Source: Mayamaea pseudoterrestris
Taxonomy: Eukaryota > Bacillariophyta > Bacillariophyceae > Sellaphorales > Sellaphoraceae
Length of the DNA stretch: 64,000 bases
Direction of reading: 5' to 3'
Assembly (NCBI GenBank): GCA_027923505.1
Contig: BROI01000030.1
Coordinates: 1-64,000, forward strand
Part shown: positions 1 to 64,000 of the stretch, piece by piece
Layout: each line of letters opens with the position of its first letter
How positions within the stretch are numbered: position 1 is the stretch's first letter
The notes under the pieces: generated by a model
What the model was told of the DNA's origin: nothing
The model's input: the letters and a program-made list of their open reading frames with translations, nothing else
Database searches by the model: none
Translations under genes and position numbers: made by a program

Positions 1-876
1 GTAGTGGTATGATTCCATAATTTGGGGTGTTGGCCACACCCATTTTGCAGATGGTGTAGGCCTCCAGGCAGTCCGTTTTGCACCATTTCAGCCCATCCTC
101 ATGTCAATGGCACACCCTGGACATGTTTTGCCTGACTCATTGGGTTGTTGGGTGGCCAGGGCATGGGGCATTGTAGTGGTATGATTCCATAATTTGGGGT
201 GTTGGCCACGCCCATCTTGTAGACCATTCCATGCTGTAGGCCTCTAGGCAGTCCGTTTTGTACCATGTCAGACCATCCTCATTTAAATGGCACACCCTGG
301 ACATGTTTTGCATGACTCATTGGGTTGTTGGGTGATCCGGGGACGGGGCATTGTAGTGGTATGATTCCATAATTTTGGGTGTTGGCCACACCCATTTCGC
401 AGATGGTGTAGGCCTCCAGGCAGTCCGTTTTGCACCATTTCAGCCCATCCTCATGTCAATGGCACACCCTGGACATGTTTTGCCTGACTCATTGGGTTGT
501 TGGGTGGCCAGGGCATGGGGCATTGTAGTGGTATGATTCCATAATTTGGGGTGTTGGCCACACCCATCTTGTAGACCATTCCATGCTGTAGGCCTCCAGG
601 CAGTCCGTTTTGTACCATGTCAGACCATCCTCATGTCAATGGCACACCCTGGACATGTTTTGCATGACTCATTGGGTTGTTGGGTGATCAGGGAAAGGGG
701 CATTGTAGTGGTATGATTCCATAATTTGGGGTGTTGGCCACACCCATTTTGCAGATGGTGTAGGCCTCCAGGCAGTCCGTTTTGCACCATTTCAGCCCAT
801 CCTCATGTCAATGGCACACCCTGGACATGTTTTGCCTGACTCATTGGGTTGTTGGGTGGCCAGGGCATGGGGCATT

Positions 877-1056
877 GTAGTGGTATGATTCCATAATTTG
901 GGGTGTTGGCCACACCCATCTTGTAGACCATTCCATGCTGTAGGCCTCCAGGCAGTCCGTTTTGCACCATTTCAGCCCATCCTCATGTCAATGGCACACC
1001 CTGGACATGTTTTGCCTGACTCATTGGGTTGTTGGGTGGCCAGGGCATGGGGCATT
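877..1056 (+). repeat. Hybrid satellite A monomer (A2 left half, A1 right half)
   Basis: This 180-bp monomer begins with the A2 markers (tcttgtagaccattcc) and ends with the A1 markers (ttgcaccatttcagccc, ttgcctgactc, ggtggccaggg). It follows an A1 monomer and is followed by an A2 monomer, so the strict alternation is interrupted. This is what an unequal exchange between out-of-register A1 and A2 monomers would leave. Confidence 0.85.
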
Positions 1057-3345
1057 GTAGTGGTATGATTCCATAATTTGGGGTGTTGGCCACACCCATC
1101 TTGTAGACCATTCCATGCTGTAGGCCTCCAGGCAGTCCGTGTTTTGTACCATGTCAGACCATCCTCATGTCAATGGCACACCCTGGACATGTTTTGCATG
1201 ACTCATTGGGTTGTTGGGTGATCAGGGGACGGGGCATTGTAGTGGTATGATTCCATAATTTGCGGTGTTGGCCACACCCATTTTGCAGATGGTGTAGGCC
1301 TCCAGGCAGTCCGTTTTGCACCATTTCAGCCCATCCTCATGTCATTGGCACACCCTGGACATGTTTTGCCTGACTCATTGGGTTGTTGGGTGGCCAGGGC
1401 ATGGGGCATTGTAGTGGTATGATTCCATAATTTGGGGTGTTGGCCACACCCATCTTGTAGACCATTCCATGCTGTAGGCCTCCAGGCAGTCCGTTTTGTA
1501 CCATGTCAGACCATCCTCATGTCAATGGCACACCCTGGACATGTTTTGCATGACTCATTGGGTTGTTGGGTAATCAAAGGATGGGGCATTGTAGTGGTAT
1601 GATTCCATAATTTGGGGTGTTGGCCACACCCATTTTGCAGATGGTGTAGGCCTCCAGGCAGTCCGTTTTGCACCATTTCAGCCCATCCTCATGTCAATGG
1701 CACACCCTGGACATGTTTTGCCTGACTCATTGGGTTGTTGGGTGGCCAGGGCATGGGGCATTGTAGTGGTATGATTCCATAATTTGGGGTGTTGGCCACA
1801 CCCATCTTGTAGACCATTCCATGCTGTAGGCCTCCAGGCAGTCCGTTTTGTACCATGTCAGACCATCCTCATGTCAATGGCACACCCTGGACATGTTTTG
1901 CATGACTCATTGGGTTGTTGGGTGATCAGGGGACGGGGCATTGTAGTGGTATGATTCCATAATTTGGGGTGTTGGCCACACCCATTTTGCAGATGGTGTA
2001 GGCCTCCAGGCAGTCCGTTCTGCACCATTTTTGCACCATTTCAGCCCATCCTCATGTCAATGGCACACCCTGGACATGTTTTGCCTGACTCATTGGGTTG
2101 TTGGGGAGGCATGGCGTATGAATTGGGGTGTTGGCCACACCCATGCTTGTAGACCATTCCATGCTGTAGGCCTCCAGGCAGTCCGTTTTGTACCATGTCA
2201 GACCATCCTCATGTCAATGGCACACCCTGGACATGTTTTGCATGACTCATTGGGTTGTTGGGTGATCAGGGACGGGGCATTGTAGTGGTATGATTCCATA
2301 ATTTGGGGTGTTGGCCACACCCATTTTGCAGATGGTGTAGGCCTCCAGGCAGTCCGTTTTGCACCATTTCAGCCCATCCTCATGTCAATGGCACACCCTG
2401 GACATGTTTTGCCTGACTCATTGGGTTGTTGGGTGGCCAGGGCATGGGGCATTGTAGTGGTATGATTCCATAATTTGGGGTGTTGGCCACACCCATCTTG
2501 TAGACCATTCCATGCTGTAGGCCTCCAGGCAGTCCGTTTTGTACCATGTCAGACCATCCTCATGTCAATGGCACACCCTGGACATGTTTTGCATGACTCA
2601 TTGGGTTGTTGGGTGATCAGGGGACGGGGCATTGTAGTGGTATGATTCCATAATTTGGGGTGTTGGCCACACCCATTTTGCAGATGGTGTAGGCCTCCAG
2701 GCAGTCCGTTTTGCACCATTTCAGCCCATCCTCATGTCAATGGCACACCCTGGACATGTTTTGCCTGACTCATTGGGTTGTTGGGTGGCCAGGGCATGGG
2801 GCATTGTAGTGGTATGATTCCATAATTTGGGGTGTTGGCCACACCCATCTTGTAGACCATTCCATGCTGTAGGCCTCCAGGCAGTCCGTTTTGTACCATG
2901 TCAGACCATCCTCATGTCAATGGCACACCCTGGACATGTTTTGCATGACTCATTGGGTTGTTGGGTGATCAGGGGACGGGGCATTGTAGTGGTATGATTC
3001 CATAATTTGGGGTGTTGGCCACACCCATTTTGCAGATGGTGTAGGCCTCCAGGCAGTCCGTTTTGCACCATTTCAGCCCATCCTCATGTCAATGGCACAC
3101 CCTGGACATGTTTTGCCTGACTCATTGGGTTGTTGGGTGGCCAGGGCATGGGGCATTGTAGTGGTATGATTCCATAATTTGGGGTGTTGGCCACACCCAT
3201 CTTGTAGACCATTCCATGCTGTAGGCCTCCAGGCAGTCCGTTTTGTACCATGTCAGACCATCCTATTGTCAATGGCTCACCCTGGACATGTTTTGCATGA
3301 CTCAGGGTTGTTGGGTGGTCAGGGGACGGGGCATTGTAGTGGTAT

Positions 3346-3390
3346 GATTCCATATGGGCCCATGGGAGGATGATCACGGGGGCAGTGGAC
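3346..3390 (+). other. Short non-satellite stretch inside satellite A
   Basis: Between gtatgattccat and the next ccataatttgg there are about 40-45 bases that do not match either monomer. The stretch includes the palindrome atgggcccat and the text ggaggatgatcacgggggc. It is flanked on both sides by a repeat of gattcca/gaccata, so the monomer start is partly duplicated. Origin unknown; filler DNA at a repaired break is one possibility. Confidence 0.6.
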
Positions 3391-5664
3391 CATAATTTGG
3401 GGTGTTGGCCACACCCATCTTGTAGACCATTCCATGCTGTAGGCCTCCAGGCAGTCCGTTTTGTACCATGTCAGACCATCCTCATGTCAATGGCACACCC
3501 TGGACATGTTTTGCATGACTCATTGGGTTGTTGGGTGATCAGGGGATGGGGCATTGTAGTGGTATGATTCCATAATTTGGGGTGTTGGCCACACCCATTT
3601 TGCAGATGGTGTAGGCCTCCAGGCAGTCCGTTTTGCACCATTTCAGCCCATCCTCATGTCAATGGCACACCCTGGACATGTTTTGCCTGACTCATTGGGT
3701 TGTTGGGTGGCCAGGGCATGGGGCATTGTAGTGGTATGATTCCATAATTTGGGGTGTTGGCCACACCCATCTTGTAGACCATTCCATGCTGTAGGCCTCC
3801 AGGCAGTCCGTTTTGTACCATGTCAGACCATCCTCATGTCAATGGCACACCCTGGACATGTTTTGCATGACTCATTGGGTTGTTGGGTGATCAGGGACGG
3901 GGCATTGTAGTGGTATGATTCCATAATTTGGGGTGTTGGCCACACCCATTTTGCAGATGGTGTAGGCCTCCAGGCAGTCCGTTTTGCACCATTTCAGCCC
4001 ATCCTCATGTCAATGGCACACCCTGGACATGTTTTGCCTGACTCATTGGGTTGTTGGGTGGCCAGGGCATGGGGCATTGTAGTGGTATGATTCCATAATT
4101 TGGGGTGTTGGCCACACCCATCTTGTAGACCATTCCATGCTGTAGGCCTCCAGGCAGTCCGTTTTGTACCATGTCAGACCATCCTCATGTCAATGGCACA
4201 CCCTGGACATGTTTTGCATGACTCATTGGGTTGTTGGGTGATCAGGGGAGGGGGCATTGTAGTGGTATGATTCCATAATTTGGGGTGTTGGCCACACCCA
4301 TTTTGCAGATGGTGTAGGCCTCCAGGCAGTCCGTTTTGCACCATTTCAGCCCATCCTCATGTCAATGGCACACCCTGGACATGTTTTGCCTGACTCATTG
4401 GGTTGTTGGGTGGCCAGGGCATGGGGCATTGTAGTGGTATGATTCCATAATTTGGGGTGTTGGCCACACCCATCTTGTAGACCATTCCATGCTGTAGGCC
4501 TCCAGGCAGTCCGTTTTGTACCATGTCAGACCATCCTCATGTCAATGGCACACCCTGGACATGTTTTGCATGACTCATTGGGTTGTTGGGTGATCAGGGG
4601 ACGGGGCATTGTAGTGGTATGATTCCATAATTTGGGGTGTTGGCCACACCCATTTTGCAGATGGTGTAGGCCTCCAGGCAGTCCGTTTTGCACCATTTCA
4701 GCCCATCCTCATGTCAATGGCACACCCTGGACATGTTTTGCCTGACTCATTGGGTTGTTGGGTGGCCAGGGCATGGGGCATTGTAGTGGTATGATTCCAC
4801 AATTTGGGGTGTTGGCCACACCCATCTTGTAGACCATTCCATGCTGTAGGCCTCCAGGCAGTCCGTTTTGTTCCATGTCAGACCATCCTCATGTCAATGG
4901 CACACCCTGGACATGTTTTGCATGATTCATTGGGTTTTTGGGTGATCAGGGGACGGGGCATTGTAGTGGTATGATTCCATAATTTGGGGTGTTGGCCACA
5001 CCCATTTTGCAGATGGTGTAGGCCTCCAGGCAGTCCGTTTTGCACCATTTCAGCCCATCCTCATGTCAATGGCACACCCTGGACATGTTTTGCCTGACTC
5101 ATTGGGTTGTTGGGTGGCCAGGGCATGGGACATTGTAGTGGTATGATTCCATAATTTGGGGTGTTGGCCACACCCATCTTGTAGACCATTCCATGCTGTA
5201 GGCCTCCAGGCAGTCCGTTTTGTACCATGTCAGACCATCCTCATGTCAATGGCACACCCTGGACATGTTTTGCATGACTCATTGGGTTGTTGGGTGATCA
5301 GGGGACGGGGCATTGTAGTGGTATGATTCCATAATTTGGGGTGTTGGCCACACCCATTTTGCAGATGGTGTAGGCCTCCAGGCAGTCCGTTTTGCACCAT
5401 TTCAGCCCATCCTCATGTCAATGGCCCACCCTGGACATGTTTTGCCTGACTCATTGGGTTGTTGGGGGGCCAGGGCATGGGGCATTGTAGTGGTATGATT
5501 CCATAATTTGGGGTGTTGGCCACACCCATCTTGTAGACCATTCCATGCTGTAGGCCTCCAGGCAGTCCGTTTTGTACCATGTCAGACCATCCTCATGTCA
5601 ATGGCACACCCTGGACATGTTTTGCATGACTCATTGGGTTGTTGGGTGATCAGGGGACGGGGCA

Positions 5665-6013
5665 TTGTAGTGGTATGATTCCATAATTTGGGGTGTTGGC
5701 CACACCCATTTTGCAGATGGTGTAGGCCTCCAGGCAGTCCGTTTTGCACCATTTCAGCCCATCCTCATGTCAATGGCACACCCTGGACATGTTTTGCATG
5801 ACTCATTGGGTTGTTGGGTGGCCAGGGCATGGGGCATTGTAGTGGTATGATTCCATAATTTGGGGTGTTGGCCACACCCATTTTGCAGATGGTGTAGGCC
5901 TCCAGGCAGTCCGTTTTGCACCATTCAGGCCAACCTCCTGGTCAATGGCCCACCCTGGACATGTTTTGCCTGACTCATTGGGTTGTTGGGGGGCCAGGGC
6001 ATGGGGCATTGTA
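5665..6013 (+). repeat. Two A1-type monomers in a row
   Basis: Two consecutive monomers carry the A1 marker ttttgcagatggtg. The first has an A2-like ttgcatgactc followed by an A1-like ggtggccaggg end, so it is itself a recombinant. The second carries private changes (aggccaacctcctggtcaatggccc). A further A1-A1 pair with a 35-40 bp loss follows at about 6190-6535. These are local breaks in the dimer pattern. Confidence 0.7.
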
Positions 6014-9000
6014 GTGATATGATTCCATAATTTGGGGTGTTGGCCACACCCATCTTGTAGACCATTCCATGCTGTAGGCCTCCAGGCAGTCCGTTTTGTA
6101 CCATGTCAGACCATCCTCATGTCAATGGCACACCCTGGACATGTTTTGCATGACTCATTGGGTTGTTGGGTGATCAGGGGACGGGGCATTGTAGTGGTAT
6201 GATTCCATAATTTGGGGTGTTGGCCACACCCATTTTGCAGATGGTGTAGGCCTCCAGGCAGTCCGTTTTGCACCATTTCAGCCCATCCTCATGTCAATGG
6301 CACACCCTGGACATGTTTTGCATGACTCATTGGGTTGTTGGGTGGCCAGGGCATGGGGCATTGTAGTGGTATGATTCCACAATTATTCACCCATTTTGCA
6401 GATGGTGTAGGCCTCCAGGCAGTCCGTTTTGCACCATTTCAGCCCATCCTCATGTCAATGGCACACCCTGGACATGTTTTGCATGACTCATTGGGTTGTT
6501 GGGTGGCCAGGGCATGGGGCATTGTAGTGGTATGATTCCACAATTTGGGGTGTTGGCCACACCCATCTTGTAGACCATTCCATGCTGTAGGCCTCCAGGC
6601 AGTCCTTTTTGTACCATGTCAGACCATCCTCATGTCAATGGCACACCCTGGACATGTTTTGCATGACTCATTGGGTTGTTGGGTGATCAAGGGACGGGGC
6701 ATTGTAGTGGTATGATTCCATAATTTGGGGTGTTGGCCACACCCATTTTGCAGATGGTGTAGGCCTCCAGACAGTCCGTTTTGCACCATTTCAGCCCATC
6801 CTCATGTCAATGGCACACCCTGGACATGTTTTGCCTGACTCATTGGGTTGTTGTGTACCATGTCAGACCATCCTCATGTCAATGGCACACCCTGGACATG
6901 TTTTGCATGACTCATTGGGTTGTTGGGTGATCAGGGGATGGGGCATTGTAGTGGTATGATTCCATAATTTGGGGTGTTCGCCACACCCATTTTGCAGATG
7001 GTGTAGGCCTCCAGGCAGTCCGTTTTGCACCATTTCAGCCCATCCTCATGTCAATGGCACACCCTGCACATGTTTTGCCTGACTCATTGGGTTGTTGGGT
7101 GGCCAGGGCATGGGGCATTGTAGTGGTATGATTCCATAATTTGGGGGCCACACCCATCTTGGCCACTCCATAGGCCTCCAGGCGTTTTGTACCATGTCAG
7201 ACCATCCTCATGTCAATGGCACCCACTGGACATGTTTTGCATGACTCATTGGGTTGTTGGGTGACCAGGGGACGGGGCATTGTAGTGGTATGATTCCATA
7301 ATTTGGGGTGTTGGCCACACCCATTTTGCAGATGCTGTAGGCCTCCAGGCAGTCCGTTTTGCACCATTTCAGCCCATCCTCATGTCAATGGCACACCCTG
7401 GACATGTTTTGCCTGACTCATTGGGTTGTTTGGTGGCCAGGGCATGGGGCATTGTAGTGGTATGATTCCATAATTTGGGGTGTTGGCCACACCCATCTTG
7501 TAGACCATTCCATGCTGTAGGCCTCCAGGCAGTCCGTTTTGTACCATGTCAGACCATCCTCATGTCAATGGCACACCCTGGACATGTTTTGCATGACTCA
7601 TTGGGTTGTTGGGTGACCAGGGGATGGGGCATTGTAGTGGTATGATTCCATAATTTGGGGTGTTGGCCACACCCATCTTGTAGACCATTCCATGCTGTAG
7701 GCCTCCAGGCAGTCCGTTTTGTACCATGTCAGACCATCCTCTTGTCAATGGCACACCCTGGACATGTTTTGCATGACTCATTGGGTTGTTGGGTGATCAG
7801 GGGACGGGGCATTGTAGTTGTATGATTCCATAATTTGGGGTGTTGGCCACACCCATTTTGCAGATGGTGTAGGCCTCCAGGCAGTCCGTTTTGTACCATT
7901 TCAGCCCATCCTCATGTCAATGGCACACCCTGGACATGTTTTGCCTGACTCATTGGGTTGTTGGGTGGCCAGGGCATGGGGCATTGTAGTGGTATGATTC
8001 CATAATTTGGGGTGTTGGCCACACCCATCTTGTAGACCATTCCATGCTGTAGGCCTCCAGGCAGTCCGTTCTGTACCATGTCAGACCATCCTCATGTCAA
8101 TGGCACACCCTGGACATGTTTTGCATGACTCATTGGGTTGTTGGGTGATCAGGGGACGGGGCATTGTAGTGGTATGATTCCATAATTTGGGGTGTTGGCC
8201 ACACCCATTTTGCAGATGGTGTAGGCCTCCAGGCAGTCCGTTTTTGCACCATTTCAGCCCATCCTCATGTCAATGGCACACCCTGGACATGTTTTGCCTG
8301 ACTCATTGGGTTGTTGGGTGGCCAGGGCATGGGGCATTGTAGTGGTATGATTCCATAATTTGGGGTGTTGGCCACACCCATCTTGTAGACCATTCCATGC
8401 TGTAGGCCTCCAGGCAGTCCGTTTTGTACCATGTCAGACCATCCTCATGTCAATGGCACACCCTGGACATGTTTTGCATGACTCATTGGGTTGTTGGGTG
8501 ATCAGGGGACGGGGCATTGTAGTGGTATGATTCCATAATTTGGGGTGTTGGCCACACCCATTTTGCAGATGGTGTAGGCCTCCAGGCAGTCCGTTTTGCA
8601 CCATTTCAGCCCATCCTCATGTCAATGGCACACCCTGGACATGTTTTGCCGGACTCATTGGGTTGTTGGGTGGCCAGGGCATGGGGCATTGTAGTGGTAT
8701 GATTCCATAATTTGGGGTGTTGGCCACACCCATCTTGTAGACCATTCCACGCTGTAGGCCTCCAGGCAGTCCGTTTTGTACCATGTCAGACCATCCTCAT
8801 GTCAATGGCACACCCTGGACATGTTTTGCATGACTCATTGGGTTGTTGGGTGATCAGGGGACGGGGCATTGTAGTGGTATGATTCCATAATTTGGGGTGT
8901 TGGCCACACCCATTTTGCAGATGGTGTAGGCCTCCAGGCAGTCCGTTTTGTACCATGTCAGACCATCCTCATGTCAATGGCACACCCTGGACATGTTTTG

Positions 9001-9493
9001 CATGACTCATTGGGTTGTTGGGTGATCAGCCAGGGCATGAGGGGTATGATTCATTGTAGGGGTTTTTGGGTGTTGGCCACACCCTTTTTGCAGATGGTGT
9101 AGGCCTCCAGGCAGTCCGTTTTGCACCATTTCAGTCCATCCTCATGTCAATGGCACACCCTGGACATGTTTGGCCTGACTCATTGGGTTGTTGGGTGGCC
9201 AGGGCATGGGGCATTGTAGTGGTATGATTCCATAATTTGGGGTGTAGGCCACACCCATCTTGTAGACCATTCCATGCTGTAGGCCTCCAGGCAGTCCGTT
9301 TTGTACCATGTCAGACCATCCTCATGTCAATGGCACACCCTGGACATGTTTTGCATGACTCATTGGGTTGTTGGGTGATCAGGGGACGGGGCATTGTAGT
9401 GGTATGATTCCATAATTTGGGGTGTTGGCCACACCCATTTTGCAGATGGTGTAGGCCTCCAGGCAGTCCGTTTTGCACCATTTCAGCCCATCC

Positions 9494-9508
9494 GCATGTC
9501 AATGGCAC
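9494..9508 (+). repeat. Target-site duplication, left copy
   Basis: The sequence gcatgtcaatggcac ends the left satellite flank and is repeated exactly at 16849-16863, on the other side of the LINE. The first base (g) differs from the satellite consensus (t) in both copies, which supports a true duplication over chance satellite identity. One further base (a) could extend it to 16 bp. Confidence 0.93.
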
Positions 9509-9824
9509 AATAATAATAACTCACGGATTTAGTAGTTAGTTTACCTACACTACTAGCCTTGCGGCTTTAACGCCGCTCCCGTCATCAGTGTGGAAGACCG
9601 GTGAATCGGACCCCGAAGGGCTACCCGAAAGTGGGAGACGGCAAAAAGGGTCATGGTTGCAGCAAGAGTATATCAGACGTAGAACGAACGGAACAGAACG
9701 CAGATCAATTTGGCGTCGCAGATTGATTGCCATACCGCATTCAGAGAAACAGACTTGGGTCGTCATTCACCAAGATGGTACTTGAAGAAACCTGACAAGA
9801 GGAACATATAGTGGGTGGAGAAAC
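9509..9824 (-). other. LINE 3' untranslated region with TAA/TTA tail and hairpin
   Basis: About 315 bp lie between the end of the ORF2 tail frame and the satellite junction. On the element strand it ends in gttattattatt, a short trinucleotide tail instead of poly(A), as in I-type LINEs. A 5-bp perfect hairpin (GCGGC, loop TTTAAC, GCCGC) sits at 9561-9576, about 50 bp from the end; structures in this position can be recognised by the element's reverse transcriptase. No coding potential of its own is seen. Confidence 0.75.
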
Positions 9825-10190
9825 CTACATAGAGGTCAATCCAGGGGTGGTTGTTGTTGTTGTTGTGGTCGGTTGGAAGAGTCGGCGCATCAGGTCTTGC
9901 TGCCGTAGGTGTACTCGTTCCGCCGGTGTTTGTTGTTGAAGAAGAAGGCGTTCCGTCTGGACTTGGTACAGCCAAGCTTCAATTTGTGATGGTAATCGTG
10001 AACGAATGCGTGTGAGCCCGGGCTGGAAAAGGCGCCGTAGGCGTGCTGAGGAGTTCGTACCCCATGGTTGGAGGAATTCATGATCAACTTGTCGTTGCAG
10101 TTCTTGAACGCGCAAGCCGTTGTTCCTCCTGTGGAGCGCATCATTGCGATGCTCCCAGAGATCCCAGGAGATATCAAATAGTTTGCGGTA
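9825..10190 (-). pseudogene. ORF2 C-terminal tail in a shifted frame
   Basis: From about 10190 downward the convincing protein text lies in a different frame from the long ORF2 frame. It reads KLFDISWDLWEHRNDALH and then a Gln/Arg/Leu-rich tail (VQELQRQVDHEF, RLPSQIEAWLYQVQ, LRQQDLMRRLFQP) that ends in eight threonines. A W-D-x-W-x-H-R-N stretch is typical of the C-terminus of LINE ORF2 proteins of this kind. So this copy has a one-base frameshift near 10190, and the last 100 residues of the long open frame are out of frame. The poly-Thr run is encoded by a short (GTT)n tract at 9848-9868. Confidence 0.75.
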
Positions 10191-13100
10191 AGTTGGGAAA
10201 GCCAGCGGAGCCCATTATGATACGGTTTGGAGGACCGTGAGCGATAGTGAATTTCTTGTAGGTCGGACCATCCTTTCGAGAATCGGCCTTCAAATGCCGC
10301 CAGCCAACCAAGCTGTAGTTGACTATGAAGCAGCTGATGAAGGGATATGTCATCTATAGTCGGCGGGTCAGAATGTGTGCGCCAGGCAGCGAGAGAGCTA
10401 ATGATGGCCACCCGTAAATTGGAGGCAGTGCCCACTGTCATGAGCCATGTGTCGAGATCATCCAGACGTTCGTCCCAAAGTGCCTGGGTACTGGGGCAGG
10501 TGTAGAGATGTTCCACCGTCTCCTCAATTGTTACAGGAGGGGTCTGCGTCAAACAGGTGGGACAAGTGTCTTCCGTGGAATGGTGGCGCAGTTTCAAGCG
10601 ACGCCTGACGGCAACAAACTTGGAGATAAGCTTGGATTGATGCAGCCGGCGCGATGGAGACAACAATTGCATAGCTTTGCCCGTCGCTTCCCAGTCAACA
10701 TGATTTGGAGTCGAGGAACCAAATTTATCCTTTGTTTGCCAGTAATCCAGAAGGGGTTTGCCATTAATTTGGAGTCGAAGAGCCGCGTCAAGGCCAGAAC
10801 AAATCTTGTCATTCGCAATGAGCACGGGCGGTAGCTCACCAAACAGAAATTGTGGCGACACCGTGGTGGGTGAGTCGGCATAAAGCACCCTGTGTGCCTT
10901 GGCGGCGGCATCCATTTCATCGTTGAGCAGTGCCCACCGGTCGAGCGGGCCAATGAATTGATTGCCATCCAGGCCTTTCTCCCGCTGATGGCCCAGGACA
11001 TGGTGAGTGAGCCACACAATAGGAGTATCGTGCATTAGACGTCGGCACGCTGAGATGAGATCAAATTGCTTCTGGCCAAGAGGAGTGGGTTTGTCACAGG
11101 AGGAAGCTTGTTTCAGTGCGGACAGGCCATCGCACGCAATGGTAATGGAGCCGGATGTAACACCATAGTGCCGACAGAGCAAATGCACCAAAAGAATAGC
11201 CTGGTACAATCCAACCAGCTCACTGCGATAAGCACTTTGGACCTGCGCTGGTCCGGGGCATACACACTGCGCGGTAATAGCGCCCGCGGCTGAGGAGCCC
11301 TGAAGCGTGACAGCTGCCGCCCCAGTTCGGCGATGAGGATCAAAGGAGCCGTCACTCACAGCAATACAAGTGCCATCTCGTAGGGCGGAAACAATCAGTT
11401 GACAGTTATGCTCAGTGAGATCAGTGTGATCCAGAACCCAGTGTGTCCGGGGGAAAAGCATGGCCCGCAGCGACTCCAGCAAGGGTTCGGTGGCCACGGC
11501 CTGAGCAAGAGATGATTCACCATAGCTTTCCAAGCTGACAGAGCAATGCGTAACCCGACGGACAGTGGCACGCTGAAGGTTGAGTGAGGGACCTGCCCAT
11601 TCGTGACGGCCACTGTACACTGCCACGCGACGCCTGCGGCCAGTACCACTGTAAGCAAACTTGTACCACTTGTCGTCAAGACATTCAAATACCTCATCCG
11701 TCCGCGGACTGTAGAAGAACCGAGTAGTAGGTTCATCCGCATGCCAGAGGCCAAGCGAACGGTGCAGGCGTCGTTGTGGCGAGCAGAACACTTGAAGAAG
11801 GGCCAATCGCCAGGTATCCCAGCAGCGTTCAGAGAGTTCTCCCTGGAGAGGCCAATCATACACTGAGTTGCAAGTGCTGTCGCGAGCGCCATACCATGCA
11901 CATTCTGTGATATAGTTGCCATCGCCAGAGGTGATATCAGAGAGAGAAACCACCTGGAGGAACATGCGACAGCGATTGAGGATGGACAACGTCGAGGAAG
12001 GAAGAGAAGACAATGCAAATTGCTCCATAAGAAGGAGATCGCCAGCGCGTCGACAGCTGAAATCAGGGAGTGAATCGTGCACTGATATTCCATGTTGATG
12101 GCAACTTTGCCATGTAAATGACACCCAACTCGTGGTAACAACCGGGGACAGCCGATCATAGTTGTGCGAGAAAAGAAAGCCATTCAGCCCTAGTTCCAAT
12201 TTAAGTAGCTCCATACTGACCTGAAGCAGCTGAGATGTATTCCTCGTTGGGAGTTCCGCGGCAAACGCTATCACTTCCAAGTGTGCGTATAGCTGGGCGA
12301 CAAACAGGTCTCGAAATCCCAACCCTTGCACTGCAAGTGGCGCGCATCGCAAAACTGTCGGAGCATCACTGCCGACCCCAGAAAGTTGAAGCGCTGCCGT
12401 TAAAGATGGGCTCTGGATATATGCAGTCTGTTTGGGTGTGAGGCACGTCGCCACCAGAGGGTAGGACAGAGCTTTATCAATGGTCGTGGAGTAGGCCACG
12501 GCAGCCAGATGGCGAGGAAGGCGGCTGTGACGTAGAGACCGCGCCCAATCCACTGATTTCTTGCGCAGAACCAATGCTTGAGTGTCATTGCAGCCATCAG
12601 GGGAAAGATAAATGCCCAATGTCCGTTCCGCATGATTGACCGGACAGCGTTTGATGGTTTGAACATTGCCATGCATGTCTTTGACAGAGAGCGTTGCTGG
12701 ACACTCGCGTTCGTGTTTGTATGACCAGGAGCCATCGGAATGCCATTTGTAATCAATAAGATACCAGAAAGTCTTCTCAGGTGCAATGGCGCCGCCGGTC
12801 GCGCGTAGTCCACCTTCCCAATGGTCCAGGGAGCGTTGCATGTCGGATGCTACCAAAGCGTAATCTGTCAGATGTGAGCCGCAAATACCAAGATCAGTAT
12901 CATCGACAAAGGAATAGCCAACAAAGGAGACGGTGGAGCCAGACAAAGTGCAGCGATACGACATGCCGAGCCCTTCAGCACGAAGCATGTTTAACAAGGG
13001 CGTGGAGACAAGTGCCCAAATCTGTGGCGCCGCCCCGTTGCCTTGCCCAATAGTTGAAACCGGCACAGCAAACAGTTCCAAGCTTTCAATGCCTCCGAAG

Positions 13101-14326
13101 TATGTAGTCGAGTCGCCGAAAACGGTGCGAATATAGTGCTCCAGCTTCTGGATTGTGGAGAAGATACATACAACAGCCGGTTTGGACACTCCCACCCGCT
13201 GCAGGTAGAGCGACGCCACAGAGTGGACAATGCGATCATAGCAAGCACGTGCATCATTGGAGCAGAGGGCCATGACCCGGCGTAGCTGGCGCGAGATGTC
13301 AAATGACAATTGTTTCTCCAGCCCCAAATAGTTGGCCCGATGACCCTTGCGAGAACCCCCTTGCTCTTTGGCCAAGAGGCCATGTGCTTCGGCTTCTGAC
13401 ATCATACATTTTCCAAGGTTCTTAAAGCTATGATTTGCAATGCAATCAAACAGGCAGATGGCGCGCAGTTTGTCCACCTGGAAGTTTCCCGCCTTTTTCT
13501 CAATCAAAACATCAATTGCTTTGTGCCAAGAGCTCGGAGGGCATCCTGTGAGCATTGGGATGTACTCCAGTTGCCGATGCATCTCCGCAAGTGCTGGATC
13601 CTGCATGCTCGCCATCATATGGCCAAAATGGCGTCCAGGGAAAGCAGCAGTACGCTCGGATTGTCGCCGCCATCGGTACTGAAAGGTGGGCAAGTCTGGA
13701 ATGTGATCGACGTAGGAGTGGCGAAGGGACTCCGCGCGTGGCAGCTGACGAAGGAGTTTGACAGCATATTCGGAAACTCCAGACAGGTCTTCCTCTGTGA
13801 CCGAGCCATCCAGTATGCGGTCACAGAAGGGAGTGACGCCAAGAGTGCCGACGCGCTCAAATAATGGAGGATGAGAGGAGGATGAGATGCGGCAGGCTTC
13901 GAACCAGCCCTTCGTTCTTGCATCCAGACAATGATGGCTAGAGACATGTCGCCAGTTCACATTCACTTCAGACAAACCAATGACATCTATACGATTTTTA
14001 TTAACTATACTGCGGACCAGACAGTCTTTGCACGAGCCGCATGCTCTGACTCCGGAGCAAACAGGTACCACCTGTAGACCACCAATATTAACAAACAACA
14101 ACCGAACATGATCGCCTACTGGTTCAAGCAGCTCATGTCCGTGAAGACCTTTACTCTCCGCGCGAGAAAAGGCCGGACTGGAAAAGGCATTTTGGGAAGA
14201 TCGTCCACCGCTTCCCATGCCTTGTCGACTCACAGGTCTGGGCCACCCCTCGTGCTTTGAGAGGCAGCCATTGACGCTGATGTAGGTTGTTGTTGGGAGG
14301 AGCTCGATCGGAGTCGTGATCCCCAT
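9890..14326 (-). CDS. LINE ORF2: endonuclease remnant, reverse transcriptase, RNase H, CCHC knuckle
   Basis: A 1478-codon open frame. Residues about 75-150 look like the start of an AP-type endonuclease: LLFVNIGG with N80, then DVIGLSEVNVNW with E120. The rest of that domain, including any SDH-type motif, is absent; the text passes from GWFEACRISSS straight into the linker before the RT, so roughly 150 or more residues seem to be deleted in frame. The reverse transcriptase spans about 270-520, with the motif A region SNDARACYDRI (357-367) and motif C FVDDTD (473-478). RNase H spans about 985-1145 (SDGSF D992, SELVGL E1036, ACDGL D1066, NDEMDAAAK D1139). A CX2CX14HX3C knuckle lies at C1255, C1258, H1273, C1277. 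The frame after about residue 1378 is off the family track. It overlaps the ORF1 C-terminal frame by 97 bp. It copies element RNA at the target site. Without a nuclease this copy could move only with help. Confidence 0.93.
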   Translation of the reverse strand: MGITTPIELLPTTTYISVNGCLSKHEGWPRPVSRQGMGSGGRSSQNAFSSPAFSRAESKGLHGHELLEPVGDHVRLLFVNIGGLQVVPVCSGVRACGSCKDCLVRSIVNKNRIDVIGLSEVNVNWRHVSSHHCLDARTKGWFEACRISSSSHPPLFERVGTLGVTPFCDRILDGSVTEEDLSGVSEYAVKLLRQLPRAESLRHSYVDHIPDLPTFQYRWRRQSERTAAFPGRHFGHMMASMQDPALAEMHRQLEYIPMLTGCPPSSWHKAIDVLIEKKAGNFQVDKLRAICLFDCIANHSFKNLGKCMMSEAEAHGLLAKEQGGSRKGHRANYLGLEKQLSFDISRQLRRVMALCSNDARACYDRIVHSVASLYLQRVGVSKPAVVCIFSTIQKLEHYIRTVFGDSTTYFGGIESLELFAVPVSTIGQGNGAAPQIWALVSTPLLNMLRAEGLGMSYRCTLSGSTVSFVGYSFVDDTDLGICGSHLTDYALVASDMQRSLDHWEGGLRATGGAIAPEKTFWYLIDYKWHSDGSWSYKHERECPATLSVKDMHGNVQTIKRCPVNHAERTLGIYLSPDGCNDTQALVLRKKSVDWARSLRHSRLPRHLAAVAYSTTIDKALSYPLVATCLTPKQTAYIQSPSLTAALQLSGVGSDAPTVLRCAPLAVQGLGFRDLFVAQLYAHLEVIAFAAELPTRNTSQLLQVSMELLKLELGLNGFLFSHNYDRLSPVVTTSWVSFTWQSCHQHGISVHDSLPDFSCRRAGDLLLMEQFALSSLPSSTLSILNRCRMFLQVVSLSDITSGDGNYITECAWYGARDSTCNSVYDWPLQGELSERCWDTWRLALLQVFCSPQRRLHRSLGLWHADEPTTRFFYSPRTDEVFECLDDKWYKFAYSGTGRRRRVAVYSGRHEWAGPSLNLQRATVRRVTHCSVSLESYGESSLAQAVATEPLLESLRAMLFPRTHWVLDHTDLTEHNCQLIVSALRDGTCIAVSDGSFDPHRRTGAAAVTLQGSSAAGAITAQCVCPGPAQVQSAYRSELVGLYQAILLVHLLCRHYGVTSGSITIACDGLSALKQASSCDKPTPLGQKQFDLISACRRLMHDTPIVWLTHHVLGHQREKGLDGNQFIGPLDRWALLNDEMDAAAKAHRVLYADSPTTVSPQFLFGELPPVLIANDKICSGLDAALRLQINGKPLLDYWQTKDKFGSSTPNHVDWEATGKAMQLLSPSRRLHQSKLISKFVAVRRRLKLRHHSTEDTCPTCLTQTPPVTIEETVEHLYTCPSTQALWDERLDDLDTWLMTVGTASNLRVAIISSLAAWRTHSDPPTIDDISLHQLLHSQLQLGWLAAFEGRFSKGWSDLQEIHYRSRSSKPYHNGLRWLSQLTANYLISPGISGSIAMMRSTGGTTACAFKNCNDKLIMNSSNHGVRTPQHAYGAFSSPGSHAFVHDYHHKLKLGCTKSRRNAFFFNNKHRRNEYTYGSKT

Positions 14327-15072
14327 CCTCCTGGTGGTGGCATTGGTGGGTATGGAGCTGGAGGTCCCACAATGCGCACAGTAGTAGTAGTCGTTGTTGT
14401 TGTTGGCTCGGGTGAAGACGGGTTGCCGTGCCCGTCTGTAGGCATGTCGTCAATCGCCATCATTTCTGAAGGCTCGCTTGCTGCCATTTCATCCTCGAAA
14501 GCGCGCTGCTCGCGCATGGTTTGATGCATCCGTTCCACAGGATCCTCAAACAAATCCACGTCCTCGTCGTATCCGTCCAGTAGTGGTAGATCGGCAGGAT
14601 AATCATCTTCCATCAGAGTTGGAGACTCCGAGTCGTCGCTCATCTCGTCGTCATCCGGCGGACGCTTCAGTAGTTGTACCTTAGACTGCTGAAGGGGTTT
14701 TGGTGAACGAGGACGGCGCGTAGAGTCGTCCATTGCTGGAGGCGCCGGTTCATCATCGGCTCCAAAAAGGCGGCGGCGCCCATCAGTGTCTGACGTAGGT
14801 GGTGCTTCATCCACTGACTGTTCAGTTGCAGGCGTGCCGCCTTCCAGAGAGGCAAACTTTGCGACTAAAGTTGCCAGCGTCGCCTGAGTCTCCATCAATT
14901 GAAGTTGAAGCCCATCTACCAAAGCAGCCTTCTTTTCAGCCGCCGCGAGACGAAGCTTTGTTGCGACTAGCCAGGCATTCCACCTGACGTGTGTGCGCGA
15001 CCTGAAGAGATGTTGCGCACGATGCTGCGTGTGATTGCGGGCACCTACGGGCCTGCTGCCCAGCGGGACAAG
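14230..15072 (-). CDS. LINE ORF1 C-terminal part: coiled coil and acidic low-complexity tail
   Basis: This frame is open from just after a TGA at 15073-15075 down to a stop at 14230. The part from 14922 gives 230 residues. It begins with basic text and a predicted coiled coil (LQLQLMETQATLATLVAKF). An acidic, Pro/Ser/Asp-rich stretch (DDDEMSDDSESP), a poly-Thr run and a Pro-rich end (PPAPYPPMPPPGGWGS) follow. There is no ATG at the head: the apparent start at 14922 is a TTG, so this is best read as the downstream part of ORF1, cut off by the stop and a frameshift. Coiled coil plus disordered tail is common in LINE ORF1 proteins, which bind element RNA and self-associate. The end overlaps the start of ORF2 by 97 bp in another frame. 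The first part (14965-15072) lies in satellite-B-like DNA. Confidence 0.7.
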   Translation of the reverse strand, partial: LVPLGSRPVGARNHTQHRAQHLFRSRTHVRWNAWLVATKLRLAAAEKKAALVDGLQLQLMETQATLATLVAKFASLEGGTPATEQSVDEAPPTSDTDGRRRLFGADDEPAPPAMDDSTRRPRSPKPLQQSKVQLLKRPPDDDEMSDDSESPTLMEDDYPADLPLLDGYDEDVDLFEDPVERMHQTMREQRAFEDEMAASEPSEMMAIDDMPTDGHGNPSSPEPTTTTTTTTVRIVGPPAPYPPMPPPGGWGSRLRSSSSQQQPTSASMAASQSTRGGPDL

Positions 15073-15227
15073 TCATGGCCTGACGCATGCTGCAGAGACC
15101 TGGCGCCAAGTTGGCTCAGCCCGAATATCAATCGCCGTCCCCTGAGACACTCGCCAGGCGGATACCACTGTAGGGCAGTGTCTTAAATAATGATCATAGT
15201 GGCAATCGTGTCTGGTCGACATTTGGG
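14965..15227 (+). repeat. Satellite-B-like segment inside the LINE (about 1.5 units)
   Basis: The plus strand aligns with satellite B end to end. At 14965 gactagccaggcattccacct matches the satellite's gacactagccaggcataccatct. At 15041 gcacctacgggcctgctg matches the satellite variant gcacctacagggcctgctg. At 15132-15158 tcgccgtcccctgagacact is followed by cgccaggc, and at 15185 aataatgat and at 15220 catttggg also match. The two gccaggc points (14970 and 15153) are 183 bp apart, close to the 169-bp monomer, so this is more than one unit in tandem. The translated minus strand also agrees: the LINE frame reads AWRVSQGTAI where satellite B reads AWLVSQGTAM. Identity is patchy by eye, perhaps 65-75 percent. 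It covers the ORF1 breakpoint region. Confidence 0.85.
15105..15115 (+). promoter_or_regulatory. Dyad GCCAA-G-TTGGC in the LINE, counterpart of the satellite B dyad
   Basis: A perfect 11-bp dyad sits at the place that aligns with satellite B's GACAA-G-TTGTC core. One base in the left arm (A to C) and its partner in the right arm (T to G) both differ, so the symmetry is kept. Possible dimeric protein site or hairpin; no function is shown. Confidence 0.5.
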
Positions 15228-16399
15228 AAAGCTGGCGCAATGAGGCGGGGCGCAAAATGTTTGATGAGCGCATATAGATGCGGAATGACAGTGCGAACCC
15301 GCGACTGGTTGCTACTATGGTAGACACAGCGGACTCGTCCCAATGCCGTGACATTTACTTGTTCAAACAAGTAGAGAAGGCCCGTGTGGACCGGATCGTG
15401 CGCCGTAATGTCCATCATGATGCTACGGATATTGAACATGGTAAAGCCTGGAATAAGTGGACCGTCCAGATCCTCGAAAAAGCTGAGAATGTCGGTGCGC
15501 TGGTGGCGGTCAACTGTTGCCTTGTGCCATTTGAGGAGCGCGAGGCGCGTCTCTTGGGAGTCTTCCTCCGCTGTAAGTGTAGGAGCAAACGTTGCGCGAA
15601 TGCCGGCCGGGTATCGGCGGCCTGGAATGACTCCTGCAGGGAACATAGCAGTCAGTCGGTCGCTGGCCGTCCGAGCATCCTTTTCGTTCACCTCGAGGTG
15701 CCATGCTCGAATGGGATCGTATGTAACTTTCTCAAGTTTGTCTGCAGCATCCAACACAAGCGCACCATCCGTTTTGGACATATAGCCCAGATTCGCTGGA
15801 AAGACACTGCAAGGGAGTCCAATACAGGCCTCGATTTCTCGCCGGTAGCGATCGTTGTCGACATCAGAGTCGAAGGGATGATTCTGAAAGTAGCCAAGCT
15901 TGATCTTTGACTCCGACTGAAGGCAACTCGCGCTAATCTTGTAGTCCGTGTTCCGCTTGTCAAAGAAGTACTTGTGAAGCATTGTAGCGGCTGTCTTTGG
16001 GTCGCGAAACGGCTCGCTTTCGCTGCAGTCATATCCGACGTAAATCCTCGCCCAAATCCAAACCGCATACTTCGGGTTGCTCGGCTCGTAGAGATACGTC
16101 GTATGGAGAAGCGGCCAGTCGGCAAACTTGAACGAGTGGAGGTCCATGGCTTTAATGTGTTCCTGGTCGCGTGTTTCACATGAATGCCATGGATAAATGA
16201 GGAGGTCTCGTCCTTGGGGATATGTTTTTAGACACCAGTCGTCGAGCTTGGAAAAGATGGCATGGATATTCTTGCGCGCCATCGCTGCACTTGTATCGTA
16301 GTCACCATCAAAGAGCCCTTTGGTCCCGATAAGGAAGCGATGTTGTACATGGCGCGGCTTCTGTTCAGCTTCTGAAAGTCTTTCCCCTGTCATTGGCAT
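15194..16399 (-). CDS. LINE ORF1 core protein (401 aa)
   Basis: A clean 401-codon frame with an ATG at 16399. I recognise no named domain, but the text resembles the conserved ORF1-type proteins that accompany diatom LINEs, with landmarks KLGYFQNHPFD (167-177), RAWHLEVNEKDA (231-242) and FPAGVIPGRRYPAGIR (253-268). It is probably the RNA-binding or structural partner of ORF2; that role is inferred from position. The start codon overlaps the stop of the upstream 115-codon frame within ATGCCAATGA, which would allow reinitiation. The last 11 codons and the stop run into the satellite-B-like segment, where the neighbouring frame (15073-15354) takes over the better match, so a frameshift near 15210 is likely. 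The core itself (15228-16388) has no satellite similarity that I can see. Confidence 0.75.
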   Translation of the reverse strand: MPMTGERLSEAEQKPRHVQHRFLIGTKGLFDGDYDTSAAMARKNIHAIFSKLDDWCLKTYPQGRDLLIYPWHSCETRDQEHIKAMDLHSFKFADWPLLHTTYLYEPSNPKYAVWIWARIYVGYDCSESEPFRDPKTAATMLHKYFFDKRNTDYKISASCLQSESKIKLGYFQNHPFDSDVDNDRYRREIEACIGLPCSVFPANLGYMSKTDGALVLDAADKLEKVTYDPIRAWHLEVNEKDARTASDRLTAMFPAGVIPGRRYPAGIRATFAPTLTAEEDSQETRLALLKWHKATVDRHQRTDILSFFEDLDGPLIPGFTMFNIRSIMMDITAHDPVHTGLLYLFEQVNVTALGRVRCVYHSSNQSRVRTVIPHLYALIKHFAPRLIAPAFPNVDQTRLPL

Positions 16400-16626
16400 C
16401 CCCTGGACACTTCATTTCGGCGGCGGCAATTGTGGTGTTGATTCCATTTGGGGTCGTTCCCCTTCTGCTCCTCCGGGAGTCGTTTGAATGTTACCATCTG
16501 CAGCCCATCCTCGGCGACAATGGCACACCCTGGACATGTTTTGCCTGACTCAATGGGTTGTTGGGTGGCCATGGGCATGAAAAGTTGATTGTAGTGCTTG
16601 AAATTGTGGGTTGGAACCCATCTATG
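16389..16626 (+). repeat. Satellite-A-like segment inside the LINE (about 1.4 units)
   Basis: The plus strand follows satellite A: tgtcattggcatcccctggac (16389 on) matches tgtcaatggcacaccctggac; aattgtggtgttgattcc (16428 on) matches cattgtagtggtatgattcc; ctccgggagtcgttt is followed by cagcccatcctc. The run from 16519 to 16552 is identical to A1, and with one mismatch the match continues to 16571. Then attgtagtg (16589) and cccatct open a second unit. Paired landmarks are 127 bp (cctggac) and 160 bp (attgt-gtg) apart, so the first unit is shortened. It lies inside coding text of the element, so it is part of the LINE and not flank. Confidence 0.85.
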
Positions 16627-16737
16627 GGGCATGTGCCTACAGGGCGTCTGGCTGTCTGTCGTCGCAAAATCGTCGCGAGTCGTTCTCTGCGGGAACTGTT
16701 TCAATTGAAAAATTTCTTCAATATAATGATCTTTCAA
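16390..16737 (-). CDS. LINE 5' open frame, 115 codons, with possible CCHC/CCHH zinc site
   Basis: This frame is open from about 16791 to a stop at 16390 and has no ATG near its head; the first usable start at 16737 is a TTG. It reads like real protein (HYIEEIFQLKQFPQRTTRDDF, in part) and carries TCPGCAIVAEDG followed about 25 residues later by WNQHHNC, spacing compatible with a zinc site. It may be the N-terminal part of ORF1 or a separate small ORF; 5' truncation of the element could explain the missing ATG. Its last two-thirds overlap satellite-A-like DNA: ATQQPIESGKTCPGCAI corresponds to a frame present in satellite A. It ends in the ATGCCAATGA overlap with the 401-aa frame. Confidence 0.55.
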   Translation of the reverse strand: MKDHYIEEIFQLKQFPQRTTRDDFATTDSQTPCRHMPHRWVPTHNFKHYNQLFMPMATQQPIESGKTCPGCAIVAEDGLQMVTFKRLPEEQKGNDPKWNQHHNCRRRNEVSRGCQ

Positions 16738-16848
16738 GGTATAAGCTGACTTGTTTGGTGCATTAGAATATTGGTTGTTGATGTTAGAGAGGGATTACTA
16801 TGGGGAAATATGGTGACGCATCAACGGCACTCCGTGTCGCAGAATTAT
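16738..16848 (-). other. LINE 5' end
   Basis: About 110 bp lie between the first usable start codon and the satellite junction. The same reading frame stays open back to about 16791 without an ATG. A CCAAT occurs at about 16772, but I cannot support a promoter. The shortness and the open frame favour a 5'-truncated copy. Confidence 0.5.
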
Positions 16849-16863
16849 GCATGTCAATGGCAC
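16849..16863 (+). repeat. Target-site duplication, right copy
   Basis: Exact repeat of gcatgtcaatggcac from 9494-9508. Satellite A resumes here at monomer position 99-113 and continues in register (accctggacatg from 16864). Confidence 0.93.
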
Positions 16864-19196
16864 ACCCTGGACATGTTTTGCCTGACTCATTGGGTTGTTG
16901 GGTGGCCAGGGCATGGGGCATTGTAGTGGTATGATTCCATAATTTGGGGTGTTGGCCACACCCATCTTGTAGACCATTCCATGCTGTAGGCCTCCAGGCA
17001 GTCCGTTTTGTACCATGTCAGACCATCCTCATGTCAATGGCACACCCTGGACATGTTTTGCATGACTCATTGGGTTGTTGGGTGATCAGGGGACGGCATT
17101 AGGTATGATTCCATAATTTGGGGTGTTGGCCACACCCATTTTGCAGATGGTGTAGGCCTCCAGGCAGTCCGTTTTGCACCATTTCAGCCCATCCTCATGT
17201 CAATGGCACACCCTGGACATGTTTTGCCTGACTCAATGGGTTGTTGGGTGGCCAGGGCATGGGGCATTGTAGTGGTATGATTCCATAATTTGGGGTGTTG
17301 GCCACACCCATCTTGTAGACCATTCCATGCTGTAGGCCTCCAGGCAGTCCGTTTTGTACCATGTCAGACCATCCTCATGTCAATGGCACACCCTGGACAT
17401 GTTTCGCATGACTCATTGGGTTGTTGGGTGATCAGGGGACGGGGCATTGTAGTGGTATGATTCCATAATTTGGGGTGTTGGCCACACCCATTTTGCAGAT
17501 GGTGTAGGCCTCCAGGCAGTCCGTTTTGCACCATTTCAGCCCATCCTCATGTCAATGGCACACCCTGGACATGTTTTGCCTGACTCATTGGGTTGTTGGG
17601 TGGCCAGGGCATGGGGCATTGTAGTGGTATGATTCCATAATTTGGGGTGTTGGCCACACCCATCTTGTAGACCATTCCATGCTGTAGGCCTCCAGGCAGT
17701 CCGTTTTGTACCATGTCAGACCATCCTCATGTCAATGGCACACCCTGGACATGTTTTGCATGACTCATTGGGTTGTTGGGTGATCAGGGGACGGGGCATT
17801 GTAGTGGTATGATTCCATAATTTGGGGTGTTGGCCACACCCATTTTGCAGATGGTGTAGGCCTCCAGGCAGTCCGTTTTGCACCATTTCAGCCCATCCTC
17901 ATGTCAATGGCACACCCTGGACATGTTTTGCCTGACTCATTGGGTTGTTGGGTGGCCAGGGCATGGGGCATTGTAGTGGTATGATTCCATAATTTGGGGT
18001 GTTGGCCACACCCATCTTGTAGACCATTCCATGCTGTAGGCCACAAGGCAGTCCGTTTTGTACCATGTCAGCCCATCCTCATGTCAATGGCACACCCTGG
18101 ACATGTTTTGCATGACTCATTGGGTTGTTGGGTGATCAGGGGACGGGGCATTGTAGTGGTATGATTCCATAATTTGGGGTGTTGGCCACACCCATTTTGC
18201 AGATGGTGTAGGCCTCCAGGCAGTCCGTTTTGCACCATTTCAGCCCATCCTCATGTCAATGGCACACCCTGGACATGTTTTGCCTGACTCATTGGGTTGT
18301 TGGGTGGCCAGGGCTTGGGGCATTGTAGTGGTATGATTCCATAATTTGGGGTGTTGGCCACAATCATCTTTTTGACCATTCCATGCTGTAGGCCTCCAGG
18401 CAGTCCGTTTTGCACCATGTCAGACCATCCTTATGTCAATGGCACACCCTGGACATGTTTTGCATGACTCATTGGGTTGTTGGGAGATCAGGGGACGGGG
18501 CATTGTAGTGGTATGATTCCATAATTTGGGGTGTTGGCCACACCCATTTTGCAGATGGTGTAGGCCTCCAGGCAGTCCGTTTTGCACCATTTCAGCCCAT
18601 CCTCATGTCAATGGCACACCCTGGACATGTTTTGCCTGACTCATTGGGTTGTTGGGTGGCCAGGGCATGGGGCATTGTAGTGGTATGATTCCATAATTTG
18701 GGGTGTTGGCCACACCCATCTTGTAGACCATTCCATGCTGTAGGCCTCCAGGCAGTCCGTTTTGTACCATTTCAGCCCATCCTCATGTCAATGGCACACC
18801 CTGGACATGTTTTGCATGACTCATTGGGTTGTTGGGTGATCAGGGGATGGGGCATTGTAGTGGTATGATTCCATAATTTGGGGTGTTGGCCACACCCATC
18901 TTGTAGACCATTCCATGCTGTAGGCCTCCAGGCAGTCCGTTTTGTACCATGTCCGACCATCCTCATGTCAATGGCACACCCTGGACATGTTTTGCATGAC
19001 TCATTGGGTTGTTGGGTGATCAGGGGACGGGACATTGTAGTGGTATGATTCCATAATTTGGGGTGTTGGCCACACCCATTTTGCAGATGGCGTAGGCCTC
19101 CAGTCCGTTTTGCACCATGTCAGCCCATCCTCATGTCAATGGCACACCCTGGACATGTTTTGCCTGACTCATTGGGTTGTTGGGTGGCCAGGGCAT
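16864..19196 (+). repeat. Satellite A array 2
   Basis: About 6.6 copies of the 352-bp dimer continue array 1 in register after the LINE. Small private changes occur (gtcagcccatcc in an A2 monomer near 18070; caatcatctttttgacc near 18360). Two A2-like monomers lie next to each other at about 18680-19040. The last monomer has lost four bases (ctccagtccg) and reads gcagatggcgtagg; it ends abruptly in gggcat at 19196, joined to satellite B. Confidence 0.95.
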
Positions 19197-22100
19197 CACC
19201 AATATCATTGCCGTCCCCTGAGACACTAGCCAGGCATACCATCTTGTTGCGCAGCCTGAATAATGATGTTGGCACCATTCTGGTGTCATTTGGGTGTATA
19301 CATGGCCTGCTGTAGGGGCATTTGAATGTCATGGCATCTGCAGGCTGAGACTGGTGACAAGTCGTCACCAATATCATTGCCATCCCCTGAGACACTAGCC
19401 AGGCATACCATCTTGTAGCGCAGCCTGAATAATGATGTTGGCACCATTCTGGTGTCATTTGGGTGTATACATGGCCTGCTGTAGGGGCATTTGAATGTCA
19501 CGGCATCTGCGGGCTGAGACTGGTGACAAGTTGTCACCAATATCATTGCCGTCCCCTGAGACACTAGCCAGGCATACCATCTTGTAGCGCAGCCTGAATA
19601 ATGATGTTGGCACCATTCTGGTGTCATTTGGGTATACTCATGGCCTGCTGTAGGGGCGTTTGAATGTCACGGCATCTGCAGGCTGAGACTGGTGACAAGT
19701 TGTCACCAATATCATTGCCGTCCCCTGAGACACTAGCCAGGCATACCATCTTGTAGCGCAGCCTGAATAATGATGTTGGCACCATTCTGGTGTCATTTGG
19801 GTGTATACATGGCCTGCTGTAGGGGCGTTTGAATGTCACGGCATCTGCAGGCTGAGACTGGTGACAAGTTGTCACCAATATCATTGCCGTCCCCTGAGAC
19901 ACTAGCCAGGCATACCATCTTGTAGCGCAGCCTGAATAATGATGTTGGCACCATTCTGGTGTCATTTGGGTGTATACATGGCCTGCTGTAGGGGCGTTTG
20001 AATGTCACGGCATCTGCGGGCTGAGACTGGTGACAAGTTGTCACCAATATCATTACCGTCCCCTGAGACACTAGCCAGGCATACCATCTTGTAGCGCAGC
20101 CTGAATAATGATGTTGGCACCATTCTGGTGTTATTTGGGTACATACAGGGCCTGCTGTAGGGGCGTTTGAATGTCACGGCATCTGCAGGCTGAGACTGGT
20201 GACAAGTTGTCACCAATATCATTGCCATCCCCTGAGACACTAGCCAGGCATACCATCTTGTAGCGCAGCCTGAATAATGATGTTGGCACCATTCTGGTGT
20301 CATTTGGGTGTATACATGGCCTGCTGTAGGGGCGTTTGAATGTCACGGCATCCGCGGGCTGAGACTGGTGACAAGTTGTTACCAATATCATTGCTGTCCC
20401 CTGAGACAATAGCTAGGCATACCATCTTGTTGCGCAGTTTGTATAATGATGTTGGCACCATTCTGGTGTCATTTGGGTGTATACATGGCCTGCTGTACGG
20501 TAGGGGCGTTTGAATGTCACGGCATCTGCGGGCTGAGACTGGTGACAAGTTGTCACCAATATCATTGCCATCCCCTGAGACACTAGCCAGGCATACCATC
20601 TTGTAGCGCAGCCTGAATAATGATGTTGGCACCATTCTGGTGTCTTTTGGGCACCTACAGGGCCTGCTGTAGGGGCGTTTGAATGTCACGGCATCTGCAG
20701 GCTGAGACTGGTGACAAGTTGTCACCAATATCATTGCCGTCCCCTGAGACACTAGCCAGGCATACCATCTTGTAGCGCAGCCTGAATAATGATGTTGGCA
20801 CCATTCTGGTGTCATTTGGGTGTATACATGGCCTGCTGTAGGGGCGTTTGAATGTCACGGCATCTGCAGGCTGAGACTGGTGACAAGTTGTCACCAATAT
20901 CATTGCCGTCCCCTGAGACACTAGCCAGGTATACCATCTTGTAGCGCAGCCTGAATAATGATGTTGGCACCATTCTGGTGTCATTTGGGTGTATACATGG
21001 CCTGCTGTAGGGGCGTTTGAATGTCACGGCATCTGCAGGCTGAGACTGGTGACAAGTTGTCACCAATATCATTGCCGTCCCCTGAGACACTAGCCAGGCA
21101 TACCATCTTGTAGCGCAGCCTGAATAATGATGTTGGCACCATTCTGGTGTCATTTGGGTGTATACATGGCCTGCTGTAGGAGCATTTGAATGTCACGGCA
21201 TCTGCAGGCTGAGACTGGTGACAAGTTGTCACCAATATCATTGCCGTCCCCTGAGACACTAGCCAGGCATACCATCTTGTAGCGCAGCCTGAATAATGAT
21301 GTTGGCACCATTCTGGTGTCATTTGGGTGTATACATGGCCTGCTGTAGGGGCGTTTGAATGTCACGGCATCTGCAGGCTGAGACTGGTGACAAGTTGTCA
21401 CCAATATCATTGCCATCCCCTGAGACACTAGCCAGGCATACCATCTTGTTGCGCAGCCTGTATAATTATTTTGGCACCATTCTTGTGTCATTTGGGTGTA
21501 CCATGGCCTGCTGTAGGGGCGTTTGAATGTCACGGCATCTGCGGGCTGAGACTGGTGACAAGTTGTCACCAATATCATTGCCGTCCCCTGAGACACTAGC
21601 CAGGCATACCATCTTGTAGCGCAGCCTGAATAATGATGTTGGCACCATTCTGGTGTCATTTGGGTGTATACATGGCCTGCTGTAGGGGCATTTGAATGTC
21701 ACGGCATCTGCGGGCTGAGACTGGTGACAAGTTGTCACCAATATCATTGCCGTCCCCTGAGACACTAGCCAGGCATACCATCTTGTAGCGCAGCCTGAAT
21801 AATGATGTTGGCACCATTCTGGTGTCATTTGGGTGTATACATGGCCTGCTGTAGGGGCGTTTGAATGTCACGGCATCTGCAGGCTGAGACTGGTGACAAG
21901 TTGTCACCAATATCATTGCCGTCCCCTGAGACACTAGCCAGGCATACCATCTTGTAGCGCAGCCTGAATAATGATGTTGGCACCATTCTGGTGTATTTTG
22001 GGCACCTACATGGCCTGCTGTAGGGGCATTTGAATGTCACGGCATCTGCGGGCTGAGACTGGTGACAAGTTGTCACCAATATCATTGCCGTCCCCTGAGA

Positions 22101-25100
22101 CACTAGCCAGGCATACCATCTTGTAGCGCAGCCTGAATAATGATGTTGGCACCATTCTGGTGTCTTTTGGGCGCATACAGGGCCTGCTGTAGGGGCGTTT
22201 GAATGTCACGGCATCTGCAGGCTGAGACTGGTGACAAGTTGTCACCAATATCATTGCCGTCCCCTGAGACACTAGCCAGGCATACCATCTTGTTGCGCAG
22301 CCTGAATAATGATGTTGGCACCATTCTGGTGTCATTTGGGTGTATACATGGCCTGCTGTAGGGGCGTTTGAATGTCACGGCATCTGCAGGCTGAGACTGG
22401 TGACAAGTTGTCACCAATATCATTGCCGTCCCCTGAGACACTAGCCAGGCATACCATCTTGTAGCGCAGCCTGAATAATGATGTTGGCACCATTCTGGTG
22501 TCATTTGGGTGTATACATGGCCTGCTGTAGGGGCGTTTGAATGTCACGGCATCTGCAGGCTGAGACTGGTGACAAGTTGTCACCAATATCATTGCCGTCC
22601 CCTGAGACACTAGCCAGGCATACCATCTTGTTGCGCAGCCTGAATAATGATGTTGGCACCATTCTGGTGTCATTTGGGTGTATACATGGCCTGCTGTAGG
22701 GGCATTTGAATGTCACGGCATCTGCAGGCTGAGACTGGTGACAAGTTGTCACCAATATCATTGCCGTCCCCTGAGACACTAGCCAGGCATACCATCTTGT
22801 AGCGCAGCCTGAATAATGATGTTGGCACCATTCTGGTGTCATTTGGGTGTATACATGGCCTGCTGTAGGGGCGTTTGAATGTCACGGCATCTGCAGGCTG
22901 AGACTGGTGACAAGTTGTCACCAATATCATTGCCGTCCCCTGAGACACTAGCCAGGCATACCATCTTGTTGCGCAGCCTGAATAATGATGTTGGCACCAT
23001 TCTGGTGTCATTTGGGTGTATACATGGCCTGCTGTAGGGGCGTTTGAATGTCACGGCATCTGCGGGCTGAGACTGGTGACAAGTTGTCACCAATATCATT
23101 GCTGTCCCCTGAGACACTAGCCAGGCATACCATCTTGTAGCGCAGCCTGAATAATGATGTTGGCACCATTCTGGTGTCATTCGGCTGCCTACATGGCCTG
23201 CTGTAGGGGCGTTTGAATGTCACGGCATCTGCAGGCTGAGACTGGTGACAAGTTGTCACCAATATCATTGCCATCCCCTGAGACACTAGCCAGGCATACC
23301 ATCTTGTAGCGCAGCCTGAATAATGATGTTGGCACCATTCTGGTGTCATTTGGGTGTATACATGGCCTGCTGTAGGGGCGTTTGAATGTCACGGCATCTG
23401 CAGGCTGAGACTGGTGACAAGTTGTCACCAATATCATTGCCGTCCCCTGAGACACTAGCCAGGCATACCATCTTGTAGCGCAGCCTGAATAATGATGTTG
23501 GCACCATTCTGGTGTCATTTGGGTGTATACATGGCCTGCTGTAGGGGCGTTTGAATGTCACGGCATCTGCAGGCTGAGACTGGTGACAAGTTGTCACCAA
23601 TATCATTGCCGTCCCCTGAGACACTAGCCAGGCATACCATCTTGTAGCGCAGCCTGAATAATGATGTTGGCACCATTCTGGTGTCATTTGGGTGTATACA
23701 TGGCCTGCTGTAGGGGCGTTTGAATGTCACGGCATATGCTAGACGTCAAGCACAAGGCATACCATCTTGTAGCGCAGATGGCACTCTAGGGTATACATGG
23801 CCTGCTGTAGGGGCGTTTGAATGTCACGGCTGAGGCTGAGACTGGTGACAAGTTGTCACCAATATCATTGCCATCCCCTGAGACACTAGCCAGGCATACC
23901 ATCTTGTAGCGCAGCCTGAATAATGATGTTGGCACCATTCTGGTGTCATTTTGGTGTACTACATGGCCTGCTGTAGGGGCGTTTGAATGTCACGGCATCT
24001 GCAGGCTGAGACTGGTGACAAGTTGTCACCAATATCATTGCCGTCCCCTGAGACACTAGCCAGGCATACCATCTTGTAGCGCAGCCTGAATAATGATGTT
24101 GGCACCATTCTGGTGTCATTTGAGCGCCTACATGGCCTGCTGTAGGGGCGTTTGAATGTCACGGCATCTGCAGGCTGAGACTGGTGACAAGTTGTCACCA
24201 ATATCATTGCCGTCCCCTGAGACACTAGCCAGGCATACCATCTTGTAGCGCAGCCTGAATAATGATGTTGGCACCATTCTGGTGTCATTTGGGTGTATAC
24301 ATGGCCTGCTGTAGGGGCATTTGAATGTCACGGCATCTGCAGGCTGAGACTGGTGACAAGTTGTCACCAATATCATTGCCGTCCCCTGAGACACTAGCCA
24401 GGCATACCATCTTGTAGCGCAGCCTGAATAATGATGTTGGCACCATTCTGGTGTCATTTGGGTGTACCTACATGGCCTGCTGTAGGGGCGTTTGAATGTC
24501 ACGGCATCTGCAGGCTGAGACTGGTGACAAGTTGTCACCAATATCATTGCCGTCCCCTGAGACACTAGCCAGGCATACCATCTTGTAGCGCAGCCTGAAT
24601 AATGATGTTGGCACCATTCTGGTGTCATTTGGGTGTATACAGGGCCTGCTGTAGGGGCGTTTGAATGTCACGGCATCTGCAGGCTGAGACTGGTGACAAG
24701 TTGTCACCAATATCATTGCCGTCCCCTGAGACACTAGCCAGGCATACCATCTTGTAGCGCAGCCTGAATAATGATGTTGGCACCATTCTGGTGTCATTTG
24801 GGTGTATACATGGCCTGCTGTAGGGGCGTTTGAATGTCACGGCATCTGCAGGCTGAGACTGGTGACAAGTTGTCACCAATATCATTGCCGTCCCCTGAGA
24901 CACTAGCCAGGCATACCATCTTGTAGCGCAGCCTGAATAATGATGTTGGCACCATTCTGGTGTCATTTGGGTGTATACATGGCCTGCTGTAGGGGCGTTT
25001 GAATGTCACGGCATCTGCAGGCTGAGACTGGTGACAAGTTGTCACCAATATCATTGCCGTCCCCTGAGACACTAGCCAGGCATACCATCTTGTAGCGCAG

Positions 25101-28100
25101 CCTGAATAATGATGTTGGCACCATTCTGGTGTCATTTGGGTGTATACATGGCCTGCTGTAGGGGCGTTTGAATGTCACGGCATCTGCAGGCTGAGACTGG
25201 TGACAAGTTGTCACCAATATCATTGCCGTCCCCTGAGACACTAGCCAGGCATACCATCTTGTAGCGCAGCCTGAATAATGATGTTGGCACCATTGTGGTG
25301 TCATTTTGGTGTATACATGGCCTGCTGTAGGGGCGTTTGAATGTCACGGCATCTGCAGGCTGAGACTGGTGACAAGTTGTCACCAATATCATTGCCGTCC
25401 CCTGAGACACTAGCCAGGCATACCATCTTGTTGCGCAGCCTGAATAATGATGTTGGCACCATTCTGGTGTCATTTGGGTGTATACATGGCCTGCTGTAGG
25501 GGCGTTTGAATGTCACGGCATCTGCAGGCTGAGACTGGTGACAAGTTGTCACCAATATCATTGCCGTCCCCTGAGACACTAGCCAGGCATACCATCTTGT
25601 AGCGCAGCCTGAATAATGATGTTGGCACCATTCTGGTGTCATTTGGGAGTATACATGGCCTGCTGTGGGGGCGTTTGAATGTCACGGCATCTGCAGGCTG
25701 AGACTGGTGACAAGTTGTCACCAATATCATTGCCGTCCCCTGAGACACTAGCCAGGCATACCATCTTGTAGCGCAGCCTGAATAATGATGTTGGCACCAT
25801 TCTGGTGTCATTTGGGTGTACCTACATGGCCTGCTGTAGGGGCGTTTGAATGTCACGGCATCTGCAGGCTGAGACTGGTGACAAGTTGTCACCAATATCA
25901 TTGCCGTCCCCTGAGACACTAGCCAGGCATACCATCTTGTAGCGCAGCCTGAATAATGATGTTGGCACCATTCTGGTGTCATTTGGGTGTATACATGGCC
26001 TGCTGTAGGGGCGTTTGAATGTCACGGCATCTGCAGGCTGAGACTGGTGACAAGTTGTCACCAATATCATTGCCGTCCCCTGAGACACTAGCCAGGCATA
26101 CCATCTTGTAGCGCAGCCTGAATAATGATGTTGGCACCATTCTGGTGTCATTTGGGTGTATACATGGCCTGCTGTAGGGGCGTTTGAATGTCACGGCATC
26201 TGCAGGCTGAGACTGGTGACAAGTTGTCACCAATATCATTGCCGTCCCCTGAGACACTAGCCAGGCATACCATCTTGTAGCGCAGCCTGAATAATGATGT
26301 TGGCACCATTCTGGTGTCATTTGGGTGTATACATGGCCTGCTGTAGGGGCGTTTGAATGTCACGGCATCTGCAGGCTGAGACTGGCGACAAGTTGTCACC
26401 AATATCATTGCCGTCCCCTGAGACACTAGCCAGGCATACCATCTTGTAGCGCAGCCTGAATAATGATGTTGGCACCATTCTGGTGTCATTTGGGTGTATA
26501 CATGGCCTGCTGTAGGGGCGTTTGAATGTCACGGCATCTGCGGGCTGAGACTGGTGACAAGTTGTCACCAATATCATTGCCGTCCCCTGAGACACTAGCC
26601 AGGCATACCATCTTGTAGCGCAGCCTGAATAATGATGTTGGCACCATTCTGGTGTCATTTGGGTGTATACATGGCTTGCTGTAGGGGCGTTTGAATGTCA
26701 CGGCATCTGCAGGCTGAGACTGGTGACAAGTTGTCACCAATATCATTGCCGTCCCCTGAGACACTAGCCAGGCATACCATCTTGTTGCGCAGCCTGAATA
26801 ATGATGTTGGCACCATTCTGGTGTCATTTGGGTGTATACATGGCCTGCTGTAGGGGCGTTTGAATGTCACGGCATCTGCAGGCTGAGACTGGTGACAAGT
26901 TGTCACCAATATCATTGCCATCCCCTGAGACACTAGCCAGGCATACCATCTTGTAGCGCAGCCTGAATAATGATGTTGGCACCATTCTGGTGTCATTTGG
27001 GTGTATACATGGCCTGCTGTAGGAGCATTTGAATGTCACGGCATCTGCAGGCTGAGACTGGTGACAAGTTGTCACCAATATCATTGCCGTCCCCTGAGAC
27101 ACTAGCCAGGCATACCATCTTGTTGCGCAGCCTGAATAATGATGTTGGCACCATTCTGGTGTCATTTGGGTGTATACATGGCCTGCTGTAGGGGCGTTTG
27201 AATGTCACGGCATCTGCAGGCTGAGACTGGTGACAAGTTGTCACCAATATCATTGCCGTCCCCTGAGACACTAGCCAGGCATACCATCTTGTAGCGCAGC
27301 CTGAATAATGATGTTGGCACCATTCTGGTGTCATTTGGGTGTATACATGGCCTGCTGTAGGGGCGTTTGAATGTCACGGCATCTGCAGGCTGAGACTGGT
27401 GACAAGTTGTCACCAATATCATTGCCATCCCCTGAGACACTAGCCAGGCATACCATCTTGTAGCGCAGCCTGAATAATGATGTTGGCACCATTCTGGTGT
27501 ATTTGGGTACCTACAGGGCCTGCTGTAGGGGCGTTTGAATGTCACGGCATCTGCAGGCTGGAGACTGGTGACAAGTTGTCACCAATATCATTGCCGTCCC
27601 CTGAGACACTAGCCAGGCATACCATCTTGTAGCGCAGCCTGAATAATGATGTTGGCACCATTCTGGTGTCATTTGGGTGTATACATGGCCTGCTGTAGGG
27701 GCGTTTGAATGTCACGGCATCTGCAGGCTGAGACTGGTGACAAGTTGTCACCAATATCATTGCCGTCCCCTGAGACACTAGCCAGGCATACCATCTTGTT
27801 GCGCAGCCTGAATAATGATGTTGGCACCATTCTGGTGTCATTTGGGTGTACTACATGGCCTGCTGTAGGGGCGTTTGAATGTCACGGCATCTGCAGGCTG
27901 AGACTGGTGACAAGTTGTCACCAATATCATCTGCCGTCCCCTGAGACACTAGCCAGGCATACCATCTTGTAGCGCAGCCTGAATAATGATGTTGGCACCA
28001 TTCTGGTGTCATTTGGGTACTACAGGGCCTGCTGTAGGGGGCGTTTGAATGTCACGGCATCTGCAGGCTGAGACTGGTGACAAGTTGTCACCAATATCAT

Positions 28101-31100
28101 TGCCGTCCCCTGAGACACTAGCCAGGCATACCATCTTGTAGCGCAAAGCCTGAATAATGATGTTGGCACCATTCTGGTGTCATTTGGGTTACTACATGGC
28201 TTGCTGTAGGGCGTTTTGAATGTCACGGCATCTGCAGGCTGAGACTGGTGACAAGTTGTCACCAATATCATTGCCGTCCCCTGAGACACTAGCCAGGCAT
28301 ACCATCTTGTAGCGCAGCCTGAATAATGATGTTGGCACCATTCTGGTGTCATTTGGGTGTATACATGGCCTGCTGTAGGGGCGTTTGAATGTCACGGCAT
28401 CTGCAGGCTGAGACTGGTGACAAGTTGTCACCAATATCATTGCCGTCCCCTGAGACACTAGCCAGGCATACCATCTTGTAGCGCAGCCTGAATAATGATG
28501 TTGGCAACATTCTGTGTCATTTGGGTGTATGACATGGCCTGCTGTAGGGGGCGTTTGAGTGTCAAGGCATCTGCTGGCTGAGACTGGTGACAAGTGGTCA
28601 CCAATATCATTGCCGTCCCCTGAGACACTAGCCAGGCATACCATCTTGTTGCGCAGCCTGAATAATGATGTTGGCACCATTCTGGTGTCATTTGGGTGTA
28701 TACATGGCCTGCTGTAGGGGCGTTTGAATGTCACGGCATCTGCAGGCTGAGACTGGTGACAAGTTGTCACCAATATCATTGCCATTGCCTGAGACACTAG
28801 CCAGGCATACCATCTTGTAGCGCAGCCTGAATAATGATGTTGGCACCATTCTGGTGTATTTGGAGTGTATACAGGGCCTGCTGTAGGGGCGTTTGAATGT
28901 CACGGCATCTGCAGGCTGAGACTGGTGACAAGTTGTCACCAATATCATTGCCGTCCCCTGAGACACTAGCCAGGCATACCATCTTGTAGGGCAGCTTGAA
29001 TAATTATATTGGCAATATTCTGGTGGCATTTGGTGCGGGTGAATGTCACGAGCACCTACAGGCCTGCTGTGGGCGTTTGGATGTCACGGCATGTGCAGGC
29101 TGAGACTGGTGACAGATGTCACCAATATCATTGCCATCCCCTGAGACACTAGCCAGGCATACCATCTTGTTGCTCAGCCTGAATAATGATGTTGGCACCA
29201 TTCTGGTGTCATTTGGGTGTATACATGGCCTGCTGTAAGGGCGTTTAGATGTCATGGCATCTGCAGGCTGAGACTGGTGAGAAGTTGTCACCAATATCAT
29301 TTGCCGTCCCTGAGACACTAGCCAGGCATACCATCTTGTTGCGCAGCCTGAAAAATGATGTTGGCACCATTCTAGTGTCATTTGGAGTGTATACATGGGC
29401 TGAGACTGGTGACAAGTTGTCACCAATATCAAGCTATCTGAGACAGGCTCAGCCAGGCATACCATCTTGTAGCGCAGCCTGAAAATTTGGACATTCTGTG
29501 TCATTTGGTGTATACATGGCCTGCTGTAGGATTGAATGTCATGGATCTGCTGAGTGAGACTGGAATGTTGTCACATTCATTGCCGGGTCGAGACACACAA
29601 GCTCTCATCTTGTAGCGCAGCCTGAATAATGATGTTGGCACCATTCTGGTGGTGTATTTGGGTGTATACATGGCCTGCTGTAGGGCGTTTGAATGTCACG
29701 GCATCTGCAGGCTGAGACTGGTGACAAGTTGTCACCAATATCATTACCGTCCCCTGAGACACTAGCCAGGCATACCATCTTGTAGCGCAGCCTGAATAAT
29801 GATGTTGGCACCATTCTGGTATCATTTGGTTGTATACATGGCCTGCTGTAGGTGTGTTTGAATGTCACGGCATCTGCAGGCTGAGACTGGTGACAAATTG
29901 TCACCAATATCATTGCCATCCCCTGAGACAATATCCAGGCATACCATTTTGTAGCGCAGCCTGAATAATGATGTTGGCACCATTCTGGTGTTATTTGGGT
30001 GTATACATGGCCTGCTGTAGGGGCGTTTGAATGTCACGGCATCTGCAGGCTGAGACTGGTGACAAGTTGTCACCAATATCATTGCCGTCCCCTTAGACAC
30101 TAGCCAGGCATACCAGCTTGTAGCGCAGTTTGAATGAAAATGTTGGCACCATTCTGGTGTCATTTGGGTGTATACATGGCCTGCTGTAGGGGTGTTTGAA
30201 TGTCACGGCATCTGCAGGCTGAGACTGGTGACAAGTTGTCACCAATATCATTGCCGTCCCCTGAGACACTAGCCAGGCATACCATCTTGTAGGGCAGCTT
30301 GAATAATGATATTGGCAATATTCTGGTGCCGTTTGGGTGTATCAATGGCCTGCTGTGCGTTGAATGTCACGGCATCTGCAGGCTGAGACTGGTGACAAGT
30401 TGTCACCAATATCATTGCCATCCCCTGAGACACTAGCCAGGTTTACCATCTTGTTGCGCAGCCTGAATAATGATGTTGGCACCATTCTGGTGTCATTTGG
30501 GTGTATACATGGCCTGCTGTAGGGGCGTTTGAATGTCACGGCATCTGCAGGCTGAGACTGGTGACAAGTTGTCACCAATATCATTGCCATCCCCTGAGAC
30601 ATTAACCAGGCATACCATCTTGTAGCGCCGCCTGACTAATGATGTTGGCACCTTTCTGGTGTCATTTGGGTGTATACAGGGCTTGCTGTAGGGGCGTTTG
30701 AATGTCACGGCATCTGCGGGCTGAGACTGGTGACAAGTTGTCACCAATATCATTACCGTCCCCTGAGACACTAGCCAGGCATACCATCTTGTAGGGCAGC
30801 TTGAATAATGATATTGGCACCATTCTGGTGTCATTTGGGTGTATACCTGGCCTGCTGTGGGGGCATTTGAATTCACGGCATCTGCAGGCTGAGACTGGTG
30901 ACAAGTTGTCACCAAAAGTAAATCATTGCTGTCACCCTGAGACACTACAGCAGCCAGGCCTATACCATCTTGTAGGCAGCTTGAATAATGATGTCTGGCA
31001 CCATTCTGGTGTCATTTGGGTGTATACATGGCCTGCTGTGGAAGCTGAATGTCACGGCATCTGCGGCGAGACTGGTGAAAGTTGTCACCAATATCATTCT

Positions 31101-32578
31101 ACCGTCCCTGAGCCACTAGCCAGGTATACCATCTTGTTGGCGCAGCCTGATGATGTTGGCACCATTCTGGTGTATTTTGAACCTACAGGGCTTGCTTGTA
31201 GGGGCATTTGAATTGTCACGGCATCTGCAGGCTGGAGACTGGTGACAAATGTTGTCACCAATATCATTACTGTCCCCTGAGACACTAGCCAGGCATACCA
31301 TCTTGTTGCGCAGCCTGAATAATGATGTTGGCACCATTCTGGTGTCATTTGGGTGTATACATGGCCTGCTGTAGGGGCGTTTGGATGTCACGGCATCTGC
31401 AGGCTGAGACTGGTGACAAGTTGTCACCAATATCATTGCCGTCCCCTGAGACACTAGCCAGGCTATACCCATCTTGTTGCTCAGCCTGAATAATGATGTT
31501 GGCACCATTCTGGTGTCATTTGGGTGTATAAGCATGGCCTGCTCGTAAGGGCGTTTGAATGTCACGGCATCTGCAGGCTGAGACTGGTGACAAGTTGTCA
31601 CCAATATCATTGGTCGTCCCCTGAGACACTAGCCAGGCATACCATCTTGTAGCGCAGCCTGAAAATGATGTTGGCACCATTCTGGTGTCATTTTGGGTGT
31701 ATACATGGCCTGCTGTAGGAAGGCGTTGAATGTCACGGCATCTGCCGGCGGTGAGACTGGTGACAAGTTGTCACCAATATCATTGCCGTCCCCTGAGACA
31801 CTAGCCAGGCATACCCACTTGTAGCGCAGCCTGAATAATGATGTTGGCACCATTCTGGTGTATTTTGGGCACCTACAGGTCTTGCTGTAGGGGCTTTTGA
31901 ATGTCACGGCATCTGCAGGCTGACACTGGTGACAAGTTTTCACCAATATCATTACCGTCCCCTGAGACACTAGCCAGGCATACCATCTTGTAGCGCAGCC
32001 TGAATAATGATGTTGGCACCATTCTGGTGTAATTTGGGTGTATACATGGCCTGCTGAAGGGCGTTTGAATGTCACGGCATCTGCAGGCTGAGACTGGTGA
32101 CAAGTTGTCACCAATATCATTGCCGTCCCCTGAGACACTAGCCAGGCATACCATCTTCTTGCGCAGCCTGAAAATGATGTTGGCACCATTCTGGTGTCAT
32201 TTGGGTGTATACATGGCCTGCTGTAGGGGCGTTTGAATGTCACGGCATCTGCGGGCTGAGACTGGTGACAAGTTGTCACCAATATCATTGCCACCCCTGA
32301 GACACTAGCCAGGCATACCATCTTGTAGTGCAGCCTGGATAATGCTGTTGGCACAATTCTGGTGTCATTTGAGTGTATACATGGCCTGCTGTAAGGGGCA
32401 TTTGAATGTCACGGCATCTGCAGGCTGAGACTGTGACAAGTTGTCACCAATATCATGCCCCCCTGAGACACTAGCCAGGCATACCATCTTGTAGCGCAGC
32501 CTGAATAATGATCGTTGGCACCATTCTGTGTGTCATTTGGGTGCGTACAGGGGCCTGCTGGGGGCGTTTGAATGTCAA
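19197..32578 (+). repeat. Satellite B array 1, 169-bp tandem repeat
   Basis: About 79 monomers of 169 bp, head to tail. Landmarks in order are gtgtatacatggcctgctg, ggggcgtttgaatgtcacgg, catctgcaggctgagactgg, the dyad ggtgacaagttgtcacc, gtcccctgagacactagcc, aggcataccatcttgtagcg and gatgttggcaccattctgg. Most copies are nearly identical up to about 28000. Common alternative states are gttgcgcag for gtagcgcag, catttg for cgtttg, and gggcacctacag for gggtgtatacat. A scrambled copy lies at 23735-23830. From about 28990 the copies gain indels (29030-29600, 30900-31300, 32340-32578). The array starts at monomer position caccaatatcattgcc. Recurrent frames of about 113 codons on the minus strand reflect two monomers read through and are not genes. 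Confidence 0.97.
19522..19538 (+). promoter_or_regulatory. 17-bp dyad GGTGACAAGTTGTCACC, present in each satellite B monomer
   Basis: Eight-base arms around a single G form a perfect inverted repeat. This is one example; the same 17 bp recur in almost every ordered B monomer (for instance 19691-19707), and much of it survives even in degraded copies. It could be a site for a dimeric DNA-binding protein or form a small hairpin in the transcript. No function is shown. Confidence 0.6.
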
Positions 32579-32880
32579 CGATGGCACCCCTGGATGCAGA
32601 CTAGTTGCACCTATATATTGGTCACACCCATGGCCCTGAGACACCAGCCATTGCAACCATTTCAGCCCATACTCATGTAATGGAATGGCATGTTTTGCCT
32701 GACTCATTGGGTTGTTGGGCGCATGGCCAGGGCTTAGGGGCGATTGAATGGTACATAATTTGGGGTGACTGGTGACACAGTTGTAACTCATTCCATGCCT
32801 GAGCCTCCAGCCAGTCCATTTTGTAGCACCCATGTCAGACCATCCTCATGTTGGCACCCTGGACCAGTTGACTCATTGGG
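32579..32880 (+). repeat. Scrambled A/B mosaic zone
   Basis: Patches of 10-40 bases alternate between the two families: B-like gaatgtcaacg, A-like atggcaccc-ctgga, A-like ggtcacaccca, B-like ccctgagacaccagcc, A-like accatttcagccca, B-like aggggcgattgaatg, A-like cataatttggggtg, B-like actggtgacacagttgt, A-like cattccatgcc. The pieces keep roughly the order expected in both monomers at once. This is either a heavily recombined boundary or a consensus blended from two alternatives. Confidence 0.75.
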
Positions 32881-34649
32881 TTGTTGGTTGATCAGGGGAC
32901 GGGACATTGTAGTGGTATGATTCCATAATTTGGGGTGTTGGCCACACCCATTTTGCAGATGGTGTAGGCCTCCAGGCAGTCCGTTTTGCACCATTTCAGC
33001 CCATCCTCATGTCAATGGCACACCCTGGACATGTTTTGCCTGACTCATTGGGTTGTTGGGTGGCCAGGGCATGGGGCATTGTAGTGGTATGATTCCATAA
33101 TTTGGGGTGTTGGCCACACCCATCTTGTAGACCATTCCATGCTGTAGGCCTTCAGGCAGTCCGTTTTTTAGCATGTCAGAGCGTCGTCATGTCAATGGCA
33201 CACCCTGGACATGTTTTGCATGACTCATTGGGTTGTTGGGTGATCAGGGACGGGATTGCATTGTTGTGGTATGATTCCATATTTGGGGTGTTGGCCACAC
33301 CCATTTTGCAGATGGTGTAGGCCTCCAGGCAGTCCGTTTTGCACCATTTCAGCCCATCCTCATGTCAATGGCACACCCTGGACATGTTTTGCCTGACTCA
33401 TTGGGTTGTTGGGTGGCCAGGGCATGGGGCATTGTAGTGTTATGATTCCATAATTCGGGGTGTTGGCCACACCCATCTTGTTGACCATTCCATGCTGTAG
33501 GCCTCCAGGCAGTCCGTTTTGTACCATGTCAGACCATCCTCATGTCAATGGCACACCCTGGAAATGTTTTGCATGACTCATTGGGTTGATGGGTGATCAG
33601 GGGATGGGGCATTGTAGTGGTATGATTCCATAATTTGGGGTGTTGGCCACACCCATTTTGCAGATGGTGTAGGCCTCCAGGCAATCCGTTTTGCACCATT
33701 TCAGCCCATCCTCATGTCAATGGCACACCCTGGACATGTTTTGCCTGACTCATTGGGTTGTTGGGTGGCCAGGGCATGGGGCATTGTAGTGGTATGATTC
33801 CATAATTTGGGGTGTTGGCCATACCCATCTTGTAGACCATTCCATGCTGTAGGCCTCCAGGCAGTCCGTTTTGTACCATGTCAGACCATCCTCATGTCAA
33901 TGGCACACCCTGGACATGTTTTGCATGACTCATTGGGTTGTTGGGTGATCAGGGGACGGGGCATTGTAGTGGTATGATTCCATAATTTGGGGTGTTGGCC
34001 ACACCCATTTTGCAGATGGTGTAGGCCTCCAGGCAGTCCGTTTTGCACCATTTCAGCCCATCCTCATGTCAATGGCACACCTTGGACATGTTTTGCCTGA
34101 CTCATTGGGTTGTTGGGTGGCCAGGGCATGGGGCATTGTAGTGGTATGATTCCATAATTTGGGGTGTTGGCCACACCCATCTTGTAGACCATTCCATGCT
34201 GTAGGCCTCCAGGCAGTCCGTTTTGTACCATGTCAGACCATCCTCATGTCAATGGCACACCCTGGACATGTTTTGCATGACTCATTGGGTTGTTGGGTGA
34301 TCAGGGGATGGGGCATTGTAGTGGTATGATTCCATAATTTGGGGTGTTGGCCACACCCATCTTGCAGATGGTGTAGGCCTCCAGGCAGTCCGTTTTGCAC
34401 CATTTCAGCCCATCCTCATGTCAATGGCACACCCTGGACATGTTTTGCCTGACTCATTGGGTTGTTGGGTGATCAGGGCATGGGGCATTGTAGTGGTATG
34501 ATTCCATAATTTGGGGTGTTGGCCACACCCATTTTGCAGATGGCGTAGGCCTCCAGTCCGTTTTGCACCATGTCAGCCCATCCTCATGTCAATGGCACAC
34601 CCTGGACATGTTTTGCCTGACTCATTGGGTTATTGGGTGGCCAGGGCAT
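32881..34649 (+). repeat. Satellite A array 3
   Basis: About five 352-bp dimers between two B arrays. The first monomer reads gatcaggggacgggacattg (gaca for the usual ggca), a mark also seen at 19021 and 53443. One monomer near 34340 is A1/A2 recombinant (tcttgcagatggtg). The last monomer carries the same four-base loss and gcagatggcgtagg change as the end of array 2, and ends in gggcat at 34649. Confidence 0.95.
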
Positions 34650-37600
34650 CACCAATATCATTGCCGTCCCCTGAGACACTAGCCAGGCATACCATCTTGT
34701 TGCGCAGCCTGAATAATGATGTTGGCACCATTCTGGTGTCATTTGGGTGTATACATGGCCTGCTGTAGGGGCATTTGAATGTCACGGCATCTGCGGGCTG
34801 AGACTGGTGACAAGTTGTCACCAATATCATTGCCATCCCCTGAGACACTAGCCAGGCATACCATCTTGTAGCGCAGCCTGAATAATGATGTTGGCACCAT
34901 TCTGGTGTCATTTGGGTGTATACATGGCCTGCTGTAGGGGCATTTGAATGTCACGGCATCTGCAGGCTGAGACTGGTGACAAGTTGTCACCAATATCATT
35001 ACCGTCCCCTGAGACACTAGCCAGGCATACCATCTTGTAGCGCAGCCTGAATAATGATGTTGGCACCATTCTGGTGTCATTTGGGTGTATACATGGCCTG
35101 CTGTAGGGGCGTTTGAATGTCACGGCATCTGCGGGCTGAGACTGGTGACAAGTTGTCACCAATATCATTGCCATCCCCTGAGACACTAGCCAGGCATACC
35201 ATCTTGTAGCGCAGCCTGAATAATGATGTTGGCACCATTCTGGTGTCATTTGGGTGTATACATGGCCTGCTGTAAGGGTGTTTGAATGTCACGGCATCTG
35301 CAGGCTGAGACTGGTGACAAGTTGTCACCAATATCATTGCCATCCCCTGAGACACTAGCCAGGCATACCATCTTGTAGCGCAGCCTGAATAATGATGTTG
35401 GCACCATTCTGGTGTCATTTGGGTATACATGGCCTGCTGTAGGGGCGTTTGAATGTCACGGCATCTGCAGGCTGAGACTGGTGACAAGTTGTCACCAATA
35501 TCATTGCCATCCCCTGAGACACTAGCCAGGTATACCATCTTGTAGCGCAGCCTGAATAATGATGTTGGCACCATTCTGGTGTCATTTGGGTGTATACATG
35601 GCCTGCTGTAGGGGCGTTTGAATGTCACGGCATCTGCAGGCTGAGACTGGTGACAAGTTGTCACCAATATCATTGCCATCCCCTGAGACACTAGCCAGGC
35701 ATACCATCTTGTAGCGCAGCCTGAATAATGATGTTGGCACCATTCTGGTGTATTTTGGGTGTATACATGGCCTGCTGTAGGGGCGTTTGAATGTCACGGC
35801 ATCTGCAGGCTGAGACTGGTGACAAGTTGTCACCAATATCATTGCCGTCCCCTGAGACACTAGCCAGGCATACCATCTTGTAGCGCAGCTTGAATAATGA
35901 TGTTGGCACCATTCTGGTGTCATTTGGGTATATTCATGGCCTGCTGTAAAGGCGTTTGAATGTCACGGCATCTGCAGGCTGAGACTGGTGACAAGTTGTC
36001 ACCAATATCATTGCCATCCCCTGAGACACTAGCCAGGCATACCATCTTGTAGCGCAGCCTGAATAATGATGTTGGCACCATTCTGGTGTCATTTGGGTAT
36101 ACATGGCCTGCTGTAGGGGCGTTTGAATGTCACGGCATCTGCGGGCTGAGACTGGTGACAAGTTGTCACCAATATCATTGCCATCCCCTGAGACACTAGC
36201 CAGGCATATCATCTTGTAGCGCAGCCTGAATAATGATGTTGGCACCATTCTGGTGTCATTTGGGTGTATACATGGCCTGCTGTAGGGGCGTTTGAATGTC
36301 ACGGCATCTGCAGGCTGAGACTGGTGACAAGTTGTCACCAATATCATTGCCATCCCCTGAGACACTAGCCAGGCATACCATCTTGTAGCGCAGCTTGAAT
36401 AATGATGTTGGCACCATTCTGGTGTCATTTGGGTGTATACATGGCCTGCTGTGGGGGGTGTTTGAATGTCGCGGCATCTGCAGGCTGAGACTGGTGACAA
36501 GTTGTCACCAATATCATTACCGTCCCCTGAGACACTAGCCAGGCATACCATCTTGTAGCGCAGCCTGAATAATGATGTTGGCACCATTCTGGTGTTATTT
36601 GGTTGTATACATGGCCTGCTGTAGGGGCGTTTGAATGTCACGGCATCTGCAGGCTGAGACTGGTGACAAGTTGTCACCAATATCATTGCCGTCCCCTGAG
36701 ACACTAGCCAGGCATACCATCTTGTAGCGCAACCTGAATAATGATGTTGGCACCATTCTGGTGTCATTTGGGCACCTACATGGCCTGCTGTAGGGGCGTT
36801 TGAATGTCACGGCATCTGCAGGCTGAGACTGGTGACAAGTTGTCACCAATATCATTGCCGTCCCCTGAGACACTAGCCAGGGCATACCATCTTGTAGCGC
36901 AGCCTGAATAATGATATTGGCAATATTCTGGTGACATTTGGGTGTATACATGGCCTGCTGTAGGGGCGTTTGAATGTCACGGCATCTGCAGGCTGAGACT
37001 GGTGACAAGTTGTCACCAATATCATTGCCATCCCCTGAGACACTAGCCAGGCATACCATCTTGTTGCGCAGCCTGAATAATGATGTTGGCACCATTCTGG
37101 TGTCATCTGGGTGTATACATGGCCTGCTGTAGGGCGTTTGAATGTCACGGCATCTGCGGGGCTGAGACTGGTGACAAGTTGTCACCAATATCATTGCCAT
37201 CCCCTGAGACACTAGCCAGGCATACCATCTTGTGGCGCAGCCTGAATAATGATGTTGGCACCATTCTGGTGTCATTTGGGTGTATACATGGCCTGCTGTA
37301 GGAGCATTTGAATGTCACGGCATCTGCAGGCTGAGACTGGTGACAAGTTGTCACCAATATCATTACCGTCCCCTGAGACACTAGCCAGGCATACCATCTT
37401 GTAGCGCAGCCTGAATAATGATGTTGGCACCATTCTGGTGTATTTTGGGCACCTACAGGGCCTGCTGTAGGGGCGTTTGAATGTCACGGCATCTGCAGGC
37501 TGAGACTGGTGACAAGTTGTCACCAATATCATTGCCATTCCCTGAGACACTAGCCAGGCATACCATCTTGTAGCGCAGCCTGAATAATGATGTTGGCACC

Positions 37601-39479
37601 ATTCTGGTGTCATTTGGGTGTATACATGGCCTGCTGTAGGGGCGTTTGAATGTCACGGCATCTGCAGGCTGAGACTGGTGACAAGTTGTCACCAATATCA
37701 TTGCTGTCCCCTGAGACAATAGCTAGGCATACCATCTTGTAGCGCAGCCTGAATAATGATGTTGGCACCATTCTGGTGTCATTTGGGTGTATACATGGCC
37801 TGCTGTATGGTATGGGCGTTTGAATGTCACGGCATCTGCAGGCTGAGACTGGTGACAAGTTGTCACCAATATCATTACCATCCCCTGAGACACTAGCCAG
37901 GCATACCATCTTGTAGCGCAGCCTGAATAATGATGTTGGCACCATTCTGGTGTCATTTGGGTGTATACATGGCCTGCTGAAGGGGCGTTTGAATGTCCAG
38001 CATCTGCAGGCTGAGACTGGTGACAAGTTGTCACCAATATCATTGCCATCCCCTGAGTCACTAGCCAGGCATACCATCTTGTAGCGCAGCCTGATTAATG
38101 ATGTTGGCACCATTCTGGTGTCATTTGAGTGTATACATGGCCTGCTGTAGGGGCATTTGAATGTCACGGCATCTGCAGGCTGAGACTGGTGACAAGTTGT
38201 CACCAATATCATTACCGTCCCCCTGAGACACTAGCCAGGCATACCATCTTGTAGGGCAGCCTGAATAATGATGTTGGCACTATTCTGGTGTCATTTGGGT
38301 GTACCTACATGGCCTGCTGTAGGGGCGTTTGAATGTCACGGCATCCGCAGGCTGGAGACTGGTGACAAGTTGTCACCAATATCATTGCCGTCCCCTGAGA
38401 CACTAGCCAGGCATACCATCTTGTAGCGCAGCCTGAATAATGATGTTGGCACCATTCTGGTGTCATTTGGGTGTATACATGGCCTGCTGTAGGGGCGTTT
38501 GAATGTCACGGCATCTGCAGGCTGAGACTGGTGACAAGTTGTCACCAATATCATTGCTGTCCCCTGAGACACTAGCCAGGCATACCATCTTGTTGCGCAG
38601 CCTGAATAATGATGTTGGCACCATTCTGGTGTCATTTGGGTGTATACATGGCCTGCTGTAGGAGCATTTAAATGTCACCGCATCTGCAGGCTGAGACTGG
38701 TGACAAGTTGTCACCAATATCATTGCCGTCCCCTGAGACACTAGCCAGGCATACCATCTTGTAGCGCAGCCTGAATAATGATGTTGGCACCATTCTGGTG
38801 TCATTTGGGTGTATACATGGCCTGCTGTAGGGGCGTTTGAATGTCACGGCATCTGCGGGCTGAGACTGGTGACAAGTTGTCACCAATATCATTGCCGTCC
38901 CCTGAGACACTAGCCAGGCATACCATCTTGTAGCGCAGCCTGAATAATGATATTGGCAATATTCTGATGTCATTTGGGTGTCTACATGGCCTGCTTAGGG
39001 CGTTTGAATGTCACGGCATCTGCAGGCTGAGACTGGTGACAAGTTGTCACCAATATCATTACCATCCCCTGAGACACTAGCCAGGCATACCATCTTGTAG
39101 CGCAGCCTGAATAATGATGTTGGCACCATTCTGGTGTATTTTGGGCACCTACAGGGCTTGCTGTAGGGGCGTTTGAATGTCACGGCATCTGCGGGCTGAG
39201 ACTGGTGACAAGTTGTCACCAATATCATTGCCATCCCCTGAGACACTAACCAGGCATACCATCTTGTAGCGCAGCCTGAATAATGATGTTGGCACCATTC
39301 TGGTGTCATTTGGGTGTATACATGGCCTGCTGTAGGGGCATTTGAATGTCACGGCATCTGCAGGCTGAGACTGGTGACAAGTTGTCACCAATATCATTAC
39401 CGTCCCCTGAGACACTAGCCAGGCATACCATCTTGTAGCGCAGCCTGAATAATGATGTTGGCACCATTCCGGTGTCATT
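34650..39479 (+). repeat. Satellite B array 2, ordered left part
   Basis: About 28 mostly well-kept 169-bp monomers starting at the same monomer position (caccaatatcattgcc) as array 1. Variation is somewhat higher than in array 1: several monomers read gccatcccc for gccgtcccc, gatattggcaatattctgg occurs near 36914 and 38950, and gtatggtatgggcg occurs near 37806. Confidence 0.95.
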
Positions 39480-42400
39480 TGGGTGCCTACACATGGCGCT
39501 GCTGTAGGGCGTTTGAATGTTACGCATCTGCAGGCTGAGACTGGTGACAAGTTGTCACCAATATCATTGCCGTCCCCTGAGACACTAGCCAGGCATACCA
39601 TCTTGTAGCGCAGCCTGAATATTGATGTTGGCACCATTCTGGTGTATTTGGGTGTACATGAGCCTGTTGTAGGGGCGTTTGAATGTCACGGCATCCGCAG
39701 GCTGAGACTGGTGACAAGTTGTCACCAATATCATGCCGTGCCCTGAGACACTAGCCAGGCATACCATCTTGTAGCGCAGCGTGAATAATGATGTTGGCAC
39801 CATTCTGGTGTCATTTGGGTTGCATACATGGCCTGCTGTAGGGCGTTTGAATGTCACGGCATCTGCAGGCTGAGACTGGTGACAAGTTGTCACCAATATC
39901 ATCTGCCGTCCCCTGAGACACTAGCCAGGCATATCATCTTGTAGCGCAGCCTGAATAATGATCGTTGGCACCATTTGGGTGTCATTTGTGGTGAGATACA
40001 TGGCCTGCTGTAGGGGCTTTTGAATGTTCACGGCATCTGCAGGCTGAGACTGTTGACAAATTGTGCACCAATATCATTACCGTCCCCTGAGACACTAGCC
40101 AGGCATACCATCTTGTAGCGCAGCCTGAATAATGATGTTGGCACCATTCTGGTGTCATTTGGGTGTATACATGGCCTGCTGTACGGGCGTTTGAATGTCC
40201 ACGGCATACTGGCTGAGACTGGTGACAAGTTGTCACCAATATCATTGCCGTCCCGGACACTAGCCAGGCATACCATCTTGTAGCGCAGTTTGAATAATGA
40301 TGTTGGCACCATTCTGGTGTCATTAGGGTTGTATACATGCCTGCTGCAGGGGCGTTTGAATGTCAGGCATCTGCAGGCTGAGACTGGTGACAAGTTGTCA
40401 CCAATATCATTGCCGTCCCCTGAGACACTAGCCAGGCATACCATCTTGTAGCGCAGTTTGATTGATGATGTTGGCACCATTCTGGTGTAATTTGGGTGTA
40501 TACATGGCCTGCTTGTAACAATGTCACGATCTGCAGGCTGAGACTGGTGACAAGTTGTCACCAACATTGCCGTCCTGGACATAGGATACCATTGTTGCGC
40601 AGTCTGATTATGATGTTGGCACCATTCTGGTGTCATTTGGGTGTATACATGGCCTGCTGTACGGTAGGGGCATTTGAATGTCACGGCATCTGCAGGCTGA
40701 GACTGGTGACAAGTTGTCACCAATATCATTACCGTCCCTTGAGACACTAGCCAGGCATACCATCTTGTAGCGCAGCCTGAATAATGATGTTGGCACCATT
40801 CTGGTGTCATTTGGGTGTATACATGTCCTGCAGAGGCGTTTGAATGTCATGGCATCTGGCAGGCTGAGACTGGTGACAAGTTGTCACCAATATCATTCTG
40901 CTGTCCCCTGAGACACTAGCCAGGCATACCATCTTGTAGAGCAGCCTGAATAATGATGTTGGCAATATTCTGGTGCATTTGGGTCTTCACATGGCCTGCT
41001 GTAGGGCGTTTGAATGTCACGGCATCTGCAGGCTGAGACTGGTGAAAGTTGTCACCATTCATTGCCGTCCCTGAGACACTAGCCAGGTATACCATCTTGT
41101 AGCGCAGCCTGAATAATGATGTTGGCAATATTCTGGTGTTATTTGGTTGTATACATGGCCTGCTGTAGGGGCGTTTGAATGTCACGGCATCTGCAGGCTG
41201 AGACTGGTGACAAGTTGTCATCAATATCATTGCCGTCCCCTGAGACACTAGCCAGGCATACCATCTTGTTGCGCAGCCTGAATAATGATGTTGGCACCAT
41301 TCTGGTGTCATTTGGGTGTATACCTTGGCCTGCTGTAGGGCGTTTGAATGTCACGCATCTGCAGGCTGAGACTGGTGACAAGTTGTCACCAATATCATTG
41401 CCATCCCCTGAGACACTAGCCAGGCATACCATCTTGTAGCGCATGCCTGAATAATGATGTTGGCACCATTCTGGTGTCATTTGGGTGTATATGGCTGCTG
41501 TAGAGCGTTTGAATGTCACGGTATCTGCAGGCTGAGATTGTGACAAGTTGTCACCAATATCATTGCTGTCCCCTGAGACACTAGCCAGGCATACCATCTT
41601 GTAGCGCAGCTGATTGAAAACAAATTTGCGTGTATTTGAGACCGGTCTGTAGGTTTGAATGTCATGGATTGCGGGCTGAGACTGTGACAAGTTGTCACGT
41701 CATTGCCGTCCCCTGAGACACTAGCCAGGCATACCATCTCTGTAGCGCAGCCCGAATATGATGTTGGCACCATTCTGGTGTATTTGGGTGTGTACATGGC
41801 CTGCTGTAGAGTATTTGAATGTCACGGATCTGCAGGCTGAGACTGTGACAAATTGTCACCAATATCATTGTGTCCCCTGGACATGAGGCGCAGGAAGATT
41901 TTGGCATCATTCGTAAAGGTCTGTAGGGTGTTTGAAGTCACGGATAAAGTGTCGGGAGATCAGACAAGTTGTCACCAATATGGGCCTGAGACACAGCCAG
42001 GCATACCCATTGTAGCGCAGCTGAATGATGATGTTGGCACCATTCTGGAGTCATTAGGGTGTATACATGGCCTGCTGTAGGGCGTTTGAATTGTTGGCAT
42101 CTGCAGAAGGAGACTGGTGACAAGTTGTCACCAATATCATTGCCCGTCCCCAGACAATGCCAGGCATACATTGTTGCGCCGCTGAATAATGATGTTGGCA
42201 CCATTCTGGTGTCATTTGGGTGTATACGTGGCCTGCTGTAGGGGCGTTTGAATGTCACGGCATTGGTGGGCTGAGACAAGCTGTCACCAATACATTGCCA
42301 TCCCTGAGACACTAGCCAGGCATACCCATCTTGTAGCGCAGCCTGAATAATGATGTTGGCACCATTCTGGTGTCACTTGGGTGTATACATTGGCCTGCTG

Positions 42401-45400
42401 TAGGGGGCATTTGAATGTCACGGCATTTGTGCAGGAGAAGACAAGTTGTCACCAATATCATTACTGTCCCCGAGACACTAGCCAGGCATACCCATCTGTA
42501 CGCAGCCTAAATAATGATGTTGGCACCATTCTGGTGATTTTGGGCACCTACAGGGCTTGCTGTAGGGCGTTTGAATGTCACGGATCTCGGGGCTGAGACT
42601 GGTGACAAGTTGTCACCAATATCATTCCGGAAACACAGCCAGGATAACATCTTGTAGCGCGGTTGAATAATGATGATGGACCATTCTGGTGTTTTTGGGG
42701 CACCTACAGGGCTTGCTGTAGGGGCGTTTGAATATCACGGTTTGCGTGGCTGAGACTGTGACAAGTTGTCACCACTCCATTGCTGTCCCCGAGACACTAA
42801 GCAGGCATACCATCTTGTAGCGCAGTGAATGATGCGTGGTACTATTCTGGTGACATTTGGGGTATAATGGCTGCTGTAGGGGAATGTCACGGCATTGCAG
42901 TAGCTGGCGAAGTGACAAGTTATCACACAATATCATTGTCATTCTCTGAGACACTAGCCAGGTATACCATCTTGTAGCGCGCCTAAATAATGATGTGCTG
43001 GCACCATTCTGGCATTGTGTACTACAGGTGGGCGAGGGGCGTTTGAATGTCATGGCATATGTGAGACTGGTGTGACAAGTTGTCACCAATATCATTGTGT
43101 CCTGAGACACAGCCAGGCATACCATCTGTAGCGCAGCTTGAATAAAGATGTTGGCAATATTCTGTGATATTTGGTATATACATGGCTGCTGTAGGGGTGT
43201 TTGAATGTCACGGCATCTGCAGGCTGAGACTGTGACAAGTTGTCACCAATATCATTGTCGCTTGAGACACTCAGCCAGGTATACATCTGTTGCGCAGCCT
43301 GAATAATGTTGGCACCATTCTGGTATCATTTGGGTGTATACATGGCTGGCTGTAGGGCGTGAATGAGTCGCAGGGAGACTGGTGACAAATTGTCACCAAT
43401 ATCATTGCTGTCCCCGAGACACTAGCCAGGCATACCATCTTGTAGCGCAGCCTAAAAATGATGCTGGCACCATTCTGGTGTGTATTTGGCATACTGGTAC
43501 CTGCAGAAGGGTTTGAATGTCACGGCATCTGCAGGCTGAGTGACAAGTTGTCACCAATATCATTGCTGTCCCCTGAGACACAGAGCCAGGCATATTATCT
43601 TGTAGTGCAGCCTGCATAATGATGTTGGCACCATCCGTGTCAATTGGGTGTATACATAGCTTGCTGTAGGGGCGTTTGAAATGTCACGGATCTGCAGGCG
43701 CTGAGACTGGTGACAAGTTTTGTCACCAATATCATTGCTCAGTCCGACACAGCAGGTACATTGTTGTGCAGCCGAATAATGTTGGACCATTTGGTGTCAT
43801 TTGGGTGTACATGGGCTGTAGGGGCTGCTTTGAATGTGGATTGGGTGAGAGTGTTGTCACAAGGTCCCCCAGAGACACAGTCACGCATACCAGCTTGTTG
43901 CGCAGCGATGTTGGACCATTCTGCGAAGGGGCAGTGTCTTTCGTCTTAGGGGCGTTTGAATGTCACGGCATCTGAGCTGAGATTCGACAAGTTGTCACAA
44001 TTCATCCCTGAGACACAAGCCAGGCATACCATCTTGTAGCAGCCTGAATAATGATGTTGGCACCACTTCTGGTGTCATTTGGAGTATTGGGTGTAGTTGG
44101 CAGGAGAGTGAAAGATGTCACAATATCATCGCCTGAGACACTAGCCAGGATACCATCTTGTTAGAGCAGCGCAAATGATGTTGGCACATTCTGTGGACAA
44201 CGCTTGGTTTAATGTCAGGATCTCAGGTGAGACGTGACAAGTTGTCACCAATATCATTGCATCCTGAGACAAGCAGGATACCCTCTTGTAGCACAGCCTG
44301 AATAATGATGTTGGCACCATTCTGGTGTATTTGTGTGTAACATGGTTCTGTAGGGGCGTTTGAATGTCACGGTATCGAGTGAGACTGGTGACAAGTTGTC
44401 ACCAATAATTGGTCCCGGAGACACAGCAGGATACCATTTGTTGCGCAGCTGAATATGATGTTGGCACCATTCTGGTGTATTGGGTGTACACATGGCCTGC
44501 TGTGGGCGGAATGTCACGGATCTGCAGGCTGAGACTGGTGACAAGTTGTCACCAATATCATTGCGTCCCCTGAGACACAAGCCAGGCATACCATCTTGTT
44601 GCGCAGCTGAAAATGATGTTGGCACCATTCTGTGTCAGGGTGTATACATGCTGTGTAGGGGCATTTGAATTACGGTCTGCGGGCTGGAGACTGGTGACAA
44701 GTTGTCACCAATACATTGCCATCCCTGGAGACACTAGCCAGGATACCATGTGTAGCGCAGCTGAATAATGATGTTGGCACCATTCTGGTGTCATTTTTGG
44801 TGTACCTACATGGCCCGCTGTAGGGGGTATTTGAATGTCACGGCATCTGCAGGCTGAGACTGGTGACAAGTGTCACCAATATCATTCCCCCCTGAGACAC
44901 TAGCCAGGCATACCATCTTGTAGCGCAGCCTGAATAATGATGTTGGCACCATTCTGGTGTCATTTGGTGTACCTACATGGCCCGCTGTAGGGCGTTTGAA
45001 TGTCACTTTGGCAGGAGACACGGTGACAAGTTGTCACCAATATCAATCCATCCCCTGAGACACTAGCCAGGCATATCATCTTTAGCGCAGCCTGAATAAT
45101 GATGGGCTAGTCATCGAGGGAGATGACGTTGTCACCAATATCATTGCGTCCCCCGAGACACGCAGGATACCATTTGTAGCGCAGCCTGAATAATGATGTT
45201 GGCACCATTCTGGGGTGACATGGGTGGGGCCGAATGTCACGGTTGCGGGCTGAGACCGGGTGACAAGTTGTCACAATACATTGGTCCGAACAGAGTATAC
45301 CATTGTATCGCAGCCTGAATAAGATGTTGGCAAATTGCAGCGCTGTGGTGTGTTTGAATGTCACGGCAATCGCAGGCTGAGACCGGTGACAAGTGTCACC

Positions 45401-46620
45401 AATATCACTTCCCCGAGAACTAGCCAGGTATACCATCTTGTAGCGCAGCTGAATATGATGTTGGCACCATTCTGGTGTATTTGACACCTAAGGTGTAGGG
45501 GCGTTTGAATGTCATGGATCTGCGGTTGAGACTGGTGACAAGTTGTCACCAATATCATTGCCGTCCCCTAAGACACTAGCCAGGCATACCATCTTGTTGC
45601 GCAGTGAAAAAGATGTTGGCACCATTCTGGTGACATTTGGGTGTATACATGGCCTTAGGTGGATGGGGGTGTCACCAATATCATTGCTGAGACACAAGCA
45701 GGCATATCATCTTGTTGCAAGCTGAAAATGATGCTGGCACCATTCTGGTGTAATTTGGGAGGCTGCTGTAGGGGCGTTTGAATGTGGGTGCGTGTTGAGA
45801 GACAAGTTGTCACCCTGAGACACAGCAGGATACCATGTTGCGCAGCCTGAATAAACCGTTCACGGAGGAGGGAGTGTCACCAAACTTCGTCGAGACACCA
45901 GCCAGGCATACCATCTTGTCGTGCAGTTGAATGATGATGTTGGCACCATTCTGGTGTATTTGGTGCCACAGGCTGTGTGGGAATGTCACGCATATTGAGA
46001 CTGGTGACAGGTTGTCACCAATATATTGTCAGTCCCGAGACACTCAGCCAGGCATACCATCTTGTAAAGTGAGTTCTGAATAATGATGTTGGTGTTCACC
46101 TCTGTGTTATTTGCTGTATACATGGCTCCGCTGGGGCGTTTGAATGTCACGGACTGCAGGTTGAGACTGGTGTTGTCACCAATACTACTCTCCCCGAGAC
46201 ACTAGCCAGGCATACCATCTTGTTGCGCAGCCTGAATATTTATGCTATGTCTTTTCTTTGGTATCATTTGGTTGTATACATGGCCTGCTGTAGGTTTTGG
46301 GATCTGTAGGCTGAGACTGGTGACAAATTGTCACCATCATTTTCCCCTGAGACATACCAGATACGGCAGCTGAATTGATGTTGGCACCATTCCTGGTGTT
46401 ATTTGGTGTACCTACATGGTGCTGTGGGGGGCGTTTGAATGTACTAGTGACAAGTTGTCACCAATATCATTCGGGCTGAACTAGCCAGGCATACCATCTT
46501 GTTAAAAGCAGGTGAGTTGGACATTCCGTCCTAGGTCAAAGTTGAATAGGAGTGGTGAGACTGGACAAGTTGTCACCAAATTTGCCGTCTGGAGACACCA
46601 GGTGGCAGTCTTTGGAAAGT
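39480..46620 (+). repeat. Satellite B array 2, heavily degraded middle part
   Basis: B monomers remain recognisable throughout (gatgttggcaccattctgg, caagttgtcaccaatatc, tgagacac), but carry many small, mostly single-base losses that worsen to the right. Spacing of the ttggcaccat landmark near 44311, 44461, 44619, 44774 and 44943 is 150, 158, 155 and 169 bp against the usual 169. At 46500-46620 the match is nearly lost; at 46628 order returns abruptly. It holds no gene. Old, decaying repeats or poorly polished sequence could both explain it. Confidence 0.85.
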
Positions 46621-49600
46621 CAAGAATGGCATCTGCAGGCTGAGACTGGTGACAAGTTGTCACCAATATCATTGCCATCCCCTGAGACACTAGCCAGGCA
46701 TACCATCTTGTAGCGCAGCCTGAATAATGATGTTGGCACCATTCTGGTGTCATTTGGGTGTATACATGGCCTGCTGTAGGAGCGTTTGAATGTCACGGCA
46801 TCTGCAGGCTGAGACTGGTGACAAGTTGTCACCAATATCATTGCCATCCCCTGAGACATTAACCAGGCATACCATCTTGTAGCGCCGCCTGAATAATGAT
46901 GTTGGCACCATTCTGGTGTCATTTGGACACCTACAGGGCCTGCTGTAGGGGCGTTTGAATGTCACGGCATCTGCAGGCTGAGACTGGTGACAAGTTGTCA
47001 CCAATATCATTGCCATCCCCTGAGACACTAGCCAGGCATACCATCTTGTAGCGCAGCCTGAATAATGATGTTGGCACCATTCTGGTGTCATTTGGGGTAC
47101 TACATGGCCTGCTGTAGGGGCGTTTGAATGTCACGGCATCTGCAGGCTGAGACTGGTGACAAGTTGTCACCAATATCATTGCTGTCCCCTGAGACACACT
47201 AGCCGGCATACCATCTTGTAGCGCAGCCTGAATAATGATGTTGGCACTATTCTGGTGTGCATTTGGCTGCATGGCCTGCTGTGGTTGTGCACGGCATCTG
47301 CGGCTGAGACTGGTGACAAGTTGTCACCAAAATTCATTACCATCCCCTAGACCACGCCATCAATCTTGGCCGATGGTTGAGTCTGGCATTCGCGGACACG
47401 GGATCCGGCATACGTGCAGTTGTTCATCGCCGCAAGACCATACCTTTGCGGCCTGGATATGATGTTGGCCACCCACTGTGAATTCGTGGAACGGCTGCTG
47501 AAGGCGTTTGAATGTCACGCGCATCAGGCTGAGACTGGTGACAAGTTGTCACCAATATCATTGCCGTCCCCTGAGACACTAGCCAGGCATACCATCTTGT
47601 AGCGCAGCCTGAATAATGATGTTGGCACCATTCTGGTGTCATTTGGGTGCATACATGGCCTGCTGTAGGGGCGTTTGAATGTCACGGCATCTGCAGGCTG
47701 AGACTGGTGACAAGTTGTCACCAATATCATTGCTGTCCCCTGAGACACTAGCCAGGCATACCATCTTGTTGCGCAGCCTGAATAATGATGTTGGCACCAT
47801 TCTGGTGTCATTTGGGTATATTCATGGCCTGCTGTATGGGGCGTTTGAATGTCACGGCATCTGCAGGCTGAGACTGGTGACAAGTTGTCACCAATATCAT
47901 TGCCGTCCCCTGAGACACTAGCCAGGCATACCATCTTGTAGCGCAGCCTGAATAATGATGTTGGCACCATTCTGGTGTCATTTGGGTACCTACATGGCCT
48001 GCTGTAGGGGGTTTGAATGTCACGGCATCTGCAGGCTGAGACTGGTGACAAGTTGTCACCAATATCATTGCCGTCCCCTGAGACACTAGCCAGGCATACC
48101 ATCTTGTAGCGCAGCCTGAATAATGATGTTGGCATAATTCTGGTGTGTTTTGTGATTTTTCATGGCCTGCTGTAGGGGCGTTTGAATGTCACGGCATCTG
48201 CAGGCTGAGACTGGTGACAAGTTGTCACCAATATCATTGCCGTCCCCTGAGACACTAGCCAGGCATATCATCTTGTAGCGCAGCCTGAATAATGATGTTG
48301 GCACCATTCTGGTGTCATTTGGGTGTACTACAGGGCCTGCTGTAGGGGCGTTTGAATGTCACGGCATCTGCAGGCTGAGACTGGTGACAAGTTGTCACCA
48401 ATATCATTGCCGTCCCCTGAGACACTAGCCAGGCATACCATCTTGTAGCGCAGCCTGAATAATGATGTTGGCACCATTCTGGTGTCATTTGGGTGTACTA
48501 CATGGCCTGCTGTAGGGGCGTTTGAATGTCACGGCATCTGCAGGCTGAGACTGGTGACAAGTTGTCACCAATATCATTGCCGTCCCCTGAGACACTAGCC
48601 AGGCATACCATCTTGTAGCGCAGCCTGAATAATGATGTTGGCACCATTCTGGTGTCATTTGGGTGTATACATGGCCTGCTGTAGGGGCGTTTGAATGTCA
48701 CGGCATCTGCAGGCTGAGACTGGTGACAAGTTGTCACCAATATCATTGCCGTCCCCTGAGACACTAGCCAGGCATACCATCTTGTTGCGCAGCCTGAATA
48801 ATGATGTTGGCACCATTCTGGTGTCATTTGGGGTACTACATGGCCTGCTGTAGGGGCGTTTGAATGTCACGGCATCTGCAGGCTGAGACTGGTGACAAGT
48901 TGTCACCAATATCATTGCCGCACCCCTGAGACACTAGCCAGGCATACCATCTTGTAGCGCAGCTTGAATAAAGATGTTGGCAATATTCTGGTGTCATTTG
49001 GGTGTATACATGGCCTGCTGTAGGGGCGTTTGAATGTCACGGCATCTGCAGGCTGAGACTGGTGACAAGTTGTCACCAATATCATTGCCGTCCCCTGAGA
49101 CACTAGCCAGGCATACCATCTTGTAGCGCAGCCTGAATAATGATGTTGGCACCATTCTGGTGTCATTTGGGTGTATACATGGCCTGCTGTAGGGGCGTTT
49201 GAATGTCACGGCATCTGCAGGCTGAGACTGGTGACAAGTTGTCACCAATATCATTGCCGTCCCCTGAGACACTAGCCAGGCATACCATCTTGTAGCGCAG
49301 CCTGAATAATGATGTTGGCACCATTCTGGTGTCATTTGGGTGTATACATGGCCTGCTGTAGGGGCGTTTGAATGTCACGGCATCTGCAGGCTGAGACTGG
49401 TGACAAGTTGTCACCAATATCATTGCCGTCCCCTGAGACACTAGCCAGGCATACCATCTTGTAGCGCAGCCTGAATAATTATGTTTGCACCATGCTGGGT
49501 TCATTTGGGTGTATACATGGCCTGCTGTAGGGGCGTTTGAATGTCACGGCATCTGCGGGCTGAGACTGGTGACAAGTTGTCACCAATATCATTGCCGTCC

Positions 49601-52600
49601 CCTGAGACACTAGCCAGGCATACCATCTTGTAGCGCAGCCTGAATAATGATGTTGGCACCATTCTGGTGTCATTTGGGTGTATACATGGCCTGCTGTAGG
49701 GGCGTTTGAATGTCACGGCATCTGCAGGCTGAGACTGGTGACAAGTTGTCACCAATATCATTGCCGTCCCCTGAGACACTAGCCAGGCATACCATCTTGT
49801 AGCGCAGCCTGAATAATGATGTTGGCACCATTCTGGTGTCATTTGGGTGTATACATGGCCTGCTGTAGGGGCGTTTGAATGTCACGGCATCTGCGGGCTG
49901 AGACTGGTGACAAGTTGTCACCAATATCATTGCCGTCCCCTGAGACACTAGCCAGGCATACCATCTTGTAGCGCAGCCTGAATAATGATGTTGGCACCAT
50001 TCTGGTGTCATTTGGGTGTATACATGGCCTGCTGTAGGGGCATTTGAATGTCACGGCATCTGCAGGCTGAGACTGGTGACAAGTTGTCACCAATATCATT
50101 GCCGTCCCCTGAGACACTAGCCAGGCATACCATCTTGTAGCGCAGCCTGAATAAGGATGTTGGCACCATTCTGGTGTCATTTGGGGCACCTACATGGCCT
50201 GCTGTAGGGGCGTTTGAATGTCACGGCATCTGCAGGCTGAGACTGGTGACAAGTTGTCACCAATATCATTGCCGTCCCCTGAGACACTAGCCAGGCATAC
50301 CATCTTGTAGCGCAGCCTGAATAATGATGTTGGCACCATTCTGGTGTCATTTGGGTGTATACATGGCCTGCTGTAGGGGCGTTTGAATGTCACGGCATCT
50401 GCAGGCTGAGACTGGTGACAAGTTGTCACCAATATCATTGCCGTCCCCTGAGACACTAGCCAGGCATACCATCTTGTAGCGCAGCCTGAATAATGATGTT
50501 GGCACCATTCTGGTGTCATTTGGGTGTATACATGGCCTGCTGTAGGGGCGTTTGAATGTCACGGCATCTGCAGGCTGAGACTGGTGACAAGTTGTCACCA
50601 ATATCATTGCCGTCCCCTGAGACACTAGCCAGGCATACCATCTTGTAGCGCAGCCTGAATAATGATGTTGGCACCATTCTGGTGTCATTTGGGTGTATAC
50701 ATGGCCTGCTGTAGGGGCGTTTGAATGTCACGGCATCTGCAGGCTGAGACTGGTGACAAGTTGTCACCAATATCATTGCCGTCCCCTGAGACACTAGCCA
50801 GGCATACCATCTTGTAGCGCAGCCTGAATAATGATGTTGGCACCATTCTGGTGTCATTTTGGGTACCTACAGGCCTTGATGTAGGGGCGTTTGAATGTCA
50901 CGGCATCTGCAGGCTGAGACTGGTGACAAGTTGTCACCAATATCATTGCCGTCCCCTGAGACACTAGCCAGGCATACCATCTTGTTGCGCAGCCTGAATA
51001 ATGATGTTGGCACCATTCTGGTGTCATTTGGGTGTATACATGGCCTGCTGTAGGGGCGTTTGAATGTCACGGCATCTGCAGGCTGAGACTGGTGACAAGT
51101 TGTCACCAATATCATTGCCGTCCCCTGAGACACTAGCCAGGCATACCATCTTGTAGCGCAGCCTGAATAATGATGTTGGCACCATTCTGGTGTCATTTGG
51201 GTGTATACATGGCCTGCTGTAGGGGCGTTTGAATGTCACGGCATCTGCAGGCTGAGACTGGTGACAAGTTGTCACCAATATCATTGCCGTCCCCTGAGAC
51301 ACTAGCCAGGCATACCATCTTGTAGCGCAGCCTGAATAATGATGTTGGCACCATTCTGGTGTCATTTGGGTATATACATGGCCTGCTGTAGGGGCGTTTG
51401 AATGTCACGGCATCTGCAGGCTGAGACTGGTGACAAGTTGTCACCAATATCATTGCCGTCCCCTGAGACACTAGCCAGGCATACCATCTTGTAGCGCAGC
51501 CTGAATAATGATGTTGGCACCATTCTGGTGTCATTTGGGTGTATACATGGCCTGCTGTAGGGGCGTTTGAATGTCACGGCATCTGCAGGCTGAGACTGGT
51601 GACAAGTTGTCACCAATATCATTGCCGTCCCCTGAGACACTAGCCAGGCATACCATCTTGTAGCGCAGCCTGAATAATGATGTTGGCACCATTCTGGTGT
51701 CATTTGGGTGTATACATGGCCTGCTGTAGGGGCGTTTGAATGTCACGGCATCTGCAGGCTGAGACTGGTGACAAGTTGTCACCAATATCATTGCCGTCCC
51801 CTGAGACACTAGCCAGGCATACCATCTTGTTGCGCAGCCTGAATAATGATGTTGGCACCATTCTGGTGTCATTTGGGTGTATACATGGCCTGCTGTAGGG
51901 GCGTTTGAATGTCACGGCATCTGCAGGCTGAGACTGGTGACAAGTTGTCACCAATATCATTGCCGTCCCCTGAGACACTAGCCAGGCATACCATCTTGTT
52001 GCGCAGCCTGAATAATGATGTTGGCACCATTCTGGTGTCATTTGGGTGTATACATGGCCTGCTGTAGGGGCATTTGAATGTCACGGCATCTGCAGGCTGA
52101 GACTGGTGACAAGTTGTCACCAATATCATTACCGTCCCCTGAGACACTAGCCAGGCATACCATCTTGTAGCGCAGCCTGAATAATGATGTTGGCACCATT
52201 CTGGTGTCATTTGGGTGTATACATGGCCTGCTGTAGGGGCGTTTGAATGTCACGGCATCTGCGGGCTGAGACTGGTGACAAGTTGTCACCAATATCATTG
52301 CCGTCCCCTGAGACACTAGCCAGGCATACCATCTTGTAGCGCAGCCTGAATAATGATGTTGGCACCATTCTGGTGTCATTTGGGTGTATACATGGCCTGC
52401 TGTAGGGGCGTTTGAATGTCACGGCATCTGCAGGCTGAGACTGGTGACAAGTTGTCACCAATATCATTGCCATCCCCTGAGACACTAGCCAGGCATACCA
52501 TCTTGTAGCGCAGCCTGAATAATGATGTTGGCACCATTCTGGTGTCATTTGGGTGTATACATGGCCTGCTGTAGGGGCGTTTGAATGTCACGGCATCTGA

Positions 52601-53410
52601 AGGCTGAGACTGGTGACAAGTTGTCACCAATATCATTGCTGTCCCCGGAGACACTAGCCAGGCATACCATCTTGTAGCGCAGCCTGAATAATGATGTTGG
52701 CACCATTCTGGTGTATTTTGGGTATCTACAGGGCTTGCTGTAGGGGCGTTTGAATGTCACGGCATCTGCAGGCTGAGACTGGTGACAAGTTGTCACCAAT
52801 ATCATTGCTGTCCCCTGAGACACTAGCCAGGCATACCATCTTGTAGCGCAGCCTGAATAATGATGTTGGCACCATTCTGATGTCATTTGGGTGTATTAAA
52901 TGCCTGCTGTAGGGGCGTTTGAATGTCACGGCATCTGCAGGCTGAGACTGGTGACAAGTTGTCACCAATATCATTGCCGTCTCCTGAGACACCAGCCAAG
53001 CCTACCATCTTGTAGCGCAGCTTGAATAATAATGTTGGCACCAGTCTGGTGTAATTTGGGCACCTACAGGGCTTGCTGTAGGTGCGTTTAATGTCACGAC
53101 ATCTGCGGGCTGAGACTGGTGACAAGTTGTCACCAAATACATTGCCATGCCCTGAGACACCAGTCAAGCAAACCAACTTGTAGCGCAGCCACAATAATAA
53201 TGGTGGCACCATTCGGGTGTATTTTGGGCACCTACAGGGCTTCCTGTAGGGGCGTTTGAATGTCACGTCATCTGCGGGCTGAGACTGGTGACAAGTTGTC
53301 ACCAAATACATTGCCATGCCCTGAGACACCAGCCTAGCCTACCATCTTGTAGCGCAGCCTGAATAATGATGTTAGCACCATTCTGGTGTCATTTGGGTAT
53401 ATACATGGCC
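46621..53410 (+). repeat. Satellite B array 2, ordered right part
   Basis: About 40 monomers. Those from about 49000 to 52500 are among the most uniform in the window. The first few (46621-48300) are more varied and include an odd monomer at 47340-47500. The last three (52887-53410) are diverged, with gggcacctacagggc in two of them, ccaaatacattgccatgcc, and accagtcaagcaaacc. The array ends at tatacatggcc. Confidence 0.95.
47351..47449 (+). other. Non-satellite stretch inside satellite B
   Basis: After catcccctag the satellite match is lost for about 100 bases where about 45 are expected. It resumes as gcctggatatgatgttggcc and stays diverged to about 47505. The stretch includes gcggacacgggatccggc and is richer in CG than the repeat. 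I recognise no gene or element in it, and no match to the LINE by eye. Confidence 0.6.
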
Positions 53411-53413
53411 TAG

Positions 53414-53429
53414 TTAGGGTTAGGGTTAG
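53414..53429 (+). repeat. Interstitial telomere-like tract at the B-to-A junction
   Basis: TTAGGGTTAGGGTTAG sits exactly between the last satellite B base and the first satellite A base (tgggttgttgggtgatc). Two and two-thirds TTAGGG units occur and no other such run was seen in the window. TTAGGG is the telomere repeat of many eukaryotes, including diatoms. Either a healed break or an old subtelomere junction could leave it. Confidence 0.75.
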
Positions 53430-56400
53430 TGGGTTGTTGGGTGATCAGGGGACGGGACATTGTAGTGGTATGATTCCATAATTTGGGGTGTTGGCCACAC
53501 CCGTTTTGCAGATGGTGTAGGCCTTCCAGGCAGTCCGTTTTGCACCATTTCAGCCCATCCTCATGTCAATGGCACACCCTGGACATGTTTTGCCTGACTC
53601 ATTGGGTTGTTGGGTGGCCAGGGCATGGGGCATTGTAGTGGTATGATTCCATAATTTGGGGTGTTGGCCACACCCATCTTGTAGACCATTCCATGCTGTA
53701 GGCCTCCAGGCAGTCCGTTTTGTACCATGTCAGACCATCCTCATGTCAATGGCACACCCTGGACATGTTTTGCATGACTCATTGGGTTGTTGGGTGATCA
53801 GGGGACGGGGCATTGTAGTGGTATGATTCCATAATTTGGGGTGTTGGCCACACCCATTTTGCAGATGGTGTAGGCCTCCAGGCAGTCCGTTTTGCACCAT
53901 TTCAGCCCATCCTCATGTCAATGGCACACCCTGGACATGTTTTGCCTGACTCATTGGGTTGTTGGGTGGCCAGGGCATGGGGCATTGTAGTGGTATGATT
54001 CCATAATTTGGGGTGTTGGCCACACCCATCTTGTAGACCATTCCATGCTGTAGGCCTCCAGGCAGTCCGTTTTGTACCATGTCAGACCATCCTCATGTCA
54101 ATGGCACACCCTGGACATGTTTTGCATGACTCATTGGGTTGTTGGGTGATCAGGGACGGGGCATTGTAGTGGTATGATTCCATAATTTGGGGTGTTGGCC
54201 ACACCCATTTTGCAGATGGTGTAGGCCTCCAGGCAGTCCGTTTTGCACCATTTCAGCCCATCCTCATGTCAATGGCACACCCTGGACATGTTTTGCCTGA
54301 CTCATTGGGTTGTTGGGTGGCCAGGGCATGGGGCATTGTAGTGGTATGATTCCATAATTTGGGGTGTTGGCCACACCCATCTTGTAGACCATTCCATGCT
54401 GTAGGCCTCCAGGCAGTCCGTTTTGTACCATGTCAGACCATCCTCATGTCAATGGCACACCCTGGACATGTTTTGCATGACTCATTGGGTTGTTGGGTGA
54501 TCAGGGGACGGGGCATTGTAGTGGTATGATTCCATAATTTGGGGTGTTGGCCACACCCATTTTGCAGATGGTGTAGGCCTCCAGGCAGTCCGTTTTGCAC
54601 CATTTCAGCCCATCCTCATGTCAATGGCACACCCTGGACATGTTTTGCCTGACTCATTGGGTTGTTGGGTGGCCAGGGCATGGGGCATTGTAGTGGTATG
54701 ATTCCATAATTTGGGGTGTTGGCCACACCCATCTTGTAGACCATTCCATGCTGTAGGCCTCCAGGCAGTCCGTTTTGTACCATGTCAGACCATCCTCATG
54801 TCAATGGCACACCCTGGACATGTTTTGCATGACTCATTGGGTTGTTGGGTGATCAGGGGATGGGGCATTGTAGTGGTATGATTCCATAATTTGGGGTGTT
54901 GGCCACACCCATTTTGCAGATGGTGTAGGCCTCCAGGCAGTCCGTTTTGCACCATTTCAGCCCATCCTCATGTCAATGGCACACCCTGGACATGTTTTGC
55001 CTGACTCATTGGGTTGTTGGGTGGCCAGGGCATGGGGCATTGTAGTGGTATGATTCCATAATTTGGGGTGTTGGCCACACCCATCTTGTAGACCATTCCA
55101 TGCTGTAGGCCTCCAGGCAGTCCGTTTTGTACCATGTCAGACCATCCTCATGTCAATGGCACACCCTGGACATGTTTTGCATGACTCATTGGGTTGTTGG
55201 GTGATCAGGGCATGGGGCATTGTAGTGGTATGATTCCATAATTTGGGGTGTTGGCCACACCCATTTTGCAGATGGTGTAGGCCTCCAGGCAGTCCGTTTT
55301 GCACCATTTCAGACCATCCTCATGTCAATGGCACACCCTGGACATGTTTTGCCTGACTCATTGGGTTGTTGGGTGGCCAGGGCATGGGGCATTGTAGTGG
55401 TATGATTCCATAATTTGGGGTGTTGGCCACACCCATCTTGTAGACCATTCCATGCTGTAGGCCTCCAGGCAGTCCGTTTTGTACCATGTCAGACCATCCT
55501 CATGTCAATGGCACACCCTGGACATGTTTTGCATGACTCATTGGGTTGTTGGGTGATCAGGGACGGGGCATTGTAGTGGTATGATTCCATAATTTGGGGT
55601 GTTGGCCACACCCATTTTGCAGATGGTGTAGGCCTCCAGGCAGTCCGTTTTGCACCATTTCAGCCCATCCTCATGTCAATGGCACACCCTGGACATGTTT
55701 TGCCTGACTCATTGGGTTGTTGGGTGGCCAGGGCATGGGGCATTGTAGTGGTATGATTCCATAATTTGGGGTGTTGGCCACACCCATCTTGTAGACCATT
55801 CCATGCTGTAGGCCTCCAGGCAGTCCGTTTTGTACCATGTCAGACCATCCTCATGTCAATGGCACACCCTGGACATGTTTTGCATGACTCATTGGGTTGT
55901 TGGGTGATCAGGGGACGGGGCATTGTAGTGGTATGATTCCATAATTTGGGGTGTTGGCCACACCCATTTTGCAGATGGTGTAGGCCTCCAGGCAGTCCGT
56001 TTTGCACCATTTCAGCCCATCCTCATGTCAATGGCACACCCTGGACATGTTTTGCCTGACTCATTGGGTTGTTGGGTGGCCAGGGCATGGGGCATTGTAG
56101 TGGTATGATTCCATAATTTGGGGTGTTGGCCACACCCATCTTGTAGACCATTCCATGCTGTAGGCCTCCAGGCAGTCCGTTTTGTACCATGTCAGACCAT
56201 CCTCATGTCAATGGCACACCCTGGACATGTTTTGCATGACTCATTGGGTTGTTGGGTGATCAGGGGACGGGGCATTGTAGTGGTATGATTCCATAATTTG
56301 GGGTGTTGGCCACACCCATTTTGCAGATGGTGTAGGCCTCCAGGCAGTCCGTTTTGCACCATTTCAGCCCATCCTCATGTCAATGGCACACCCTGGACAT

Positions 56401-57510
56401 GTTTTGCCTGACTCATTGGGTTGTTGGGTGGCCAGGGCATGGGGCATTGTAGTGGTATGATTCCATAATTTGGGGTGTTGGCCACACCCATCTTGTAGAC
56501 CATTCCATGCTGTAGGCCTCCAGGCAGTCCGTTTTGTACCATGTCAGACCATCCTCATGTCAATGGCACACCCTGGACATGTTTTGCATGACTCATTGGG
56601 TTGTTGGGTGATCAGGGGACGGGGCATTGTAGTGGTATGATTCCATAATTTGGGGTGTTGGCCACACCCATTTTGCAGATGGTGTAGGCCTCCAGGCAGT
56701 CCGTTTTGCACCATTTCAGCCCATCCTCATGTCAATGGCACACCCTGGACATGTTTTGCCTGACTCATTGGGTTGTTGGGTGGCCAGGGCATGGGGCATT
56801 GTAGTGGTATGATTCCATAATTTGGGGTGTTGGCCACACCCATCTTGTAGACCATTCCATGCTGTAGGCCTCCAGGCAGTCCGTTTTGTACCATGTCAGA
56901 CCATCCTCATGTCAATGGCACACCCTGGACATGTTTTGCATGACTCATTGGGTTGTTGGGTGATCAGGGACGGGGCATTGTAGTGGTATGATTCCATAAT
57001 TTGGGGTGTTGGCCACACCCATTTTGCAGATGGTGTAGGCCTCCAGGCAGTCCGTTTTGCACCATTTCAGCCCATCCTCATGTCAATGGCACACCCTGGA
57101 CATGTTTTGCCTGACTCATTGGGTTGTTGGGTGGCCAGGGCATGGGGCATTGTAGTGGTATGATTCCATAATTTGGGGTGTTGGCCACACCCATCTTGTA
57201 GACCATTCCATGCTGTAGGCCTCCAGGCAGTCCGTTTTGTACCATGTCAGACCATCCTCATGTCAATGGCACACCCTGGACATGTTTTGCATGACTCATT
57301 GGGTTGTTGGGTGATCAGGGGACGGGGCATTGTAGTGGTATGATTCCATAATTTGGGGTGTTGGCCACACCCATTTTGCAGATGGTGTAGGCCTCCAGGC
57401 AGTCCGTTTTGCACCATTTCAGCCCATCCTCATGTCAATGGCACACCCTGGACATGTTTTGCCTGACTCATTGGGTTGTTGGGTGGCCAGGGCATGGGGC
57501 ATTGTAGTGG
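53430..57510 (+). repeat. Satellite A array 4, ordered left part
   Basis: About 11.6 nearly perfect 352-bp dimers beginning in an A2 end (gatcaggggacgggacattg). Few private changes: acacccgttttgcag near 53500, and some A2 monomers with cagggacgg or cagggcatgg for caggggacgg. No gene. Confidence 0.96.
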
Positions 57511-60110
57511 TATGATTCCAAATTGTGTTGCGGCCACACCCATCCTGCAGACCATTCCATCAGGCCTCCAGGCAGTCCGTTTTGCACCATGCCGACCATC
57601 CTCATGTTGCCACCTGGACTGATGGTTTGCCTGGCTCTTGGGTGATCAGGGCGGATGGTAATGATATCCATAATTTGGGGTGTCACCATTTGCACCCATT
57701 GCAGATGGTGGCCTCCAGGCAGTCCGTTTGGCACCATTTCAGCCCATCATATGTCAATGGCACACCCTGGACATGTTTTGCCTGACTCATTGGGTTGTTG
57801 GGAGGCCAGAGCAGGGGGCATTGTAGTGGTATGATTCCATAATTTGGGGTGTCGGCCACACCCATCTTGTAGACCATTCATGCTGTAGGCCTCCAGGCAG
57901 TCCGTTTTGTACCATGTCAGACCATCCTCATGTCAATGGCACACCCTGGACATGTTTTGCATTACTCATTGGGTTGTTGGGTGATCGGGACGGGGCATTG
58001 TAGTGGTATGATTCCATAATTGGGGTGTTGGCCACCCATTTTTGCGAATGTTAGGCCTAGGCAGTCCGTTTTGCCATTCAGCCCATCCTCATGTCAATGG
58101 CCCCCCTGGACATGTTTTGCCTGACTCATGGTGTTGGGTAGCCAGGCAGAGGCATTGTAATGTTGCATAATTTGGGGTGTTGGCCACACACCCATCTTAT
58201 TCCATTTTCGAGGCCTCCTCCGTTTTGTTGTCAGCATGTAGGCCACCCTGGACATGTTTTGCCTTGGGTTTTGGGTGATCGGGGGCCCGGGGGCATTGTG
58301 TGGTATGATTCATAATTTGCGGTTTGGCCACACCCATTTTGCAGATGTGTAGGCCCCCGCAGTCCGTTTCACCATTTCAGCCTCCTCTATGGCACACCCA
58401 CGGACATGTTTTGCCTGACATTGGGTTGGGTGGCCAGGGCATGGGGCATTTAGTGGTATGATTCCATAATTTGGGGTGTTGGCCACACCCATCTTGTGAA
58501 CCATTCCATGTAGGCCTCCAGGCAGTCCGTTTTGTGCCATGCAGCCATCCTCATGTCAAGGCACCCTGACATGTTTGCATGATTGGGTTGTTGGGTGATC
58601 GACGGGGCATTGTAGGGTATGATTCCATGAATTTGTTGCGGTGTTGGCCACACCCATGAGCGATCAACCTCTTCGCTGCCCAGCGTAGCAAACAAACAAA
58701 CTCAATTGATTGTGAATAGTGCATGTTACTTGCTACTCTACTTGGCGCTTCTTCTCTGCTCTCACTGGGTTCACGGTCGAGGTTCCTGCCTCGAGCCAGC
58801 GATTTCACTCATGTATGTGAGGATGGGTCACAAGTGTGACTTAGGCTCCTAGGCAGTTGTACTGTCAGACCATTGTCAATGGCACACCGAATGTTTTGCA
58901 TGATCATTGGGAGGGTGATCGGGGACGGGATTGTAGTGGATGATTCCATATCTTATGTGTGGACCATTTTGCAGATGGTGTAGGCCTCTCAGGCAGACCG
59001 TTTTGCACCATTTCAGCCCATTAGGCACACCGAATGTTTTGCTGACTGGGTTGTTGGGCCAGGGCATGGGGCATTGTAGCGTATGATCTCCATAATTTGG
59101 GGTGTTGGCCACACCCATCTTGTAGACCATTCCAGCGTTGTAGGCTCAGGAGTCGTTTTGTACCATGTCAGACACTCATGTCAATGGATGGAATTTTTAT
59201 GATCATTGGGTTGTTGGGTGAGGGACGGGGATTAGTGGTATGATTCCTGTGGTGTTGGCTACACCCATTTTGCAGATGGTGTGGTGGCTCAGGCAGTCCG
59301 CTTTTGCACCATTTCAGCCATCCTCATGTCAATGGTACACCCTGGACATGTTTTGCCTGACTCATTGGGTTGTTGGGGTGGCCAGGCATGGGGCATTGTA
59401 GTGGTATGATTCCATAATTTGTGTTGGCCACACCCATCTTGTAGACCATTCCATGCTGTAGGCCTCCAGGCAGTCCGCTTGTACCATGTCAGACCATCCA
59501 AGAGGTCAATGGCACACCCTGGACATGTTTGCATGACTCATTGGGTTGTTAAGTGATCAGGGGACGGGGATTGTAGTGGTATAATTCCATAATTTGGGGG
59601 TGTTGGCTACACCCATTTTGCAGATGGTGTAGGCCTCCAGGCAGTCCGCTTTTGCACCATTTCAGCCTCCTCATGTCAATGGACACATGTTTTGCCTGAC
59701 TCCATTAAGGGTTGTTGGGCCAGGCATAAAGATTGTGGTGGTTGTCAATTGGGGTGTTGGCCACACCCATTGTAGACCAATTCATGTGTAGGGCCTCAGG
59801 CAGTCTCCTGTTTTGTACCATGTCAGACCATTGTCTGAACCTGATGTTTTGCATGACTCATTGGGTTGTTGGGTGATCAGGGGACGGGCATTGTAGTGGT
59901 TATCCATATTCGGGTGTTGGCCACACCCATTTTGCAGATGGTAGGCCTCCAGGCAGTCCGCTTTGCACCATTTCAGCCCATCCTCATGTCAATGGCACAC
60001 CCTTGACATGTTTTGCCTGACTCATTGGGTTGTTGGGTGGCCAGGGCATGGGGCATTGTGTGGTATGATTCTCTATTTGGGGTGTTGGCGCGCACCATCT
60101 TGTGACGGTG
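57511..60110 (+). repeat. Satellite A array 4, degraded middle part
   Basis: A monomers are still in order (A1/A2 alternation can be followed) but carry many small losses and substitutions, strongest at 58020-59300. Short ordered islands lie within it (57830-58000, 59330-59560). A non-satellite piece interrupts it at 58658-58840. Order returns from about 60111. Confidence 0.85.
58658..58840 (+). other. 183-bp non-satellite insert in satellite A
   Basis: The A monomer is followed to acaccca(t) at 58657 and resumes at ttaggctcctaggcag near 58841; about 15 satellite bases are missing between. The insert has a (CAAA)n run (aacaaacaaac, 58691-58701), a palindrome tcaattga, a 5-bp hairpin (cgctg/cagcg, 58674-58685) and a 6-bp hairpin (tcgagg/cctcga, 58777-58794). 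I see no target-site duplication and cannot name it. The second hairpin resembles a T-arm only loosely, so I do not call a tRNA or SINE. Confidence 0.65.
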
Positions 60111-63100
60111 TAGGCCTCCAGGCAGTCCGTTTTGTACCATGTCAGACCATCCTCATGTCAATGGCACACCCTGGACATGTTTTGCATGACTCATTGGGTT
60201 GTTGGGTGATCAGGGGACGGGGCATTGTAGTGGTATGATTCCATAATTTGCGGTGTTGGCCACACCCATTTTGCAGATGGTGTAGGCCTCCAGGCAGTCC
60301 GTTTTGCACCATTTCAGCCCATCCTCATGTCAATGGCACACCCTGGACATGTTTTGCCTGACTCTGGGGTTGTTGGGTGACCAGGGCATGGGGCATTGTG
60401 GTGGTATGATCCAAAATTTGGGGTGTTGGCCACACCCATCTTGTAGACCATTCCATGCTGTAGGCCTCCAGGCAGTCCGTTTGTACCATGTCAGACCATC
60501 CTCATGTCAATGGCACACCCTGGACATGTTTTGCATGACTCATTGGGTGGGTGGGTGATCAGGGGACGGGGCATTGTAGTGGTATGATTCCATTATTTGC
60601 GGTGTTGGCCACACCCATTTTGCAGATGGTGTAGGCCTCCAGGCAGTCCGTTTTGCACCATTTCAGCCCATCCTCATGTCAATGGCACACCCCGGACATG
60701 TTTTGCCTGACTCATTGGGTTGTTGGGTGGCCAGGGCATGGGGCATTGTAGTGGTATGATTCCATAATTTGGGGTGTTGGCCACACCCATCTTGTAGACC
60801 ATTCCATGCTGTAGGCCTCCAGGCAGTCCGTTTTGTACCATGTCAGACCATCCTCATGTCAATGGCACACCCTGGACATGTTTTGCATGACTCATTGGGT
60901 TGTTGGGTGATCAGGGTGTTGGCCACACCCATTATTTCAGATGGTGTAGGCCTCCAGGCAGTCCGTTTTGCACCATTTCAGCCCATCCTCATGTCAATGG
61001 CACACCCTGGACATGTTTTGTCTGACTCATTGGGTTGTTGGGTGGCCAGGGCATGGGGCATTGTAGTGGTATGATTCCATAATTTGGGGTGTTGGCCACA
61101 CCCATCTTGTAGACCATTCCATGGTGTAGGCCTCCAGGCAGTCCGTTTTGTACCATGTCAGACCATCCTCATGTCAATGGCACACCCTGGACATGTTTTG
61201 CATGACTCATTGGGTTGTTGGGTGATCAGGGGACGGGGCATTGTAGTGGTATGATTCCATAATTTGGGGTGTTGGCAACACCCATGGTGTAGGCCTCCAG
61301 GCAGTCCGTTTTGCACCATTTCAGCCCACCCTTATGTCAATGGCACACCCTGGACATGTTTTGCCTGACTCATTGGGTTGTTGGGTGGCCAGGGCATGGG
61401 GCATTGTAGTGGTATGATTCCATAATTTGGGGTGTTGGCCACACCCATCTTGTAGACCATTCCTGGTGGTGGGCTTCAGGCAGTCCGTTTTGTACCATGT
61501 CAGACCATCCTCATGTCAATGGCACACCCTGGACATGTTTTGCATGACTCATTGGGTTGTTGGGTGATCAGGGACGGGGCATTGGGTGGTTGATCCCATA
61601 ATTTGTGGTGTTGGCCACACCCATTTTGCAGATGGTGTAGGCCTCCAGGCAGTCCGTTTTGCACCATTTCAGCCCATCCTCATGTCAATGGCACACCCTG
61701 GACATGTTTTGCCTGACTCATTGGGTTGTTGGGGGGCCAGGGCATGGGGCATTGTAGTGATATGATTCCATAATTGGGGGTGTTGGCCACACCCATCTTG
61801 TAGACCATTCCATGCTGTAGGCCTCCAGGCAGTCCGTTTTGTACCATGTCAGACCATCCTCATGTCAATGGCACACCCTGGACATGTTTTGCATGACTCA
61901 TTGGGTTGTTGGGTGATCAGGGGACGGGGCATTGTAGGGTTATGATTCCATATATTTGTGGTGTTGGCCACACCCATTTTGCAGATGGTGTAGGCCTCCA
62001 GGCAGTCCGTTTTGCACCATTTCAGCCCATCCTCATGTCAATGGCACACCCTGGACATGTTTTGCCTGACTCATTGGGTTGTTGGGTGGCCAGGGCATGG
62101 GGCATTGTAGTGGTATGATTCCATAATTTGGGGTGTTGGCCACACCCATCTTGTAGACCACCATGCTGTAGGCCTCCAGGCAGTCCGTTTTGTACCATGT
62201 CAGACCATCCTCATGTCAATGGCACACCCTGGACATGTTTTGCATGACTCATTGGGTTGTTGGGTGATCAGGGGACGGGGCATTGTAGTGGTATGATTCC
62301 ATAATTTGGGGTGTTGGCCACACCCATTTCGCAGAGGTGTAGGCCTCCAGGCAGTCCGTTTTGCACCATTTCAGCCCATCCTCATGTCAATGGCACACCC
62401 TGACATGTTTTGCCTGACTCATTGGGTTGTTGGGTGGCCAGGGCATGGGGCATTGTAGTGGTATGATTCCATAATTTGGGGTGTTGGCCACACCCATCTT
62501 GTAGACCATTCCATGCTGTAGGCCTCCAGGCAGTCCGTTTTGACCATGTCAGACCACCTCGTCAATGGCACACCCTGGACATGTTTTGCATGACTCATTG
62601 GGTTGTTGGGTGATCAGGGACGGAGGTATGTAGTGGTATGATCCAAATTTGGGGGGCGGCCACCCATTTTGCAGATGGTGTAGGCCTCCAGGCAGTCCGT
62701 TTTGCACCATTTCAGCCCAACCTCATGTCATGGCACACCCTGGACATGTTTTGCCTGACTCATTGGGTTGTTGGGTAGGCGGCGGGGGCGGTGGTCAGGT
62801 CCCTACTCGTGGGGTGTTGGCCACCCCATCTTGTAGACCATTCCATGCTGTAGGCCTCCAGGCAGTCCGTTTTGTACCATGTCAGACCATCCTCATGTCA
62901 ATGGCACACACTGACATGTTTTGCAGATCATTGGGTGTGTTGGGGATCAGGGACGGGGCATTGTAGTGGTATGATTCCATAATTTGCGATGTTGGCCACA
63001 CCCATTTTGCAGATGGTGTAGCCTCCAGGCAGTCCGTTTTGCACCATTTCAGCCCATCCTCATGTCAATGGCACACCCTGGACATGTTTTGCCTGACTCA

Positions 63101-64000
63101 TTGGGTTGTTGGGTGGCCAGGGCATGGGGCATTGTAGTGGTATGATTCCATAATTTGGGGTGTTGGCCACACCCATCTTGTAGACCATTCCATGCTGTAG
63201 GCCTCCAGGCAGTCCGTTTTGTACCATGTCAGACCATCCTCATGTCAATGGCACACCCTGGACATGTTTTGCATGACTCATTGGGTTGTTGGGTGATCAG
63301 GGGACGGGGCATTGTAGTGGTATGATTCCATAATTTGGGGTGTTGGCCACACCCATTTTGCAGATGGTGTAGGCCTCCAGGCAGTCCGTTTTGCACCATT
63401 TCAGCCCATCCTCATGTCAATGGCACACCCTGGACATGTTTTGCCTGACTCATTGGGTTGTTGGGTGGCCAGGGCATTTTGGGGTGTTGGCCACACCCAT
63501 CTTGTAGACCATTCCATGCTGTAGGCCTCCAGGCAGTCCGTTTTGTACCATGTCAGACCATCCTCATGTCAATGGCACACCCTGAATTTGGCAGACTCAT
63601 TGGGTTGTTGGGTGATCAAGGGACGGGGCATTGTAGTGGTATGATTCCATAATTTGCGGTGTTGGCCACACCCATTTTGCAGATGGTGTAGGCCTCCAGG
63701 CAGTCCGTTTTGCACCATTTCAGCCCATCCTCATGTCAATGGCACACCCTGGACATGTTTTGCCTGACTCATTGGGTTGTTGGGTGGCCAGGGCATGGGG
63801 CATTGTAGTGGTATGATTCCATAATTTGGGGTGTTGGCCACACCCATCTTGTAGACCATTCCATGCTGTAGGCCTCCAGGCAGTCCGTTTTGTACCATGT
63901 CAGACCATCCTCATGTCAATGGCACACCCTGACATGTTCTGCGTGACTCATTGGGTTGTTGGGTGGCCAGGGACGGGGCATTGTAGTGGTATGATTCCAT
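60111..64000 (+). repeat. Satellite A array 4, right part (runs off the window)
   Basis: About 11 dimers, ordered but with more private changes than the left part. Many A1 monomers here begin with aatttgcggtg in place of aatttggggtg. Fused or shortened monomers occur near 60917 (gatcagggtgttggcc), 61273-61290, 62630-62665, 62770-62830 (aggcggcgggggcggtgg) and 63475. No gene. Confidence 0.93.

What the first reader, a model, noticed from the sequence alone, without database searches (positions are those of the whole stretch)
14965..16626. One LINE carries diverged copies of both surrounding satellites, flanking its ORF1 core
Satellite A resembles 16389-16626 and satellite B resembles 14965-15227 of the LINE, each for more than one repeat unit and in the same orientation as the arrays. 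The similarity is visible as shared words along the whole monomer, and for B also in protein text (AWRVSQGTAI against AWLVSQGTAM). The two segments sit immediately to either side of the 401-codon ORF1 core. Two satellites both traceable to one LINE family, with a copy re-inserted in one of them, would be an unusual closed loop between a retrotransposon and satellite DNA. Direction is open: birth of satellites from the LINE, or capture of satellite DNA by the LINE.
Basis: seen in the sequence. Interest (0 to 1): 0.92.

Follow-up and report, generated by a model that had tools for sequence, protein, structure and literature searches.

The report
LINE element carrying two satellite fragments
A jumping gene sitting inside long satellite-DNA arrays carries old, altered pieces of both satellites within its own body, so mobile element and satellite DNA have shared sequence, although which came first cannot be settled from one copy.

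Summary
A LINE (9510-16848, sense on the minus strand, 16-bp target duplication) sits in satellite A. LINE 14966-15227 matches satellite B (74%, E 2e-22). LINE 16389-16660 matches satellite A, best over 16493-16579 (92%, E 1e-26). No shuffle reached these scores. Both segments span more than one monomer (1.41 and 1.85 units), in array orientation.

What is new. The B-like piece starts just after the ORF1 stretch shared with a distant relative (L003) and separates it from a downstream ORF in another frame; L003 has one continuous ORF1 without detectable A or B. The A-like piece is mixed: a 62-87-bp A1-type tract at 92-97%, between parts resembling A and B about equally. Its inner edge lies within about 4 bp of the satellite phase where this LINE inserted.

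Reading: the LINE lineage captured satellite fragments, with later exchange at the A tract (confidence 0.5). Birth of the satellites from the LINE stays possible: the LINE's B copy is longer than B, against the array trend. No other copy of the family could be reached, so direction is open. LTR-retrotransposon, Helitron and L1 precedents make it a new variant of a known kind.

The parts
9510..16848 (-). LINE (non-LTR retrotransposon) inserted in satellite A; 5' end at right, 3' end at left with an (ATT)n-type tail
   Evidence: 16-bp TSD GCATGTCAATGGCACA found exactly twice in the window, at 9494 and 16849; ORF2 28.6% identical to L003 ORF2 over 1054 columns, E 2e-125; tail seen
9494..9509 (.). 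target-site duplication, 3'-side copy
   Evidence: the common array form CCTCATGTCAATGGCACA occurs 113 times, the variant with G only here and at the right end
16849..16864 (.). target-site duplication, 5'-side copy
15194..16399 (-). ORF1, 401 codons; residues 256-346 (BLASTP), extended to 382 in a Smith-Waterman alignment, align with ORF1 of relative L003
   Evidence: E 0.003 for a single comparison; 3 of 500 shuffles reach the score
14966..15227 (+). satellite-B-like segment, 1.41 units, about 74%
16389..16492 (+). 5'-leader unit resembling A and B about equally
   Evidence: A score 55, B score 52, 0/1000 shuffles each
16493..16579 (+). A-specific tract, 92% (97% over 16518-16579), A1-subunit type
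16580..16660 (+). weaker continuation of the A-like segment
   Evidence: A 6/1000, B 14/1000
14230..14922 (-). second ORF after the B-like segment: heptad-like N-terminus and acidic/proline-rich tail (by eye); probably the C-terminal part of ORF1
   Evidence: similar layout at the end of ORF1 in L001, by inspection only; pairwise BLASTP weak, E 0.037 over 13 residues
9890..14326 (-). ORF2, 1478 codons, reverse transcriptase; RNase H region by eye and by co-alignment with L003; most of the endonuclease region missing
1..9509 (+). satellite A array (172/180-bp units, 352-bp dimer)
16850..19196 (+). satellite A array
19196..32577 (+). satellite B array (169 bp)
32651..34649 (+). satellite A array
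34649..53411 (+). satellite B array (41.6-47.5 kb deletion-rich)
53430..64000 (+). satellite A array

Best explanation
A LINE lineage living among A and B arrays captured fragments of both. The B fragment entered ORF1 between its conserved part and its tail, before this copy landed. The 5' leader took up satellite sequence, plausibly when an ancestor sitting at the same satellite site was transcribed from upstream satellite DNA (5' transduction), and part of it was later overwritten by an A1-type tract through exchange with A arrays. This copy then inserted by target-primed reverse transcription into A. Shown: similarity, tandem structure, target-site duplication, ORF1 arrangement. Inferred: capture direction, 5' transduction, conversion, the insertion chemistry.
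For: Both segments hold more than one tandem unit in array phase, natural for array fragments. The 92% tract has the A1-subunit words (GCCTGACTC, GGTGGCC..GGGCATG) rather than the A2 ones; an A2-A1 junction fits best, A1-A1 nearly as well (128 vs 125). The B piece begins about 9 codons after the end of the alignment with L003 ORF1 (45 codons after the BLASTP match), and the ORF downstream is in another frame; L003 has one uninterrupted ORF1 and L001-L003 show no A/B match better than E 1.1. B at 74% beside an exact 16-bp TSD means the B piece predates this insertion. The A segment edge (phase 3) lies within about 4 bp of the TSD edge (phase -1), about 5% by chance. The variant GACTCAATGGGTT is only in the LINE and at 17230 near it (2 vs 125 of the common form).
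Against: The LINE's B copy is longer than B (21 insertion and 7 deletion events; 18 and 4 with two other gap settings) while array copies lean to deletions (95 vs 125 in 98 chunks; 63 vs 356 in 22 chunks of the deletion-rich stretch), as if B were the shortened descendant. Unit 16389-16492 resembles A and B equally, not expected of a decayed A fragment. L001-L003 are too distant to show that this family once lacked the segments. The phase coincidence is only about 1 in 20 and was noticed after the fact.
Confidence: 0.5

Rival explanations
1. Satellites A and B were born from the LINE: tandem repeats in its 5' leader and in ORF1 expanded into arrays, and a copy later jumped back into A.
For: B indel polarity; 5' parts resembling both satellites; the arrays share one orientation, matching the LINE's two segments; published precedents for Ogre (PMC7004042) and for LINE untranslated regions (PMC12628747), passages seen.
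Against: LINE segments are already tandem; the A tract is of A1 subtype rather than equidistant from A1 and A2; no other LINE sequence is detected in the arrays; the B piece lies between ORF1 parts in different frames.
Confidence: 0.27
2. Old shared ancestry plus recurrent two-way exchange: gene conversion between LINE copies and surrounding monomers keeps rewriting patches, so there is no single direction.
For: Contrast of the 92-97% tract with its flanks; variant shared only with a monomer about 380 bp away; the block GGGCACCTAC shared by the LINE and 11 places in B, in monomers otherwise no closer to it.
Against: Each shared variant could be recurrent mutation; one LINE copy only.
Confidence: 0.18
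3. Chance or low-complexity similarity.
For: None found for the two main segments; only the outer parts 16580-16660 and 16661-16849 are marginal.
Against: 0 of 100 and 0 of 1000 shuffles; E down to 1e-26.
Confidence: 0.01

Closest known systems
Ogre Ty3/gypsy elements with tandem repeats that became satellites in Lathyrus sativus (PMC7004042; passages seen)
   Same: Retrotransposon carries short tandem copies of satellite repeats, and elements also insert into the expanded arrays of some of the same satellites; the paper names the same two directions
   Different: LTR elements, 3' untranslated region, many copies; here one LINE copy, 5' leader and ORF1, two satellites
Cetacean common satellite built on L1 (table row in PMC8909793; Kapitonov 1998 seen only as a reference)
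   Same: LINE and satellite share sequence
   Different: Details of that case were not read here; ours has two satellites and a LINE inserted in one of them
Mouse L1 5' UTR monomers (PMC9022269, start of abstract in search listing)
   Same: Tandem repeat units upstream of ORF1 in a LINE
   Different: Mouse monomers belong to the promoter; promoter activity here untested, and satellite arrays of the same unit surround the element
Helitrons with internal satellite-like arrays (review PMC12628747, passages)
   Same: Mobile element captures or spreads tandem repeats; different arrays inside one element
   Different: Helitrons, not LINEs

Membership tests
LINE / non-LTR retrotransposon | ORF2 with reverse transcriptase | tested here: met
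   28.6% identity to L003 over 1054 columns and 32.2% to L002 over 614; L002 passes the Pfam RVT_1 cut-off, 37.5 vs 29.6 bits. The window protein itself gives no Pfam hit.
LINE / non-LTR retrotransposon | Target-site duplication, 3' tail, no LTRs | tested here: met
   16-bp TSD; (ATT)n tail at 9510; LINE against itself shows no terminal repeat, best off-diagonal hit 34 bases at E 0.16, internal
LINE / non-LTR retrotransposon | Complete APE-type endonuclease (of the APE-bearing LINEs) | tested here: not met
   About 424 residues fewer than L003 and 455 fewer than L001 across the region where Pfam places Exo_endo_phos in them, below cut-off; this copy is probably non-autonomous
Satellite born from a LINE | LINE copies without satellite context carry the unit; satellite younger than the family | not testable with these tools
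   No host genome held; no same-family copies found
Satellite captured by a LINE | Related copies lack the segments | tested here: inconclusive
   3 of 3 relatives lack A/B similarity, but they are distant, and L003 and L001 hold only parts of ORF1, L002 none
Mouse-L1-like promoter monomers | 5' repeats drive transcription | not testable with these tools
   Needs expression data

The most novel reading that the evidence does not exclude
A self-sustaining loop: the LINE inserts at a fixed phase of satellite A, takes up satellite sequence at its 5' end when it is transcribed from within the array, and by exchange seeds and rewrites both satellites, so one element and two satellites evolve together.
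Probability: 0.15. Interest if true: 0.8.

Novelty: new variant of a known kind. Interest (0 to 1): 0.52.

Why it matters
How satellites are born and how they relate to the retrotransposons in them is an open question. One LINE holding tandem fragments of both neighbouring satellites, with a clean insertion that orders the events, gives a system in which direction can be decided once other copies of the family are examined.

Tried and rejected
Chance similarity: rejected for the two main segments.

Direct A-B homology: A1 vs B 197/1000, A2 vs B 389/1000, B vs A 80/1000 shuffles, so not shown; the register implied through LINE unit 16389-16492 differs by eye from that of the direct A-B alignment, so the bridge is not proof either.

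Coding origin of B from few stop codons: 5 stops per monomer on the LINE-sense strand against a shuffled mean of 6.6 (275 of 1000 shuffles at or below), so rejected.

B monomers sharing GGGCACCTAC as the source subfamily: 10 of 151 extracted monomers carry it (11 places in B in all); with the motif masked they are no closer to the LINE than the rest (one-sided p 0.96).

Satellite nature of the outermost 5' part 16661-16849: marginal, 9/1000, not claimed.

Other LINE remnants in the arrays: none detected (tblastn of three ORFs at E<=1; blastn at E<=1e-3).

Searches for the family elsewhere: viral contigs and genome contigs one search gave nothing usable; one search gave three contigs L001-L003 filed under bacterial MAGs, used as distant relatives. 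Host organism not identified. Pfam and NCBIfam found no convincing family for the window ORFs; PDB found nothing useful for ORF2. Nine paper searches showed no report of a LINE with fragments of two satellites; they cover only the held open-access library, by title and start of abstract, and searches listed only part of their hits (15 of 82, 10 of 14, 6 of 11).

Full report
SETTING. The window is almost wholly two satellites, A (172/180-bp units in a 352-bp dimer) and B (169 bp), in one orientation: four satellite words tested occur 114 to 144 times on the plus strand and never on the minus strand. One LINE interrupts them, in A. The 16-mer GCATGTCAATGGCACA occurs only twice in the window, at 9494 and 16849, while the ordinary array form CCTCATGTCAATGGCACA occurs 113 times; both flanks thus share a private variant, as a target-site duplication should. 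The LINE is 9510-16848, sense on the minus strand, with a 3' (ATT)n tail at the left and no terminal repeats. Its ORFs are ORF1 16399-15194 (401 codons), a second ORF ending at 14230, and ORF2 14326-9890 (1478 codons).

CHECK OF THE OBSERVATION. blastn of the LINE against the arrays gives hits at E<=1e-3 only in about 14966-15227 (B, 73.9%, E 2e-22) and 16470-16614 (A; 92.0% over 16493-16579, E 1e-26; 96.8% over 16518-16579), plus strand only. Shuffle controls: 0 of 100 and 0 of 1000 reach the main scores. Immediate flanks fall to background (lowest 44 of 1000). Both segments run through more than one unit.

ANATOMY OF THE A-LIKE SEGMENT. It is not uniform. Unit 16389-16492 scores 55 with A and 52 with B, neither reached by 1000 shuffles. 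The tract 16493-16579 is A only and carries A1-subunit words; an A2-A1 junction fits best (128), A1-A1 nearly as well (125), A1-A2 112, A2-A2 107. The continuation to 16660 is weak for both satellites (6 and 14 of 1000). The contrast suggests a recent A1 tract written into an older satellite-related leader. The variant GACTCAATGGGTT occurs only in this tract and at 17230, in a monomer about 380 bp outside the LINE, against 125 copies of the common form; with one shared substitution this is a hint. In satellite phase, the inner edge of the segment (phase 3) lies within about 4 bp of the edge of the LINE's own target duplication (phase -1). This would follow if an ancestor inserted at the same site was transcribed from the satellite upstream. 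By chance it is about 9 of 176 phases, and it was noticed after the fact, so it is a hint only.

ANATOMY OF THE B-LIKE SEGMENT. ORF1 residues 256-346 match the ORF1 of L003 by BLASTP (E 0.003, single comparison); a Smith-Waterman alignment runs on to residue 382, and 3 of 500 shuffles reach its score. The B-like segment begins at residue 391 and supplies the last 11 codons up to the stop. After it comes an acidic ORF with a heptad-like start, in another frame. L001 ends its ORF1 with a similar-looking tail running to the ORF2 start, though pairwise similarity is weak (E 0.037). L003 has one continuous ORF1 of at least 346 codons. None of L001-L003 shows A or B sequence better than E 1.1. The B piece therefore looks like an insertion into ORF1. 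At 74% identity beside an exact TSD and long open ORFs it must predate this copy's landing.

AGAINST CAPTURE. Relative to the B consensus, the LINE's B piece has 21 insertion and 7 deletion events (net +23 bases; 18 and 4 events with two of the four gap settings). Ordinary B chunks of the same size (98 kept of 105; 7 dropped for low score) have 95 and 125, and 22 of 22 chunks of the deletion-rich stretch have 63 and 356. If change is deletion-biased, the LINE copy is nearer the longer ancestor and B the shortened descendant. The deletion-rich stretch may be assembly error, so the ordinary chunks are the fairer yardstick. For A the bias runs the other way with the loosest gap setting (11 insertions, 23 deletions in the LINE); with stricter settings the A alignment shortens and the counts become 7 and 10, 6 and 8, 4 and 0, so nothing is built on A.

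STATE OF THE ELEMENT. Against L003 the ORF2 lacks about 424 residues and against L001 about 455, in the endonuclease region; Pfam sees the endonuclease in L003 and L001 below cut-off, E 0.005 and 0.007. With most of the endonuclease gone and ORF1 split, this copy was probably moved in trans, or lost these parts after landing. RNase H is named from recall of its motifs and the alignment with L003; no library named it.

COMPARISON. Reviews and primary work describe satellites arising from retrotransposon parts, including LINE untranslated regions (PMC12628747, passages), Ogre elements carrying short tandem arrays of nine satellites, some of them also inserting into expanded arrays of the same satellites (PMC7004042, passages), and an L1-based cetacean satellite (PMC8909793 table row). 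Mouse L1 has tandem monomers upstream of ORF1 (PMC9022269, search listing). The present case combines these in a LINE with two satellites, one in the 5' leader and one inside ORF1. It is a new variant of a known kind.

VERDICT. Other copies of the family would decide it; none was reachable.

Noticed in passing
53411-53430: The B-to-A array junction carries an interstitial telomere-type repeat, GTTAGGGTTAGGGTTAG, the only run of two or more TTAGGG units in the window; it suggests a subtelomeric locus with a healed or fused end.
   Followed up: partly
41600-47500: B monomers are deletion-rich (356 deletion vs 63 insertion events in 22 chunks), with some small deletions recurring by eye, between much more uniform arrays: either decayed B or unpolished assembly.
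   Followed up: partly
9890-14326 (-): ORF2 is open for 1478 codons although most of the endonuclease region found in relatives L001 and L003 is missing.
   Followed up: partly
19196 and 34649: Both A-to-B junctions switch at the same base (GGCCAGGGCA/TCACCAATATC), so one junction was probably duplicated.
   Followed up: no
32577-32651: The B-to-A junction holds a diverged monomer mixing A-like and B-like words, by eye.
   Followed up: no
L001, L002, L003: Contigs filed under bacterial MAGs (Pirellulaceae, Nitrospirae) encode eukaryote-type LINE ORF2 proteins and are probably eukaryotic contamination.
   Followed up: partly
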